From Geobacter sp. FeAm09 (GTDB lineage: Bacteria > Desulfobacterota > Desulfuromonadia > Geobacterales > Pseudopelobacteraceae): DNA of 64,000 nt. The position numbers were made by a program, and so were the translations under genes. Shown one piece after another: positions 1 through 64,000 of this stretch. Location of the stretch: contig NZ_CP042466.1 of the NCBI RefSeq assembly GCF_008330225.1, positions 2,908,001 through 2,972,000 of the forward strand. Reading direction: 5' to 3'. The first letter of the stretch is position 1. Every line of letters begins with the position of its first letter. Below the pieces are notes generated by a model that did no database searches, was not told the DNA's origin, and worked only from the letters and a program-made list of their open reading frames with translations.

Positions 1-444
1 CTGGAGCCCCACGGCATCAAGGTGGCCTTTACCCCCTTGGGGATCATCGTGGCCATGACCTTCATCGGCCTCCCCTTCGTGGTGCGCACGGTCCAGCCGG
101 TCATCGAGGAATTGGACAGCGAGATCGAGGAGGCGGCCGCCTGCCTGGGGGCCAACCGTCTGCAGACCTTCCGCCGGGTGCTTTTCCCGCTCCTGCTCCC
201 GTCGGTTTTGACCGGTTTTGCCCTGGCCTTTGCCCGGGCCGTGGGCGAGTACGGTTCCATCATCTTCATCGCCGGCAACATGCCCATGGTCTCCGAGATC
301 ACGCCGCTGATCATCATCACCAAGCTGGAGCAGTACGACTACCAGGGGGCAACGGCCGTAGCCACGGTGATGCTGGTGGCATCCTTCGCCATACTCCTGG
401 TCATCAACCTGCTCCAGAAGTGGAGCAGAAGGTACGCCGAGTAA
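1..444 (+). CDS. cysT: Sulfate/thiosulfate ABC transporter permease CysT, C-terminal part
   Basis: The reading frame is open from base 1, so the gene starts outside the window; 147 codons remain. The visible part carries the ABC-permease EAA loop ([15 protein letters not shown] followed by [11 protein letters not shown]), which contacts the ATPase subunit, and then the hydrophobic segments expected for the last transmembrane helices. The sequence [17 protein letters not shown] is typical of the CysT/CysW permeases. cysW and cysA follow on the same strand, so the product should form the inner-membrane channel that imports sulfate with CysW, CysA and a periplasmic binding protein encoded upstream. 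Family and role are from homology; thiosulfate or molybdate as substrate cannot be excluded from sequence alone. Confidence 0.93.
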
Positions 445-463
445 TCGGCAGGCATTCAACACC

Positions 464-597
464 CGCCACAGAGACACGGAGACACAGAGGTACACGGAGA
501 GAGACGCAATGCTTTTGAGTAACACACATTATCTGGAATCCTTGTTCTTTGTTTGCCTTACCCCTGGTTTTCTCTGAGTCTCCGTGTCTCTGTGGCA
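464..597. repeat. Inverted-repeat element between cysT and cysW
   Basis: A 19-bp perfect inverted repeat (GCCACAGAGACACGGAGAC at 465-483 and its complement at 578-596) encloses about 94 nt of AT-richer sequence. The arms extend into further GAGACACAGAGG-type repeats. A second copy of the same family lies between cysW and cysA. It contains no gene. It may form a long-stemmed RNA hairpin within the operon transcript, or be a non-autonomous mobile repeat. Confidence 0.8.
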
Positions 598-638
598 GGT
601 TTAAATTTTTTGCACAGATTTTTTAAATCGAGGTCCCC

Positions 639-1505
639 ATGTCCGCACCGATCACCACATACTCAGGGAAGACCACCGCCAACCACCGCATCACCGAACC
701 GGCCCTCGTGCGCTGGGGTTTGACGGCCGCGGCCCTGGTCTTCCTGGCCCTGTTTCTCGTCCTCCCCCTGGCGGCGGTGTTCAGCCAGGCCTTCGACAAG
801 GGGCTGGCAATCTATCTGGACGCCCTCAAGGAGCCGGACACCCTGTCGTCCATCAAGCTGACCCTGATCACCGCCGCCGTGGCGGTGCCGCTCAACCTGG
901 TGTTCGGCGTGACGGCCGCCTGGGCCATTGCCAAGTTCACCTTTCCGGGCAAGAACCTGCTGATCACCCTGATCGACCTCCCCTTCTCGGTCTCCCCGGT
1001 CATCTCGGGCCTGATCTTCGTGCTGCTGTTCGGCCGCCAGGGGTGGCTCGGCCCGTGGCTCGACGCCCACGACACCAAGATCGTCTTCGCCGTGCCGGGC
1101 ATCATCCTGGCCACCATCTTCGTCACCTTCCCCTTCATCGCCCGGGAGTTGATCCCGCTCATGGAAGCCCAGGGGAGGGACGAGGAGGAGGCGGCCCTGG
1201 TGCTGGGCGCCAGCGGCTTGCAGACATTCTTCCGGGTGACCCTGCCCAACGTCAAGTGGGGCATCATCTACGGCGTGATCCTGTGCAACGCCCGGGCCAT
1301 GGGGGAATTCGGGGCCGTGTCGGTCGTCTCCGGCCATATCCGCGGCAGCACCAACACGGTGCCGCTGCACGTGGAGATCCTCTACAACGAGTACAACTAC
1401 ACGGCCGCCTTTGCCGTGGCCTCGCTCCTGGCCTTCCTGGCCCTGATCACCCTGGCGGTGAAGAGCGTGGCGGAATGGAAAGTGCGGCAGCAGTTGGGCG
1501 ACTGA
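639..1505 (+). CDS. cysW: Sulfate ABC transporter permease CysW
   Basis: A 288-residue integral membrane protein with about six hydrophobic segments, the usual CysW length. The EAA motif that docks to the ATPase is clear ([19 protein letters not shown] around residues 185-202), followed by [18 protein letters not shown], a signature of sulfate permeases. The ATG start gives a charged cytosolic N-terminus before the first helix. It lies between cysT and cysA and should form the heterodimeric channel with CysT. The cysT-cysW spacer is unusually long for an operon because it holds a palindromic repeat element. Confidence 0.95.
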
Positions 1506-1522
1506 TAGTTTAAATCTAAAAT

Positions 1523-1642
1523 CTGCCACAGAGACACAGAGACACGGAGAAAGTCAAAAGAGACACGACGGAAAGACAAAACGAGCTTTTCAACGCAGTT
1601 TAAGATTTATGTTTCCTCTGTGTCTCCGTGTCTCTGTGGCAG
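1523..1642. repeat. Inverted-repeat element between cysW and cysA (second copy)
   Basis: The arm CTGCCACAGAGACAC starting at 1523 is matched by its exact complement ending at 1642, and both arms continue into GAGACACGGAG-type repeats. The arms resemble those of the cysT-cysW element but the central sequence differs. Because of this repeat, spurious ORFs here read as [10 protein letters not shown]-like peptides. The true cysA start lies downstream of it. Confidence 0.8.
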
Positions 1643-1674
1643 AAGTTAAAGAATCTGATTTTATAGGTGATCCC

Positions 1675-2712
1675 ATGAGTATTGAGGTAGAAAACATCCA
1701 TAAGCAGTTCGGCAGCTTCACCGCCCTGGACGACGTCACCCTTTCCATCCCCTCGGGGGAACTGGTGGCGCTCCTGGGGCCGTCCGGGTCGGGCAAGACC
1801 ACCCTGCTGCGGATCATTGCCGGCCTGGAGCGCACGGACAGCGGGCGCATCCTCTTCAACGGCGAAGACACCACCGAGCGCCATGTGCGGGAACGCAAGG
1901 TCGGGTTCGTCTTCCAGCACTACGCCCTGTTCAAGCACATGACCGTCTTCGACAACGTGGCCTTTGGGCTGAACGTCAGGCCGCGCGGCACCCGCCCCGC
2001 CAAATCGGAGATCAACGCCAAGGTCATGGAACTGCTCCGCCTGGTGCAGTTGGAAGGCCTGGCGCAGCGCTACCCGGCACAGCTTTCCGGCGGCCAGCGC
2101 CAGCGCATCGCCCTGGCACGCGCCCTGGCGGTGGAGCCGCAGGTGCTGCTCCTGGACGAGCCCTTCGGCGCCCTGGACGCCCAGGTGCGGGCCGAACTGC
2201 GGCGCTGGCTGCGCAAGCTGCACGACGAGATCCACGTGACCAGCGTCTTCGTTACCCACGACCAGGAGGAGGCGCTGGAGGTGGCCGACCGCATCGTGGT
2301 CATGAACAAGGGACGGATCGAGCAGGCCGGCACGCCGGACCTGGTCTACGACCACCCCGCCAACCCGTTCGTGCTCAACTTCCTAGGCAACGTCAACCTG
2401 TTCCACGGCCGCCTCAACCAACCGGGCGCCGGCCTGCATGAAAGCGACGAGAACGCCGTGTCCTACGTCCGCTCCCACGACATCGAGATCGAACGCAGCC
2501 CCCAGGACTCGACGGCGCTGAAGGCCGAGATCAGGCATATCCAGAAGTTGGGCCCCTCGGTGCGGGTCACCTTGGCCATCGATGCCACCGGCGAGTTCAT
2601 CGAGGCGGAGTTGACCAGGGACGTGTTCAAGAACCTGGGGTTGCAGCAGGATGAAGCGGTGTTTGTGCGGCCGCGGCAGGTCAGGGTGTTCGTGGAGGAC
2701 TACCAGATATGA
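1675..2712 (+). CDS. cysA: Sulfate ABC transporter ATP-binding protein CysA
   Basis: A 345-residue ABC ATPase. Walker A is GPSGSGKTT, the Q-loop is [11 protein letters not shown], the signature is [15 protein letters not shown], Walker B is [12 protein letters not shown] and the switch histidine sits in [12 protein letters not shown]-terminal TOBE-like regulatory region follows (from about residue 240), as in CysA. The ATG at 1675 ([12 protein letters not shown]) is chosen because the frame upstream of it translates the palindromic repeat. The protein powers sulfate import through CysT/CysW. No binding-protein gene is seen in the window. Confidence 0.95.
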
Positions 2713-2755
2713 AACGCGCCTTTTCCTCCAGCTCTACGTAAGTCTTCGGCAGCCC

Positions 2756-2785
2756 TTGTGCGGCGTAGCGCTGCTACGCCTCCGC
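2756..2785. repeat. 30-bp dyad repeat, copy 1
   Basis: A 30-bp sequence centred on the dyad GGCGTAGCGCTGCTACGCC. An identical copy in the opposite orientation occurs at 62251-62280 ahead of dnaJ. Both copies have GTCAGATC about 20 nt away on the same side, so the repeat unit is longer than the 30 bp. It lies in the 151-bp gap between cysA and cysH. Confidence 0.8.
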
Positions 2786-2863
2786 GCGCTACCTCGACAG
2801 CCTTGATCTGACGAAAAATTCGCGTTTCAGAAAAGGCTTTAAACCCTGCAAAAGGAGCAATTG

Positions 2864-3559
2864 ATGGATAAAACAATTCCCACTCTACCGGCAAACGCCA
2901 CCCCCGCGGAGATCCTCCGTGCCGGCATCGCGGCCGCCGGGGGACCGGTATCCCTGGCCTGCTCCTTCTCCCTGGAGGATGTGGCCATCATCCATATCGC
3001 CCATGAAGCGGGGCTCCCCCTGGGGGTCTTCGCCCTGGACACCGGCCGCTTGAACGAAGAGACCTACGAGGTGGCCGACGCCCTGGTGGAGCGCTACCGT
3101 CTGCACATCGACTGGTTTTTCCCCCGCCACGAAGCGGTCGAGCACCTGGAGCGGGCCGAGGGCCTGTTCTCCTTCCGCGAATCGCTGGACAAGCGCCACG
3201 CCTGCTGCCATATCCGCAAGGTGGAGCCGCTCTCCCGGGCCCTCAAGGGGCTTGCCGGCTGGGCAACCGGCATGCGCCGCGAGCAGAGCGTCACCCGCAG
3301 CGACCTGCAGGCCATCGAACGGGACACCCTGAACGGCGGCATCCTGAAGATCAACCCTTTGATCGACTGGAGCGAGGAACAGCTCACGGATTTCACCGAA
3401 GAGCAGCGGCTGCCCAAAAACCGCCTGTACGGCCAGGGGTACCGCTCCATCGGCTGCGCCCCCTGCACCAGGGCGGTGCAGCCGGGCGAGGATGCCCGCG
3501 CCGGCAGGTGGTGGTGGGAGAACCCGGAAAACAAGGAATGCGGGCTGCACCGGCGGTAA
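2864..3559 (+). CDS. cysH: Adenylyl-sulfate (APS) reductase, assimilatory, CysH family
   Basis: A 231-residue PAPS/APS reductase-family protein that reduces activated sulfate to sulfite. The paired cysteine motifs CCHIRKVEPL and GCAPCTRAV are the [4Fe-4S] ligands that mark the APS-using bacterial type; the C-terminal ECGLH carries the catalytic cysteine. The PP-loop region is SLACSFSLEDV. The frame also has a TTG at 2861, but the ATG at 2864 is preceded by AAAGGAG at good spacing. With cysD/cysN downstream and no APS kinase seen, use of APS rather than PAPS is consistent. Confidence 0.93.
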   Translation: MDKTIPTLPANATPAEILRAGIAAAGGPVSLACSFSLEDVAIIHIAHEAGLPLGVFALDTGRLNEETYEVADALVERYRLHIDWFFPRHEAVEHLERAEGLFSFRESLDKRHACCHIRKVEPLSRALKGLAGWATGMRREQSVTRSDLQAIERDTLNGGILKINPLIDWSEEQLTDFTEEQRLPKNRLYGQGYRSIGCAPCTRAVQPGEDARAGRWWWENPENKECGLHRR

Positions 3560-3605
3560 AACCGAAGCCGCAGCCAAAACCCGGAGACACGGGGGAGTGA
3601 GAGAG

Positions 3606-4685
3606 ATGGAACCAGGCAACAACAGACGCGTCGTGGTCGCCATGAGCGGCGGCGTCGATTCTTCGGTCAGCGCGGCCCTGCTGAAGGAGCAGGGGTACGA
3701 GGTAACCGGGGTATCGCTGCAACTATACGACCCGGTGCCCCGGGAGCCCGGCTGCCGAAGCAAGACCTGCTGTTCCCTCGATGACGTCCTGGATGCGGGC
3801 AGGGTGGCCAAGCGGCTGGGGATCCCCTTCGAGGTGATCGATATGCGGGCCGAGTTCAGGGAACTGGTCATGGGGTACTTCATCGCCGAATATGCGGCCG
3901 GGCGCACCCCCAATCCCTGCATCCGCTGCAACGAGCTGATCAAATTCGATCTGCTGCTGAAAAAGGCGCGCGAGATGGGCGCGGACCTGCTGGCGACCGG
4001 CCACTATGCCCGCACCGCCGAGGATGGGGCCGGCCGGAAATGGCTTCTGGCCGGTCTCGATGCCGCCAAGGACCAGTCCTACTTTCTCTTTACCCTGACC
4101 GGGGAACAGTTGCAGCGGATCGTGTTTCCCGTAGGCCGGTTGGAAAAGACGGAAGTAAGAAGACTGGCTGCCGGATTCAACCTCCCGGTGGCGCAGAAAC
4201 ATGAGAGCCAGGAGATCTGCTTCATCCCGGACAACGACTACGTGGGCTTTCTGGAGAGCCACGGCACCGCGCAGAAACCGGGCGACATCGTGACCGCCGA
4301 CGGAACCGTGGTCGGCCGCCACGCCGGCGTGCACCGCTACACGGTCGGACAGCGCAAAGGGCTGGGGATCGCCTGGGCGCATCCGCTGCACGTACGGGCC
4401 ATCGACACGGCGCACAACCGGGTCGTGGTGGGGGGGCGCGCAGAGTTGGCGGCCCGCTCCCTGAACGCGGCCCGCGCGACCTGGAACAGCCCCCCGACAA
4501 CGGCGGAGTTCCGCGCCGCCTGCCGCATCCGCTACCGCCACACACCGGCCCCCTGCCGGGTGGTCATACGTGCGGAAGACCGCTTCGAGGTGCATTTCGA
4601 CGAGCCCCAGACCTCCGTGACGCCGGGGCAGGCCGCAGTGCTTTATGATGGGGAGCGAGTACTAGGCGGCGGTTGGATAGAGTGA
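3606..4685 (+). CDS. mnmA: tRNA-specific 2-thiouridylase MnmA, paralogue 1
   Basis: A 359-residue enzyme that thiolates U34 of Glu/Gln/Lys tRNAs. The PP-loop is AMSGGVDSS, the first catalytic cysteine motif is NPCIRCNELIKFD and the second is ESQEICFIPDNDY; KDQSYFLF and TVGQRKGLGI are also family hallmarks. The ATG at 3606 (MEPGNNRRVVVAM) follows GGGGGAG; upstream in-frame codons are not conserved-looking. It has a cysteine-rich stretch (GCRSKTCCS, residues about 47-55) that the second MnmA in this window lacks. It sits between cysH and cysD, so it may be cotranscribed with sulfate assimilation genes. Confidence 0.93.
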   Translation: MEPGNNRRVVVAMSGGVDSSVSAALLKEQGYEVTGVSLQLYDPVPREPGCRSKTCCSLDDVLDAGRVAKRLGIPFEVIDMRAEFRELVMGYFIAEYAAGRTPNPCIRCNELIKFDLLLKKAREMGADLLATGHYARTAEDGAGRKWLLAGLDAAKDQSYFLFTLTGEQLQRIVFPVGRLEKTEVRRLAAGFNLPVAQKHESQEICFIPDNDYVGFLESHGTAQKPGDIVTADGTVVGRHAGVHRYTVGQRKGLGIAWAHPLHVRAIDTAHNRVVVGGRAELAARSLNAARATWNSPPTTAEFRAACRIRYRHTPAPCRVVIRAEDRFEVHFDEPQTSVTPGQAAVLYDGERVLGGGWIE

Positions 4686-4758
4686 AACAAAAAAAAGGTT
4701 CAACCTGTCGGATGTGGATTTTTCGTCAGGGCAAGGCTGTCGAGGAACCCCGCGGAGG

Positions 4759-4844
4759 CCCTCACCCGGCCTTTGGCCACCCTCTCCCGGAGGGAGAGGG
4801 TAACGGTATCCCTTCTCCCCTGGGAGAAGGACAGGATGAGGGGC
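4759..4844. repeat. Double-hairpin intergenic repeat (REP/BIME-like)
   Basis: Two adjacent hairpins: CCCTCTCCC/GGGAGAGGG at 4780-4800 and CCTTCTCCC/GGGAGAAGG at 4811-4830. They are flanked by CCCTCA and TGAGGG. This layout is common to REP-like elements in many proteobacterial genomes. It occupies most of the 238-bp mnmA-cysD spacer. No gene is seen in the spacer. Confidence 0.75.
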
Positions 4845-4923
4845 GTACGTCGTACAGGGAATCCCGGGGACGTACACGGCCCTGACGCAACATCCGCATC
4901 CGCTGGACATTAAGGGAGAAACC

Positions 4924-5829
4924 ATGAGCAAAAACTTGACCCATTTACAGCAGCTCGAAGCCGAAAGCATCCACATCATCCGCGAGGTCGTGGCCGAATT
5001 CGCCAACCCGGTGATGCTCTACTCCATCGGCAAGGATTCGGCGGTCATGCTGCACCTGGCCCGCAAGGCCTTTTACCCGGCCCCGCCGCCGTTTCCCCTC
5101 CTGCACGTGGACACCACCTGGAAGTTCCGGGAGATGATCCGCTTCCGGGACCGCATGGCGGCCGAATGCGGCCTGGAGTTGATCGTACACGTCAACGAGG
5201 ACGGGGTGCGCCGGGGTGTTTCCCCCTTTACCCACGGCTCGGCGCTCTACACCGACGTCATGAAGACCGAGGGGCTGAAGCAGGCCCTGGACCGCTACAA
5301 GTTCGACGCCGCCTTTGGCGGCGCCCGCCGGGACGAGGAGAAGTCCCGGGCCAAGGAGCGGATCTTCTCCTTCAGGAGCAGCAACCATCGCTGGGACCCC
5401 AAGAACCAGCGCCCGGAGCTGTGGAACCTGTACAACACTCGCATCAAGCCGGGCGAGAGCATCCGCGTCTTTCCCCTCTCCAACTGGACCGAGCTGGACG
5501 TGTGGCAGTACATCCACCTGGAGCAGATCCCGATCGTGCCGCTCTACTATGCCGCCGTGCGGCCGGTGGTAGAGCGGGACGGCATGCTCATCATGGTGGA
5601 CGACGATCGCCTGGAACTCAAGCCGGGGGAAGTCGTGCAGCACAAATCGGTACGCTTCCGCACCCTGGGGTGCTATCCCCTGACCGGGGCCGTGGAATCC
5701 ACCGCCGACACCCTGCCGGCAATCATCCAGGAGATGCTCCTCACCCGCACCTCGGAGCGTCAGGGGCGCCTGATCGACCACGACCAGGCAGGGTCCATGG
5801 AGAAAAAGAAACAAGAGGGGTATTTCTAA
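4924..5829 (+). CDS. cysD: Sulfate adenylyltransferase subunit 2 (CysD)
   Basis: A 301-residue PP-loop ATP pyrophosphatase-family subunit that forms APS from sulfate and ATP. The motif [18 protein letters not shown] is the PP-loop, HVDTTWKF and [20 protein letters not shown] are signature blocks of CysD, and [15 protein letters not shown] and [13 protein letters not shown] complete the family pattern. The length matches E. coli CysD. The ATG follows AAGGGAGAAACC. Its stop overlaps the start of cysN (TAATG), so the two subunits are translationally coupled. Confidence 0.96.
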
Positions 5830-7505
5830 TGGCACACCAATCGGATCTGATCGAAAAGGATATCCTCGCCTACCTCAAGAGCCAGGAAGAAAAATCCCTG
5901 CTCCGCTTCATCACCTGCGGCAGCGTGGACGACGGCAAGAGCACCCTCATCGGCCGTCTTTTGTGGGACTCCAAGATGGTGTTCGAGGACCAGTTGGCGG
6001 CCCTGGAGGCGGACAGCAAGAAGGTCGGCACCCAGGGGGGCGCCATCGACTACGCCCTCCTCCTGGATGGCTTGCAGGCGGAGCGGGAACAGGGGATCAC
6101 CATCGACGTGGCCTACCGGTACTTCTCCACCGACCGGCGCAAGTTCATCGTCGCCGACACCCCGGGCCACGAGCAGTACACCCGCAACATGGTCACCGGC
6201 GCCTCCACCGCCCAGGTGGCGGTGATCCTGGTGGACGCCCGCAAGGGGCTTTTGACCCAGACCAGGCGCCACAGCTACCTGGTGTCCCTGGTGGGCATCC
6301 GCCACATCGTGCTGGCGGTGAACAAGATGGACCTGATCGATTTCGACCGGGAGCGTTTCACCGCCATCCTGGACGACTACCGGCAGTTCGCCGCCCCGCT
6401 CGGTTTCGATTCCATAACGGCCATCCCCATCTCGGCCCTGAACGGCGACAACATCATCGAGGCGAGTGCCAACACCCCCTGGTACCAGGGCCCCACCCTG
6501 ATGAACTATCTGGAGACCGTCCGGATCGAGGGGGAGGACCGGGAAAAACCGTTTCGCTTGCCGGTGCAGTGGGTGAACCGCCCCCACCTGGATTTCCGCG
6601 GCTTCTGCGGCACCATTGCCGCCGGTACGGTTCGTCCGGGCGACGAGGTGCGGGTCGCCTCGTCGGGACGCACCAGCCGGGTGGCCCGCATCGTCACCAT
6701 GGACGGCGACCTGCCCGAGGCCACCGCCGGGCAGGCGGTGACCCTGACCCTGGCGGACGAGATCGACATCAGCCGGGGGGACATCCTGTCAGTTCCCGAC
6801 GCCCCGCCGCTCCAGACCCGTTTTCTGGAGGCCCACCTGGTGTGGCTCCATGACGAACAGTTGCATCCGGGGCAGAGCTATCTGATCAAGACCGCCTGCG
6901 CCGTGATCCCCGGCCGCGTCACCAGCCTGCGCCACGCGGTGGACGTCAACACCCTGGAACAGAAGCAGACCACGACGCTCAGGCTCAACGAGATCGGTGT
7001 CGGACTCCTGGAACTGGACCGTCCGGCGGCCTTCGACCCGTACCGGCAGAACCGTGCAACCGGCAATTTCATCGTCATCGACCGCTACACCAACGCCACC
7101 GTGGCGGCGGGCATGGTCATCGCGGCGGCGCCGGAGATCCTGCAACCCCAAGAGCTGGTGGCGGGAGACCTCCCGAAGCCTGCCGCCGCAGGCGCCGCCA
7201 CCCGGCGGATCGACCTGGGGGCCAGCTTCATCAACGGCGACGAGGGGAATCTGGTGGATCTCACGGAAGAGCCGGAGCAGATCGAATTCGCCGTTGCCCC
7301 GGCCTTTCTCGACGCCCTGGCGCAGGGGAACCGGGTGCTCTTCCGCCTGCGCAGCCCCGAACAGCTCCCGCCGGTGGCCCTTCTGGCCTACGAGCACAGC
7401 CTCCAGTGCACCTTCAGCCGGGCGGGCGACCGGATAAACCTGGTCCTCTTCAGCGGTCCGGCCATCACGGTGCCCCGGGACGGGGAAGCCGACACCGGCC
7501 TCTGA
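5829..7505 (+). CDS. cysN: Sulfate adenylyltransferase subunit 1, GTPase (CysN)
   Basis: A 558-residue EF-Tu-like GTPase that drives APS formation by CysD. The GTP motifs are GSVDDGKST (G1), [12 protein letters not shown] (G3) and NKMD (G4), followed by two EF-Tu-like beta-barrel domains. The start ATG at 5829 overlaps the cysD stop codon. The protein is about 80 residues longer than E. coli CysN: after residue 460 it carries an extra domain ([18 protein letters not shown] onward) with no P-loop, so it is not a CysN-CysC (APS kinase) fusion. That fits a pathway ending in APS reductase. The function of the extension is unknown. Confidence 0.94.
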
Positions 7506-7583
7506 TTTTGCTGTCGGTACCGGCCGGATTCCGGTAAGATTGACACGATGCATCACGCTTGACTGAAAGGAACGGCACCACCC

Positions 7584-8402
7584 ATGGATCAGGTACTGCT
7601 GAACAAAACCGCTGAACTCAAGACAATTCTCGCAGGAATGGGGGGGTGCGTGATCGGCTTCTCCGGCGGGGTGGACTCGACCCTCCTGTTTGCGGTGGCG
7701 GCGGAAGTGCTCGGTGAGCGCGCCCTGGCGGTAACCGCCACCTCCGAGACCTATCCCGAACGGGAGCGGCGCGAAGCCGAGGCGCTGGCCAAGCGTATCG
7801 GCGGCCGTCACCGGGTGGTCGTGTCCGAGGAGCTGGATATTCCCGAGTTCCAGGACAACCCGCCCAACCGTTGCTATTACTGCAAGCACGAACTGTTCGG
7901 CAAGCTGCGCGCCATCGCCGACCAGGAGGGGCTGCCCCATGTACTGGACGGCACCAATGTGGACGACCGGGGAGATCACCGTCCCGGCCGCCAGGCCGCG
8001 GCGGAGATCGGGGTGCGCAGCCCCCTGGAGGAAGCGGGCTTCACCAAGGAGGACATCCGCCAACTCTCCCGGGCCATGGACCTGCCCACCTGGGACAAGC
8101 CGGCCTTTGCCTGCCTCTCCAGCCGCTTTCCCTACGGCACCGCCATCACTGCGGAGCGGGTCCGCAAGGTGGGGCAGGCCGAAGAAGCCCTCCGGGAACT
8201 GGGGTTCCGCGTCCTGCGCGTCCGCTACCACGACAGCGTGGCGCGGGTCGAACTGGGGGAGGAAGAGTTTGCCCGGGCGGTCGGTCCCTTGCGGGACGAG
8301 GTGAGCCGCCGGGTCAAGGCGGCGGGCTTCACCTATGTCGCCGTGGATTTGCAGGGGTACCGCACCGGTGCCATGAACGAAGGCATTGCTGGGGCGCCGT
8401 GA
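7584..8402 (+). CDS. larE: LarE-type ATP-dependent sulfurtransferase
   Basis: A 272-residue PP-loop protein (FSGGVDSTLLFAVAAE, residues about 27-42) of the LarE/NCAIR-mutase-like family. LarE inserts sulfur into the pyridinium cofactor of nickel-pincer nucleotide. The conserved TSETYPERE and LDGTNVDDRGDHRPGRQAA blocks are present. Cysteines occur as CYYC and in FACLSSRFPYG. That three-cysteine pattern is the one linked to Fe-S-dependent LarE proteins, unlike the single sacrificial cysteine of the Lactobacillus enzyme. No larA, larB or larC is seen here. It follows cysN by 78 bp, so a sulfur-related role of another kind is possible. Confidence 0.85.
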   Translation: MDQVLLNKTAELKTILAGMGGCVIGFSGGVDSTLLFAVAAEVLGERALAVTATSETYPERERREAEALAKRIGGRHRVVVSEELDIPEFQDNPPNRCYYCKHELFGKLRAIADQEGLPHVLDGTNVDDRGDHRPGRQAAAEIGVRSPLEEAGFTKEDIRQLSRAMDLPTWDKPAFACLSSRFPYGTAITAERVRKVGQAEEALRELGFRVLRVRYHDSVARVELGEEEFARAVGPLRDEVSRRVKAAGFTYVAVDLQGYRTGAMNEGIAGAP

Positions 8403-8421
8403 CGGGCGCCCCAGCAATGCC
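8382..8421 (+). terminator. Perfect 17-bp hairpin over the larE stop codon
   Basis: The arms GGCATTGCTGGGGCGCC (8382-8398) and its exact complement (8405-8421) leave a 6-nt loop that contains the larE stop codon. No T-run follows, so this is not a classical intrinsic terminator. It could protect the 3' end of the message or assist termination at the end of the sulfur operon. Confidence 0.55.
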
Positions 8422-8560
8422 CGGCGAGAGGTTCACCGAGTCGGACAGGGGGAGGCACGGGGTATTGTAACGGGGAGTTACCATGACCCGCCCGCACAGG
8501 TTTTTCGGACGGTTGGTGTTCATGGGCCTGGTTGGCACTTTTTTTTAGTGTTGCTACACC

Positions 8561-9046
8561 TTACTCAAGGATCAGCCCTTGATAAGTTTCCGCAAGCTGT
8601 GGATATTCAGGATTCCGCTTCTTGTTAACGTACCGACTTAGGCACCCACATGCGTTGAAAGCTGCCGAATATTTATTACGGCAGGCGGGACAACACAAGG
8701 CAGTCCCTTTTCTATGTTGTTTTCTGATGCTTTCATTGAACTTCCCCACTACGTGTAAAACCACCCCATTTGCTTTATACGGAGAGTTGGAAGCCGTACA
8801 ATGTGCACTTCGGTGGCCAGCCATTCCTCCGCGACCTTCTTGGTATGGGTAGTCGCGCCCACCCCGCCCATGGACATGCCAAGTCCTACAATGGATGCAC
8901 CAGAAATGAAGGTGAACTTCCTCGTCATCGTATGCCCTCACGACAGGTAAGCTCTTTCCGTTTTCTTGTTTCTCGACGTCAATAACCTCAGGTTCCAACT
9001 CAAATATCCGCAGCAGCTCAGATTGCGACAGCTCTTTCTGTGTCAT
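8561..9046 (-). CDS. Cysteine/histidine-rich protein of unknown function
   Basis: A 161-residue protein preceded by a strong AAGGAGG ribosome site. It has probable zinc-binding pairs: WCIHC with nearby WHVHG, then GHRSAHC and LCCPACRNKY...CGC. The arrangement HCxxWHxHG...GHRxAHC resembles small zinc-finger proteins seen in phage and mobile-element regions; this is a recollection of pattern, not a search result. It is the last of four minus-strand genes in an AT-richer patch. No function is assigned. Confidence 0.7.
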   Translation of the reverse strand: MTQKELSQSELLRIFELEPEVIDVEKQENGKSLPVVRAYDDEEVHLHFWCIHCRTWHVHGRGGRDYPYQEGRGGMAGHRSAHCTASNSPYKANGVVLHVVGKFNESIRKQHRKGTALCCPACRNKYSAAFNACGCLSRYVNKKRNPEYPQLAETYQGLILE

Positions 9047-9132
9047 ATTTCCTCCTTGTCTTTCGTGTGCCGACGAGGTGGGAGATCACCAAGCGGCTTT
9101 TGACCCGGTGCATCTTCCTGGTTGTATAATGC

Positions 9133-9582
9133 TCAAAAAATTACGTGATAAACCTTTACAGCCACCTCAACTATGGAACCAAGAAAGGCTAAGGATGCAA
9201 AGGTTACTGTAAATAGTCCACATGAGATAGCCTTTCCTGCCAAAATAAGTTGTTCGTCATAATATGGGTCAGCGGACACAAATTGCCGCATCGTATTTTG
9301 TAAAACAGTTTCTGAATGGTAGCGAGGAATCCCCTCATCAGTATTATGTGTTGGCCTTTCAACCCATTTTGCCCACATAGCGGAAATACCAGCGAACATA
9401 AACTTGATCTTGAAGCTTTTAGTGCTTCGATATCGAAAATATTTCATTGCTGTATGAGTAACTGTACCTCCTTCAAGGAGGTAAATTACAGTTTGTCTTA
9501 AAGATAAAATTGAAGCCGCAAAACATCCCGTTTTCATTATCTCTGCTGCTTTGAGTAAAAGATCATGCGGCTGGTCGCTCAT
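9133..9582 (-). CDS. Small probable membrane protein, unknown function
   Basis: A 149-residue protein. The C-terminal third (about residues 113-149, LAGKAISCGLFTVTFASLAFL onward) is one long hydrophobic helix or hairpin; the N-terminal part is mixed, with RQTVIYLL as a shorter hydrophobic stretch. Its ATG overlaps the stop of the upstream 140-residue gene (ATGA), so the two are translationally coupled. Codon use and base composition are AT-richer than the flanking sulfur and kdp genes, which suggests acquisition by transfer. No family recognised. Confidence 0.65.
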   Translation of the reverse strand: MSDQPHDLLLKAAEIMKTGCFAASILSLRQTVIYLLEGGTVTHTAMKYFRYRSTKSFKIKFMFAGISAMWAKWVERPTHNTDEGIPRYHSETVLQNTMRQFVSADPYYDEQLILAGKAISCGLFTVTFASLAFLGSIVEVAVKVYHVIF

Positions 9583-10001
9583 TCTTTACCACCCATCATT
9601 CCATGGCCGTCAATCAACCGCAAATCGCCTTTAACTGACTCGCCATCTTCGACATACCACCGTTGAGCCACATAAGGGTAATAGCCTGTCTCTTCAAATA
9701 TTGCCATCTGGAAAATAGCTCCCCAATAAGTTGCTTTTGGCATGACCCAAACCACCTGCTTTCCAACGTCGCGGAAAATCCCAGCTTTCTGAATATTTTT
9801 CCTTACGAGAGCGATATGTGGCTCAGGGCTGGTTTCCTTGTATTTTCCATTCGTATTAGGCGCAGGCCAAACTCCTGGGACTCTTATCTGCTCAAATAGC
9901 TTCACGCTAACAAGTTCAGAAAAGTCTTTCTCTAGCACACTCTTAGTAACGAAAGTTAATTCGTCATTACTTAACGGTTCATCGAGATAATATATTCGCA
10001 T
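9579..10001 (-). CDS. Small soluble protein of unknown function
   Basis: A 140-residue protein with no signal peptide or membrane segment. It alternates predicted strands and helices (MRIYYLDEPL, KQVVWVMPKATYWGAIFQMAIFEETGYYPYVAQRWYV), which could be a small Rossmann-like fold, but no nucleotide-binding motif is seen. It overlaps the following membrane-protein gene by four bases, suggesting that the two work together. An attC-like hairpin lies just upstream. No function is assigned. Confidence 0.65.
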   Translation of the reverse strand: MRIYYLDEPLSNDELTFVTKSVLEKDFSELVSVKLFEQIRVPGVWPAPNTNGKYKETSPEPHIALVRKNIQKAGIFRDVGKQVVWVMPKATYWGAIFQMAIFEETGYYPYVAQRWYVEDGESVKGDLRLIDGHGMMGGKE

Positions 10002-10018
10002 AGATTTAATTATCCTTA

Positions 10019-10068
10019 GTACAACGTCTCAAGGCGTCAGCGGAAACCGCTAGCGCCATTGGTTGAAC
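10019..10068 (-). other. attC-like hairpin (integron recombination-site-like)
   Basis: Read on the minus strand, the site begins with GTTCAAC, a perfect match to the RYYYAAC core, and ends with GTTGTAC, one mismatch from GTTRRRY. Between them lie paired blocks CAA/TTG, GGCG/CGCC and AGCGG/CCGCT around a 3-nt loop, with one bulged base and an unpaired 4-nt spacer on one side only. It sits directly 3' of the HEPN-like gene, where a cassette's attC belongs. Only one site is seen and no integrase gene, so an ordinary hairpin remains possible. Confidence 0.35.
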
Positions 10069-10098
10069 ATGAAGCGGCAGACGCATAGAAATGTTGGC

Positions 10099-10872
10099 TC
10101 AAGCGGCGGACATTCCGAATTTCTTTCTCAGAGCCAGTACGAATTCAATTTCCTTTGGCGGACGCGATTCCTTGAAAGTCGGCCAGTAATCCGCCTGACG
10201 CTCCGGCATATTCACCACCTCGCTGTTCTGGGCGATCAAATCCAGGAGCTTATCAATGTCAGTACCGGGAAGTCCTCCAGCGGCTATACTCATTGAATCG
10301 GGGTAGTACTGAACTGGCAGAAAAGCATAGCGATCAAACGATAGAACTTGATACATGGTGTTGATGAGGTCTCTCGTGTCAAGGAGCTGTTTTAAGTCAA
10401 GCTGCCTTTCTTCTATTTCTTCCTCGCTTGGCGTAGTCGCTTTTTTAAAATTGAAGTGTGCGACATAATTGTGCCGAATCTCTGTGCATACTTTTTGCAC
10501 CGCTGCCATTTTTTTATCGTAATCAGCCGCCCTTAGCTTGTCGGCAAATTCGCCTTTAAATCCTGCCTTGATATAGTCTTTAAAAATTTTATTTCGCAGC
10601 TGGCCAAGTGTCAGACCTTGGGATTCTGTATCAATAGTCAACTTCCAGATTGAAAGAATTACGCTGTCGAAAAGCGCCTTCTCGACATATTCCCAAAATG
10701 GTCCGTAGTCGTCCAGTATCAGGCTCCACGGGAAGTTTAAAATTTTTTCCATGAGGTAGAGGTTTGCGTTAAAGTTCGTTACTTCGTTCGCAATAGCACT
10801 CACTTCAAGCTCATATGCTGCCAAATGGGCAGGGTCGATTATTTCGGCAGTCTGGTGATCATTCAGTGACAC
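10099..10872 (-). CDS. AbiU2/HEPN-like protein, possible abortive-infection RNase
   Basis: A 257-residue, mostly helical protein. Residues EIRHNYVAHFNF fit the Rx4-6H motif of HEPN ribonucleases, and the surrounding pattern (N-terminal WxxVEKALFDSVILSIWKL, then the RHNYVAH block) resembles AbiU2-type proteins linked to abortive phage infection. It starts at GTG 10872 behind AAAAGGAG. It is the first of four genes on the minus strand in an AT-richer patch. The RNase and defence roles are inferred from the motif and context only; HEPN-like folds also serve as non-catalytic partners. Confidence 0.6.
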   Translation of the reverse strand: MSLNDHQTAEIIDPAHLAAYELEVSAIANEVTNFNANLYLMEKILNFPWSLILDDYGPFWEYVEKALFDSVILSIWKLTIDTESQGLTLGQLRNKIFKDYIKAGFKGEFADKLRAADYDKKMAAVQKVCTEIRHNYVAHFNFKKATTPSEEEIEERQLDLKQLLDTRDLINTMYQVLSFDRYAFLPVQYYPDSMSIAAGGLPGTDIDKLLDLIAQNSEVVNMPERQADYWPTFKESRPPKEIEFVLALRKKFGMSAA

Positions 10873-11385
10873 TGCATTCTCCTTTTAGGTATGGAATCTC
10901 CATATTCTTTCTTCCTTCATTCCTTCACAACCTTCTCCACTGGGTTTCCTGTCCTCTCGAATCAACCCTATAGGCTGCCCATCCTTTTCCGCCCCCTCCC
11001 CTTCTACTCCACACAAACGCGAATTTCAACGCAATTTCAACATGTTAATAAATTTAACACAAATAAGACCATCACCTATCCCCCTGTTTTCACATTAAAA
11101 ACGGCACCAGAAACCTGTTCGGGCACCACCGTTTGTGACATTTTGATACAAAAAAACATTCCGACCTGGCACAGAGAGTGCCGGCGGGGGGTGCCACCTA
11201 GGGCAACCGACCTTACGACACTGCCCTACAGCCCGCCACGCCGCCCCACCAGCCGTGCGTCTTGATCTTTTCTTGACGCTTTCCCCCCGCATTTTCACAC
11301 CATCTTTACCCGGTACGTCCTATGGTAACAAATGAAGGACAAACGAACGCCCACGGGCGACCCGTTCCAAAAGGAGCCGGATTAC
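10873..11385. other. Gene-free spacer between the accessory patch and the kdp operon
   Basis: No convincing coding region is seen in these 513 bp. The left part is pyrimidine-rich; 11030-11160 is AT-rich. A possible sigma54 promoter lies at 11167-11182. The potassium-pump promoter and any leader regulatory element should be here, but no known riboswitch class could be recognised by eye. Confidence 0.6.
11167..11182 (+). promoter_or_regulatory. Possible sigma54 (-24/-12) promoter ahead of kdp
   Basis: The sequence TGGCACAGAGAGTGCC has GG and GC separated by exactly 10 bases, the invariant spacing of sigma54 promoters. It lies about 205 bp before the small ORF and 278 bp before kdpA. The same bases form a short inverted repeat (GGCAC/GTGCC), so an operator is an alternative. 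Confidence 0.3.
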
Positions 11386-11463
11386 ATGGTACACTTTCAG
11401 GAAGACGCGACACGGGGCGGCATCGTGCAGAACGCCGCCCGCCCCATGGAGAAACGGCCATGA
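11386..11463 (+). CDS. 25-codon ORF overlapping the kdpA start
   Basis: The ATG at 11386 follows AAAAGGAG at ideal spacing, a stronger ribosome site than that of kdpA. The ORF ends with TGA overlapping the kdpA ATG (ATGA). The peptide ([12 protein letters not shown]... ending RPMEKRP) is hydrophilic. It is therefore not KdpF, the small membrane subunit usually found here. It probably couples translation into kdpA or acts as a leader peptide. It is too short for certainty. Confidence 0.45.
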
Positions 11464-13238
11464 ACCTCTACGAATGGTTGCAGACGATCCTCTTTTTTGC
11501 CCTGCTGCTGGCCCTGATAAAACCGCTGGGGATGTTCATGGCCAAGGTCTACCAGGGGGAGCGCACCTTCCTGTCGCCCCTCTTTGTCCCCTGCGAAACC
11601 ATCCTCTACCGGATCTGCGGGGTGAACAAGGACGAGGAGATGGATTGGCGGCGCTATGCCCGGGCCATGATCCTGTTCAACCTGGCCCTCTTCGCGGCGC
11701 TCTTCGCCCTGCTGACGCTGCAGCACCTACTGCCCCTCAACCCGCAGAAATTCCCGGCCTTTACCTGGCAACTGGCGCTCAACACCGCCGTAAGCTTCGT
11801 CACCAACACCAACTGGCAGGCCTACAGCGGCGAATCGGCCGCCAGCTACTTCACCCAGATGGCGGGACTGACGGTGCACAACTTCGTCTCCGCCGCCACC
11901 GGCATGGCCGTCGCCATCGCCCTCATCCGTGGTTTCGTGCGGCGCAGGAGTTCGGCCCTGGGCAATTTCTGGGTCGATATGACCCGCGGCACCCTCTACA
12001 TCCTGCTGCCGCTCTCCCTGGTCGGGGCGATTGTGCTGGTCTCCCAGGGGGTGATCCAGAACTTCGGCGCCTACCGGACCGTGCCGCTCGTGCAGCCGCT
12101 CACCTACGACAAGCCGAAGCTGGACGACAAAGGCAACCAGCTCAGGGACGCCGCGGGGAATCCGGTCACGGAGAGCGTAACCGTGAAAGAGGTCACCATC
12201 CCCATGGGGCCGGTCGCCTCCCAGGAGGCGATCAAGGAATTGGGGACCAACGGCGGCGGCTTTTTCAACGCCAACTCGGCCCACCCCTTTGAAAACCCGA
12301 CCCCGCTCTCCCACGTCGTGGAGATCCTCCTGATCCTGCTGATCCCCGGCGCTCTCACCCACACCTTCGGCGTCATGGTGGGCAACACCCGCCAGGGGTG
12401 GGCGCTGTTGGGGGTCATGCTCCTGCTGCTGCTCGCCTCTTTCGCCGTACTGCAGGGGGTCGAGGCGAGCGGCAATCCCCTGGTGGCCAAACTCGGCGTC
12501 GAGGGGGCCAACATGGAGGGGAAGGAACTGCGCTTCGGCCTGCCCGGCACCAGCCTGTTCGAGGTGGCCACCACCGGCACCTCCTGCGGCGCCGTGGCCG
12601 CCATGCACGACTCCCTCACCCCCCTGGGCGGCATGGTGCCCCTGGGCCTGATGCTCTTGGGCGAGATCGTCTTCGGCGGCGTCGGCTCCGGCCTCTACAC
12701 CATGCTGGCCTTCGCGGTGATCGCGGTCTTCGTGTCCGGCCTCATGATCGGCCGCACCCCGGAATACCTGGGCAAGAAGATCGAGGTGCGGGAGATGTGG
12801 CTGTCGATCGTCACCATCCTGACGGCCGGGGTCGTGGTCCTCATCCTGTCGGGGCTTGCCATGATCACCACGCAGGCAACGGCGGCCATGGCCAACCCCG
12901 GCGCCCACGGGCTTTCCGAGGTGCTCTACGCCTTTGCCTCCCTGGCCAACAACAACGGCAGCGCCTTTGCCGGCCTGAACGCCAACGTCCCCTTCTACAA
13001 CCTTCTCGGTTCGCTGGCCATGGTTCTCGGCCGCTACGTTCCGGCGGTGGCGGTGCTGGCCATGGCGGGTTCCCTGGCGGGGAAAAAGTATGTCCCCCCC
13101 AGCCTGGGCACCCTGCCGACCGACAAGGTGCCCTTTGCCCTCTGGCTGGCCCTGGTCATCGTGATCATCGGCGCCTTGACCTTCTTCCCGGCCCTGTCGC
13201 TGGGACCGATTGCGGAGCACCTGCACATGGTTCAGTGA
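11460..13238 (+). CDS. kdpA: Potassium-transporting ATPase, channel-like subunit KdpA
   Basis: A 592-residue polytopic inner-membrane protein that binds and conducts K+ in the high-affinity KdpFABC pump. Family signatures include [40 protein letters not shown] (split here across two conserved loops) and [21 protein letters not shown]. The ATG at 11460 (MNLYEWLQ) is chosen over longer in-frame starts because the upstream residues are not conserved and it is coupled to the short upstream ORF. kdpB and kdpC follow on the same strand. Confidence 0.95.
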
Positions 13239-13276
13239 AGTCCGGCTGATGACGCAGGAACCAAGGAGATACCCCC

Positions 13277-15346
13277 ATGTCCACCCATATCCCGCAACAG
13301 AAATCCATCTTTGATCCGGAGCTCATGAGGGGGGCGTTTATCGCCTCGCTCAGAAAACTCGACCCCCGCGACCTCTGGCGCAATCCGGTCATGCTGTGCG
13401 TCGAGCTCGCCGGCCTCGTCACCCTGGCGACTTTCGTCATGTCGCTCGCCGGAGCGAACCGGGAACCGGCACTGTTCACCGGAAGCGTATCCCTGTGGCT
13501 CTGGCTGACGGTCATCTTCGCCACCTTTGCCGAGGCCCTGGCCGAGGGGCGGGGCAAGGCGCGGGCCGCCTCGCTGAGAAAAAGCCGTACCGAGGTGACC
13601 GCCAGGCTCCTGGCCAAGCCGGATTTCCAGGGCGCCGCCACCACGGTCGATGCCGGCCGGCTCCGCAAGGGGGATCTGATCCTGGTCGAGGCGAACGCGA
13701 CGATCGCCGGCGACGGCGACGTGGTGGCCGGCGCGGCCCTGGTGAACGAGTCGGCGGTCACCGGCGAGTCGGCCCCCGTGATCCGCGAGTCGGGCGGCGA
13801 CCGCAGCGCCGTCACCGGCGGCACCACGGTCATCTCGGGCAGCATCATCGTCAGGATAACCGCCAATCCGGGCGAGACGTTCCTGGACCGGATGATCTCC
13901 CTGATCGAGGGGGCCAAGCGGCGCAAGACCCCCAACGAGGTCGCCCTGGAGGTGCTGCTCATCGCCCTGACCCTGGTGTTCCTGCTCGTGTGCGCCAATA
14001 TCAGCCCGCTCTCCGTCTACAGCGTCAAGGCCGCCGGCCAGGGCACGCCCGTATCCCTCACCACCCTGGTGGCCCTGTTTGTCTGCCTGGCGCCCACCAC
14101 CATCGCGGCGCTCTTGCCCGCCATCGGCATCGCCGGCATGGACCGGCTGTTCCAGAAGAACGTCATCGCCTTGTCGGGGCGCGCCATCGAGGCGGCCGGC
14201 GACGTGAACGTCCTGCTGTTGGACAAGACCGGCACCATCACCCACGGCAACCGCGAGGCGGTGGCCTTCGTGCCGGTGGGCGGGCACACCGAACAGGAAC
14301 TGGCCGAGGCGGCCCTGACGGCGTCCCTGGCCGACGAGACCCCGGAAGGGCGCAGCGTCGTCGCCCTGGCCGGCAGCAAATACGGGCTGAGACGGGATGC
14401 CCCGCCGGCCGATGCCGAGGTTATCGATTTCAGCGCCGAGACGCGGCTCTCCGGGATCGACACGGGCGGCAGGCACTACCGGAAGGGCGCTGCCGACGCC
14501 ACCATTGCCTTTGTCAGAAGCCTGGGTGGGCGGGCCATCGCCCCCGATCTGGAGGATGTGGTGGACAGGATCGCCCGCGCCGGCGCCACGCCGCTGGTGG
14601 TTAGCCGGGACAGCGAGATCGTGGGCGTCATCAACCTCAAGGACATCGTCAAGGCGGGTATCCAGGAGCGTTTCCTGCAACTGCGCACCATGGGGATCAG
14701 GACCGTCATGATTACCGGCGACAACCAGCTGACCGCAGCGGCCATCGCCGCCGAGGCCCAGGTGGACGACTTCCTGGCCCAGGCCAAGCCCGAGGACAAG
14801 CTGCGCCTGATCCGGGAGAACCAGGAGGCCGGCTACATGGTGGCCATGACCGGCGACGGCACCAACGACGCCCCGGCCCTGGCCCAGGCCGATGTGGCCG
14901 TGGCCATGAACAGCGGCACCCAGCCGGCCCGCGAGGCGGCCAACATCATCGACCTGGACAGCAATCCGACCAAGCTCCTGGACATCGTCGAGGTGGGCAA
15001 ACAGATCCTCATGACCCGCGGCAACCTGACCACCTTCAGCATCTCCAACGATGTGGCCAAGTACTTCGCCATCGTCCCGGCCATGCTGCTCACCATCTAC
15101 CCCCAACTGGGACGGCTCAACGTCATGCACCTGGCCACCCCCTCCAGCGCCATCCTGTCGGCGGTCATCTTCAACGCCGTCATCATCCCGCTTTTGGTGC
15201 CGCTGGCCCTGAAGGGAACCAGGTTCCGCCCCCTGCCGGCCGAGAAGCTCCTGATCCACAACCTGCTGATCTACGGCGCGGGGGGGATCGTCGCGCCCTT
15301 TATCGGGATCAAGGCCATCGACATGGTTGTGGCGATGATTGTGTAG
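13277..15346 (+). CDS. kdpB: Potassium-transporting ATPase, catalytic subunit KdpB
   Basis: A 689-residue P-type ATPase. The phosphorylated aspartate lies in [11 protein letters not shown], the actuator loop is VTGESAPV, and the hinge is [28 protein letters not shown] and [20 protein letters not shown] are typical of KdpB. It hydrolyses ATP to drive K+ uptake through KdpA. It follows kdpA by 38 bp behind AAGGAGAT. The length is normal for the family. Confidence 0.96.
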
Positions 15347-15404
15347 CCAAAGCCGCCCTCCCTCATTTAAGAGGAGAGGTGGTTACAAAAAAGGAGAAGA
15401 CCCC

Positions 15405-15983
15405 ATGAAAGAGCTGCGTCCCGCCATCATGACGCTCATACTGTTCACCGTCATCTGCGGCGGCATCTACCCGGCACTGGTCACCGGCATCGCCCGGGCC
15501 GTTTTCCCGAAGCAGGCCAACGGCAGCCTCATTGCCGGCAAAAACGGCGCAGAACTCGGTTCGGCCCTGATCGGCCAACCCTTTTCCGCTCCGCAGTACT
15601 TTTGGCCGCGCCCATCGGCAACCGCTGATTTCGGCTACAACCCCATGGCGTCGGGAGGTTCCAACGCGGGCCCCACCACCCCCGATTACCTGAAGACGGT
15701 CGGCGACAGGGTAAGGGCGCTGCGCGACACGGGCGTGGCCGGCCCGATTCCCGCCGACCTGGTGCAGGCCTCGGCCAGCGGGCTCGACCCCCATATCACG
15801 CTCGCGGCCGCAAAGCTCCAGATCCCGCGGGTAGCCAGGGCACGCGGCTTGGGGGAGGAAACCGTGGCCGAACTGCTTGCCCGGGCTGCCGAAGAGCGTC
15901 AACTGGGCTTCCTGGGGGAACCGCGGGTGAACGTGCTCATGCTGAATCTGGCGCTGGACAGGCTGGGTTCGTTGCCGGGATAG
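15405..15983 (+). CDS. kdpC: Potassium-transporting ATPase subunit KdpC
   Basis: A 192-residue protein with one N-terminal transmembrane segment (about residues 8-30) and a periplasmic domain. Conserved blocks include LIGQPFSAPQYFWPRPSA, DLVQASASGLDPHI and RVNVLMLNLAL. It stabilises the KdpAB complex. The ATG at 15405 follows AAAAAGGAGAAG; longer in-frame starts overlap the end of kdpB and are unlikely. No kdpD/kdpE sensor genes follow: the next gene is unrelated and a terminator-like hairpin intervenes. Confidence 0.94.
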   Translation: MKELRPAIMTLILFTVICGGIYPALVTGIARAVFPKQANGSLIAGKNGAELGSALIGQPFSAPQYFWPRPSATADFGYNPMASGGSNAGPTTPDYLKTVGDRVRALRDTGVAGPIPADLVQASASGLDPHITLAAAKLQIPRVARARGLGEETVAELLARAAEERQLGFLGEPRVNVLMLNLALDRLGSLPG

Positions 15984-16027
15984 GGGCGCGATATGGCGTA
16001 ACGGTGCGTATATGATGGGTCATACTG

Positions 16028-16061
16028 ACGGCCTCGCCCACGGGGGGGCCGTTTTATTTTT
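16028..16061 (+). terminator. Intrinsic terminator after kdpC
   Basis: Arms ACGGCC (16028-16033) and GGCCGT (16047-16052) with a GC-rich inner region are followed by a T-rich run (TTTATTTTT). It lies 45 bp after the kdpC stop and should end the kdp transcript. Confidence 0.65.
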
Positions 16062-16127
16062 GCGGAAAATGGTGGGGGTAAAACCCGTCAAACCGCAACT
16101 AACTTATGCATAAATAAGCATAATTGT

Positions 16128-16156
16128 TTGACATGATTTTTGAACAGGTATACAAA
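16128..16156 (+). promoter_or_regulatory. Sigma70-type promoter for the cytochrome cluster
   Basis: TTGACA at 16128-16133 and TACAAA at 16151-16156 are separated by 17 bp in AT-rich sequence, about 55 bp before the DUF4388-like gene. It is the clearest promoter for the 16.2-21.9 kb gene set. Confidence 0.6.
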
Positions 16157-16209
16157 TATGAAACTTTCGCCTGCTGCTGTCATGATGATTTCTACTCTAG
16201 GAGATAGTT

Positions 16210-17175
16210 ATGTTCCTTCTTCCGAAAGGCAACCCTCTTTTTGAGAATCTGGCAGTCGGCACGCTGAAGCTGCCTGAAGTCATGTCGAAGCTGAGCACCG
16301 GCAATTTCACCGGGTATGCCAGCTTTGTTTTTCAGGAATCCACCATCATACTGGTGTTTGAGGCCGGCAAGGTAGTCAGCGCGCTGCACGAAGAAGCGAA
16401 CGGCAACCGGGAAACCGGTTTCGAGGCCCTGTCGGCCCTGAGCCACCTGATGGTCGGCACCAGCGGCGGCGTCCTCAACGTCTACAAGCTCTCCAAAGAC
16501 CTCACCATGTGCATCCATGCCCTGCTCCAGGGCGAGATCCTCTACAAGGCGCAGGAACTCAAGCTGATCGACATCAAGGGGCTCCTGGAAAGGATCGGCT
16601 CCGAGAAGATGAGCGGCTGCCTGCGGGTGTACACCGATGAACGTTCCGCCATCATCTTCTACAAGGACGGCGCCCCCCTGGGATTTTTCCACGACGGCTC
16701 CCAGGATATCGAAACCTCGTCCACCGAATCCCAGAAGATCGCCGGGCTGCCCGGCGCCAAGATCGATCTCTTCTCGACCCAGGGGAGTGAACACCTGAAG
16801 GGGCTGAACCTGCTGGAGGTCGTCAACATCCAGAACATCTGGGAAACCGCCGTTGCGCAGCAGCAATCCGAGATCGACAGGATCAATGCGGCCCGGGAAG
16901 AGCGGGAAAGAAAGAACATTGCCGGTAAACTTGCGGAGCTGGAAGAGCAGGTGAAGGCCATTGTCGTCGAATCGGTCGGCAGGGTCGGGCGGGGCATCGT
17001 CGATAAGGAGTTGAACGACCAGGGAGGCAACAGCTGCCTGCTCGACGAGACCAATGTGGTGAAATTCCTCGCCGGCGTCGAACGTTCGGCAAAGCTTCTT
17101 ATCAGCGCAACCAGCCTCAAAGTCATGATGGAGCAGCTTTCCCGGACCATCACCGCGGCCAAATCGGAACATTGA
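16210..17175 (+). CDS. DUF4388-like protein of unknown function
   Basis: A 321-residue soluble protein without signal peptide. It contains two similar units (residues about 20-60, GNFTGYASFVFQESTIILVFEAGKVVSAL, and about 125-165, MSGCLRVYTDERSAIIFYKDGAPLGFF). These have the glycine-strand-glycine pattern of DUF4388 domains, which are common in delta-proteobacterial signalling proteins. A helical C-terminal part (about 215-320) may form a coiled coil. It is the first gene after a good promoter and precedes a membrane protein and three haem proteins by short gaps, so it may regulate or localise that system. The domain call is by eye. Confidence 0.65.
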   Translation: MFLLPKGNPLFENLAVGTLKLPEVMSKLSTGNFTGYASFVFQESTIILVFEAGKVVSALHEEANGNRETGFEALSALSHLMVGTSGGVLNVYKLSKDLTMCIHALLQGEILYKAQELKLIDIKGLLERIGSEKMSGCLRVYTDERSAIIFYKDGAPLGFFHDGSQDIETSSTESQKIAGLPGAKIDLFSTQGSEHLKGLNLLEVVNIQNIWETAVAQQQSEIDRINAAREERERKNIAGKLAELEEQVKAIVVESVGRVGRGIVDKELNDQGGNSCLLDETNVVKFLAGVERSAKLLISATSLKVMMEQLSRTITAAKSEH

Positions 17176-17207
17176 ACGACTTTTCATAGCGCAATCGGAG
17201 GCCAAGA

Positions 17208-17957
17208 ATGGAACAATTCATCGAACTGCTCTCCCAGGTCAACACCTTCGAGCTCATCAGGACGATCTCCTGGGGCTTGGCCGGTGCCATAAGCTTTTAC
17301 TTCAGTATCGGCAACGCCCGGGTGTGGACCAGCATTTCCATCGGCTTTTTTCTCATCTTCCTCGGTCAGGCCTATGCCATCAATCCCTGGGTAAACTACT
17401 ACAAGCTTTCCGCGTTCCACAATATCGTCGGGACCGTGGCCATTGTGGTGATCACCCACGGCTTTCTGGAATACTATGTTTTTTGCCGCACCTTCGAGAT
17501 TTCCGGCAAAAAGGTTGTCGTCTATCTTTTCTCGCTGCTGATCCTGGTCGCAGGGGGGGCCTTCCTGCTCGTCAACCCGACCCCCAGCCCCAACACCATC
17601 AGAAACTTCAAGATTGTCGAGAACGCCATCTGGGTGTTCCTCTCCATAATGAACCTGGAGCTGATCCGCAAGATCTACGTCGCCATCAAGGACTCCCCCA
17701 TTTCAAAGGGCTTCATCGCCTTTGGCATCGTTTTCTTCCTGGTCTTCCTCTGGAGGGGGTCGGAGCTCTATCTGCAAATCTTCCAGTGGGATAAGGACTG
17801 GCAGGACATCATCGCCGTCATGACCGACGAGGTCTCGGATATCGACAACTTTGCCGGCCGGGTGCAGGTTTCGGTCCTCGTCAACAAGTATGCGGGCTTC
17901 CTCTCCAGCCTGTCGGTCGGGGGGACGTTCATCTATATCTACCGTTTGCTCAAATAG
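17208..17957 (+). CDS. Polytopic membrane protein of unknown function
   Basis: A 249-residue protein with about six or seven hydrophobic segments (for example ISFYFSIGNARVW, FHNIVGTVAIVVITHGFLEYYVF, VVVYLFSLLILVAGGAFLLV and GFIAFGIVFFLVFLW). A histidine in a membrane segment (THGFLEYY) could be a haem or quinone ligand, but no cytochrome b family is recognised. It starts 32 bp after the DUF4388-like gene and is followed after 50 bp by the multihaem lipoprotein. A role in passing electrons from the inner membrane to the periplasmic haem proteins is an inference from position only. Confidence 0.65.
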   Translation: MEQFIELLSQVNTFELIRTISWGLAGAISFYFSIGNARVWTSISIGFFLIFLGQAYAINPWVNYYKLSAFHNIVGTVAIVVITHGFLEYYVFCRTFEISGKKVVVYLFSLLILVAGGAFLLVNPTPSPNTIRNFKIVENAIWVFLSIMNLELIRKIYVAIKDSPISKGFIAFGIVFFLVFLWRGSELYLQIFQWDKDWQDIIAVMTDEVSDIDNFAGRVQVSVLVNKYAGFLSSLSVGGTFIYIYRLLK

Positions 17958-18007
17958 CCGAACTGCCGCGGGAACGCATGTTGCGCATTTTTCCAGGAGG
18001 ATCACGC

Positions 18008-19867
18008 ATGGTCTCAAGAATTGTCGCTGCATCACTGTTTCTGGCAACGTGTCTGTTCAGCCTGGCCGGTTGCGGCGAGAAAACGGTAACGGTCAGCGGC
18101 AGCACCAAGCTGGCCCAATCGGAAGCCTGTTTCAGCAACAACTGCCACCAAAACGCCGTCAGCCCCGGCACCGGCAAGAATATCGCCGAAGAGTGGAAAC
18201 TTTCGGTCCATAACACCTCCAACGCCGCCGGCTGCGCCGACTGCCACGAGCCGGAGGCGGGACACCCCAACAGTTGCAGCCGTTGCCACGGCGGTACGCC
18301 GAGCGGCACCCCGGGCAGCGCGAACCACGTCAGCAGCAACCCCGATACGGACGGCAAATGCGACAAGTGCCACGCCAAGGCAAACGGGGTGTTCAATACC
18401 ACCACCTACGACGCCGTCGCCCTGGATACGAAATTCAATCATTTCAGCAGCGGCAGACATGCCGTCTACGTTGCGGCCAACTACAAGTATTACTGCCGCA
18501 AATGCCATAATCCCCACGACACCACCACCGCCAGGACCATGCTTCGGCAGTGGGCCCGCTCCGCCATGGGGGGCACCACCCTCCCCAGCACCGTCGATTT
18601 CAAAACCCGCGGGAGCGCCCTGACGGCGAGTGCCAACTATGGCAACTTCTGCGTTCGCTGCCACACCTCCACCGGCTTCATCAACTTCGTGACGTCCGGT
18701 TTTACCAACGTACATGCTCTGCCCGACCTGGACGGCGTACGAAACGATTACCCCGTGAACGCGCGCTCCACCTATCAGGACACGACCCGTGAGCCCACCG
18801 CGGCCTGCGACACCTGCCACAGCGACGGCAGGGCCTATGACGGCAGCGCCTACAGCGGCAAGTTGCGCAGCGTGCCGGCAGCTTCGATCTGGTACATGTA
18901 CTCGTCCCATCCCGCAGGCGCCCCCCTGATCCGGGCCGCCCTGAACATCGCCTATGACTCTCTCGGCAATTCGAACGTCTGCATGCCGTGCCACGCCGGG
19001 CGCGAAGTCGGGGAGATCATCAAAACCGCCGACAAGCTCGGCCTGTTCAACTACAACGGCACCAATCCGGCAGGCATCGCGCCCCACGATTTTGCCTCCG
19101 GGGCCAACCTGCAGGGCAGAAGCGGCTTCCAGTTCTTCAGCAGCTCCCGGTACACGGCCGGCACGGCTCACAGAAATGTCGGCGCCGGCCTGAACATGAC
19201 GGCGCAAGGCGCCTGCATCGTCTGCCATATGGTCAATGATCGCCCCCACTACGCCCTGGCGGCGAGCTGGGGCAATTCCAGCACGGTCAGCAACTCCATC
19301 AAAAGCATGCCGAGCGAGCAGCAGGTCTGCAGCACATGCCATTACGCCGGTTCCGCGGTCGCGGACCCGAACCGGCGCACGGCGACGTTCATGAACGCCG
19401 AACGCGACAGCTACCGGGCCGCGGTACTGGTGCTCAACGCCCTGCTGAGAAGCTACGGCATCTATGGCGCCAGCCCCAGCCTGAGTCCCAACAACAACTG
19501 GAAGAAATTCGGCAACTATACCGTTGCGGCCTCCGGTTCCGGCAAAATCCGCGCCGGCGCCTACACCATGGGCGCCTACTTCAACTACAGCCTCTTTTTC
19601 AACGACCCGGCCGGATACACCCATAATCCCATCTATTCCAAGCAGCTCATCTACGACTCCATCGATTGGCTGGTGAACAACAACCAGAACTTTACCGCCG
19701 GCGCCAACCCCGGCACCGTCTATACGGCCGTCCACAACGCCGCCATGCCGGCATTGCCGCTTACCAGCAGCGGCATAACCTACTCGGGCCCCTACACCAC
19801 CGACCAGGCCCTGAGTTTCATCTGCAAAAACTACGTCAGCGGCTCAGGCCTGTGCTACCGCTGGTAA
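18008..19867 (+). CDS. Multihaem c-type cytochrome lipoprotein (nine CXXCH plus one CX4CH)
   Basis: A 619-residue exported lipoprotein: the signal peptide ends in a lipobox (LFSLAGC), so the mature N-terminus is a lipidated cysteine. Nine CXXCH haem sites are present (CADCH, CSRCH, CDKCH, CRKCH, CVRCH, CDTCH, CMPCH, CIVCH, CSTCH). There is also a first CFSNNCH site of the rarer CX4CH type. The ATG at 18008 is chosen because AGGAGG precedes it; an upstream in-frame ATG at 17978 lacks a site. Such lipoproteins carry electrons across or on the outer membrane in Geobacter. The porin that follows supports a conduit role. No close named homologue is claimed. Confidence 0.9.
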   Translation: MVSRIVAASLFLATCLFSLAGCGEKTVTVSGSTKLAQSEACFSNNCHQNAVSPGTGKNIAEEWKLSVHNTSNAAGCADCHEPEAGHPNSCSRCHGGTPSGTPGSANHVSSNPDTDGKCDKCHAKANGVFNTTTYDAVALDTKFNHFSSGRHAVYVAANYKYYCRKCHNPHDTTTARTMLRQWARSAMGGTTLPSTVDFKTRGSALTASANYGNFCVRCHTSTGFINFVTSGFTNVHALPDLDGVRNDYPVNARSTYQDTTREPTAACDTCHSDGRAYDGSAYSGKLRSVPAASIWYMYSSHPAGAPLIRAALNIAYDSLGNSNVCMPCHAGREVGEIIKTADKLGLFNYNGTNPAGIAPHDFASGANLQGRSGFQFFSSSRYTAGTAHRNVGAGLNMTAQGACIVCHMVNDRPHYALAASWGNSSTVSNSIKSMPSEQQVCSTCHYAGSAVADPNRRTATFMNAERDSYRAAVLVLNALLRSYGIYGASPSLSPNNNWKKFGNYTVAASGSGKIRAGAYTMGAYFNYSLFFNDPAGYTHNPIYSKQLIYDSIDWLVNNNQNFTAGANPGTVYTAVHNAAMPALPLTSSGITYSGPYTTDQALSFICKNYVSGSGLCYRW

Positions 19868-19904
19868 CGATCTGCCTTTAACCCACGAGGAGGAAGACAC
19901 CACC

Positions 19905-21400
19905 ATGACAAGAAAGCCGGCTTTGATTCTCTGCCTGATAGGATCGTGTCTTGTCCAACTGATTGTGGTCGCCCCGTCCCACGCCATCCCGGCGTTCAGC
20001 CGCGCCTACAAGGTGGAATGCAGCACCTGCCACACCATCTACCCCGAACTGAACGAGTACGGCGAGGCGTTCCTCAAAAACTCCTACGTCTATTTCGGCA
20101 AGGGACAGAAAGGGGCCAAGGCCAAGGAGGCCACCCCTCCCCCCGCCCCCGCTCCCGGGGCGACGACCCGGCCGGCCGGCGGTGCCCTGGAGGTGAAAGG
20201 GGAAGGCGACGCCGACAAATTGAGCAAACTGAAGGCCGGGGCCATGGGCGCCTCCGACGTCCCCACGCCCCAGCCGGCCCCGGAAGCGGCAGCACAGGCC
20301 GCCCCCCCTCGCCCCAGGGCGAGGCCAAGTCCGAAGGGCTCCTCCTGGCGGCCATCCCGGAACTGTTGCCCATATCCTTCACCGCCTCGGTGCACGCGAC
20401 CTACGACCACAACGCCGTCAACGAACTCGACCTCTCGACGCGGGTCCTCAAGCTGAACGCCGGCGGCAACTTCCGGGAAAAGGCGGCCTTTTTCGCCACC
20501 TATGTGGCCTACAGCGAGAACACCAGCAACATCACGACTACCACGAGCGCCACGCCCAGCAACAACGGCACCAACATCAACGAGCTCTTCTTCATCTGGC
20601 GCCATGCCCTCGACACCCCCATCAACCTCAGGGTGGGGCGCATGCAGCCGAAGCTCGGGCTCTGGAAGTCCAACAACAAGCTCTCCACGACCAACTCCTT
20701 TGCCCCCTACGCCTACACGGTCGGCGTTTCGGAGTTCACGGTCCAGCAACCCCAGGACGCCCTGGAGGCCAATGCCGTCCTGGCAAACCGCTTCTTCATC
20801 GCCGGCGGGGTGGTGAACCGCAAGCAGCAGAACGCCAAAGAGGGCTACGGCCACATCTCCTACAAGTTCGGCGGGGCGGATTACCTGGCGAACGAACCGG
20901 AGGTGGACCTGGCCAAGGAGGAGAGCATCCTCGACTTCCTGACGGTCACCGTCGGCGCCTACGGCTACTACGGCAAGAACGGCACCCCGAACACCACGGC
21001 AGGCGTATCACCCATCCAGAACACCTACTACCGCAGCGGCCTGGACCTGGATATCCTCTACAAGCTCTTCAGGCTCAGGGTGGCCGGCGTCCTGGGCAAG
21101 GACGACAACGCCTGGCTGGCCACGACCCCGACCGAGGTAAAATCCTATGTTGCCGCAGTCGAGGGGGAGTACACCTTTCTCCAGAATCTCATCGGCGCCA
21201 TGCGGTTCGAATATCAGGATGACGGGCGCGGCCTGGTGCGGCGCTTTATCCCGACCCTGGGATACGCCCCCCTGGAGAACGTCAAGGTCGCCCTGGAGTA
21301 CAAACATGAGATCGCCTCTGCGTACAAATCGTCCCCGAGTTCGAGCGCCCAGGATTTCACCAATAAGATCGGAACCCTCGGGGTGACGTTCAGTTTCTGA
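19905..21400 (+). CDS. Fused monohaem cytochrome-porin, split by a one-base frameshift
   Basis: The N-terminus has a signal peptide and a single haem site in FSRAYKVECSTCHTIYPELNEYGEAF, the pattern seen in haem-porin fusions such as Cyc2. A Pro/Ala-rich linker follows, then an outer-membrane beta-barrel ending in phenylalanine (GVTFSF). The two halves are in different frames: the first runs to 20456, the second covers the barrel. Adding one C to the 7-C run at 20302-20308 joins them as PPSPQGEAKSEGLLL and gives about 498 residues. This is probably a sequencing error, with a real frameshift or slippage as alternatives. The neighbours are a multihaem lipoprotein and a small cytochrome. Confidence 0.8.
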
Positions 21401-21476
21401 TGGATACGCCATGACCGGGTGGCCTTACCCCGTTTGGCCATACCAGCCGCCATAATCTCGTCTGAAGGAGTCTCAC

Positions 21477-21839
21477 ATGCGGAAACTCATCATACTGGTC
21501 ACGCTCTTCACACTCGTCATCGCCTCGGTTGCCGACGCACGCATCAGGGTAAAGGGACGCGGGGACAAAATGAATTTCGATCCCGACAGCATCCCGGCCA
21601 ACTTCAAGGCATCGTTCGACCTCATGACGCGGAAATGCGTCAAGTGCCATACCATGGAACGGACCGTCATTGCCGTGCAGACCGGAAGAGCCCCCATCAC
21701 GGGCCAGCCCTTCGACCGGCAGGCGGTCAAGGCCTATGGCATCAAGATGCTGCGCAAACCCAATTCCAATATGAACAAACAGGAGATCAGGGATGTTGTC
21801 GTACTGTTGAATTTCCTGCTCGACGAGAACGCCAGGTAA
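21477..21839 (+). CDS. Small periplasmic monohaem c-type cytochrome
   Basis: A 120-residue protein with a signal peptide (MRKLIILVTLFTLVIASVADA) and one haem site (RKCVKCHTMERT, about residues 54-58). Methionines further on (KMLRKPNSNMNKQEI) could give the distal haem ligand. The mature protein is about 100 residues, the size of a class I cytochrome c. The ATG is preceded by GAAGGAG. It is the last gene of the haem cluster, followed by a strong terminator, and could shuttle electrons to the porin-cytochrome complex. Confidence 0.88.
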   Translation: MRKLIILVTLFTLVIASVADARIRVKGRGDKMNFDPDSIPANFKASFDLMTRKCVKCHTMERTVIAVQTGRAPITGQPFDRQAVKAYGIKMLRKPNSNMNKQEIRDVVVLLNFLLDENAR

Positions 21840-21889
21840 GGGGAGCCGGCCATGCCGGCACATGGCCCGTTGTCGTCGCCTGCTTCCGA

Positions 21890-21922
21890 CAGCCCCGCCC
21901 CTCCCGGTGCGGGGCTGTTTTT
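21890..21922 (+). terminator. Intrinsic terminator after the cytochrome cluster
   Basis: Arms CAGCCCCGC (21890-21898) and GCGGGGCTG (21909-21917) with a 10-nt loop are followed directly by TTTTT. Confidence 0.85.
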
Positions 21923-22112
21923 GTAGTATAATCGCCTTATTTTATTCTTGAAAATTCCGTTCCGATTATGCAGAGTAGGGTTTCATTCCCATGCCGTCGA
22001 ACGGAATGAACGACTTCCCGCACGTGCGGCGGACAGGGCTGTGTGCCGGAAAACCGGGAAACGGCGCACCTTCCGCCATGCATGATCGATCCCACGGACA
22101 AAGGGGCGCGCA

Positions 22113-22619
22113 ATGCCGCTGAAACAGGACCTGCTGGACGCTCTTCACATAAGCGAAGACGAATTGCTCAGGCATCTCATCCGTGATGTGGAGGAGGTTT
22201 TCTGCACCATGGTGGGCATGGAGGACCTGCTGCACCTGCCGCTCCAGGTCGCCCCGGAGACGCATTTCAAGGATTGCATCACGGCAATGGTGGGCTTTGC
22301 CGGTGTGTATAACGGCCTGGTGAGTCTGCATGTCCCCCGGAAGCTGGCGCTGGCCTTCACCTCAAGCATGCTCGGCATGGAGGTCACCGAACTGAACGAC
22401 GATGTTCGCGACGCCTTGGGCGAAATCTCCAACATGATCGCCGGTTCCTTCAAACAGCATATCTCGCCGGGCGGGGCCGACATCAAGCTGTCGACGCCTT
22501 CGCTGGTCAGCGGCGAGGACTACTATGTCAACGCCGGCAACAATCTCGACACCCTGACCCTCCGCTTCGCGACCGACGAGGAGTGGTTCATGGTGGCGAT
22601 CGTGCTCGAAAAGGAATAG
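22113..22619 (+). CDS. CheX-like chemotaxis phosphatase-family protein
   Basis: A 168-residue protein of the CheC/CheX/FliY fold. The conserved acidic-Asn motif is DALGEISNMIAGSFK (residues about 91-105), where the glutamate and asparagine promote dephosphorylation of CheY-P. GLVSLHVPRKLALAFTSSMLG is the matching hydrophobic block. The start ATG follows AAAGGGG. It stands alone, between the cytochrome terminator and the methionine riboswitch. A second CheX-domain protein occurs at 31596, next to a CheY. Its partner response regulator is not identifiable here. Confidence 0.8.
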   Translation: MPLKQDLLDALHISEDELLRHLIRDVEEVFCTMVGMEDLLHLPLQVAPETHFKDCITAMVGFAGVYNGLVSLHVPRKLALAFTSSMLGMEVTELNDDVRDALGEISNMIAGSFKQHISPGGADIKLSTPSLVSGEDYYVNAGNNLDTLTLRFATDEEWFMVAIVLEKE

Positions 22620-22706
22620 GCACAGGCGGGCCGGGGCACGGCCCCGGGCCAAGGGTAATAACCCCCCGGTTCGCTATCCCTTTACCTCTTCCGTCAAAAA
22701 TAATTA

Positions 22707-22735
22707 TTGACAGGATTGGTGGCATACCGTAGGCT
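22707..22735 (+). promoter_or_regulatory. Promoter for the S-box methionine operon
   Basis: TTGACA at 22707-22712 and TAGGCT at 22730-22735 with 17-bp spacing place transcription start near 22742, about 30 nt before the riboswitch. The -10 box is weak. Confidence 0.5.
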
Positions 22736-22772
22736 CAAGCCACAACAATTCTCACAAAAACCGCATACATTT

Positions 22773-22875
22773 CTTATCGAGAGCGACCGAGGGACTGGCC
22801 CGACGACGTCGCGGCAACCAACCTGCAAGGGTAAGGTGCCAATTCCAGCGAAACCACACGGTTTCGGGAGATAAG
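22773..22875 (+). promoter_or_regulatory. SAM-I (S-box) riboswitch
   Basis: The aptamer opens with CTTATCGAGAG and closes with GATAAG, which pair as helix P1. The conserved core is present: GAGGGACTGGCCCGACGA, CGGCAACC, and AAGGTGCCAATTCC. These are the hallmark segments of S-box leaders that bind S-adenosylmethionine. A terminator follows within 20 nt, so the expected logic is premature termination when SAM is plentiful. It should control the two trans-sulfuration genes and probably thiF and mnmA behind them. Confidence 0.95.
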
Positions 22876-22893
22876 GAAGAGAAGCCCTCGAGG

Positions 22894-22930
22894 AATCCTC
22901 TTCCGCACCCCGGAAGGGGATTTTTATTTT
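22894..22930 (+). terminator. Riboswitch-controlled intrinsic terminator
   Basis: Arms AATCCTCTTCCG (22894-22905) and CGGAAGGGGATT (22911-22922) form a 12-bp stem, followed by TTTATTTT. It lies between the SAM aptamer and the first methionine gene, as in terminator-type S-box leaders. Confidence 0.88.
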
Positions 22931-22942
22931 GGGAGGTAGCAG

Positions 22943-24079
22943 ATGAACATCAGTACGCAGGCGGTCCAGATCGGCCTGGAATGGGATACCAGGACCGGCG
23001 CGGTTTCGGTGCCCGTTTACCAGACCGCCACCTTCAGGCACCCGGGGCTCGGCCAGAGCACCGGCTATGATTACACCCGCTCGGGCAATCCGACCCGCCA
23101 GTCCCTGGAAGACGGCATGGCCCGCCTCGACAACGGAACACGCGCCTTTGCCTATGCCTCCGGCATGGCCGCCATCGCCAACCTGCTGTTGCTGTTCCGC
23201 TCGGGGGACCATCTGGTCGTCACCGAGGACCTGTACGGCGGCACCTGTCGCCTGTTCGACAAGGTGTTCAACCAGTTCGGGCTGACCTTCAGCTATGTGG
23301 ATACGAGCGACGTGGAGGCGGTGCGGGCGGCGCTCACCCCCCGCACCAGGGCGGTGTTCGCCGAAGCGCTCACCAACCCCCTGCTGAAATTTGCCGATAT
23401 CCCGGCCCTGTCCACCCTGTGCCGCAACCACGATCTGCTGCTCATCGTGGACAACACCTTTCTCACCCCGTACCTTCTGCGCCCCCTGGATCTGGGAGCC
23501 GATATCGCCGTCTACAGCGCTTCCAAATACCTGGCCGGCCACAACGACACCATCGCCGGCCTGGCGACGGTCAGGGACGCCGAACTGGCCGAGCGGGTCT
23601 ACTACCACCAGAACGCTGCCGGCGCAATACTGGCCCCCCAGGACTCCTGGCTGGTGATGCGCGGCATCAAGACCCTGGGGGTCCGCCTGGACCGGCAGCA
23701 GGAAAACGCCGCCAAACTGGCCGGCTGGCTGAAAAATCACCCGGCCGTGGCCAAGGTCCACTACCCGGGCCTGGCGGAACATCCCGGCCATGCCCTGATG
23801 CAGCGAGACTCCCGCGGCTTCGGCGCCATGATCGCTTTCGAGGTCGCGAACCACGAGCTGGTGGAACAGGTGCTCCTGAAAACGCGCCTGATCTCCTTCG
23901 CGGAGAGCCTGGGCGGCGTGGAAAGCCTGATCACCTTTCCCGAGGTGCAGACCCACGCCGACATACCGCAGGAACTCCGGGCGCGGCTCGGCATCAACGA
24001 TACCCTGCTGCGCCTGTCGGTCGGCATCGAGGACAGCAACGACCTGATCGCGGATTTGAACCAAGCCCTGGGGGCGTAA
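22943..24079 (+). CDS. PLP-dependent trans-sulfuration enzyme, MetI/MetB-type (cystathionine gamma-synthase or O-acylhomoserine sulfhydrylase)
   Basis: A 378-residue Cys/Met-metabolism PLP enzyme. The cofactor lysine is in YSASKYLAGHND, the substrate/PLP block is YDYTRSGNPTR and the phosphate-binding SGMAAI follows. It is the first gene behind the S-box terminator with a GGGAGG ribosome site. The order, an S-box followed by two such genes, matches Bacillus metI-metC. By that analogy this one makes cystathionine (or homocysteine directly) from acylhomoserine. Exact substrate cannot be told from sequence. Confidence 0.85.
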   Translation: MNISTQAVQIGLEWDTRTGAVSVPVYQTATFRHPGLGQSTGYDYTRSGNPTRQSLEDGMARLDNGTRAFAYASGMAAIANLLLLFRSGDHLVVTEDLYGGTCRLFDKVFNQFGLTFSYVDTSDVEAVRAALTPRTRAVFAEALTNPLLKFADIPALSTLCRNHDLLLIVDNTFLTPYLLRPLDLGADIAVYSASKYLAGHNDTIAGLATVRDAELAERVYYHQNAAGAILAPQDSWLVMRGIKTLGVRLDRQQENAAKLAGWLKNHPAVAKVHYPGLAEHPGHALMQRDSRGFGAMIAFEVANHELVEQVLLKTRLISFAESLGGVESLITFPEVQTHADIPQELRARLGINDTLLRLSVGIEDSNDLIADLNQALGA

Positions 24080-24089
24080 GGAGACGACC

Positions 24090-25226
24090 ATGAAGTTTGC
24101 AACCCAACTCATCCACGGCGGCCAGACCGCCGATCCCCTGACCGGCGCGCTGGGCGTGCCCATCTACCAGACCTCCACCTATCGCCAGCAGTCGGTGGAC
24201 CACTTCGGGAAATACGACTACGCCCGCTCCGACAACCCCACCCGCGAGGCGCTGGAAGTGGCCATCGCGGGCTTGGAAAAGGGGAGCCGGGCCTTTGCCT
24301 TTGCCTCCGGCATGGCGGCCATTTCCTCCACCCTGTTGATCTTCTCCCCCGGCGACCACCTGGTGGTGTGCGACGATGTCTACGGCGGCGCCTACCGGGT
24401 GCTGACCAGCATCTTCCAGCGCCTCGGCATCAGTTCCACCTTCGTGGACGCCACCAGCCTCGAGGCCATCGAGGCCGCCATCAGGCCGGAAACCAGGGGT
24501 ATCTACCTGGAGAGCCCTTCCAACCCGTTGCTCAAGGTCACCGACCTGCGCAGGGTCGCGGCGCTGGCCCGGCCGCGGGGCATCATCACCCTGGTGGACA
24601 ACACCTTCATGACCCCCTACCTGCAACGCCCCCTGGAATTGGGATGCGATATCGTCCTGCACAGCGGCACCAAGTTCCTGAACGGCCACAGCGACGTCAT
24701 CTGCGGTTTCGCCGTCGTGGCCGATGGGGAGCTGGGCAATCGCATCCGCTTCATCCAGAACGCCTTCGGCGCCATCCTGGGACCCCAGGATTCCTTTCTG
24801 ACCCTGCGAGGGCTCAAGACGCTCAAGGTCAGGATGGACCAGAGCCAGCGGAGCGCCGAAAAGATCGCGGCTTGGCTCCAGGCGCAGAAGACCGTCTTCA
24901 AGGTGCATTATCCCGGTCTCGCCGACCACCCCGGCCATGCCGTCAATGCCGCCCAGGCCGACGGCCCCGGCGCCGTCCTCTCCTTCGAGCTCGAATCCTA
25001 CGAGCTCACCAAGCGACTGCTGGAGCACACGCAGTTTTCCGCCTTTGCCGTCAGCCTGGGAGGGGTGGAAAGCATCATCTCCTACCCGGCCAAGATGTCC
25101 CACGCGGCGGTCCCTCAAGAGGAACGGGAAAGGAAGGGGATCAAGGCCACCCTGATACGCCTCTCGGTCGGGCTGGAGGATGCCGACGACCTGATCGACG
25201 ACCTCGGCCAGGTCATCGGGAGCTAG
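24090..25226 (+). CDS. PLP-dependent trans-sulfuration enzyme, MetC-type (probable cystathionine beta-lyase)
   Basis: A 378-residue paralogue of the preceding enzyme, 10 bp downstream of it. The PLP lysine lies in HSGTKFLNGHSDVICG; YDYARSDNPTR and SGMAAIS are the other cofactor blocks. LESPSNPLLKVTDL and VSLGGVESIISYPAKMSHAAVP are typical of cystathionine beta-lyases and gamma-synthases. Paired with the first enzyme under the S-box, it probably splits cystathionine to homocysteine, the substrate of MetH (encoded at 54.3 kb). A gamma-lyase role cannot be excluded. Confidence 0.85.
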   Translation: MKFATQLIHGGQTADPLTGALGVPIYQTSTYRQQSVDHFGKYDYARSDNPTREALEVAIAGLEKGSRAFAFASGMAAISSTLLIFSPGDHLVVCDDVYGGAYRVLTSIFQRLGISSTFVDATSLEAIEAAIRPETRGIYLESPSNPLLKVTDLRRVAALARPRGIITLVDNTFMTPYLQRPLELGCDIVLHSGTKFLNGHSDVICGFAVVADGELGNRIRFIQNAFGAILGPQDSFLTLRGLKTLKVRMDQSQRSAEKIAAWLQAQKTVFKVHYPGLADHPGHAVNAAQADGPGAVLSFELESYELTKRLLEHTQFSAFAVSLGGVESIISYPAKMSHAAVPQEERERKGIKATLIRLSVGLEDADDLIDDLGQVIGS

Positions 25227-25315
25227 AAAACTCTTGCCCCGCCGGCAGTTTGGGGTTACACATCCCCTACGCCGGAACGCCCGGTGACACCAACGCAGAC
25301 GAAAACGGTTTACCC

Positions 25316-26122
25316 ATGCGCATACGGATAAACGAGATAGCGGCCGAAATCTGCCCGGGGGCCTCTCTGGCCTCCCTGGCCGAACAATGGAAGCCGGGGG
25401 CGGATGTGCTGATCCGCAACGGCTTTCCGGCTCCGCCCGAGACGATGGTCCGGGATGGCGACGAGGTCTACCTGATCAAACGGGGGGAGCGGCCGACGGC
25501 GGAGGAGTTGCAGCGGCTCATGGCGGCCCGCCATACCCCGGGGGTCCATGCCCGGCTGCAGGCGGCCGTGGTCGGCATCGCCGGTGTCGGCGGGCTCGGT
25601 TCGGCGGTGGCCGTGGCCCTGGCCCGGACCGGCGTCGGCAGGATCGTGATCGCCGACTTCGACGTGGTGGAGCCGTCCAACCTCAATCGGCAGCAGTACT
25701 TCATCGACCAGGTGGGCCAGCCCAAGACGGCCGCCCTGGCCGACAACCTGGCCCGCATCAATCCCGCTGTCACGGTGGAACCGCACCAGGTCATGCTGGG
25801 CCCCGCCACCATCCCGACGATTTTCGCGCCGTGCGCCGTTGTGGTCGAGGCCTTCGACCGGGCCGACATGAAGGCCATGCTGGTGGAGACGCTCCTCGGC
25901 AGCCTGCCCTCCGTCACGGTGGTGGCCGCCTCGGGGGTGGCGGGGTATGGTCCCAACAACGCCATCGCCACCCGGCGGGCAGCCTCCCGGCTCTACCTCG
26001 TGGGGGACGGCGCATCCGAGGCCCGGCCCGGGTGCGGCCTGATGGCCCCGCGGGTCGGCATCGCGGCCGGGCACCAGGCCAACCAGGTGCTCCGCATCAT
26101 TCTCGGCGAGGAGGGGATCTGA
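25316..26122 (+). CDS. ThiF/MoeB-type E1-like adenylyltransferase with ThiS-like N-terminus
   Basis: A 268-residue protein. Residues 1-65 have a ubiquitin-like pattern (DVLIRNGFPAPPETMVRDGDEVYLIKRG is ThiS-like) but no C-terminal Gly-Gly, so this part is not itself a sulfur carrier. From residue 80 an E1-type fold follows: GVGGLGSAVAVALARTGVG is the ATP site, DFDVVEPSNLNRQQY the adenylation block. Such enzymes adenylate the tail of a small sulfur-carrier protein for thiamine, molybdopterin or homocysteine synthesis. No carrier gene is seen here. Its stop overlaps the start of the second mnmA (TGATG). Confidence 0.8.
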   Translation: MRIRINEIAAEICPGASLASLAEQWKPGADVLIRNGFPAPPETMVRDGDEVYLIKRGERPTAEELQRLMAARHTPGVHARLQAAVVGIAGVGGLGSAVAVALARTGVGRIVIADFDVVEPSNLNRQQYFIDQVGQPKTAALADNLARINPAVTVEPHQVMLGPATIPTIFAPCAVVVEAFDRADMKAMLVETLLGSLPSVTVVAASGVAGYGPNNAIATRRAASRLYLVGDGASEARPGCGLMAPRVGIAAGHQANQVLRIILGEEGI

Positions 26123-27195
26123 TGGCCCGTGACAAGAAACCGGCCGTCGCCGTGGCCATGAGCGGCGGCGTGGATTCATCGGTCACCGCCGCCCTGCTGC
26201 AACGCCAGGGCTTCGAAGTGTTCGGCATTACCATGCGCCTCTTCGCACCGTCCGGCACGGGCGTCGGTTCGGCCGCCCACGATGCCGCCACCGTGGCCCG
26301 GCACCTGGGGATCCCCCACCACGTGATCGACCTCGAACCGGATTTCCGCCACCTGATCATCCAGGATTTCATCGACGAGTACCGGTGCGGCCGCACCCCC
26401 AATCCCTGCGTGCGCTGCAACCGCTTCGTCAAGTTCGGCCTGTTGCTGGAACAGGCGCGCGCGGCGGGGGCGGACCTTCTGGCCACCGGCCACTACGTCA
26501 GGAAAACCGTCGACGGCGCCGGCGTCTGCCACCTGCGCCAGGCGCGCTGCATCGGCAAGGACCAGTCCTACTTCCTCTACGCCCTCTCCCAGGAGCAGCT
26601 GGCACGGGTGCTCTTTCCGCTGGGCGAGATGGAGAGCAAGGAGGAGGTGCGCCGCCTGGCCCGCGAGTTTGCCCTGCCGGTGGCCGACAAGGGGGACAGC
26701 CAGGAGGTATGTTTCATCCCCGGCGACGATTACGCGGCGTTTCTGGAAGAAAGCGGCGGCCTGGCGGGAACGCCGGGGGACATCGTTCATGTGGGAGGAC
26801 AGGTCATCGGCCGCCACCGCGGGACGCACCGCTATACCGTGGGGCAGCGCAAGGGGCTGGGAATCGCCTGGAGCAGGCCCCTGTACGTAACGGCCATCGA
26901 CGCCGGGCGCAATGTCGTGGTGGTGGGGGAAGAGGAGTATCTGGCCGCTGCCGGCCTGCTTGCGGGAGATGTGGGGTGGATCGTCCCCCCGGATGGCGGG
27001 GAATTTGAAACGGCCTGCAAGATCCGCTATCGCCATCAGCCGGTGGGGTGCCGGGTCAGGGTGCTGCCGGAAGGCGGGTGCGAGGTGCGCTTCCATGAAC
27101 CGCAGCGGGCGATCACTCCGGGGCAGTCCGTGGTCTTTTACCGGGGCGACGAGGTGCTGGGGGGCGGAAAAATAGTGGGGGCGGTGACCGCCTGA
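26122..27195 (+). CDS. mnmA: tRNA-specific 2-thiouridylase MnmA, paralogue 2
   Basis: A 357-residue MnmA. The PP-loop is AMSGGVDSS, the cysteine motifs are NPCVRCNRFVKF and DSQEVCFIPGDDY, and KDQSYFLY and TVGQRKGLGI are conserved. All catalytic residues are kept, so both MnmA copies in the window look active. It lacks the GCRSKTCCS stretch of paralogue 1. The start ATG overlaps the thiF stop codon, so it is coupled to the ThiF-like enzyme and may share S-box control. A duplicated tRNA thiolase in two sulfur operons is unusual. Confidence 0.92.
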   Translation: MARDKKPAVAVAMSGGVDSSVTAALLQRQGFEVFGITMRLFAPSGTGVGSAAHDAATVARHLGIPHHVIDLEPDFRHLIIQDFIDEYRCGRTPNPCVRCNRFVKFGLLLEQARAAGADLLATGHYVRKTVDGAGVCHLRQARCIGKDQSYFLYALSQEQLARVLFPLGEMESKEEVRRLAREFALPVADKGDSQEVCFIPGDDYAAFLEESGGLAGTPGDIVHVGGQVIGRHRGTHRYTVGQRKGLGIAWSRPLYVTAIDAGRNVVVVGEEEYLAAAGLLAGDVGWIVPPDGGEFETACKIRYRHQPVGCRVRVLPEGGCEVRFHEPQRAITPGQSVVFYRGDEVLGGGKIVGAVTA

Positions 27196-27268
27196 CCACG
27201 GTGAAAAAGAAACGGTCCAACCGCCGGCCCGGAAAGCCATCCCCCCGGCCGGTGGTCACGGTTTGCCA

Positions 27269-28831
27269 TCACCCCTGGGGTGCGCCGATCTGATCCCAGG
27301 TGGGATTTTCATCGGGCTTGCGGATCTTGAACTCCAGGTACTGGGCCGCCATCTTGAGCTTCTCCGTGGCTGCCGCCGATTTTGAGAAAACCTCCAGCGA
27401 TTCCAGGACCCGCTCCGCGGCAAGCCGGCTGGAAAGCCCCCTCCCCTCGACCATGCTCCGGATGTGGCTGAGGACGGCCTTCTGCTCCTCCGCGGTATCG
27501 AGCCTCTCGGGACCGGTAAGGAAGAGCAGGTAGCGGGCCATGTTCCGCAGGTCGTCCACCAGGCGCTTCTCGTTGAGCAGCGACTCCATCACCGTGGCGA
27601 TGCTCCCCTTTTCGGCGTAGTTAAGATTCTTGTTTTCGGCGTAACTGGTGAGATAATCGAGGGCCACGGCCCGGTTCCGGGCGTCCTGCAGCTTGAAGAT
27701 CAGGATGTTGGCGGCCAGCAGCTTGAGCGCGTCGTTCTCTTCCGGGAGAAAGAAGCAGTGGAGCATGAGGGAGATCTTCTCCCGTGCGGCTTCGCTGAGG
27801 GTCTCCGTATCCAGCTTTGCCCTGATCTGCTCCAGCAGTTCACGTTTGTCGGTATACTCGCCATACATGATCCTGATGATGAGCGCGCGGACCTCGGTCT
27901 CGTCGCTCACCCCCCACAACTCTTCGGCCGCGGCGATGATGCGGCGGCAAATCCTCTTGAGTTTCTCCTCCTTGGGCAATTCATCGTTGTTCCAGTAATC
28001 CGGGTAGATGTCCATGACCGTATCGGCTTCTTCGGGGTTCCGGGCCTTTTCCAGCACAAACTTGAAATAGCCGAGCATCTTGAGCTGGAACGTCTTGCCA
28101 CCGTCATTCAGGGGACGCAGCAGGTCCTCGAGAAAGGTCATATTCAGGCCCGAAGCGCCGCTGCACAGGTAGCGGTATATCCCCTCGGCCTTCTCGACCT
28201 GCTTTTCGATGTACTTCTGCCGCAGGGCTTCGCCGAGGTTGGTGGACTGCACCTTCTTGAAAAAAACGCTCAGCAGGTTGGAGGCGTGGTGTTTGATGTT
28301 ATAATCTGCATCGTCGGACAGGACGATGTCCAGGCAGGCGTCGAAGATCTTGACCTGTTCGCGCTCGTCTTGCGATGAATCGATGTAGGCTTCCAGAATG
28401 GCGATGATCTCGGCCATGTGGGTCCGATTCCTGCTGTTGAGCAGGGTCATGAAGGTGTCCCGCAGGCTGCTGGAATCGATGATGCCGAAAAGGAACCGTA
28501 TCGCCGCATTGCGATGGGTCCCTCCCTTGGTGTCCATCGTCTTGAGCAGCTTGAGGATGCTTTCGGCCGGATCGGAAACCCAGCCGGGGAGCAGGTCCTC
28601 CAGCAGGATCTCGGCCTTTCTCCGCACCCGTGCATCCAGGTCGTAGACGAAATATTTGGCGACCTCAATCTTAAACTCGTGGCTGCCGGGCGAGGCGGCA
28701 ATGATCTCGAAAGCGGTGGCCTTGTCCTTGGCGGAAAGTTTGGCGATATCCTTCTTGGCCTTGGATGCATCGTTGATTTTTATGTAAAAATTGACTATGT
28801 CTTTAACCGAGACTTCGGCATCAAAGGCCAT
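27269..28831 (-). CDS. Helical-repeat (HEAT/ARM-like) protein of unknown function
   Basis: A 520-residue soluble protein with almost continuous predicted helices. These are arranged as repeated amphipathic pairs (for example EFKIEVAKYFVYDLDARVRRKAEILLEDLL and NAAIRFLFGIIDSSSLRDTFMTLL). Such alpha-solenoids usually act as protein-binding scaffolds. No enzyme motif, signal peptide or membrane segment is seen. It converges on mnmA and is transcribed away from the DUF4139-like gene. The name is a description of predicted structure, not a recognised family. Confidence 0.75.
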   Translation of the reverse strand: MAFDAEVSVKDIVNFYIKINDASKAKKDIAKLSAKDKATAFEIIAASPGSHEFKIEVAKYFVYDLDARVRRKAEILLEDLLPGWVSDPAESILKLLKTMDTKGGTHRNAAIRFLFGIIDSSSLRDTFMTLLNSRNRTHMAEIIAILEAYIDSSQDEREQVKIFDACLDIVLSDDADYNIKHHASNLLSVFFKKVQSTNLGEALRQKYIEKQVEKAEGIYRYLCSGASGLNMTFLEDLLRPLNDGGKTFQLKMLGYFKFVLEKARNPEEADTVMDIYPDYWNNDELPKEEKLKRICRRIIAAAEELWGVSDETEVRALIIRIMYGEYTDKRELLEQIRAKLDTETLSEAAREKISLMLHCFFLPEENDALKLLAANILIFKLQDARNRAVALDYLTSYAENKNLNYAEKGSIATVMESLLNEKRLVDDLRNMARYLLFLTGPERLDTAEEQKAVLSHIRSMVEGRGLSSRLAAERVLESLEVFSKSAAATEKLKMAAQYLEFKIRKPDENPTWDQIGAPQG

Positions 28832-28953
28832 GACCGACCACCTTCCACAAAGATTTGCAGAATTATATACTTAATAGCCATCCGAGCGCAACCACCAGAT
28901 TGGCTGGCCCCGCGGGGCGGCCACCGGGTCCGGCCGGGCTGAAAGGAACCCGC

Positions 28954-29943
28954 ATGCATGTCATCCTCCCCGCCATCATCCTGCTGCTGACAACCGCCGC
29001 TTCCGCCGGCGCCGGCGGCAAAAGCGTCACCTTTTTCTCCGACGGCGCGGTCGTGGAGCTGACGGGCGCCGCCGTCAAGGGGGTCGTCGAGATTCCCCTG
29101 CCGGCCGGCATGCTGGAAGGCACCTTGCGGATCAGACCCGAGAACGGCACCGGCATTCAGCGCGTCGATACGGTGCCGCTACGCCGGGACACCAGTGGGG
29201 CAAAGGAATTGGATGCCCTGGTCGAGCAGCGCAACCGCCTGGAAGACCGGCTGAGGGCCCTGGCGATGCGCGAAGAGATCTTCAAGTCCGCAGCCAAGTC
29301 CCAGAGCGGCAAGGCACCCCGCAAGACCAAATCGAACCCGGACCCGATGCAGTCGATCCGCCAGGGGACCGACTTCGCCATCGCACAACTGGAAACGGTT
29401 TATACGGCCCGGCGCAGGGCGGAGTTGGAAATCCGGCGCATCGACGCCCGGATCGCAGCCGTACGGAAGGGAGGGACAGGGGGAGAGCGCGTGGCCCGGG
29501 TGACCGTTTCTCCGAGGAACGGACGGATCACGGCCCGCTTTGCCCTTGGCAGGACCGGTTGGACGCCCTGCTACGACATCCGCAGCACTACGGGGGGGAG
29601 CGCCCTGGTCACGCTCTACGGCCAGGTGCCCGCGTTTTCCGCCGGCTACCAGATCCGCGTATCCCCCACATCCCTGGCGGGCGCCGGCGCGGGACGGGGC
29701 GGCGTGCTGCCGGCCGCGGGACAACGCATCCGACTGGCGGAATACCGGATGGCCACCGAAGCGGAATACTTCGGCGCCGGGCCGCTCCCATCCTTTGACT
29801 TCACGCTGAGAAACGCGACCGGGGCCGATCTGCCGGCGGGCGAGGCGGCCCTCTACCGGGCCGGGGAATATTGGGGCACCGTCAGATTTGCCGGCATCTC
29901 ATCGGGGCGCAGCGCACGGATCACCTCGAAGGCGGCGCCCTGA
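28954..29943 (+). CDS. Exported DUF4139/DUF4140-like protein
   Basis: A 329-residue protein with a signal peptide (MHVILPAIILLLTTAASAGAGG). The N-terminal part (KSVTFFSDGAVVELTGAAVKGVVEIPLP) matches DUF4140-type strands, the middle is charged and coiled-coil-like (LVEQRNRLEDRLRAL), and the C-terminal part resembles DUF4139 (ARFALGRTGWTPCYDIRST). This order is that of MuiA-like surface proteins, but the protein is shorter than most. The ATG at 28954 follows AAAGGA; the frame upstream lacks a start with a ribosome site. Function unknown; probably periplasmic or outer-membrane. Confidence 0.7.
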   Translation: MHVILPAIILLLTTAASAGAGGKSVTFFSDGAVVELTGAAVKGVVEIPLPAGMLEGTLRIRPENGTGIQRVDTVPLRRDTSGAKELDALVEQRNRLEDRLRALAMREEIFKSAAKSQSGKAPRKTKSNPDPMQSIRQGTDFAIAQLETVYTARRRAELEIRRIDARIAAVRKGGTGGERVARVTVSPRNGRITARFALGRTGWTPCYDIRSTTGGSALVTLYGQVPAFSAGYQIRVSPTSLAGAGAGRGGVLPAAGQRIRLAEYRMATEAEYFGAGPLPSFDFTLRNATGADLPAGEAALYRAGEYWGTVRFAGISSGRSARITSKAAP

Positions 29944-29944
29944 A

Positions 29945-29983
29945 AACAAGGCCGGCCCCGCTGTCGCGAGGCCGGCCTTGTTT
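29945..29983. terminator. Bidirectional terminator between convergent genes
   Basis: Arms AACAAGGCCGGCC (29945-29957) and GGCCGGCCTTGTT (29970-29982) with a 12-nt loop form a 13-bp perfect stem, followed on the plus strand by TTTC and on the minus strand by a short T-run. It separates the DUF4139-like gene from the convergent parvulin gene. Confidence 0.8.
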
Positions 29984-30007
29984 CGCTGCCGCTGGATGAG
30001 CCCCCGG

Positions 30008-31017
30008 CTACTTCAGCAGGATCTCAACCTTGGCGGTCTTGCGGAGTTCCGTCAGGAAATCGCCCACCGCGGCGTTGACCTTCTGGTTCTTCAGGTAGTC
30101 GTCTATCCGGGGGCGGGCCGCGCTGAACGGTACGGTTTCGGCCTTGGTCTTTTCCGTCTGTTTGATGATGTGGTAGCCGAACTGGGTTTCGACCACATCG
30201 CTTATCTCACCCGTCTTGAGGGCGAACGCGGCCTGCTCGAACGACGGCACCATCTGGCCCCTGCCGAAGAAGCCCAGGTCCCCCCCTGCTTGCTGCTGGG
30301 GCAGGATGAGTTCTCCCGGGCCAGGGTGGCGAAGTCGGCGCCGCCGGCCAACTCCTTGCGCAATTTTTCCGCCTTTTCCCGGGCCTTTTTCTTTTCCTCG
30401 GCACTCGCCTTGGTATCGATGCCGCACAGGATGTGGCTGGCCCTCACCTTCTCCTCCTGCCGGAATTTATCCATGTTCTGATCGTAAAACTTCTTGCTTT
30501 CCTCTTCGCTGACCGCCACCTTGGGGACAATGGTCGAAGCGACGAAATTGGCGATGATCAGATCCCTGCGGGTATACTCCCGAAGGTCCTTCTCCGTCAT
30601 GTCAAGTTCCTGGATGGCCTTGGCAAAGTCCGCCTCGCTGGCGAAGCGCGCCTTCCCCTGGGCGATCCTGGCGTCCACCTGCTGGTCGAGATCCTTGATC
30701 TCCAGCTTCTTGGCCGACTGGTAGAGCAGTTCGGCGGAAACGAGCTGATCCGCCACCCGCAGGTTCAGTTCCTTCTGCTCGTCTGCGGACAACTGCCGGC
30801 CCGGCTGGTTGGCCAGTATGACCTTCTGGGCCCGTTTCAGTTCGACGACCGGGATTTCCGTGCCGTTGACCCGGGCGACCGGCCCCTGAAGCTGGGCGGC
30901 GGCGGGAGGCGGTGTGGTTTTCGCTTCCGGCTCCGCGGCCGAAGCAGAGATGGCGAACAGGCAGAATGCCGCGATCAGGGGCAGCGATCTGCATGTAACG
31001 GTGCAGAGTGTGCGCAT
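30008..31017 (-). CDS. Periplasmic parvulin-type peptidyl-prolyl isomerase (SurA/PrsA-like), frameshifted
   Basis: An exported foldase: signal peptide at 31017 ([27 protein letters not shown]), a SurA-like helical N-domain ([17 protein letters not shown]), then a parvulin domain ([52 protein letters not shown]). The parvulin domain breaks after SKQGG: the 7-base run at 30280-30286 needs one more base to read [24 protein letters not shown], which is the expected family sequence. With it the protein is 336 residues. A strong AAGGAG precedes the start. The break is probably a sequencing error. Confidence 0.85.
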
Positions 31018-31051
31018 GGGCGAATCTCCTTCTTGAAGGTGGAATGACGCT

Positions 31052-31081
31052 TTTATATAACACGCTTTACGGGCCAGTCAA
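31052..31081 (-). promoter_or_regulatory. Promoter of the parvulin gene
   Basis: On the minus strand TTGACT (31081-31076) is followed after 16-18 bp by TATATAAA, about 35 bp before the coding start. It is divergent from the CheY promoter. Confidence 0.55.
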
Positions 31082-31095
31082 AGACAAACATGTTT

Positions 31096-31124
31096 TTGAC
31101 ATTTTGCCCCTTTTCGAGTACATT
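31096..31124 (+). promoter_or_regulatory. Promoter of the cheY-cheX pair
   Basis: TTGACA at 31096-31101 and TACATT at 31119-31124 are separated by exactly 17 bp, about 70 bp before the CheY-like gene. Among the closest matches to the sigma70 consensus in the window. Confidence 0.65.
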
Positions 31125-31194
31125 CACACCGCTCATTAAATTCCGAACAGCCCGGCGCGAAGCGGCCGCAATGCGCATCAGGAGGATACACCAT

Positions 31195-31554
31195 ATGAAG
31201 AAGGTCCTTGTCGTTGACGACAGCCTTTCCGTAGCCCGACAGCTTGAGAAGATCATTTCTGAATCTGGCGAATTCACGTGCGTCGGACATGCCAAGAACG
31301 GCGCCGAGGCCATCAAGATGAATCATGCCGAGGACCCGGACATCATCTGCATGGACATGAACATGCCCGGCATGGACGGCCTGACCGCCCTGCGCAGCCT
31401 GTCGATGCTGGACAGGGAGGTCAAGGTGGTCATGGTCACCTCCCTGGGCGGCGTCGGCGACAAGTTTACCGAAGCGCTCAAGCTGGGTGCCAAGAATGTC
31501 ATCTCAAAACCGTTCGAGGCCGACGACGTCCTGAAGATACTTCGGGATCTCTGA
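31195..31554 (+). CDS. CheY-like single-domain response regulator
   Basis: A 119-residue receiver domain with no output domain. The acidic pocket is VVDDS, the phosphorylated aspartate is in DIICMDMNMPGMDG (about residue 55), the switch threonine is in VVMVTSLGG and the lysine is in VISKPFEADD. The ATG at 31195 follows AGGAGG. It is the first gene of a pair with a CheX-domain protein that could dephosphorylate it. The cognate kinase is not in the window. Confidence 0.92.
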   Translation: MKKVLVVDDSLSVARQLEKIISESGEFTCVGHAKNGAEAIKMNHAEDPDIICMDMNMPGMDGLTALRSLSMLDREVKVVMVTSLGGVGDKFTEALKLGAKNVISKPFEADDVLKILRDL

Positions 31555-31595
31555 TTTTCAGCACCAATAAACTCACGATACAAGGGGATATGTGC

Positions 31596-32462
31596 ATGGC
31601 CGTCAAATTTTTCGGGCAATTTCTGGTGGAAAAGGGGATCGTTTCACGGGAAGCCCTGCTCAAGGCGATTGAACTGCAGGAACAGAAAAACCTCAAATTT
31701 GGCGAGATGGCCCTGGCGATGGGCTACGTAACCCCGGACGACATCGAACGCGCCCACCATGCGCAGCTCTCCCGCGACATAAAGCTGGGGGACCTGCTGG
31801 TGGAGATCGGTATCCTGACCCTGACCCAACTGAACGAGGTCATCACCCGCCAGAAGAACAACCACCTCTACATCGGCGAGGCGCTGGTGCTCGTCGGCGC
31901 CCTCTCCAACGAACAGTTGCAGCAGCACCTGGACGAATTCAAGGCCGACCAGGCGCCGTACATCTCCGAGCGGGTCGAACTCCCCGCCGGCATCCCCAAT
32001 CCCGAACTATGGGAAATGGCCGCGGACCTGACCTACAAGATGATTACCCGCATTCTCGGGCTCCCCTTCAGGGCCGGGAAATGCCAGACCGTCACCACGG
32101 TGGACGCCAACTTCGTCATGGCGGCCATGGATCTGTCCGGCGATCAGGATGCCCGCTTCATCATCTCGGTTTCCCGGGAACTTCAGAAAGCTGTGGCCAG
32201 GGCGATCCTGCGCGAGGCAACGGTGGATGACGAACCGCAGGAGGTCCTCGAAGACACCGTGATGGAATTCGTCAACGTGGTGTGCGGCAACATCGCCGCC
32301 AAGGCGTCCCAGGCCGGCAGGATCGTCAACATCAATCCCCCGGTCACCATCCGGCCCGACGCCGGAGGGGTGGCCGTGCCGGCGGGCCATACCGGCCTCT
32401 GCTTCCCGATCCTGGTCGGGGCCGGCGAAACCATGCAACTGGTGCTCTTCGTCAAGAACTGA
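31596..32462 (+). CDS. CheX-like domain protein with MshEN-like N-terminal repeats
   Basis: A 288-residue protein. The first 110 residues contain two or three repeats of the pattern FGQFLVEKGIVSREALLKAIELQ / LGDLLVEIGILTLTQLNEVI / IGEALVLVGALSNEQLQQHL. These match the MshEN (T2SSE N-terminal) motif that binds cyclic-di-GMP in MshE-type ATPases. The C-terminal half is CheX-like (EDTVMEFVNVVCGNIAAKA, with the conserved acidic and Asn residues). It could be a second-messenger-controlled phosphatase for the CheY encoded 41 bp upstream; that link is inference. ATG 31596 suits the AAGGGG site better than ATG 31590. Confidence 0.75.
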   Translation: MAVKFFGQFLVEKGIVSREALLKAIELQEQKNLKFGEMALAMGYVTPDDIERAHHAQLSRDIKLGDLLVEIGILTLTQLNEVITRQKNNHLYIGEALVLVGALSNEQLQQHLDEFKADQAPYISERVELPAGIPNPELWEMAADLTYKMITRILGLPFRAGKCQTVTTVDANFVMAAMDLSGDQDARFIISVSRELQKAVARAILREATVDDEPQEVLEDTVMEFVNVVCGNIAAKASQAGRIVNINPPVTIRPDAGGVAVPAGHTGLCFPILVGAGETMQLVLFVKN

Positions 32463-32490
32463 CGGCAGCACACCCACCGAAGCCGTACGA

Positions 32491-32522
32491 AAAGGGCGCC
32501 CTGCGAAGGGGCGCCCTTTTTT
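32491..32522. terminator. Intrinsic terminator between cheX and trmN6
   Basis: Stem AAAGGGCGCCC (32491-32501) with its complement GGGCGCCCTTT (32509-32519), followed by further T residues. The convergent gene trmN6 ends just beyond it, and the A-run before the stem makes it usable in both directions. Confidence 0.85.
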
Positions 32523-32540
32523 GCATGCCGGCGCGGCGGC

Positions 32541-33272
32541 CTATGCACCCAGAATCCGTTGCGCCTCCGGCGAATATCCCCCCTGCTCATCACGGAGAAT
32601 GAGCGGCGGCAGGACTACCGTATCCCCTTTCCTCCCCTTGGCGAGCCGCGCCAGAAACATGGTTGCCGGGGCAGCGGCGCAATCGTGCACCATGCGGAGC
32701 CCGAGCAGCGCAAGCTTGAGCTCCCCGGCGCCGCACACGAACTCCGCCAGCCGGGAGGGGTGGCTGATGAAACAGATGGCTCCCGACGGCTTTACCAGAT
32801 ACTTGGCAACGGACAGGAAATCGTACAGGCCGGCGCTCGACTCGTGGCGAGCCAGGTCCCGGCCGGCGCGCGGGCTGATGCGGCCGCTGCCCGGTTTGCG
32901 GTAGGGGGGGTTGGCGGTCACCAGATCAAACGACGAAACCGGAAACCTCCCGCGCAGGGAAAGAATATCGTCGCAGACGATCCCGATCCGTTCCCGGAGG
33001 CCGTTGTGGGCCACATTGCGCATGGCCAGCCCGGCCGCAGCCTCCTGGAACTCCACTCCCACCAGGGAGGCGCCGGGCGCCTTCCGGGCAAGAACGAGGG
33101 GGATGATGCCGCAGCCGGTGCCGAGATCCATGATCCGGCCGGCGGAAGCGGCTTCGGCGAAATCGCACAGCAGAAGCGGATCGAGGGAAAAACGGTAGCC
33201 ATCCTTCGGCTGGTGGATCCGCAGGTCGTAGGCGCGGAGTTCGTCGGTGGTTTCGTCGGTCGCGCGCTCCAT
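32541..33272 (-). CDS. tRNA1(Val) A37 N6-methyltransferase-like (TrmN6/YfiC family)
   Basis: A class I SAM-dependent methyltransferase of about 243 residues. The SAM-binding motif is IMDLGTGCGIIPLVLA, and the N6-adenine methylase catalytic motif is TANPPY. HQPKDGYRFSLDPLLLCDF is the YfiC-type N-terminus. The ATG at 33272 (MERATDETTDEL) is chosen over the longer ORF, which would run into the end of the YfhO-like gene. Homologues in other bacteria methylate tRNA or ribosomal RNA; the tRNA target is by analogy. Confidence 0.8.
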   Translation of the reverse strand: MERATDETTDELRAYDLRIHQPKDGYRFSLDPLLLCDFAEAASAGRIMDLGTGCGIIPLVLARKAPGASLVGVEFQEAAAGLAMRNVAHNGLRERIGIVCDDILSLRGRFPVSSFDLVTANPPYRKPGSGRISPRAGRDLARHESSAGLYDFLSVAKYLVKPSGAICFISHPSRLAEFVCGAGELKLALLGLRMVHDCAAAPATMFLARLAKGRKGDTVVLPPLILRDEQGGYSPEAQRILGA

Positions 33273-33295
33273 GTCACTCGGTGCGTTACAGAAGC

Positions 33296-35761
33296 TCAAA
33301 TGCGTTCGCCACTCACCACCCCCTGTTTTCTTCGCACCTGCCACTCCCGGCCAAACAGGATGGCGAAGAAGACGAATGAGGCCAATGTCAGGTATTTGCC
33401 CGTTTCAAAGGGGACGGAATAGAACGAGAACACGACCGTATGCTCTCCGGCGGGCACATAAACACCCCTGAGGATGTGGTCCGTCGGCAGGATTGCCGCG
33501 CGCTTGCCGTCGACCTCGGCCCGCCAGCTTTTATAGTATTTCTCGCTGAGGACAAGCAGCGTGTTTTCCGAGGCCTTGGTTTTCACCACAATCCGGTTCG
33601 GCCCATAGGACTCGAGGCTCGCGCTGCCCATGGCGGGCCGCGGACCGTAGGGTGCCATGGGGAGAGCGGGGGCCGACTCGACCAGGGCGATCGCCGCAGG
33701 CTTGAAATTGGGATCCGAATTCATGATGGCAAGACGCTGCTGCGGTTCGTTCACCACCGCCACTGAAGGTACGAGCCAAGCTTTCGGCAGGACCGTCTTG
33801 TTCTCCAGTACGACATCGCCCGTGGAGGCGGATCTGAAGACCGGCATGAACTTTTCGGAAAGCGACGCTTTCTGGGATTCATACTCGGAGCCGGGCATAA
33901 CAAGATACTTCAGGCTCATTATGTCAGACATCCCCCCCTGCAACGATAAACTATCCAGGTATTCCTTGTAACGTCGCTCGCTGACGGTCACATAGGCAGA
34001 TATGTTGGGGAGGCCGTAGTCGGAGTAGTAGAAAGAATCCCGTCCCAACGCCTGCATCCGGTAGGTGCCGATGTTCTTCTCCAGAAAGCCGATCACATCG
34101 TTTTTCGCCTGTTTCCTGTCCGCTGCCGGCGGAGGGCAGAGGACAAAAAACTTGTCGTTGACCCGCCACAGGTCCACCAGCAAGAGGGCCAAGAGGCCCG
34201 CAAGCAGATACTTTGCCGGCAACCGCCGGAAAAACCAGGCCACTAACAGGACAAGATAGACACACAACACGCCCACGGCAAACCACGTCTCGCGGATCAT
34301 GTTGGCGTACCTCTCGCCGATGAGCGATGGGTCGTTCTGGTATCGGGTCGGCTGGTTTATAAACCCCTCGGTCCAGGAAAGCACCGTTTGCGGCCCCAGT
34401 TGCAGGAACAGCGCCAGGAGGATCAGCGCGCAGGCAAAGCCGCCAAGGCCGATCAGCCAGCCGCGCAGCCTCTTTCGTTCCTCCCCTTTCTCCGACAGCA
34501 GGTCGAGCCCGCGTGCCATGAGTACCGACGCCGCAAAGGCAAAAATGAAGAGTATCATCTTCGGGACGCGGAAGGTGGCAAAGCCCGGCAGATGATCGTA
34601 CATGAAACGATAGACAAAGGTGTACTTTCCGAGAGCCATGACCAGCGTCATACCCATGAAAAAGGTGAAGGTCCAGGTATACCGGTCGCGGCGGAAGGCC
34701 AGCAACAGGGGGATTATGAGCCAGGGGAGGAGCCCCAGGTAGTCGTTGGTCTGGGTAAAGTGCATCCTGCCCCAATAGAACACCTGCCCCGGCTTCGGCA
34801 CATCTCCGGCCTCCTGCCGCGAATACCCCACCAGCCCGGGGACGTAGAATGTCAGTATCTCTTCGGGGGGCATGGACCAACTCATCCCTTCCTCGCGGTT
34901 CATCCCCCCGCCCCCGCCGCCGCCACTCACCACCGCACCGCTCCGTTCAGACTGTTGCGACCAACTGACCAGAGGGACGAAGGACATGCCAATGGTGGTG
35001 AAGAAGAGGATCACCATAACCAGGGCGAGCAGGACGTCCTTGCCAAGGCCTTTGCGCAGATAGCTCTTTTGGTCCTGCACATATTCGGCACCGGCGTGAA
35101 AAACCCAGTAAGCACCCGCAGCAAGACAGGAGTAGAAGGAAATCTGCCAGTGCATGTTGAAGAATTGCAGGGCCAGCATGAGGGCGGTCAGGGCGTAATT
35201 GAAGAGACGGCCGTTGCGCAGGGCTCTTTCCAGGAAGAAGAGGACCCAGGGGAACCAACTGATGGTCTCGATTTTCTGGATATGCCCCGCATTGATGAGA
35301 GAGGCGTTTTCCGTACAGAGCGCAAAGAGAAGCCCGGCGGCAAAGGAGCTGAAACGGCTGACGCCGATCAGGCGGCAATAGCAGTAGGTGCCCGCCCCGC
35401 CCCACAGGAGTGAGATGACCGCCAGCCAGGCGATGCTGGTCGGGAAGGGGAGAAAATGGAGGATCAGATAGCGATGGAGCAGGAGGCCTATGGCATTGGC
35501 CCCCCCTTCCAGCGTTCTTCCGCCGTCATTCAAAGGGTCCCACGCGGCCCGGAACAGCACCGGGATCCCCTGGATATACTGCAGGAGCGTCTGATCCTTG
35601 TTCTGCTTGGCCGTCCAGAAAAACTGGGTGATGACGTCGGAAGCCCTGATGATCTGGTCCGTAAACAGGAGGCGGCTGCAAAAAAGGACGACTATCCCCC
35701 CCATCAGGGCAATCCAGAACCAATCTTTTTCCAACAACAGGTCCAAACGTTTCTTTTCCAC
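33296..35761 (-). CDS. YfhO-like large membrane protein (GT-C fold)
   Basis: An 821-residue protein with about 13 transmembrane helices and a C-terminal periplasmic domain. N-terminal LLFTDQIIRASDVITQFFWTA and the C-terminal VPAGEHTVVFSFYSVPFETGKYLT are characteristic of YfhO-like proteins, which transfer or assist transfer of sugars at the cell surface. It is the last gene of the polysaccharide cluster and starts 3 bp after the end of a glycosyltransferase gene, so it is cotranscribed. Its substrate is unknown. Confidence 0.82.
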   Translation of the reverse strand: MEKKRLDLLLEKDWFWIALMGGIVVLFCSRLLFTDQIIRASDVITQFFWTAKQNKDQTLLQYIQGIPVLFRAAWDPLNDGGRTLEGGANAIGLLLHRYLILHFLPFPTSIAWLAVISLLWGGAGTYCYCRLIGVSRFSSFAAGLLFALCTENASLINAGHIQKIETISWFPWVLFFLERALRNGRLFNYALTALMLALQFFNMHWQISFYSCLAAGAYWVFHAGAEYVQDQKSYLRKGLGKDVLLALVMVILFFTTIGMSFVPLVSWSQQSERSGAVVSGGGGGGGMNREEGMSWSMPPEEILTFYVPGLVGYSRQEAGDVPKPGQVFYWGRMHFTQTNDYLGLLPWLIIPLLLAFRRDRYTWTFTFFMGMTLVMALGKYTFVYRFMYDHLPGFATFRVPKMILFIFAFAASVLMARGLDLLSEKGEERKRLRGWLIGLGGFACALILLALFLQLGPQTVLSWTEGFINQPTRYQNDPSLIGERYANMIRETWFAVGVLCVYLVLLVAWFFRRLPAKYLLAGLLALLLVDLWRVNDKFFVLCPPPAADRKQAKNDVIGFLEKNIGTYRMQALGRDSFYYSDYGLPNISAYVTVSERRYKEYLDSLSLQGGMSDIMSLKYLVMPGSEYESQKASLSEKFMPVFRSASTGDVVLENKTVLPKAWLVPSVAVVNEPQQRLAIMNSDPNFKPAAIALVESAPALPMAPYGPRPAMGSASLESYGPNRIVVKTKASENTLLVLSEKYYKSWRAEVDGKRAAILPTDHILRGVYVPAGEHTVVFSFYSVPFETGKYLTLASFVFFAILFGREWQVRRKQGVVSGERI

Positions 35762-35763
35762 GA

Positions 35764-36786
35764 CTACTCCTTTAGGGAATGGTGTCTTCCGGTGGCGCCA
35801 GACTTCGCCACCACATCCAGATAAATCTCGTCCAGCCTCTCCATCATGCTCTCGGGAGTGAACCGGGCAAAAAACTGCTTCCCGCTTCTGACCAGCCGCT
35901 CGGACAGTTCGCGGTCGGTCAGGCAGGTGACGATCCGCTCCGCCAGGAGGGCCGTATCGGCGAGGGGAAAGATAAAACCGGTCTTCCGGTCCTCCACCAC
36001 CTCCGGCATCCCCCCCACGTCGGCCAGGATCGGCGGCACCCCCGCCATGGTCGCCTCGGCGGAAACGAGGGAGAGCGCCTCGATCTCGGAAGGGAGAACC
36101 AGGGCCTTCGCCTTCCCGTACTCCCGGTACACGTCCGCCCGCGGCATGCCGAAGACGAATTCCACCGGCAACCCGCGGCTCAGAAACCTGGCCAAGGCCC
36201 GGGCGTACCAGTAATCTCTTCCGATCACCCGGAGCCGGGCGGTCGGCACGCGTCTCAGCACCAGGGGTAGTGCCCGCAGGAGCCGGGGCAGCCCCTTCCT
36301 GAAGAAGTCCCCTCCGACGAACAGGATCAGATCTTCACGCTCTTCCCAGGCTCTCTCCTCCATCTCGCCGTAATCGAGGCCAAAATAGAAGGAAAGATAC
36401 TTGTTGGGATGGTCGTAGATATCGTACATGAATCTGCCGTGCAGAATCATCGCGTCGATATGCCGGAAAAGATAATGGTACTTGATCCGGCGGTACTTCT
36501 GTAACAGGAAGCGCAGGGGGAAATCGAGACAGAAGAAGTGATAGTACCTGATCCAGTAATAATCGTGGGCATCCACAACCAGCGGGCAGCGGAGCTTTCG
36601 TGCCACGCTCGGGGAGAGATGCTTCAGATCGGAACAGTGGGCGATGTCCCACTCCTCCTCCAGGTCCCGTTCCGACTCGTAAACCCTTACCTGATGCCGC
36701 TTTTGCAGTTCCCGGACCAGAATTTCCTCATAGGTCCCCGCACCGGTCAGGGAAGAGGCGCGTTTTAAAATCAGCAGCACTTTCAC
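35764..36786 (-). CDS. Glycosyltransferase family 4
   Basis: A 340-residue GT-B-fold glycosyltransferase. The C-terminal Rossmann domain shows FVGGDFFRKGLPRLLRAL and the donor-binding block LVLPSEIEALSLVSAEATMAGVPPILADVGGMPEVV. The start is taken as GTG 36786, whose bases overlap the stop codon of the upstream glycosyltransferase and which follows GGAGGG; the longer in-frame ORF is a shadow of that gene. The sugar donor and acceptor are unknown. Confidence 0.85.
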   Translation of the reverse strand: MKVLLILKRASSLTGAGTYEEILVRELQKRHQVRVYESERDLEEEWDIAHCSDLKHLSPSVARKLRCPLVVDAHDYYWIRYYHFFCLDFPLRFLLQKYRRIKYHYLFRHIDAMILHGRFMYDIYDHPNKYLSFYFGLDYGEMEERAWEEREDLILFVGGDFFRKGLPRLLRALPLVLRRVPTARLRVIGRDYWYARALARFLSRGLPVEFVFGMPRADVYREYGKAKALVLPSEIEALSLVSAEATMAGVPPILADVGGMPEVVEDRKTGFIFPLADTALLAERIVTCLTDRELSERLVRSGKQFFARFTPESMMERLDEIYLDVVAKSGATGRHHSLKE

Positions 36787-37586
36787 CGGGCATTCCCTCC
36801 GACGCGGTGAAACTTGGGATGAAGGCGGATTATGGAGAAAAGGCCCAGCCGCCGCAGGGTGTTCTTCACCGAGATGAGAACCGCCTTGAAACAGAACCAA
36901 AAGCACGCCTTGGGCCGGGCATACCCCTGGCGGACCGCCGCCCTGAACACCTCTTTCAGGCCGGCCAGATAGCGGGTATCGCTCTCCCCGCCGTAGCGCA
37001 TGTTCGCCAGCACCCGTTCGATGTAGTGGAACGTGCCTTTTGTGGTGTAAATGCGTAAGAGCAGATCGTAATCCATGGCGACCCGAAAGCTCGTGTCGAA
37101 CCCGCCGACCCGCCGGTAGGCCCGGGCCGTAACGAAGGTGGCGGGATGATTGAGCGGCATCTCGTGCCAGATATTTTTGGCGACGTCCGACGGTTTGAGC
37201 AGGAAAAGCGGGATATCGCCCTGAAACCGGAGCATGTCGCCGTGGAACACATCGCACTCGGGATGCGCTGCGGCGCTCTCGGCAACCGCCTGCAGCGCAC
37301 CGGGCGCGTAGGAGTCATCCGAATTGAGGATGCCGACGACGTCACCCGTCGCCATCCCTATCCCTTTGTTGAACGCATCGGCTATCCCCTTATCCGGTTC
37401 CGAGATCCAGCGGACCCGGTCATCGGCCGCCGCATGCCGTTTGATAATGTCCAGCGTGCCGTCGGTGGAACCGCCATCCACCACGATGTATTCGAGACAG
37501 GGACCATCCTGGGAAAGGACGCTGGTGATCGTCTCATCCAGGTACGTTTTGCTGTTATACGTTATCGTGATAATCGAAAACTTCAA
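36783..37586 (-). CDS. Glycosyltransferase family 2
   Basis: A 267-residue GT-A enzyme. KFSIITITYNSKTYLDETI is the N-terminal nucleotide-binding strand, EYIVVDGGSTDGT and GILNSDDSYAPGAL carry the metal-binding aspartates, and a C-terminal domain follows. This arrangement matches small WcaA-like enzymes that add single sugars to O-antigen or LPS core intermediates in the cytoplasm. It is tightly packed with the next gene (4-bp overlap). Confidence 0.88.
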   Translation of the reverse strand: MKFSIITITYNSKTYLDETITSVLSQDGPCLEYIVVDGGSTDGTLDIIKRHAAADDRVRWISEPDKGIADAFNKGIGMATGDVVGILNSDDSYAPGALQAVAESAAAHPECDVFHGDMLRFQGDIPLFLLKPSDVAKNIWHEMPLNHPATFVTARAYRRVGGFDTSFRVAMDYDLLLRIYTTKGTFHYIERVLANMRYGGESDTRYLAGLKEVFRAAVRQGYARPKACFWFCFKAVLISVKNTLRRLGLFSIIRLHPKFHRVGGNAR

Positions 37587-37649
37587 AAGGTTCTCCCGTT
37601 TCTGGCGGTACGATGCGCCGACAGTGCGCCTCGCGATCGTGCCATGAAA

Positions 37650-38831
37650 TCAGATGAGTACGTGATCTATCGCTTCCTGCACCTCGCCGACGCTGATCGT
37701 GTCGATATCGAGGCTGGACCGCACGCGGTACCGCTCGCACAGGGCGTCGAAATCCGCCGGGGACGACCTGATCGGCTCGGGATAAACGTAGAGCGCCTTG
37801 CCGTAAACCGCCGCCGGATAGGGAGAGAACCGGCCCAACTGGTTGCCGTTGGATATGCAGACAACCCTTGTGCCGACCGCCGCCGCCATGTGCACGGCGC
37901 TCGTTTCATTGGCAACGAGGAGAGCCGCGCCGGAAATAAGCCGCGCAAGTTCGGAGAGCGACGTTTTGCCGGCCAAATCCACAACCTTCGCGGTTTTCGC
38001 CTGTGCCGTGATCCGGGCCGCCAATCCCTTTTCTCCCGGGCTCCCGGCGACGATGGCCGTCAAACCATACCGGGCCGTCACATAATCGGCCACCCTTGCG
38101 AAGTTACCGGCGCCCCACTGCCTGAACTCCTCGCCGGCGCCGGGGAAGAGCACGGCGTAGCGCCCCTCGGGGATGTGCCTCCCCGAAGCGCCCCCGCACT
38201 CCAGCACCGGCTTCCCCAGCTCCAGGGGTACGCCGAGCAGGGCCTCGAAGAATTCACGGTTCCGGTAAAACTCGAAGAGCGTCTTCCCGCCCGCCGGAAT
38301 CAGACGGGTGTAAAAGGAATCCGACAGCCGCTTCTGCCAGCCCCTCATGTTGGTGGTGTCGCCGCTACTGCCAACCCGCTCGCGCGCACCGCATACCTTG
38401 ACGACAGAGTCCCCCCAGTAGAAGATCCGCGAGTATGCCGGGTGGATGGCCGTTTCAAATCCCCGCCCGCTGATGTCCCTGACCAGCCGGAAGCGGTAGG
38501 TGAGATTATAGCGAAACCGGTTCCTGTCGATCCAGATGAAATCGTCGATAACATCGCTGTCCAGGCTTTCGGCCAACTCCCGGTAAATCGTATTCCCGCA
38601 CAGGGTGATCCTGTACCCCCGGAACCTGTCGCTCGTCTTCAGCAGCCGAATGAAGTTCCTGACGAGAATATAGTCACCGATGGCATCAAGATGCACCACC
38701 AGCAGGGTCTGGGGCCGGAGCTGCCCCTCCCTTGCGGCAACGCTGTCCACAAGGGAAAGCAGCGTGGTCTGGACAAGATGCTTCAAATTTCGCAGCAAAG
38801 GTATGAGCACGTTTCCGCCGTCCCCCGTCAC
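37650..38831 (-). CDS. Glycosyltransferase family 9 (heptosyltransferase-like)
   Basis: A 393-residue GT9 protein. LLVVHLDAIGDYILVRNFIRLL is the N-terminal family motif and YAVLFPGAGEEFRQWGAGNFARVADYV and LLVANETSAVHMAAAVGTRVVCISNG are the donor-binding blocks. GT9 enzymes such as WaaC/WaaF add heptoses to LPS core; here the sugar is not known. The neighbours are other glycosyltransferases on the same strand. The window holds no heptose-synthesis genes. Confidence 0.88.
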   Translation of the reverse strand: MTGDGGNVLIPLLRNLKHLVQTTLLSLVDSVAAREGQLRPQTLLVVHLDAIGDYILVRNFIRLLKTSDRFRGYRITLCGNTIYRELAESLDSDVIDDFIWIDRNRFRYNLTYRFRLVRDISGRGFETAIHPAYSRIFYWGDSVVKVCGARERVGSSGDTTNMRGWQKRLSDSFYTRLIPAGGKTLFEFYRNREFFEALLGVPLELGKPVLECGGASGRHIPEGRYAVLFPGAGEEFRQWGAGNFARVADYVTARYGLTAIVAGSPGEKGLAARITAQAKTAKVVDLAGKTSLSELARLISGAALLVANETSAVHMAAAVGTRVVCISNGNQLGRFSPYPAAVYGKALYVYPEPIRSSPADFDALCERYRVRSSLDIDTISVGEVQEAIDHVLI

Positions 38832-38841
38832 GGCACTGATT

Positions 38842-40050
38842 TCAGCAGCGCCGATAGGCCTCGAGGTGTCCCTGGGCCCACTTTTTCCACGTAAACTGGC
38901 TGGCGTGAACGAGCCCCCTGGCTTTCAGCTCCTCCGCCAGGGCGGTATCGTCCAGGACCCGCTTCATGGCCTCCGCCATCTGGTCGCAGTCCTCCGGGTC
39001 CACCAGCAGGGCGGCGTCGCTTCCCACTTCCCGCAACGAGGTGCTGTTGGAGGTCACCACCGGCACACCGCACGACATGGCCTCCACGACCGGAAACCCG
39101 AACCCTTCGTACAGGCTGCAGTAAGCGAACAGCCGCGCCCCGTTCAAAAGGAGCACCAGTTCGTCGTCGGGGACGTAGCCCGTGATATGTATCCGCTCCC
39201 TGGCCTCGGCCGACTCTATCTGCTGCAATACCTTGCTCGTTGCCAGGCTCGGCGGTCCCACCAGCGCAAGATGGAAATCCTTGAAACGCCTATCCTCCGT
39301 CAGGCGCTCAAAGGCCTGCACGTGCCCCGTGACATTCTTCCGGGGGTCGAGAAAACCGATGCTGAGGATATAGGGGTAGTCTTTCAGCCCATATTTAGCC
39401 AGGACGGCCTCTATGGCCTGCCGGTCATCCACCGGCCTGAACACCCGGCGTATCCCCGGGTAAACCACCGTGATCTTCGACTCGGGAATCCGCGCCTTTT
39501 CCACCAGGTCCCGCTTGGTATACTCGGAAATCGCCAGTACCTGGTCGGCCTTGTCCCGGGCGAAGTCGAGGCTTGTCCGGGTCGCCGCAATGAAATGCCG
39601 CCCGAACAGTTCGGGATAGATAAGCGGGATCACATCCGGGATATTGATGACGTGCGCCGCCCTCCGGGACGTTCTGATATCCCAGTTCCAGACCTGCACC
39701 ACGTCAAGATCGGCCATGATACGGTTCACGTAGCCCGGGTGCCGGGTCAGGCGTTTGCGCAAAAACCTGACACCACAGTTCCAGATATCGCCCGCAGCCT
39801 TGAAGGGCTGTGCCCCCGTATCGCCGAAACCCTGCAAGAAACCGAGGGGGACCTCGCCCCGGAATTCGAACCGCCCGCTCTCGCCGAGCGGCAGGGAGTG
39901 CCCCGGCTGCCCGGACAGGTCCACAAAGACGAATTTCGTGTCGTCATGCAGCGCAAGCTGCTGCAAACCTTCCAACAGCCCGTAATACAATACCTGCACG
40001 CCGGTCCGGTACTTCCAGAACAGACCAGAGACATCTATGCCTACCTGCAC
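38842..40050 (-). CDS. Glycosyltransferase family 4 (mannosyltransferase-like)
   Basis: A 402-residue GT-B enzyme with IDVSGLFWKYRTGVQVLYYGL at the N-terminus and the donor site ILSIGFLDPRKNVTGHVQAF plus YEGFGFPVVEAMSCGVPVVTSNSTSLREV. The start is taken as GTG 40050 because GGAAGGAG precedes it at good spacing; an upstream in-frame ATG (40077) adds nine unlikely residues. The N-terminus resembles WbdA/WbdB-type mannosyltransferases, consistent with GDP-mannose-derived sugars in this cluster; that is inference. Confidence 0.85.
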   Translation of the reverse strand: MQVGIDVSGLFWKYRTGVQVLYYGLLEGLQQLALHDDTKFVFVDLSGQPGHSLPLGESGRFEFRGEVPLGFLQGFGDTGAQPFKAAGDIWNCGVRFLRKRLTRHPGYVNRIMADLDVVQVWNWDIRTSRRAAHVINIPDVIPLIYPELFGRHFIAATRTSLDFARDKADQVLAISEYTKRDLVEKARIPESKITVVYPGIRRVFRPVDDRQAIEAVLAKYGLKDYPYILSIGFLDPRKNVTGHVQAFERLTEDRRFKDFHLALVGPPSLATSKVLQQIESAEARERIHITGYVPDDELVLLLNGARLFAYCSLYEGFGFPVVEAMSCGVPVVTSNSTSLREVGSDAALLVDPEDCDQMAEAMKRVLDDTALAEELKARGLVHASQFTWKKWAQGHLEAYRRC

Positions 40051-40079
40051 GTTATGGCTCCTTCCCGTGACCAACACGA

Positions 40080-41219
40080 CTAAATAAGCAACTGCCGATA
40101 AAATTTTACATGTTTTTTTGCGAAGCTTTCCGCGCTCAGTTCGTCATGGACTCTTTTTGAACCTTTTGCAGCAAGCTCTTGTGCCATTTCAGGGTGTTCA
40201 ACAAGCTTCAGTAATTGTTCACCTAATGCCTTTACATTTCCTTCGGGGAAAATCAAACCGGCATCCCCGATCACCTCAGGAATCGCGCCAGAATCGGAGC
40301 CGACAACCGGCACGTTGCATGCCATGGCTTCTGGAATTACTTTTCCGAATTGCTCTTTCCAAGTTGACGTTGTCCGGGATGGAACCGCCAACACATCAAA
40401 ACAACTCATGTAGTCAACCATTTTTTCAGGCGGCACCTGCCCCATAAAGTGGACGCGACCTGCCAAATCCGGAAGGGAAGCACGCTCCTTGAGTACCCCC
40501 TCCATGGGACCGGAGCCGATGAGGACACAATGGGCTCGCGGCGGAAGCAGCGCCACAGCATCAAGAAGCGTATCAAACCCCTTTTGGGGCAGTAAGCCCC
40601 CCACACCGCCGACAAGAAAAGGGAACTCCAGTTGCTGTGCTTTCTTCGCCGTATTTCTCTCTTTCCCGACAAAAAACTCAAGCGGCGTACCCCAGAAAAT
40701 ACGTTCGGAAACACGGGGGGCCAACAAATTCATGCTTTCAAGATTCATCAGAGCTTCCGAATTGCTCGCGGTAATGCCGTCAACGCTCCGCCAGGCAAAA
40801 CGCCACAATGGATCGAACAAAGGCTTGAAGCGAAATGGTAAATTTTCAAAAGCATAACAGGCAAGCCGAGCCTTTAGTCCTAAGAGTCTCTGTATAAACA
40901 GCGTCTGCATTAAAATGAAGGAACGGGCCTCATCCCATACATGAATCACATCAGGCGCATTGGCTCTTATCGCTTTTAGCAGCGGGAAAAGGCGAAAACC
41001 GCGCGTATAATTGTGCGGGTCTTTCAGCGGCACCGGTACAAGCCGATAGCCTTCACTGGCTCTCGGCCGCTCTAAAGCTAGTGCATTGGCCGTCCCGACA
41101 TGGTGAGGGTAGAAAATCTCCGGCACAATAACCGTTAATTCAACCTCGTCCCTCAAGAATCTAAATATTGCCTGACAATATTCATGCATGCCCGCCTGGC
41201 TGATAACAAGAACTTTCAC
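40080..41219 (-). CDS. Glycosyltransferase family 4
   Basis: A 379-residue GT-B glycosyltransferase. Typical blocks are VGGVGGLLPQKGFDTLLDAVALL, HCVLIGSGPMEGVL, and the donor-binding VIPEAMACNVPVVGSDSGAIPEVI. Base composition is visibly more AT-rich than in the flanking glycosyltransferases to its left, and this continues through the next two genes, suggesting they were acquired together. Donor and acceptor are unknown. Confidence 0.87.
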   Translation of the reverse strand: MKVLVISQAGMHEYCQAIFRFLRDEVELTVIVPEIFYPHHVGTANALALERPRASEGYRLVPVPLKDPHNYTRGFRLFPLLKAIRANAPDVIHVWDEARSFILMQTLFIQRLLGLKARLACYAFENLPFRFKPLFDPLWRFAWRSVDGITASNSEALMNLESMNLLAPRVSERIFWGTPLEFFVGKERNTAKKAQQLEFPFLVGGVGGLLPQKGFDTLLDAVALLPPRAHCVLIGSGPMEGVLKERASLPDLAGRVHFMGQVPPEKMVDYMSCFDVLAVPSRTTSTWKEQFGKVIPEAMACNVPVVGSDSGAIPEVIGDAGLIFPEGNVKALGEQLLKLVEHPEMAQELAAKGSKRVHDELSAESFAKKHVKFYRQLLI

Positions 41220-41223
41220 AGTT

Positions 41224-41970
41224 TTATTCCTTACGTGCTACAACAAACGCAACGCCCTGAGCAAATGCCATTGCACCGTAGTCATCATACTCCAGCACAT
41301 CAAGTTCCCCGGATGTCCCTTCTCGCCATGTCGAATATCGAGTCGGTTTATAAAAGAGGCGCAATGCCTCAATTCCCGGTACTAGTTCTCTAATTGCAGC
41401 AGTATCATACACTTTATACCAGCCACCTTTTACTGTTGCCTTCCCGGCCGGCACGGTCAAGTAGAGCCTGCCACCAGGCTTTAGTGCTTGGAAAAGCTTT
41501 TGTACAGCAATCTGGTCCCCCCGGTTCTCTTTCGGGTCACCATAGCCAGATAACCCAACATGTTCGATGACCGATATAGAAACCACTGCATCAAAACCGC
41601 TATCAGGTGGTTGCCATTTCAAAATATCTCCCTGGATAAAATCAAAATTTTCATGACAAAAGGGGTAGGGGCGGAAATCCATGCCAGTAACGTGATATCC
41701 GAGGCTGCAAAGTTGCATCGGAAGCAAGCTTTCGACACATCCAAAGTCAAGTATACGCTGCCCAGGCTCAAGCGATAGATAATGGTAGAAAAGTGGGTAT
41801 TCCACCAACCGTTCGCTAAACACGGGTCTGACCTCCCGGGGGTAGAAGAAAAAACCACTGACAATCCGGATTATTTTACGTAATGCCTTTATTAGAATAG
41901 TTTCTTGGACATTTTCGAGGTATATGGCCAAATTTTCCTGGTACCCTTTGAGGCTGTTATAATTCAACAA
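41224..41970 (-). CDS. SAM-dependent methyltransferase (class I)
   Basis: A 248-residue protein with the SAM-binding block GQRILDFGCVESLLPMQLCSLGYHVTGMDF (motif I without the usual GxGxG), then GFDAVVSISVIEHVG and LKPGGRLYLTVPAG. Such enzymes in polysaccharide clusters usually methylate sugars. It lies 4 bp after the preceding glycosyltransferase gene in transcription order and shares its AT-richer composition. The target is unknown. Confidence 0.75.
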   Translation of the reverse strand: MLNYNSLKGYQENLAIYLENVQETILIKALRKIIRIVSGFFFYPREVRPVFSERLVEYPLFYHYLSLEPGQRILDFGCVESLLPMQLCSLGYHVTGMDFRPYPFCHENFDFIQGDILKWQPPDSGFDAVVSISVIEHVGLSGYGDPKENRGDQIAVQKLFQALKPGGRLYLTVPAGKATVKGGWYKVYDTAAIRELVPGIEALRLFYKPTRYSTWREGTSGELDVLEYDDYGAMAFAQGVAFVVARKE

Positions 41971-42018
41971 TTTTCGCCCTCCTCAATCACTTTATAGGCA
42001 ATCCACTAAAGCTATTTT

Positions 42019-42843
42019 TTATTGAAACAACTTATTATCAATATCTTTTCTTATTGCTACAATATTTTGATAAACAAACAGTTCACACTGCATAGATGTA
42101 TATCTTACCAATGGCAATAATTCTTGTGGCAATAAGCGATAAATGTTATATTTATCCGACAATAAATCATAAAAATCTTTAAAAAAAACTCTACTATGTA
42201 CGTTCATTTCATTGAATTCAAATTGAATCATCTTTATTTTACCATCAGAAAGCGTATTTTTACCACCAGACAATACGGCGTATTCATTTCCTTCAGTATC
42301 TATCTTTAGTAAATCTATAGAGTCGATTTGATTCACCGACACAAAGTCATCCAAAGTTTTAATTTGGATTGCATATTTATTAATCGGAAGTCCTGGCTCA
42401 TTGTCTAGTGCCGCGCGATGTATCGAAGCAAAAGGCGAACCATCTTGCTGCGCGTAGTCAAACAATTCCAGATTCCGCTCAACATCGCCAAGTCCGAAAT
42501 TATAACATTCAAATCGGTACGTATGTGCCATTTGCTCTAACACCTTAAAGGTAGTCGGATGTGGTTCAAAAGAACATATCCGTGCATCAGGATAAACCTC
42601 CCTGATCATTTGTGCATATTCACCTTTATGTCCACCAACGTCGAAAACCGTTTCAAGTTTCAAGCGTGCGGCAACCATAGCAATAAAAGATCGTTCACCA
42701 CTGACCTCGTCATTTTCATGATTAAGCATTCCCATCCCTTTCAGACAGCAGAAGAGAAGGAACTTGTTTAGCTTGTATGTAATTTTACGAGCAAATAAAA
42801 AACGGTACAGTCCAAATATCGCCTGTTTCATCAAACTCTCCAT
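42019..42843 (-). CDS. FkbM-family methyltransferase
   Basis: A 274-residue class I methyltransferase of the FkbM type. TVFDVGGHKGEYAQMIREVYPDARICSFEPHP is the SAM-binding region and IDLLKIDTEGNEYAVLSGG the conserved FkbM block. Base composition is the most AT-rich in the window (roughly 40% GC by eye), unlike the GC-rich gene cluster around it, so recent transfer is likely. Its start lies within the end of the flippase gene (13-bp overlap). FkbM enzymes O-methylate sugars; the target here is unknown. Confidence 0.85.
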   Translation of the reverse strand: MESLMKQAIFGLYRFLFARKITYKLNKFLLFCCLKGMGMLNHENDEVSGERSFIAMVAARLKLETVFDVGGHKGEYAQMIREVYPDARICSFEPHPTTFKVLEQMAHTYRFECYNFGLGDVERNLELFDYAQQDGSPFASIHRAALDNEPGLPINKYAIQIKTLDDFVSVNQIDSIDLLKIDTEGNEYAVLSGGKNTLSDGKIKMIQFEFNEMNVHSRVFFKDFYDLLSDKYNIYRLLPQELLPLVRYTSMQCELFVYQNIVAIRKDIDNKLFQ

Positions 42844-44174
42844 TTAGCTCCCAATAATAAGATAGCCTTCGTTTTTATTATAAATAGGTGGCGCGTTCTT
42901 TCAGTAAAGAGGTCAAATAGGTATACAGCCGTAAACTGAGAGGCAAGAGTTGCCATCGCAGCCCCTTTGGCGCCATACTTGGAAATGAAAAAAAGATTCA
43001 GCACAATATTTACAACCGCCCCGGTGAGAGTTCTCAGCAAAGCAAGCCGGGTCATATTCTCGGTTAAATCCCAAACACTCTGAGCACCCGCGAGAAACAC
43101 AAAAAGCGTTGCCCAAATGTGTATTTGCAAGACACCAACTGACGGCAGGAATTTATCCCCATAGAGAATAAAAATTATCCTAGGAGCCAAGAAGGTCATT
43201 GGAACGGCAATAAGCAACGCCATGATTGCCATCAACGAAAAGAGCCGCTGTAACCTTCTGTGATAAAAATCCTTATGAACATTTTTTGTCTGTATTATTG
43301 CAGGAAGAACCGATGATATAATTGCTGACGGTATGAAATACCAAACCTCCGATATCTTGGTGGCGGCGGTATAAATGCCGACCTCCGCATTGCCGAGCAT
43401 GTCGCCGAGCATGATCTGGTCGATCTTCATATACAGCATGACCGATATGCTGCCCAGGATCAGCGGCCAACTGTCCCGGAGCAGTTCCCGGCACCGGCCC
43501 TGGCTCCTGCGCCATGCCGTGAGCCGCAGGCCGCTGCGGCGGTATGCGAGGACCAAACCCACGGCGCCAAGGGCGGTTTCCGCCAGGGCGGCCAGGGCAA
43601 AGGCCGTCAGTGGGGCAGCGGCCAGGATGAGGAACACCTTGACCCCGGCAATGATCAGGAACGCCGTGTTCCGGGCATACACCGTATATTTGGAGCGCAC
43701 CTGCGACTGAAACCAGAAATCGATGACGTCGAATGCCTGGAAGATTGTGCCGGCGGCCACGATACCGACCAGAAGCCGTGTCGAGGCATCCCCGTGGCGC
43801 AGGAACGAGACGGCCGCGACCGCCATGAGAAGCGTCGCTACCCCGCCCGCCAACTTCATGGCGAACACCGAACCGAGAATTTCATCGCGGCGGGCCGGTT
43901 CCTTGACGATTTCCCGCACCACAATCCCGTCCAGGCCGAGGGTAGCGAGGGCGGAAAACAGGGCAACGAACGCTACGGCATAGTTGAAAAGTCCGAACTG
44001 TGCCGGCCCCAGGTAGCGCGCCACCCAGACATTGACGACCAGTCCGACCCCCATGCGCACAATTTTGTCCAGGAAGAGCCAGCCGGTATTGCCGATTATG
44101 CCGTGGAGATGTTCCCGTTCCTCCAGCCAGCGGCGGGCAACAGCGGGCAGATATCTGGCCCAGTGCGGATTCAC
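42831..44174 (-). CDS. Wzx-type polysaccharide flippase
   Basis: A 447-residue protein with about 12-14 transmembrane helices, of the MATE-like MVF/PST superfamily. NTGWLFLDKIVRMGVGLVVNVWVARYLGPAQFGLFNY at the N-terminus is typical of O-antigen/exopolysaccharide flippases. The GTG at 44174 is preferred because GGGGAGG precedes it; the longer in-frame ORF adds 11 residues. It should move lipid-linked glycan units across the inner membrane. Composition is GC-rich at the N-terminus and AT-rich at the C-terminus, possibly a recombination junction. Confidence 0.88.
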   Translation of the reverse strand: MNPHWARYLPAVARRWLEEREHLHGIIGNTGWLFLDKIVRMGVGLVVNVWVARYLGPAQFGLFNYAVAFVALFSALATLGLDGIVVREIVKEPARRDEILGSVFAMKLAGGVATLLMAVAAVSFLRHGDASTRLLVGIVAAGTIFQAFDVIDFWFQSQVRSKYTVYARNTAFLIIAGVKVFLILAAAPLTAFALAALAETALGAVGLVLAYRRSGLRLTAWRRSQGRCRELLRDSWPLILGSISVMLYMKIDQIMLGDMLGNAEVGIYTAATKISEVWYFIPSAIISSVLPAIIQTKNVHKDFYHRRLQRLFSLMAIMALLIAVPMTFLAPRIIFILYGDKFLPSVGVLQIHIWATLFVFLAGAQSVWDLTENMTRLALLRTLTGAVVNIVLNLFFISKYGAKGAAMATLASQFTAVYLFDLFTERTRHLFIIKTKAILLLGAKWRV

Positions 44175-44243
44175 GCTACGCCCTCCCCTTTTCGGCAGCA
44201 CCGGCACCCAAAGAAATCGCCATGTTCATGGCCGGGCGCCGTG

Positions 44244-45863
44244 TCACCATACCTGCCCCAGATTCACGCAGTCGGGTACGTCCACTCCTGATGCGGAAAA
44301 GCTGATGCGGTAACACCCGTGGCTCTTGTCGAGGGTGTTCAACGGTGAGAAGCCGGAATAGAGCCAGCCGCCCTTGCTCCCCCACCGTGACAGCGCCAGG
44401 AGATCGGCGGCCAGATCCTTGTCAAGTTTACTCTGAGTATATTGGGGGCGCTGGTAGAGGTACAGGACAAACCGGTTTTTGACACCGAAGGTCCGCAGAA
44501 AAATGGATAGTGAGCCGATAGGCTCGTGGTCTCTGGCGCGGAAGCTTATGAAAACCAGATTCGCCGCCGGATCGTTGCGCAGCTTCTGGGCGAGGGAAGA
44601 GACCCCGCTGGTGAATGTCCGGGTTTGCTCGGCATTTTGATGGCTCGCCGCACGCAAGGGCTCGAATCCCTGGAAAACGATCAGTCCCCCCAGCACGAGC
44701 GAAAAAACCACGAGAACCCCAGCGCGCCAGGCCGTCGAGGCAAAAAGGAGGCGGGCCATCTCGCTGATCAGCATTGCCGTGGCAAACATCAGCACGGGGC
44801 CGCACAACCCGCCGGGGAAGTCGTAGCGCATGCCGGCCGGCCATTGACCGTTGTAAAATGCGAATTGCGAGGCATAGACCAGAAGAAGGGCTGCGGACAG
44901 GCACAGGTAGGTTGCGAGGCTGCGGTAGCATCGCCTGATCGCTCCGCGATCATTCCGGTTGTGCAGGCAGACCAGCACCCATGCTGCGATGACGGCAACG
45001 GTGAGCAGCCCGCCCAGCACATAGCCGTTGCCGAGGGCCTTGACCATCCCGTAGTAGAGCAGCTCCAGGCGGCCAATGGGTTTGACGCTGTTGGCATAGA
45101 TATCTTTCTGCGCTTTTCCCAGTGCCGTGGCAACCGCTGCCGCGATGAAGATCCCGTAACCGCACATCAGCGCCGACACCGCAACTGCCGTCTTATCCGC
45201 GCGCCCTTTTTTCCAGAGGATGAACAGCAAGGCCACCACGGGCAGCAGCAGGAACAGAAGATTTTCTTTCGACCCCATGGCGACAAACGCGCCGACGAGC
45301 ATCAACAGCCAGGGGCTGAACGGGGAGGAGGTTGCCGGTCCCTCCTGCCGTGTTGATTCCAGCACCAGAACAAAACCCGCGGCATACAGGGCTGTTCCAA
45401 AGACCGCATACGTCTCGGCAGGTCCAAGCTTTGCCCAGATATCGGCCCACCAGGGGAAGGTACAGACGTACAGGGTGAACAACAGCCCGGCAATGAAGCC
45501 GGCGCATCTCTCCGCCAGCCACCACAGGATCATGACCGAGAGCGCAAAGAGAACAACCCGGCAGGCATACCACCGCACAGGCGAGTCGCCCCAGACGAAG
45601 GTTTCGCAGACACGGAGCAGGTAATAGGCGGGCCGGTATCGTAGGGAGGTGCCCGGCAAGGCGAATTCGGTGCCGAGCAGCACTTGCCAAAAATCGTGCG
45701 CTGCCAGGCGGCCGTCAGGCCCAAGGAATTTCATGATCTCGTGGTCGTCGATGATCCCCCACCGGGCGCGGAGGTTGCTGCCCCAGAGATAGAGGGCTAC
45801 CAGGAGGGAGCCAAGAGCCATGGCGGGCACCTTCATCTTTTCGGCTGCAAAGGCGAGTTTCAT
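44244..45863 (-). CDS. Polytopic membrane protein, probable GT-C type glycosyltransferase
   Basis: A 539-residue protein with about ten to twelve transmembrane helices. The first loop contains WGIIDDHEIMKFL, an acidic DDHE motif in the position of the catalytic loop of GT-C enzymes, which use lipid-linked sugars outside the membrane. No exact family could be named. Together with the flippase-like gene (45898) and the GT2 (47030) it may form a three-part sugar-modification system. Confidence 0.65.
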   Translation of the reverse strand: MKLAFAAEKMKVPAMALGSLLVALYLWGSNLRARWGIIDDHEIMKFLGPDGRLAAHDFWQVLLGTEFALPGTSLRYRPAYYLLRVCETFVWGDSPVRWYACRVVLFALSVMILWWLAERCAGFIAGLLFTLYVCTFPWWADIWAKLGPAETYAVFGTALYAAGFVLVLESTRQEGPATSSPFSPWLLMLVGAFVAMGSKENLLFLLLPVVALLFILWKKGRADKTAVAVSALMCGYGIFIAAAVATALGKAQKDIYANSVKPIGRLELLYYGMVKALGNGYVLGGLLTVAVIAAWVLVCLHNRNDRGAIRRCYRSLATYLCLSAALLLVYASQFAFYNGQWPAGMRYDFPGGLCGPVLMFATAMLISEMARLLFASTAWRAGVLVVFSLVLGGLIVFQGFEPLRAASHQNAEQTRTFTSGVSSLAQKLRNDPAANLVFISFRARDHEPIGSLSIFLRTFGVKNRFVLYLYQRPQYTQSKLDKDLAADLLALSRWGSKGGWLYSGFSPLNTLDKSHGCYRISFSASGVDVPDCVNLGQVW

Positions 45864-45897
45864 GGCGTGCGCATCTCCGCTATCTCCGTTGCCCGTT

Positions 45898-46242
45898 TCA
45901 TTTCACCGTGACCAGATAGATACCGGACATTATCAAGAGCAGGCCCGACACTGTTTTTGCCGTCACGGCCTCATCGAGAAAAAAATATCCCAGGAGCGCC
46001 GTCATGACCACAAGGGACCCGGCAGCACAGGCAAAGATCGTGGACAGGTTGTTGAGCTTCAACAGAACGAGCCAGATGACAAAACCGGTTCCGTACAAGA
46101 GGGAGCCGGCCCAGAAGCGCCAATCACCGGCAAGCGCCGACAACATGGCGCCTGCGCCCCTGTTCAGGGACACTTTGAGCAGGGTCAGCCCCACGGAACT
46201 ACTCGCCGCGTAGACGGCCAGGATACAAAGCGTTTTGATCAT
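45898..46242 (-). CDS. Small four-helix EamA/SMR-like membrane protein
   Basis: A 114-residue protein with four hydrophobic segments, resembling half an EamA transporter or an SMR protein (KTVSGLLLIMSGIYLV at the end, FVIWLVLLKLNNLSTIFACAAGS in the middle). ArnE/ArnF, which flip undecaprenyl-linked aminoarabinose, have the same size and fold. The neighbouring GT2 could make a lipid-linked sugar for it. A ribosome site AGGAG precedes the ATG. Confidence 0.7.
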   Translation of the reverse strand: MIKTLCILAVYAASSSVGLTLLKVSLNRGAGAMLSALAGDWRFWAGSLLYGTGFVIWLVLLKLNNLSTIFACAAGSLVVMTALLGYFFLDEAVTAKTVSGLLLIMSGIYLVTVK

Positions 46243-46265
46243 AGTGCTCCTGCCAGGCCAGGGAG

Positions 46266-47042
46266 TCAGATTTTTTCAGCTATCGTCCAGGTGGCAAAGG
46301 AAAAAATTCTGCCAAACGCTCCTGTGCCGAGGCGCAGATCGAGCCCGGCCAGCATCCGCGCCAGGCCGGGCGGGCCAATATTCAATGCGGGGAAGGCATC
46401 GGGGTTGTAATAGAGGACGTACCCCAACAGCCCGGGATAGAACTGGTCGAGAATGCGAAAATTGTTCGCGGTAAGGCAAGTGTTGTATTCCTGCAAGGTA
46501 AAGGCGCGCTCGCTGTTTTCCTCGAAGATGGCATTGTCTTTATAAATTTTTTCCCTGACAGCCCTCCAGAGACGGTTGTTGTGGGTGGGCTCCAGATTTA
46601 GGAATATCCCTCCTTTTTTCAGGGAATTGCCGATGTTGTGCACGCCTTTATGCACATCGTAGGGTATGTGGTGCAGGCCTCCGATGATGACGGCAAGGTC
46701 GTACCGGTCCTCTTCGCAGAACGTGAGGAGATCATTCCGGCAGGTGGTTACCCTCTTTAGCTGCGAGGTTTCTGCCGCCTTTACCATGGCGTCGGATAAA
46801 TCAAAAGCGTGCATGGTCAGGTGCGGAAAGAAGTTCACCAGCCTCGCAGACACCTCCGCATTACCGCACATGGCCTCCAGGCCGGTCAGCGGAGATCGGG
46901 CCGGCAGGAACCGGGCCAGCCTCTCCAGAACATGATTCCAGATGACCTGTTTGTACGCCAGGTGGTTCTTTGCGGAGCGTCCCTTAAGATAGACATCCGC
47001 AATGGCATCGAAGTGTTTGCGCTGTGCCTCTACCTTATCCAT
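46266..47042 (-). CDS. SAM-dependent methyltransferase
   Basis: A 258-residue methyltransferase: SPLTGLEAMCGNAEVSARLVNFF holds the SAM site, and YDLAVIIGGLHHIPYDV and LKKGGIFLNLEPTH are the following motifs. The ATG at 47042 (MDKVEAQRKHFDAIADVYL) overlaps the end of the GT2 gene; a GTG at 47057 is an alternative start. Its substrate is unknown. Confidence 0.75.
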   Translation of the reverse strand: MDKVEAQRKHFDAIADVYLKGRSAKNHLAYKQVIWNHVLERLARFLPARSPLTGLEAMCGNAEVSARLVNFFPHLTMHAFDLSDAMVKAAETSQLKRVTTCRNDLLTFCEEDRYDLAVIIGGLHHIPYDVHKGVHNIGNSLKKGGIFLNLEPTHNNRLWRAVREKIYKDNAIFEENSERAFTLQEYNTCLTANNFRILDQFYPGLLGYVLYYNPDAFPALNIGPPGLARMLAGLDLRLGTGAFGRIFSFATWTIAEKI

Positions 47043-48001
47043 CGTGTGCCCGCGCACCTTCCCGAAGCTGTACCCATATTCGTTTCCTTGACGATATAAT
47101 GCGGTCTCCGTTTGACCTCGATAAACATCTTGCCGATATACTCACCGATGATCCCGAGGATAATCAACTGGAAGCCGCCGATGAACAGCACGCTCGCCAG
47201 AACGGAGGTCCATCCGGCAACGGCCGTGTCGGTAAAGAAATAAACGTACAACGCATACAAAGCATAGAGCGTTGCCAGCCCCGACAGGGCGAATCCGGCC
47301 AGGGTGGCGAAATGTAGCGGCTTGACGCTGAAGGACGTGATCCCTGCCAGGGCAAAGGCGACCATCCTCCTGAGGGAATACTTGGTGGCACCCGAGAAAC
47401 GCTCGTTTGGCACGTAGGATATGCCGTACTGCCGGAAACCGAGCCAGCCGAACAACCCGCGGTAAAACAGAACCGATTCGTTGATCCTTTTCAGTTCATC
47501 CACGACGGCGCGGTCAAGGAGACGGAAATCGGCCCCCCCCTGGGCGAGATTGAGATTTGCGCAGCTGTTGATGAAGCGGTAGAAAAAGCTGCTGGTAATC
47601 TTCTTGAACAGGTGGGTATCGTGCGAGTCGTCCCTGACGGTATAGACGATGTCGTACCCTTCCCGCCACTTATCAAGCATTGCCCCGATCAATTCGGGCG
47701 GATGCTGCAGGTCGGCATCCATCGATATGACACAGTCGCCCGATGCATGGTCGAATCCCGCTTTAAGAGCATTTTGATGGCCGAAGTTCCTGGAGAAGGA
47801 AAAGTACTTGACCTTATCATTCCGTTCGGCAAGCGCGACGATAGTGGCCAGGGTCCTATCGGAACTACCGTCATCGACAAGAATGAGCTCGTACGCTTCA
47901 TGGCCTGCGAGGGCGGCAATTATCCTGTCGTGCAGATAGTGAATATTGCCCTCTTCGTTATAACAGGGCACGACGATCGAAATCTTGCATGGTTCCATCA
48001 T
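47030..48001 (-). CDS. Glycosyltransferase family 2, polyprenyl-phosphate sugar synthase type (DPM1/GtrB/ArnC-like)
   Basis: A 323-residue GT2 with two C-terminal transmembrane helices. KISIVVPCYNEEGNIHYL, LILVDDGSSDRTL, and GDCVISMDADLQHPPELI are the catalytic blocks, and the C-terminal VKPLHFATLAGFALSGLATLYALYALYVYF helix pair anchors it. This architecture transfers a sugar to undecaprenyl phosphate. It starts 7 bp after the gmd stop codon. Confidence 0.88.
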   Translation of the reverse strand: MMEPCKISIVVPCYNEEGNIHYLHDRIIAALAGHEAYELILVDDGSSDRTLATIVALAERNDKVKYFSFSRNFGHQNALKAGFDHASGDCVISMDADLQHPPELIGAMLDKWREGYDIVYTVRDDSHDTHLFKKITSSFFYRFINSCANLNLAQGGADFRLLDRAVVDELKRINESVLFYRGLFGWLGFRQYGISYVPNERFSGATKYSLRRMVAFALAGITSFSVKPLHFATLAGFALSGLATLYALYALYVYFFTDTAVAGWTSVLASVLFIGGFQLIILGIIGEYIGKMFIEVKRRPHYIVKETNMGTASGRCAGTRWIR

Positions 48002-48007
48002 AAACGA

Positions 48008-49012
48008 TCACGCCACTTTCTGTGCTTCAAAGGCCGATCGGCCCCATTCCTCCACCATCATGCGCGCCACATCCCTCATTTTATAGCTGGCCCGCCAGCC
48101 AAGCGCGTTGGCCGATTTTTCCGGATTGGCCCTGCTGACCATGATTTCGGATGGCCGAAGCAGCGCTGCGTCGCTTTCGACGTGGTCACGCCAGTCAAGC
48201 CCCACGCATGCGAAGACTTCCGCCACGAAATCAGCCAGTTTGTTGGTTTCGCCCGTTGCGATCACAAAATCGTCCGCCTGCTCCTGCTGGAGGATCAGCC
48301 ACATGGCCTCGACATATTCGGGGGCCCATCCCCAGTCTCTGGCGATTTCGATATTGCCGAGCATCAGCTTTTCCTTGGCTCCATTGGCGATCCGGCAGGC
48401 GCTTTTGACTATTTTCTGGGTAACGAAGCGCTCGGGGCGCAGGGGTGATTCGTGGTTGAAAAGTATTCCGGTGCTGGCATAAAGACGGTATGCCTCCCGG
48501 TAGTTGGCAATCTCCCAGAAGGCTGTCGCCTTGGCCACCGCATAGGGGCTCCGCGGGCGAAAGGGGGTATTCTCGTCAGCCGGCTGGCCGCCGGTGTTGC
48601 CGAAACATTCGCTTGAACCGGCGTTGTAGAGCCTGGTCCGGCACTTCATGAAACGAATCGCCTCGAGAAGGTTCAGCGTGCCGACACTGATACTTTCCAG
48701 TGTTTCCACCGGCTGGTCAAAGGAAAGCCCAACCGAACTCTGGCCGGCCAGATTATAAATCTCGTCGGGCCGGACTTCCGACAAGACATGGAGCACGCTC
48801 CGGAAATCATTCAGCGCCATGGAATGAAAGATAATGCGGTCGCGGATGCCCAGTTTGCCGAGGTTCGTAAAGCCGGCCACCTGGGCATCCCGCGCGGTGC
48901 CATGGACTTCATATCCCTTACCCAGCAGAAACCGGGACAGATATGCGCCATCCTGGCCTGATACGCCGCAAACAAGAGCCTTTTTAGTCAATGTCTTCCC
49001 CCCATAATTCAT
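48008..49012 (-). CDS. gmd: GDP-mannose 4,6-dehydratase-like SDR enzyme
   Basis: A short-chain dehydrogenase of about 330 residues. The NAD(P) site is CGVSGQDGAYLS and the catalytic residues are in SSECFGN and YAVAKATAFW. LLEAIRFM and ASTGILFNHESPLRPERFVTQKI closely follow GDP-mannose 4,6-dehydratases. With fcl (49716) it would make GDP-L-fucose or a related 6-deoxy sugar. A TTG at 48991 (MTKKALVCGVSGQDG) directly behind GGGGGGAAG is a good alternative start to the ATG used here. Specificity for another NDP-sugar is possible. Confidence 0.85.
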   Translation of the reverse strand: MNYGGKTLTKKALVCGVSGQDGAYLSRFLLGKGYEVHGTARDAQVAGFTNLGKLGIRDRIIFHSMALNDFRSVLHVLSEVRPDEIYNLAGQSSVGLSFDQPVETLESISVGTLNLLEAIRFMKCRTRLYNAGSSECFGNTGGQPADENTPFRPRSPYAVAKATAFWEIANYREAYRLYASTGILFNHESPLRPERFVTQKIVKSACRIANGAKEKLMLGNIEIARDWGWAPEYVEAMWLILQQEQADDFVIATGETNKLADFVAEVFACVGLDWRDHVESDAALLRPSEIMVSRANPEKSANALGWRASYKMRDVARMMVEEWGRSAFEAQKVA

Positions 49013-49031
49013 GTACCGAAACGCTGCCGGC

Positions 49032-49637
49032 CTATCCTGCGGCACCGGCAACGAAAATTCTGGTTGCCGGCACGCCCATCTCGCCAAGCATTCCCACAAG
49101 CTGGTCTCTCCGTTTCAGAGAGGATATGATCACCGGCAGGCCGGATTTCTTCACCCCTTCCAGCAATGACACGACCTGTGCACCGAAGAAATCGCTCCCC
49201 GCGTGCGCGTCGTCCATGACCGTCACCAGCCTGACCTCGGTCTCCCGCAACGACAGATGGGCCACCTCCGCCACCTCGTCCACCCCGCAGAAAGCGACCT
49301 CTTGCACGCCGGCGGCTTCCAGGCGGCGGAACAGGTCCAGGTAGTCCTGGCGGGCAACGGTGTAGAGGCTGGTGAAGTAGCTGAGATGCTGGTAGGCGAG
49401 GCGGCTCTTTTCGGCCAGCCCCTGGGGGGTGAGGAGATAGGCGTAGCGGTTGCGGGGAAAGTTTTTGACCCGCACGTAGCCTTTGGCGACAAGATTCTTC
49501 AGGTAGGAATTGACCAGGCCGACGGCGATGCCGAGCCGCCGGGAGAGCTCACGCTGGGACAGGGGCTCTTCGCCGGCAATCTCGGAGAGCAGCAAAAGGG
49601 AACGATAGGATTCGAGAGATTTTTCGTTGTTGTTCAT
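49032..49637 (-). CDS. Winged-helix transcriptional regulator of the polysaccharide operon
   Basis: A 201-residue protein. Residues 20-85 are a winged helix-turn-helix (LSQRELSRRLGIAVGLVNSYLKNLVAKGYVRV...LTPQGLAEKSR). The C-terminal half alternates strands and helices in a Rossmann-like pattern (VQEVAFCGVDEVAEVAHLSL, EVRLVTVMDDAHAG), which could bind a nucleotide or sugar nucleotide. It lies between fcl and gmd. Two inverted repeats with half-sites TGTTCA/TGAACA sit at its start and 50 bp upstream, so autoregulation is likely. No Shine-Dalgarno site is seen; translation may be leaderless. Confidence 0.8.
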   Translation of the reverse strand: MNNNEKSLESYRSLLLLSEIAGEEPLSQRELSRRLGIAVGLVNSYLKNLVAKGYVRVKNFPRNRYAYLLTPQGLAEKSRLAYQHLSYFTSLYTVARQDYLDLFRRLEAAGVQEVAFCGVDEVAEVAHLSLRETEVRLVTVMDDAHAGSDFFGAQVVSLLEGVKKSGLPVIISSLKRRDQLVGMLGEMGVPATRIFVAGAAG

Positions 49638-49647
49638 ATTTTGAACA
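49631..49647. promoter_or_regulatory. Operator-like palindrome at the regulator start
   Basis: TGTTCA-N5-TGAACA; the left half overlaps the regulator's start codon. The same half-sites and spacing recur at 49683-49699, 52 bp away centre to centre, about five helical turns. Confidence 0.6.
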
Positions 49648-49681
49648 CTAGCGAAAAAGGGGCGAATAATGCAAGCGAAAA

Positions 49682-49700
49682 GTGTTCATTTCGTGAACAC
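49682..49700. promoter_or_regulatory. Operator-like palindrome between fcl and the regulator
   Basis: GTGTTCA-N5-TGAACAC, perfect 7-bp arms, on the same face of the helix as the copy at 49631. It lies just downstream of the fcl stop codon. Confidence 0.65.
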
Positions 49701-49715
49701 CCGCCCGAAGAATGG

Positions 49716-50695
49716 TCAACTCCGAATCGCCTGGGACGCCCCGGCGTTCAGGAACCAGGCATAGGTATCCCGCAGCCCCTGTTCGAGTTCGATGCGGTGC
49801 CGCCAGCCGAGGCCGTGGAGCCGGGATACGTCACAGAGCTTGCGCGGCGTGCCGTCGGGCTTGCCGGCGTCGAAAACCAGGTCCCCCCGAAGCCGACCAC
49901 CTTTTTCACCAGCAGGGCCAGGTCGCGGATGGTCAACTCCTCGCCGCTGCCGATATTGATCAGCGCCGGTGCCGCCGGGTCCTCCAGCAGCCCGTTGTAT
50001 TCCGCCTCCGGCAGGTTGATCAGGTGCAGGCAGCCGTCCGCCAGGTCATCCACGTGGAGAAACTCCCGCAGGGGCGTGCCGCTGCCCCAGATGGACACCG
50101 TGGCGTCGCCGCGCTCCTTCGCCTCGTGGCATTTGCGGATCAAGGCCGGCAGCACGTGGGACGAGGTCAGGTCGAAATTGTCGTTGATCCCGTAGAGGTT
50201 GGTGGGCATGGCGGCCAGGTAGCGGGTGCCGTACTGGCGGTTGAAGGAGCGGCACATGGTGATGCCGGCGATCTTGGCCACGGCATAGGCGTCGTTGGTC
50301 GGCTCCAGCGGCCCGGTCAGGAGGTATTCCTCCTTGAGGGGCTGGGGCGCCAGCTTGGGATAGATGCAGGTGCTGCCCAGGAACAGCAGGCGCTTTACGC
50401 CCGCGCGCCACGAGGCATGCACGACGTTGTTCTGGATCATCAGGTTGTCGTAGATGAACTGCCCCGGCAGCGTGCTGTTGGCAACGATTCCGCCGACCTT
50501 GGCCGCGGCCAGGAATACGTACTCCGGGCGTTCCTCCCGGAAGAAGGCCTCGACCGCAGCCTGGTTGCACAGGTCCAACTCCGCCCGCGAAGGGAGCACC
50601 AGGTTGGCGTAGCCCGCCTCCTGAAGCCGGCGCACGATGGCCGATCCCACCATGCCGCGATGGCCGGCCACATATATCTTGTCCTGCTTGTCCAT
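49716..50695 (-). CDS. fcl: GDP-L-fucose synthase (Fcl/WcaG), frameshifted near the C-terminus
   Basis: An SDR epimerase-reductase. The NADP site is [16 protein letters not shown], and the catalytic residues are in [14 protein letters not shown] and YAVAKIAGI. The frame breaks after VVGF: one extra base in the 6-base run at 49883-49888 gives [19 protein letters not shown] and the normal C-terminus ending at 49716 (about 326 residues). In the unrepaired frame the tail is nonsense ([10 protein letters not shown]...). The enzyme finishes GDP-fucose synthesis begun by Gmd, three genes away. The break is probably a sequencing error. Confidence 0.9.
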
Positions 50696-50718
50696 CCCAC
50701 ATCACTCCTGACGGTAGA

Positions 50719-52092
50719 TTATTTCAGATACCCGAATTTCTTCATCCGGTAGCGGAAGGCGTCGATGCCCAGGCTGAGCTTCTTGGCGGCCTTGGACTGG
50801 TTCCACTCCGTGCTGTCGAGGGCCTGACGGATCAACTCCTTTTCCACCTCCTCGATATCGATCCCTTCGGCTGGCAGCCGGAAGGTCGCCAGGGGGGGGC
50901 CGCTCTGGGGCGTGCTCTTGGCGACGATTTCCAACGGCAGATGTTCCAGCATGAGCGTGTCCTCGTTGCCCAGGATAATGGCCCGCTCGATGACGTTCTT
51001 CAGTTCCCGCACGTTGCCCGGCCAGCCGTAATCCGTGAGGATCCGTTCGGCCATGCCGGCGATGCCCTGCACCTTTTTGTTGAAATCCTTGTTGTAGACC
51101 CCGATGAAATGGTTGGCCAGGGGGATAATGTCCTCCTTGCGGTCCCGCAGGGGCGACAGGTGGATGGGAATGACCTGCAGCCGGTAATAGAGGTCGTTGC
51201 GGAAGGATTTTTCCTCGATGGACTTCTGCAGGTCCTTGTTGGTGGCGGAGATGATGCGCACATCCACCGTAAAGACCCGGCCGCCGCCGATACGGCGGAA
51301 CGAGCGGTCTTCCAGGAAGCGGAGCAGCTTGGCCTGCATCCCCATCTCCATGTCGCCGATCTCGTCCAGGAACACGGTGCCGCCGTCGGCCAGCTCGAAC
51401 AACCCCTTCTTGGTGTTCTTGGCGTCGGTGAAGGCCCCTTTTTCATGGCCGAACAACTCGCTTTCCAGGAGCGTGGCCGGCACCGCCGCGCAGTTGATGG
51501 CAATGAACGGCTTGTCCGAGCGGTTCGAACTGTAATGGATCCATTTGGCCACCAACTCCTTGCCGGTCCCCGATTCGCCCTGCACCAGGACCGTGGAGGC
51601 CTCGCTCTTGGCCACCTTGTCCAACACCTCCATCAACTGCTTTATCTGCCTGCTGTCGCCAATGATATTGGGCGGAAACGATTTCTTCGTTTCGGAGCGG
51701 AGGCGGGCCACCTCGCGTTTGAGGTCCGTGGTTTCCAGGGCCTTTTTGATGATGATGGCCAGCTCGTCCAGATTGAACGGCTTGCTGATGTAGTCGTAGG
51801 CCCCCAGCCGCATGGCGTTGACGGCGGTTTCCAGGCCGCCGTGGGCGGTCACCATGATGACCACGATCTCCTCGTCGTACTCCTTGAGCTTTTCCAGGGC
51901 CTCGATGCCGTTGATGCCCGGCATCTGGATGTCGAGCAGCACCAGGTCGGGCTGTTCCTCCCGGGCCAGGCGCAACGCCTCTTCCCCGTCGCCGGCAGTA
52001 ACGACCTCGTAGCCCTGCTTCTTCAGGTTCTGCTCCAACGACCAACGGATCAGGTGCTCATCGTCAACGACCAGAATCTTGTTACGTTTCAT
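50719..52092 (-). CDS. NtrC-family sigma54-dependent response regulator
   Basis: A 457-residue three-domain regulator. Residues 1-120 form a receiver (VVDDEHLIRW, LVLLDIQMPG with the phosphorylated aspartate, ISKPFNLDELA). The AAA+ domain has Walker A GESGTGKE, the sigma54-contacting GAFTDA loop and LFLDEIGDM-type Walker B (GTVFLDEIGDM). The C-terminus is a Fis-type helix-turn-helix (WNQSKAAKKLSLGIDAFRYRMKKFGYLK). Its start overlaps the end of the kinase gene by 11 bp. It should activate sigma54 promoters, possibly of the surface-polysaccharide genes that follow. Confidence 0.95.
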   Translation of the reverse strand: MKRNKILVVDDEHLIRWSLEQNLKKQGYEVVTAGDGEEALRLAREEQPDLVLLDIQMPGINGIEALEKLKEYDEEIVVIMVTAHGGLETAVNAMRLGAYDYISKPFNLDELAIIIKKALETTDLKREVARLRSETKKSFPPNIIGDSRQIKQLMEVLDKVAKSEASTVLVQGESGTGKELVAKWIHYSSNRSDKPFIAINCAAVPATLLESELFGHEKGAFTDAKNTKKGLFELADGGTVFLDEIGDMEMGMQAKLLRFLEDRSFRRIGGGRVFTVDVRIISATNKDLQKSIEEKSFRNDLYYRLQVIPIHLSPLRDRKEDIIPLANHFIGVYNKDFNKKVQGIAGMAERILTDYGWPGNVRELKNVIERAIILGNEDTLMLEHLPLEIVAKSTPQSGPPLATFRLPAEGIDIEEVEKELIRQALDSTEWNQSKAAKKLSLGIDAFRYRMKKFGYLK

Positions 52093-53584
52093 GCGCTCTC
52101 CTTACCTCATCGATGTCATGAACGCTGCAGGCGGGCAGTTCTATGGTGAATACGGTGCCGCGCGGGGTGTTGTTGGCAACTGTGAAGAAACCGTTGTGCA
52201 GATTGATCAGCTTGTAGCATATGGGCAGGCCCAGGCCGGTGCCCTGGGCCTTGGTGGTAAAAAACGGCGTGAAGATCTTTTCCTGAATCTGGGGAGGGAT
52301 GCCGGGGCCGGTGTCGGCAACGTCGATCCGCACATGGTCGCGTCCCTGGCGGGTGGACAGGCTAGTGCTGATGGTCAGCGTGCCCCCTTCGTTCATGGCC
52401 TGGAAGGCGTTCAGGATGAGGTTGAGGAATACCTGCTGCATCTGCTTGCCGTCGGCATACACCGTGGGAAGATTGGGGGCGAACTCCAACTGCCGTTCGA
52501 TGTGCTTCACCCCCCGGTGCTGGGAAGCGAACTTGAGGGTCTTCTCGATAACGTCGCTGATGTCGATGCAGGCCAGTTCGGGGACCGACGGCTTGCCGAA
52601 GAAGAGCAGGTCGTTGACTGTCTTGTCCAGGCGTTGCACCTGTTGCAGCACCTCTTTGAGAATACCGCTGCGGGGGTCGTCGGGCTCCAGGTCGTCCCTG
52701 ATGATGCTCACGGCGGCGGAGATGCCGGCCAGCGGGTTCTTGATCTCGTGGGCGATGCCGGCCGCCATCTCACCGATGGCGGCCAGGCGGTCCGCCCGCT
52801 CCAACTGCTGGAAATGATACTGCTCCAACTCCTTTTTGGTCACCTCGAGCCGGTCCACCATGGAGTTGAAACTGTTGATCAATTTGCCGATCTCGTCATC
52901 CGTGCCCCGGTAATCGATGCGCACGCTCAGGTCGCCGTTTTCCACCCGCGACATATTGGCGGTCATGCTGTCCAGGGGCTTTTTGACAAACTTGAAGAGT
53001 ATGAACGAAATGGTGATGGAGAGAAAGAAGGTGATGGCCACCGAAGAGGCGATGAAGATGCGCGAAGCCGCGAGCATCTGCATCTTGGTCCGGTAGAGCG
53101 AATAGTCCACGTTGAGGATGCCGATGACCTTGGCCTTGCTGCCGTGGCAGGTGTGGCACGCCGCCTCGTTGTAGATCGGCTTGACCATGGACAGCACCTC
53201 GCCGTAGGGGGGGAGGTCGAAGATACCGTAATGCTTGGGGTTCAGGTAGAGCCGGTAGTCATCCATGCCGACCACCTTGCCGACCTCGGCCGGGTTGGAC
53301 GAGCGCAGGATCACCCCGTGGGGGTGGAAGATGCGCACGCCAACCAGTTGATTGTGCTGCCCCACCATGGCCAGGATCGAACTCACATCCTGGACGTTTC
53401 CCAGGTGCATGGTGTTGTAAATACTGTTTTCTACGGTATGGAGCAGCAGTTCGGTGCTTTCGCGGGCCGTATCGATCAACTGGGATTGCTGCTGACGGAC
53501 GTTGAAAAAGGTATAGATGAAGATGCCACCCACAAGCAGGACAATGGTTGTGGCGATAATGCGGGTTGTCAGGCTCTTGAACAC
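52082..53584 (-). CDS. Sensor histidine kinase with an extracytoplasmic haem c motif
   Basis: A 500-residue inner-membrane kinase. Transmembrane helices lie at about residues 8-28 and 172-200. The periplasmic domain between them carries CHTCH at 143-147, a c-type haem site, so it probably senses redox state, oxygen or another haem ligand. A HAMP linker, the H-box AAGIAHEIKNPLAGI (His about 279) and ATPase motifs (NLILNAFQAM, DTGPGIPPQIQEKIFTPFFTTK, GTGLGLPI) follow. The NtrC-type regulator gene overlaps its 3' end and is its likely partner. Confidence 0.93.
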   Translation of the reverse strand: MFKSLTTRIIATTIVLLVGGIFIYTFFNVRQQQSQLIDTARESTELLLHTVENSIYNTMHLGNVQDVSSILAMVGQHNQLVGVRIFHPHGVILRSSNPAEVGKVVGMDDYRLYLNPKHYGIFDLPPYGEVLSMVKPIYNEAACHTCHGSKAKVIGILNVDYSLYRTKMQMLAASRIFIASSVAITFFLSITISFILFKFVKKPLDSMTANMSRVENGDLSVRIDYRGTDDEIGKLINSFNSMVDRLEVTKKELEQYHFQQLERADRLAAIGEMAAGIAHEIKNPLAGISAAVSIIRDDLEPDDPRSGILKEVLQQVQRLDKTVNDLLFFGKPSVPELACIDISDVIEKTLKFASQHRGVKHIERQLEFAPNLPTVYADGKQMQQVFLNLILNAFQAMNEGGTLTISTSLSTRQGRDHVRIDVADTGPGIPPQIQEKIFTPFFTTKAQGTGLGLPICYKLINLHNGFFTVANNTPRGTVFTIELPACSVHDIDEVRRAHET

Positions 53585-53676
53585 TAAGCTATCCCTGTGC
53601 GATGCCGACGCGTCGCTGTTGCGGCCGAAGGACCATGCGTGTCCTTCCGTCTGGGGCGAAGCCCCCGCGGCCAGGA

Positions 53677-54198
53677 TTATTTCTCATTGGCACCGAAAAA
53701 CGAGAGGATGGCGTCGTCAAGGTTGACCACCTTCTTCTCGGCGCTGCCGCGGCCTGCCGCCTCGTGCCGGGCGATGCCGCCCTGTTGCGGCACAGGCGTT
53801 GCGAACAGGAGCGAGATGTCGGATTTCGCGGATGACGCGGGCGGCGGGGAGAGCGGCGCCGGGAAGGGCGCGGGAACCGTATCCGCCGGGGGAACTGACG
53901 GCGTGTCGGCGACAGCTCCGACCTGGGGAGAAGGGGCCTGAAAAGCGCGCTGGTCGAATTCCCCCGATTTGAGACGCCGCATCATCTCCTTGTGCTGGTC
54001 CTTCATCAACTCTTCCACCACCGCCTCAAGGTTCTCGATCTTGAGGATGTCGGCGTAGCTGGTCTTCTTGGAACAGAGGATGACTCCCCCCCGGTAGAGC
54101 AGGGTAATGATGTGGGGTGAGGCGACACCGCTGTCCTCGGTTTGAACGTGGAACACCTCTCCCCGGTACATGACGTTGTGGTTGAATCCGAGAACCAT
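53677..54198 (-). CDS. Conserved hypothetical protein
   Basis: A 173-residue protein. Residues 1-70 form a compact domain (VMYRGEVFHVQTEDSG, HIITLLYRGGVILCSKKTSYADIL). The rest is a Pro/Ala-rich linker ending in a short helix (KVVNLDDAILSFFGANEK). ATG 54198 is used; a TTG at 54204 is possible. No function is recognised. It is upstream of the histidine kinase on the same strand. Confidence 0.65.
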   Translation of the reverse strand: MVLGFNHNVMYRGEVFHVQTEDSGVASPHIITLLYRGGVILCSKKTSYADILKIENLEAVVEELMKDQHKEMMRRLKSGEFDQRAFQAPSPQVGAVADTPSVPPADTVPAPFPAPLSPPPASSAKSDISLLFATPVPQQGGIARHEAAGRGSAEKKVVNLDDAILSFFGANEK

Positions 54199-54316
54199 GG
54201 GCAAACTCGTACGCGAAATAACGTAACCGATCAGACGTTAACACAAAAGCAGTAGTAACCGCAATAGGTTAAATAGTTGAATAAAAAAGAACTCCGCGTC
54301 AAATCGCCACGACAGG

Positions 54317-56739
54317 TCACCCTTCGGCGCCCAACAACCGTTTGATCCGGGCAACCGCCTCCATGGCGTCCCGGGCATAGAGATCGGCGCCGATCCGGTC
54401 GGCATATTCCTGGGTCACCACCGCCCCCCCACCATGGTAAAGGTTTTTACCCCGGCGGCCTTGAGCCGCCTGATCACGTTGTCCATCTCGGACATGGTGG
54501 TGGTCATGAGGGCCGAGAGCCCCACCGCGTCGACGGCGTGCTCCTTTGCCTTGGCGATGATGGTGGCCGCCGATACGTTCTTGCCGATGTCGAAGACCTG
54601 AAAACCATGGCTTTCCAGCAGGGTGCAGACGATATTTTTGCCGATGTCGTGGATGTCGCCTTCCACGGTGGCCATGAGGATGCGGCCGCGGCTTTCGAAC
54701 GCCTGTCCCTGCATCTCCTCCTTCAGGCGGACGAAACCGGCCTGCATGGTGTCGGCCGACTGCATGACCTGGGGCAGAAAGAAGATGTTCTTCTCAAAGC
54801 GCCGCCCCACCTCATCCAGGCCGGGCAAAAAGCCCTCGTTGCTCACCTGCATCGGAGCAAGCCCTTCCCGCAGGGCCTCTTCCACCAGGGGGACGATGCC
54901 GTCCTGGTCGCCGTCGATAACCGCTTGGGCGAGGCGTTTGCGGATAGAGAGCGGGGTGCCCGGGGCAGCCACCGCCTGAGCGGCCGCCGCTGTCGGTTCG
55001 CCGCGATAGGCTTCGATATAGGCCGCCGCCTGGAGATCGCGGTTCAGCAGCACCATGGCCGAGCGCCAGGCCGCCATCATGGCGCCGTCCTTGGGGTTGA
55101 TGATGGCGGCATCCAGCCCGGCCTCCATGGCCATGGCGAAGAATGCCGACGAGATCAGCGGCCGCTGGGGCAGGCCGAAGGAGATATTGCTGACCCCCAG
55201 CACCGTGGCGAGCCCCAGCTTCTGTTTGACCAGCCGGATGGCCCGCAGGGTCTCGGCGGCCCGTTTCTGCTCGGCGCTGACCGTCAGGGTCAGGCAATCG
55301 ATGATGATGTCGGCGTCGGGGATGCCGTAGCGCCGGGCGGCGTTGCGGATGCGGCGGGCAATGGCCAGCCGCCCCTCGGCGGTATCGGGGATCCCCTTCT
55401 GGTCCAGGGCCAGGCCGATGACGGCAGCCCCGTACTTTTTAGCCAGGGGCAGCACACGGCGCAGACTCTTGGCCTCTCCGGAAACCGAATTGATCAGCAC
55501 CTTGCCGTCGGCCGCCTTGAGTCCCCGCTCCAGGGCGGCCGGATTGGACGAATCCAGTACCAGCGGCACGCCGGCGGCAGCGGCGGCACAGAATACGGCA
55601 CGTTCCATGGCGGCCGGTTCGTCGATGCCCGGGGCGCCTACGTTCACGTCCAGCAGGGTCGCTCCGGCCTCCACCTGCTCCATGGCCTCGCGGCGGATGT
55701 AGGCCACCTTGCCGTCCTGAAGCTCCTGGGAGTAGGCCTTTTTCCCGGTGGGATTGATGCGCTCGCCGATGATGGCGGTCTTGTGGCCGCCCCCCACCGC
55801 CGTCCAGGAGGAACGTCCGGAAAGGAACGTCACCCCTGCCGTCTCCGGGCAGGGCCGCCAGGGCTGCTGCATCGTGCCGAGCGCCGCCTTCATGACGCGG
55901 ATATGGGCAGGCGTGGTGCCGCAGCAGCCGCCGATGACGCGCACCCCCGCCGCGATCATCCGTTCGTGATAAGCGGCCATCTCCTGCGGCGTACCGGGAA
56001 AGACGGTGGTGCCGTCCACAAGCTGCGGCAAACCGGCGTTGGCCTGGGAGATCAGCGGCAGGCCGGTCACCGTGCGCATCCTGCAGAGAATATCGTAGAT
56101 GCCGTCAACCCCCAGCCCGCAGTTGGAGCCGACGATATCGGCCCCGGCAGCGGCCAGGGTGACGGCGGCGGACTCGGGGGGCGTGCCCAGCACCGAGCGG
56201 CCGTTGTCGTCGAAGGTGAGCATGGCGATGACCGGGATCGTCCCGGATACCTCGCGGATGGCGATCAGGGCGGCGCGGCATTCCTTGATGTCCAGAAACG
56301 TCTCCAGGCTGATCAGGTCCGCTCCGGCATCGATCAAGGCCGCCGCCTGCTCGCGGAAGGCCCCCTTCATCTCGTCGAAGGGGATCTCGCCCAGCGGCTC
56401 CACGAATTGGCCCGTGGGGCCGATGGAACCGCCCACGTACGCCCTCCCGTCCGCTTCTTTACGGGCTATTTCGACGGCACGGGCATTGATCTCGGCCAAA
56501 CGCCCTTCCAGGCCGAAGTGGGCCAGTTTGAAACGGCTGCCGCCGAAGGTATTGGTGATGATGATGTCGGCCCCGGCCTCGATATAGTCGCGGTGCACCG
56601 ATGCCACGACTTCCGGCATGGTCAGGTTGAGCTCTTCGGGGGACTGCCCCGGTTTCAAGCCCCGCTCCTGGAGCAGGGTGCCCATGGCCCCGTCGAGAAT
56701 AAGCACCTTTTCGTGGAGAGCTTCGAGGAATGGTTTCAT
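54317..56739 (-). CDS. metH: Cobalamin-dependent methionine synthase MetH, lacking the reactivation domain; frameshifted at the C-terminus
   Basis: Domains in order: homocysteine methyltransferase (MGTLLQERG, zinc site GGCCGTTPAHI), pterin-binding (IGERINPTGKK), cobalamin-binding helical cap and B12 domain (MATVEGDIHDIGKNIV). The AdoMet reactivation domain is absent, as in many anaerobes. The frame breaks after TFTMVGG: one more base in the 7-C run at 54424-54430 gives MVGGAVVTQEYADRIGADLYARD and the stop at 54317, about 807 residues. The start overlaps the gerMN stop. It would methylate the homocysteine made by the S-box operon. The break is probably a sequencing error. Confidence 0.92.
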
Positions 56740-57352
56740 CAGTTTCCCTTTTTCGGTATCGGTATGGATGGTGCGCCGGCCAGGGCCGGCCCGGACGTTT
56801 GTTCCAGAGAATAGTCCGGCGCCAGGGGGGCGGACAGGTCCAGATGGTTGAGCACGGTCGAGCCGTTTCCCGCAACGGTCAGTTTCACCCGGCTGATCTG
56901 GGGGTAGTTGGCGCAGACCGTATCCACGAGGGAGTACACCGCCATCATCTCCGCCGAGCTGCCGGACGGCAGGTCCGCGGCGAACTCCCGGCTCAGGTCC
57001 ACGACGGCCGTACCCCCTTCGAGGCGGACACTGTTCAAGGTGGTGCTTTCCGGCAGGGCCTCGTCATAGTCCCCCAGGGGACCGCTCAAGAGCGCATCCA
57101 GCGTATCCTTGATGCAGGCCCCGGTCTCGCGGCACGGTTCCAGTTCCCGGGCCTCGCGCACCAGCCGGGTGCCGTCGGCCACGAAGAACAGCACCGCCGT
57201 ACGCGTGCCCGAAGGCTGCCTGGTTTGCGGTGCCGTGGGGATCTTGTAGCTGGTTTGGTACTTTCGCCAGAGCATCCCCCGAATACCAGGGCGATCACCA
57301 GAAACGGCAGTACCAGGCCGATATTGACACGCTTGCGCCGGACCGATGGCAT
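56739..57352 (-). CDS. GerMN-domain protein, frameshifted
   Basis: The N-terminus is a single membrane anchor (MPSVRRKRVNIGLVLPFLVIALVFGG). The following frame encodes a GerMN domain (TAVLFFVADGTRLVREARELE, TLNSVRLEGGTAVVDLSREFAADLPSGSSAE, VKLTVAG). Adding one base to the 5-C run at 57276-57280 joins them as VFGGMLWRKYQTSYK, giving about 204 residues. Such domains occur in lipoproteins and envelope proteins far beyond spore formers. It lies between murI and metH, overlapping the latter. Confidence 0.75.
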
Positions 57353-57355
57353 GGC

Positions 57356-58173
57356 TCAGCACTCCTCTCCGTCGTTGTCCAGGTCCACCTGATACACATC
57401 CCCCAGGCGCCCCCCAGGAAACGGTTCCCCACCCGGATGAAACCTGCCGGGATGTCGCTGACGTAGTAGTGATGGTTCCCCTTCTCCGCGGCAGGCCGCA
57501 GGAGGTGTTTGTCGGCCAGGATGGCGGCCACGGTCCGGGCGGTCTCCTCAGCCGAATCCACCAGGGTGACGTCCGGCCCCATGATGTCGGCGATGAGCGG
57601 CTTGAGCAGCGGGTAGTGGGTGCAGCCCAGCACCAGGGTATCGATGCCGGCTTCTTTGAGTTCCTGCAGGTAGCTTTCGGCCGTAAGGCGCGCCACCTGA
57701 TTGTCGGTCCACCCCTCTTCCGCCAGGGGGACAAACAACGGGCAGGCCCGGGTCAGCACACAGGCGTCGGGCCTGAGACGCTTGATGGCACGGGTATAGG
57801 CGCTGCTCCGGATGGTCCCGGCGGTGCCGATCACCCCCACCCGCCCGCTGCGGGTCACTTCGGCCGCCCGGCGCGCCCCCGGCTCGATCACCCCCACAAC
57901 CGGCAGGGAAAATTGCCGCTTCAGGCCGGGGAGCGCTACGGCAGAGACGGTGTTGCAGGCCACGACCAGCAGCTTGATATCCCGCCGGAACAGGAACGAG
58001 GTAATTTCGTGGGCGTACCGGGACACGGTTTCGGGGGATTTGGTGCCATAGGGCACCCGGGCCGTGTCGCCGAAATAGATGGTATCTTCCTGGGGAAGCG
58101 CCCGAATGATCTCGCGCAGCACCGTCAGCCCCCCTACTCCCGAATCGAATATGCCGATGGCCTGCCAAGACAC
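57356..58173 (-). CDS. murI: Glutamate racemase MurI, frameshifted near the C-terminus
   Basis: An Asp/Glu racemase supplying D-glutamate for peptidoglycan. The two catalytic cysteines lie in VACNTVSAVALPG and LGCTHYPLLKPL; the N-terminus is IGIFDSGVGGLTVLRE and YFGDTARVPYG follows. The frame breaks after RFLGG: an extra base in the 6-C run at 57410-57415 restores LGGRLGDVYQVDLDNDGEEC and the stop at 57356, giving 272 residues. gerMN follows after 3 bp and then metH, as one operon. The break is probably a sequencing error. Confidence 0.9.
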
Positions 58174-58297
58174 GCCTGAACCCCTCCTCCGATATCCCCT
58201 AAACGCTGATTGAATTTGAAATTATATACTCCTTTCCCTTTCCGAGGCAAGCCATTTGACGGACCGGGGCAATCGCCGGAATGCTTCTTTATTGTCC

Positions 58298-58326
58298 TTG
58301 ACAAATCAGGAACCACTTATTACCTT
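58298..58326 (+). promoter_or_regulatory. Promoter of hrcA
   Basis: TTGACA (58298-58303), 17 bp, then TACCTT (58321-58326). The CIRCE operator lies immediately downstream, where HrcA would block transcription. Confidence 0.65.
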
Positions 58327-58337
58327 GAAACCAAGAA

Positions 58338-58364
58338 CTAGCACTCCCTGATGTTGAGTGCTAT
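58338..58364. promoter_or_regulatory. CIRCE operator
   Basis: CTAGCACTC-N9-GAGTGCTAT is one base from the CIRCE consensus at each end. It binds the HrcA repressor encoded directly downstream, giving heat-inducible control of the chaperone operon. Confidence 0.95.
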
Positions 58365-58381
58365 TTTTTTGGGGTTTGGCC

Positions 58382-59413
58382 ATGGACGTGGAACTGTCGA
58401 CCAGAAGCAGACAGATACTTGAAGCGATTGTCGAGGATTACATTGCCACCGCCGAGCCGGTGGGCAGCGGCTCCGTGGCGCGCAGACACGCCCTGCCCCT
58501 CTCGACGGCCACCATCAGAAACGTCATGGCGAATCTCGAGGAGATGGGGCTTTTGACCTCGCCCCACACCTCGGCCGGCCGGGTGCCGACCGAAAAGGCC
58601 TACCGCCTCTACGTGGACTCCCTGGTGGCGCTCCGCCAGGTCAGCCGCGACGAAAAGAAACTGATCATACGCCGCTGCCGCGAAGCGGGGGCCGGGCTTC
58701 TGGGGATTCTCAAGGAAACCAGCCGCACCCTGTCGTCGCTCTCCAATTATATGGGTCTCGTGGTGGCGCCCAGCTTCACCGCAGACGTATTCCGCCATAT
58801 CGAATTCATCCGCATCGGGAGCCACAGGGTACTGGCGATCCTGGTGTCCAGCAACGGCACGGTGCAAAACCGCCTGGTGGAAAGCGACACGGAATTTTCC
58901 CAGGGCGACCTGGTCGCCATGGGCAATTACCTGAACGAGTTGATGCAGGGGCTGACCATCTCCCAGGCCCGCAAGCGCATCGTGGAAGAGATGCACACCG
59001 AGCAGGTGCAGTACGACAGCCTCATGCTGCGCGCCCTGCGCCTGAGCGAGCAGGCCGTTTCCGTCGAGGGTGACGAGATCTTCGTCGAGGGGCAGGCCCG
59101 TATCCTCGACCAGCCGGAATTCAGTGATGTGGGGCGCATGAAGGACATTTTCCGCGCCTTCGAGCAGAAGGGGCAGTTGCTGAAGCTCCTGGAGCGCTGC
59201 ATGTCCGCCGACGGCGTACAGATCTATATCGGTTCCGAATCCCCCTTGAGCCAGTCTGCCGGCGTCAGCCTGATCACGTCCCGTTTCGTCACGAGCAGCA
59301 ATACCGTCGGGCTGCTGGGGGTGATCGGCCCCACCCGGATGGGCTACTCCAGCGTTATCCCCATTGTCGATTACACCGCCCGCCTCGTGAGCAGGATGCT
59401 CGCGGAAACCTGA
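58382..59413 (+). CDS. hrcA: Heat-inducible transcription repressor HrcA
   Basis: A 343-residue repressor. The N-terminal helix-turn-helix (YIATAEPVGSGSVARRHALPLSTATIRNVMANLEEMGLL) binds CIRCE, and the C-terminal domain contains the conserved VLVSSNGTVQNRLVE and LGVIGPTRMGYSSVIPIVDYTA blocks. The ATG at 58382 begins MDVELSTRSRQILE; the longer ORF starts inside the CIRCE region and is rejected. GroE usually tunes its activity. grpE and dnaK follow. Confidence 0.96.
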   Translation: MDVELSTRSRQILEAIVEDYIATAEPVGSGSVARRHALPLSTATIRNVMANLEEMGLLTSPHTSAGRVPTEKAYRLYVDSLVALRQVSRDEKKLIIRRCREAGAGLLGILKETSRTLSSLSNYMGLVVAPSFTADVFRHIEFIRIGSHRVLAILVSSNGTVQNRLVESDTEFSQGDLVAMGNYLNELMQGLTISQARKRIVEEMHTEQVQYDSLMLRALRLSEQAVSVEGDEIFVEGQARILDQPEFSDVGRMKDIFRAFEQKGQLLKLLERCMSADGVQIYIGSESPLSQSAGVSLITSRFVTSSNTVGLLGVIGPTRMGYSSVIPIVDYTARLVSRMLAET

Positions 59414-59457
59414 ACCGAAGCGCAGCACTATCTAGAGAAAAGGAATCATAAGCAACC

Positions 59458-60039
59458 ATGAAAGCGCACGATACCGTTGAACCGAAGAACACCGAACAAG
59501 CCGCCGCCCCGGGTACTGGCGCTGCCGACCAGGCCGCTGCCGGAGCGCTCGAGGTCGAGCCCTTGTCCCTCGAGGAGCAACTGGCCGCCAAGGAAAAGGA
59601 AGCACGGGAGAACTGGGACCGCTTCCTGCGGGAACGGGCCGACCTGGAAAACCTGCGCAAACGGACCAACCGCGAAAAAGAGGAATTGCTCAACTACGGC
59701 TACAAATCGCTGATCGAGGAGATCCTGCCGGTGCTGGACAACCTGGAGCGCGCCTTGGGCCATGCCTCCGAGGACGGGCTGCCCGCCCTGGTGGAGGGGA
59801 TCCGCATGACTCACACCATGCTCCTGACCTCGCTCCGGAAATTCAACGTGACCCCGGTCGAGGCGGTCGGAGCCCCCTTTGACCCGGCCTTCCACCAAGC
59901 CATGGCCCAGGTGCCGACCGGGGAATTCCCCCCCAATACGGTGGTGGAGGAATACCAGAAGGGCTACCTGTTGAAGGACCGCCTGTTGCGCCCGTCCATG
60001 GTATCGGTGTCAACTGCACCCAAGAACCCGGAAGCCTGA
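59458..60039 (+). CDS. grpE: Nucleotide-exchange factor GrpE
   Basis: A 193-residue protein with an acidic, low-complexity N-terminus, a long coiled coil ([31 protein letters not shown]) and the GrpE beta domain ([42 protein letters not shown]). It drives ADP release from DnaK. The ATG follows AAAAGGAATC. It is 44 bp downstream of hrcA and 146 bp before dnaK. Confidence 0.96.
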
Positions 60040-60185
60040 GAGGGGAGCCGGGGGGGGGCGGGACGTTCGCCGGCCGCCCCTCCCCTGACCGCTTCACACA
60101 TTATTTTCGCCGGGCCCTTGTTTTTTCCCAAAACGATGACTAGTTTGATTTCTACAGGAAGATATGAAAAGGAGGATTATCCGTC

Positions 60186-62108
<1,923 letters not shown>

Positions 62109-62186
62109 GCCGGAATAACGGGTAAACGGGTAACTTCATCAAGCACGGGCAGGCCTCCTCCGGGGGCGCTGCTCGTTGCGTTATCA

Positions 62187-62327
62187 GAGGCTGTTGAAAA
62201 AACCCAGGTTGTTCAAAAATAGTCAGATCGTCGCACCCGCAGAAGACCCTGCGGAGGCGTAGCAGCGCTACGCCGCACAAAAGGGACTTCGAGGATGGCG
62301 GCGAGATGGCTGTTTTTCAACAACCTC
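62187..62327. repeat. Long inverted-repeat element ahead of dnaJ, containing repeat copy 2
   Basis: Arms GAGGCTGTTGAAAAA (62187-62201) and TTTTTCAACAACCTC (62313-62327) match at 14 of 15 positions. Inside lies a 30-bp dyad (62251-62280) identical to the one at 2756-2785. The element separates dnaK from dnaJ and reaches to within 16 bp of the dnaJ start. It looks like a small non-autonomous mobile repeat. Confidence 0.75.
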
Positions 62328-62342
62328 ATCAAGGACACTATT

Positions 62343-63473
62343 TTGGCAAACGGCGAAAAACGCGATTACTACGAGGTGCTGGAGATCCACCGCAACGCCT
62401 CCGAGACCGAGGTCAAGAAGGCCTTCCGCAAGATGGCCATCCAGTATCATCCCGACAAGAACCCGGATGACAAGGCGGCCGAGGAGAAGTTCAAAGAGGT
62501 GACTGAGGCCTACGAAGTCCTTTCCGACGCCGAGAAGCGCGCCCAGTACGACCAGTTCGGCCACGCCGGCGTCTCCGGGGCCGGTTTCGGCGGTGGCGGA
62601 TTCGGCGGGTTCGGGGCCGGTACCCCCTTCGGCGACATCTTCAGCGACATCTTCGGCGACATCTTCGGTGGCGGCGGGGGTGGACGCGGACGTGCCCAGG
62701 GGCGGCGCGGCGACGACCTGCTCTACAACATGGAGATCAGCTTCGAAGAAGCCGCCTTCGGCACCGAGCAGAAGATCGAGGTACCCTTTGCCAAGCGGTG
62801 CGGGACCTGCAACGGCTCCGGCTCGAAACCGGGCACCGAGCCGAAGGTTTGCCCCACCTGCCGCGGAGCGGGCCAGGTCCGGTATCAGCAGGGTTTTTTC
62901 AGCGTCAGCAAGACCTGCGGCCAGTGCAACGGCGAAGGCAAGGTCGTGGACAATCCCTGCCCGGATTGCCGCGGCAAGGGAAGCGTCAAGGACACCAAGA
63001 CCCTCTCGGTCAAGGTGCCGGGCGGGGTGGAAACCGGGTCGCGCCTCAAGCTGACCGGCGAGGGGGGCCAGGGCAAAGGCGGCCCCAACGGCGACCTCTA
63101 TGTAGCCATCAACGTCAAGGACCACCCCATCTTCCAGCGTGAAGACAACAACGTCATCTGCGAAATCCCGATCAGCTTCATCCAGGCGTCCCTGGGATGC
63201 GAGCTGGACGTGCCGACCCTGGACGGCAAGGTCGCCATGAAGATCCCGGACGGCACCCAGTCCGGCAAGATCTACCGCCTGCGGGGCAAGGGCATCCCCT
63301 CGCTGCAGGGCTACGGCCGGGGTGACCAGTTGGTGATCATCAGGGTGGAAACCCCCACCAACCTCAACAAGAAACAAAAGGAACTGCTGGAGGAGTTCGC
63401 CAAGATCAGCGGCGAGGAGGTCCACCCCCTGAAAAAGGGGTTCCTCGACAAGGTCATGGACATCCTGAGCTGA
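62343..63473 (+). CDS. dnaJ: Chaperone DnaJ (Hsp40)
   Basis: A 376-residue type I J-protein. The J domain contains the HPD triad ([11 protein letters not shown]), then a Gly/Phe-rich linker, then four zinc-finger repeats ([32 protein letters not shown]) and the C-terminal substrate-binding domains. The TTG at 62343 is chosen as start: it follows AAGGA at 62331-62335 and gives [13 protein letters not shown]. The longer ATG ORF (62295) begins inside the repeat element and adds 16 residues that DnaJ proteins lack. It stimulates DnaK ATPase. Confidence 0.96.
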
Positions 63474-63509
63474 CGGCCCGCTGCGCCATCCTTTAAGTGG
63501 GGAACGGAT

Positions 63510-63552
63510 ACGGGATGCCCGCGTCAAATTGACTTGCCGGGCATCCCGTTTT
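63510..63552 (+). terminator. Intrinsic terminator after dnaJ
   Basis: Arms ACGGGATGCCCG (63510-63521) and CGGGCATCCCGT (63538-63549) with a 16-nt loop, followed by TTTT, 40 bp after the dnaJ stop. Confidence 0.85.
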
Positions 63553-63604
63553 GCATTACTATTCCACGAAATCGAGTCCAGACCTGTCAGAACGGAGCGC
63601 ATGC

Positions 63605-63943
63605 ATGGACAAACAGCAGCTGGCGGAAAAGGCGACCGAGACGCTGCGCCCCTTTGAAACCGCCAACCTGATGAACACGATTCAGCACCTCACCCTGAAT
63701 CAGATCTTCACCCACCCGGCGGTTTTGCTCGTTATCACGGCGGTTTTTTTCTTCGGCGTCGTCAAACGGTCGAAGACCGTCCTTTTGACGCTGTTCACCC
63801 TGATCGGGATGATCGTCATCGTCCGCTTCGCCATGCCGGCACCGGGCGAGGAATTGTCCATGAAATCCATGCTGCCGTTCATCGGCGGCGGCTTGGTCAT
63901 CGGCGGCGTGATCATCTACTTTTCGCTCATCAAGTCGGACTGA
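63605..63943 (+). CDS. Small membrane protein, unknown function
   Basis: A 112-residue protein with three hydrophobic stretches (FTHPAVLLVITAVFFFGVV, VLLTLFTLIGMIVIVRFAM, and PFIGGGLVIGGVIIYFSLI). The ATG at 63605 (MDKQQLAEKATETLRPFE) follows CGGAGC; longer in-frame ORFs overlap the dnaJ terminator. No family is recognised. The next gene begins 24 bp later and may form an operon with it. Confidence 0.7.
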   Translation: MDKQQLAEKATETLRPFETANLMNTIQHLTLNQIFTHPAVLLVITAVFFFGVVKRSKTVLLTLFTLIGMIVIVRFAMPAPGEELSMKSMLPFIGGGLVIGGVIIYFSLIKSD

Positions 63944-63967
63944 ATCCAGGAGAAGGGGCGTTATTTC

Positions 63968-64000
63968 ATGAAAATCGACAAGCGGGACTGGCTGTTCATC
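63968..64000 (+). CDS. Start of a further gene, cut by the window edge
   Basis: An ATG at 63968 preceded by CAGGAGAAGG opens a frame of 11 codons (MKIDKRDWLFI), basic residues followed by a possible hydrophobic segment. The rest is outside the window, so no product is assigned. Confidence 0.5.
   Translation, partial: MKIDKRDWLFI

What the first reader, a model, noticed from the sequence alone, without database searches (positions are those of the whole stretch)
16128..21922. A haem-protein cluster with a fused haem-porin: a possible distinct outer-membrane electron conduit
One promoter and one terminator bracket a DUF4388-like protein, a polytopic membrane protein, a lipoprotein with about ten haem sites, a porin with its own N-terminal haem motif, and a monohaem cytochrome. 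Known Geobacter conduits (OmaB-OmbB-OmcB and the Ext clusters) use separate porin and cytochrome subunits. Cyc2-like fusions of iron oxidisers are normally not paired with a multihaem lipoprotein. Having both in one cluster is unusual, and the membrane protein could supply the inner-membrane step. The role is inference; sequence shows only the motifs and order.
Basis: partly seen in the sequence, partly recalled or inferred. Interest (0 to 1): 0.65.

Follow-up and report, generated by a model that had tools for sequence, protein, structure and literature searches.

The report
Haem-porin conduit with swappable cytochrome cap
Many iron-reducing soil bacteria carry a small gene set that probably moves electrons through the outer membrane using a porin with its own haem, a small helper cytochrome, and a surface cytochrome of the same family that serves the well-known Geobacter conduits.

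Summary
The cluster is real, but in this assembly the porin gene is split by a frameshift in a C-rich linker: haem motif in one frame, barrel in another. In 57 of 60 related loci one ORF holds both. By size the genome is Geobacter sp. FeAm09, assembled from PacBio reads alone, so an assembly error is likely but unproven. Haem-porin and monohaem cytochrome go together: 72 of 73 haem-porin genomes in the order have the small cytochrome. A multihaem lipoprotein lies beside them in 57 of 60 loci. It is homologous over its length to surface cytochromes of OmbB-OmaB-OmcB-type clusters. In a 79-row tree the two groups interleave; a single clade is rejected, and a stricter set still needs at least four changes of partner. 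So an exchangeable OmcB-position cap is joined to an unrelated Cyc2-like 16-stranded haem-porin. The barrel matches OprP/OprO, as Cyc2's does, but 0 of 57 meet the strict published Cyc2 motif. The cap's fold is nearest OcwA. DUF4388 and the membrane protein form a separate unit, an unlikely dedicated inner-membrane step. My literature searches found no description of this conduit. Electron flow and its direction are inferred.

The parts
16101..16160 (+). Upstream block conserved in the genus, with TTGACA at 16128-16133; candidate promoter
   Evidence: present in 5 of 5 genus members aligned; not listed by the consensus scan
16210..17175 (+). DUF4388/DUF2226 protein, 321 aa; accessory, perhaps regulatory (a guess)
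   Evidence: PF14332 and PF09987 above cut-off; linked to the haem-porin in 21 of 60 loci only
17208..17957 (+). Polytopic membrane protein, 249 aa, travels with DUF4388; no significant family match
18008..19867 (+). Ten-haem lipoprotein, family of the OmcB-position caps of OmbB-OmaB-type clusters; OcwA/NrfA-like fold
19905..20456 (+). Haem-porin gene, first frame: signal peptide (by eye), haem motif CSTCH (20019-20033), linker, then out of frame
20300..20330 (+). Site of the frame break (C-rich linker with a run of seven C at 20302)
20318..21400 (+). Haem-porin gene, barrel part in a second frame (16-stranded in the model of the O. japonica relative)
21477..21839 (+). Monohaem cytochrome, 120 aa, signal peptide by eye, conserved Met (possible distal ligand)
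21888..21919 (+). Intrinsic terminator
   Evidence: also listed at 21902

Best explanation
A trans-outer-membrane electron conduit. The fixed core is a Cyc2-like haem-porin (N-terminal monohaem domain, linker, 16-stranded OprP-like barrel) and a small, probably periplasmic monohaem cytochrome. The ten-haem lipoprotein is the exchangeable outer-surface cap, of the same family that caps OmbB-OmaB in classical Geobacter conduits. Proposed flow: periplasmic carriers to the monohaem cytochrome, to the haem-porin, to the cap, to extracellular acceptors such as Fe(III). Shown: gene order, haem motifs, conservation, folds by model, homology and exchange of the cap between the two kinds of cluster. Inferred: haem attachment, surface location, complex formation, electron flow and its outward direction. 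DUF4388 and the membrane protein are accessory. In the window's own assembly the porin frame is broken, so function in this strain is uncertain.
For: Haem-porin and monohaem family co-occur: 72 of 73 haem-porin genomes have the small cytochrome somewhere, 49 of 68 without haem-porin lack it too (Fisher 5e-21, not corrected for kinship). They are on the same strand in 55 of 55 loci measured, median gap 46 bp (three of 58 loci left out). MHC beside it in 57 of 60 loci. The MHC aligns over its length with caps that follow OmbB-OmaB-type genes: window 29% over 598 columns, a relative 41% over 583, and 43% over 565 with one of the two doubtful caps; 23 caps in such clusters entered the tree. One clade of the 56 haem-porin-linked caps is rejected (p-AU 4e-5); branches with SH-aLRT of 95 or more force at least 6 changes of partner with 79 rows and at least 4 after four doubtful rows are dropped. 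In two of four genus relatives the cap is only 42-48% identical while barrel is 81-90% and membrane protein 88-93%, as expected of an exposed, replaceable part. Barrel model matches OprP/OprO best, Z 26, the template reported for Cyc2. The strain was isolated as an Fe(III) reducer.
Against: No haem, complex or activity was measured. One haem in a 16-stranded barrel may not bridge the membrane to a cap; the haem domain is of low confidence in the model (pLDDT mostly under 50). Window porin frame broken. Outside the order, five loci have haem-porin and small cytochrome relative but no MHC hit in the DNA fetched (L201-L205), and L090 in the order has none, so the cap is not always linked. In two of four genus relatives the cap is as conserved as the rest, 86-87%. 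The own genome's OmbB-OmaB-type cap aligns to the window's only in part, 25% over 462 columns. OmbB and OmaB labels rest on architecture and on profiles that I built from four loci. Trees are quick ones without bootstrap.
Confidence: 0.68

Rival explanations
1. Electron uptake: a Cyc2-like Fe(II) or other donor oxidase feeding electrons inward through the monohaem cytochrome.
For: N-terminal haem context and OprO/OprP-like barrel as in Cyc2; PXL motif in 56 of 57.
Against: Strict Cyc2 motif in 0 of 57; cap of the same family as those of clusters of the kind known for Fe(III) reduction in Geobacter; strain isolated as an Fe(III) reducer.
Confidence: 0.15
2. The cap is chiefly an extracellular or periplasmic reductase for nitrite, hydroxylamine or sulfur compounds, and the porin supplies it with electrons or substrate.
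For: Cap model best match OcwA Z 11.0, then NrfA and octahaem nitrite reductases Z 7-8; the ONR region with CXXCK aligns to its sixth haem site; OcwA reduces nitrite slowly.
Against: His is invariant at all ten sites, no CXXCK. Z 7-8 may be a common arrangement, as the tool notes; Foldseek alone gave no significant hit. The family also sits in the cap position of OmbB-OmaB-type clusters.
Confidence: 0.1
3. In this strain the conduit is broken: the porin frameshift is real and the gene is decaying.
For: Frame break in the deposited sequence; the longest ORF of the barrel frame has no signal peptide by eye.
Against: PacBio-only assembly; the contig end repeats 73,821-85,560 with 29 gaps among about 31 differences, which suggests uncorrected indels at least there; dN/dS low on both sides of the break.
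Confidence: 0.25
4. Iron or siderophore uptake porin with an incidental haem motif.
For: Weak LbtU siderophore-porin match, 21.5 bits against a cut-off of 90.
Against: Haem context invariant in 26 aligned porins and kept in 57 of 57; small cytochrome beside it in 58 of 60 loci.
Confidence: 0.03

Closest known systems
Porin-cytochrome (Pcc) conduits OmbB-OmaB-OmcB of Geobacter
   Same: Outer-membrane barrel and a multihaem lipoprotein of the same family as the caps of such clusters; this genome has one of that architecture too (L252)
   Different: No 8-haem cytochrome in the cluster; the barrel has its own haem motif, no detectable profile similarity to OmbB-like porins (hhalign probability 8.8), and a monohaem partner
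Cyc2 fused cytochrome-porins (Keffer et al. 2021, PMC8406198; sections 5 and 12 and passages read)
   Same: Single N-terminal CXXCH, PXL downstream, 16-stranded barrel like OprO/OprP
   Different: PAF[ST]R-type motifs in place of the strict one (0 of 57); a multihaem lipoprotein gene alongside. No Cyc2 sequence was compared directly.
OcwA of Thermincola potens (PMC6703420, passages read)
   Same: Best fold match of the cap, Z 11.0 over 233 residues, rmsd 4.1
   Different: OcwA has nine haems, in a Gram-positive cell; the cap has ten sites and a lipobox
Ext clusters of G. sulfurreducens (PMC6148476, passages read)
   Same: Replacement of the outer lipoprotein while inner parts stay is reported there too
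   Different: Separate porin and cytochrome subunits; homology to Ext proteins was not tested here

Membership tests
Cyc2 | Motif AXPXFAR[Q/K][T/Y] before CXXCH | tested here: not met
   0 of 57 relatives with haem motif and barrel in one ORF; a relaxed form 57 of 57 (definition)
Cyc2 | Single N-terminal CXXCH and PXL about 4 residues after it | tested here: met
   57 of 60 have CXXCH in the barrel ORF; PXL in 56 of 57; the window has PEL
Cyc2 | 16-stranded porin like OprO/OprP, at least 365 aa | tested here: met
   Model of the O. japonica protein, 16 strands, Z 26 to 2o4v and 4rjw, other general porins 22-25; lengths
Cyc2 | FeGenie Cyc2 HMM match; Fe(II) oxidation | not testable with these tools
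   HMMs not held; needs an assay
Pcc (OmbB-OmaB-OmcB) | Outer-membrane multihaem cytochrome | tested here: met
   By sequence only: lipobox and ten haem sites; homologous to caps behind OmbB-OmaB-type genes
Pcc (OmbB-OmaB-OmcB) | Periplasmic multihaem cytochrome encoded with the porin | tested here: not met
   Only the monohaem protein besides cap and porin in window 8001-26000
Pcc (OmbB-OmaB-OmcB) | Porin of the OmbB family | tested here: not met
   hhalign probability 8.8; haem-porin profile does not hit the OmbB-like ORFs at E 1e-5
NrfA/octahaem nitrite reductase | Catalytic CXXCK haem | tested here: not met
   His invariant at all ten sites of alignment A3; ONR CXXCK region aligns to CVRCH. 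Some family members elsewhere may use CXXCH (as OcwA)
OcwA-type surface reductase | Fold with C-terminal three-helix bundle; two open haems | tested here: inconclusive
   Fold match Z 11.0; axial ligands not determinable here

The most novel reading that the evidence does not exclude
A second, unrelated outer-membrane passage in Geobacterales, a one-haem porin with a one-haem helper, shares a docking partner with the multihaem OmbB-OmaB passage: surface cytochromes of one family plug into either and have changed partner repeatedly, so respiratory electrons may cross the membrane by a single haem in a narrow barrel.
Probability: 0.45. Interest if true: 0.75.

Novelty: new variant of a known kind. 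Interest (0 to 1): 0.6.

Why it matters
The Pcc conduits described in Geobacter use multihaem chains to span the outer membrane, and Cyc2 is discussed as an Fe(II) oxidase. Here a Cyc2-like porin is joined to an OmcB-position cap, in about half of the genomes of the order examined (73 of 141), and my searches found no account of it. It makes testable whether one haem in a 16-stranded barrel can carry respiratory current, and which part of a conduit sets substrate choice.

Tried and rejected
Inner-membrane role of the membrane protein: tested by distribution; not supported, not excluded. Fixed five-gene operon: rejected. DUF4388 plus membrane protein sit upstream in 21 of 60 loci, all in one family, and DUF4388-membrane protein-monohaem occurs without MHC and porin in five genomes (L221-L224, L226) and as a second copy in the own genome (L232). 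Programmed frameshift: unlikely, as none of the 57 intact relatives has a frame change there. Foldseek on the cap gave nothing significant; only the second-look aligner ranked OcwA. MtrC appears in the PDB sequence list only at E 0.04 or worse. PDB sequence search with the monohaem profile gave nothing below E 0.19. NCBIfam gave no full-score match for any of the proteins of the cluster. Literature: searches (listings) and passages of PMC12133095, PMC5566968, PMC10654088, PMC11389400, PMC7285026, PMC6148476 and PMC4245776, with the outline and abstract of PMC11475568, showed no description of this conduit; subscription papers and supplements were not readable. One search looked up the strain.

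Rows dropped: 60 of the 72 non-own genomes with a barrel were fetched. The tree used 56 haem-porin-linked caps (at least 7 CXXCH, under 900 aa) and 23 pcc-type caps (E under 1e-60, 450-800 aa, OmaB or OmbB called upstream on the same strand). Other strong cap matches in the loci had no such neighbour called in range, were at contig ends, or were of other length, and were left out. Two of the 23 are 1.9 and 2.3 kb from OmaB with another cytochrome between, and three (L265, L276, L284) have only OmbB called. One search dropped the first two and two haem-porin caps 1.37 kb from the porin (L082, L083); the AU test was not repeated on that set. L067, 2.2 kb from the porin with a second MHC between, was kept. 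L251 was cut to its last 700 residues; it and L255 14017 are not. An earlier tree of 64 rows forced at least 4 changes.
Full report
Identity of the genome. The window lies at 2,908,001-2,972,000 of a single 4,099,068-base contig. The published size of Geobacter sp. strain FeAm09 is the same (PMC7849695, first of two parts of the text read); on that ground I take it to be this strain, isolated as an Fe(III) reducer and sequenced with PacBio RS reads alone. A same-genus genome in the search, G114, has the contig length of Oryzomonas japonica (L091).

The observation. The five genes are present in the order given. The lipoprotein has nine CXXCH and one CX4CH; in 40 aligned proteins, the window's included, the Cys and His of all ten sites, the lipobox Cys and seven further His are invariant. 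The porin is not a single frame here: haem part and barrel are in different frames, separated by a C-rich linker in which the window has five extra bases against O. japonica. In 57 of 60 loci of relatives one ORF carries both; two others are cut by contig ends and one draft genome (L086) is split inside the barrel. dN/dS is low on both sides of the break. The contig's last 11.7 kb repeats 73,821-85,560 at 99.7% with nearly all differences being gaps, which suggests uncorrected indels in this assembly at least at its end; the window has 22 runs of seven or more C or G. I judge an assembly error more likely than a real break, without proof.

Conservation. The barrel is in 73 of 141 genomes of the order, own genome included. 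In 60 fetched loci a monohaem relative is beside it in 58 and the MHC in 57; the two without monohaem and two of three without MHC are at contig ends, and L090 has no MHC match. Order-wide, 72 of 73 haem-porin genomes have the monohaem family somewhere; 19 of 68 others do too. In one family DUF4388 plus membrane protein lie upstream (21 of 60 loci). MHC and porin are on the same strand in 28 and opposite in 26 of 54 loci measured, median gap 72 bp. Outside the order, haem-porins with a relative of the small cytochrome occur with no MHC hit in the DNA fetched (L201-L205) or with an 11-12-haem MHC (L206-L208); a phylum-wide sample gave some porin match in 39 of 395 genomes, many to the haem domain only.

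The lipoprotein is an exchangeable cap. A profile of it matches 122 of 141 genomes at E 0.001, weak multihaem matches included. In the loci that I fetched, 23 paralogues lie behind a roughly 400-aa porin and, in most, an 8-9-haem cytochrome of roughly 230-260 aa, the OmbB-OmaB architecture described by Shi et al. (PMC4245776, passages and section 9 read); others had no such neighbour called. The own genome has such a cluster with a 12-haem cap (L252); that cap aligns to the window's in part only, 25% over 462 columns. To a cap of G020 the window protein aligns at 29% over 598 columns, a relative's at 41% over 583. In a 79-row quick tree the two groups interleave; branches with SH-aLRT of 95 or more force at least six changes of partner, and holding the haem-porin group together is rejected, p-AU 4e-5. 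Without four doubtful rows at least four changes remain. In the genus, two of four relatives (L031, L034) have a cap only 48 and 42% identical while DUF4388, membrane protein, barrel and monohaem protein are 81-93%; the N-terminal porin part with its linker is 61-65%, and in the other two relatives the cap is 86-87%. Published work notes the same looseness of outer cytochromes in Ext and Pcc clusters (passages). This is the best evidence here that the haem-porin does the same job as OmbB-OmaB.

Folds. The haem-porin of O. japonica models as 16 strands (mean pLDDT 72; haem domain and linker poorly defined); best matches OprP and OprO, Z 26, other general porins 22-25, as for Cyc2. Foldseek itself ranked PorB first. 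No similarity to OmbB-like porins is detected. The cap (pLDDT 77) matches OcwA at Z 11.0 over 233 residues and NrfA-type enzymes at Z 7-8, values at which a common arrangement is possible for the latter; Foldseek gave no significant hit. HMMER alignments place its last two haem sites on two late ones of NrfA and an ONR CXXCK region on its sixth site, which is CXXCH.

Mechanism. Shown: order, motifs, conservation, homology and exchange of the cap, modelled folds. Inferred: periplasmic carriers reduce the monohaem protein, which reduces the haem-porin, which passes electrons to the surface cap and on to Fe(III) or another acceptor. The weak step is distance: one haem, with 45-104 residues between its His and the start of the barrel (six measured), must reach the cap. 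A plug in the pore, or a haem domain on a flexible tether, are options that I could not separate. The reverse direction, as in Cyc2, is not excluded.

The upstream pair. DUF4388 and the membrane protein are an independent unit (membrane protein in 61 of 141 genomes, 23 of them without the haem-porin), in five genomes directly followed by the monohaem gene with no MHC or porin. A regulatory or sensing role is a guess.

Known or new. It is neither a Cyc2 by the strict published motif nor a Pcc cluster by its parts, but by my reading works like the latter. I found no description of it in nine full-text searches (listed under Tried and rejected). Verdict: new variant of a known kind.

Noticed in passing
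G000:C1 4,087,354-4,099,068 against 73,821-85,560 (outside the window): The last 11.7 kb of the chromosome repeats an internal stretch at 99.7%, nearly all differences being gaps; looks like an assembly artefact at the contig end, and it duplicates a cytochrome cluster.
   Followed up: partly
L232 (own genome, about 2.003 Mb) and L221-L224, L226: DUF4388-membrane protein-monohaem cytochrome without MHC and porin: a possible older unit into which the conduit genes were placed, or from which they were lost.
   Followed up: partly
L203-L207: Relatives of the monohaem protein beside haem-porins in other families have CX6CH (L203-L205, L207) or CX4CH (L206) in place of CXXCH.
   Followed up: no
L251 6898-11109: A 1403-aa, 15-haem protein in the own genome with two cap-like halves, near a 653-aa protein ending in RYF and five-haem cytochromes.
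   Followed up: no
window 13277-15983 and 22113-25226: Flanks are kdpB and kdpC (names recalled, not from a family search) upstream, and CheX plus two similar enzymes of cystathionine-lyase type (recalled) downstream; CheX and the pair are kept in three of four genus relatives examined, kdpB-kdpC in two.
   Followed up: partly
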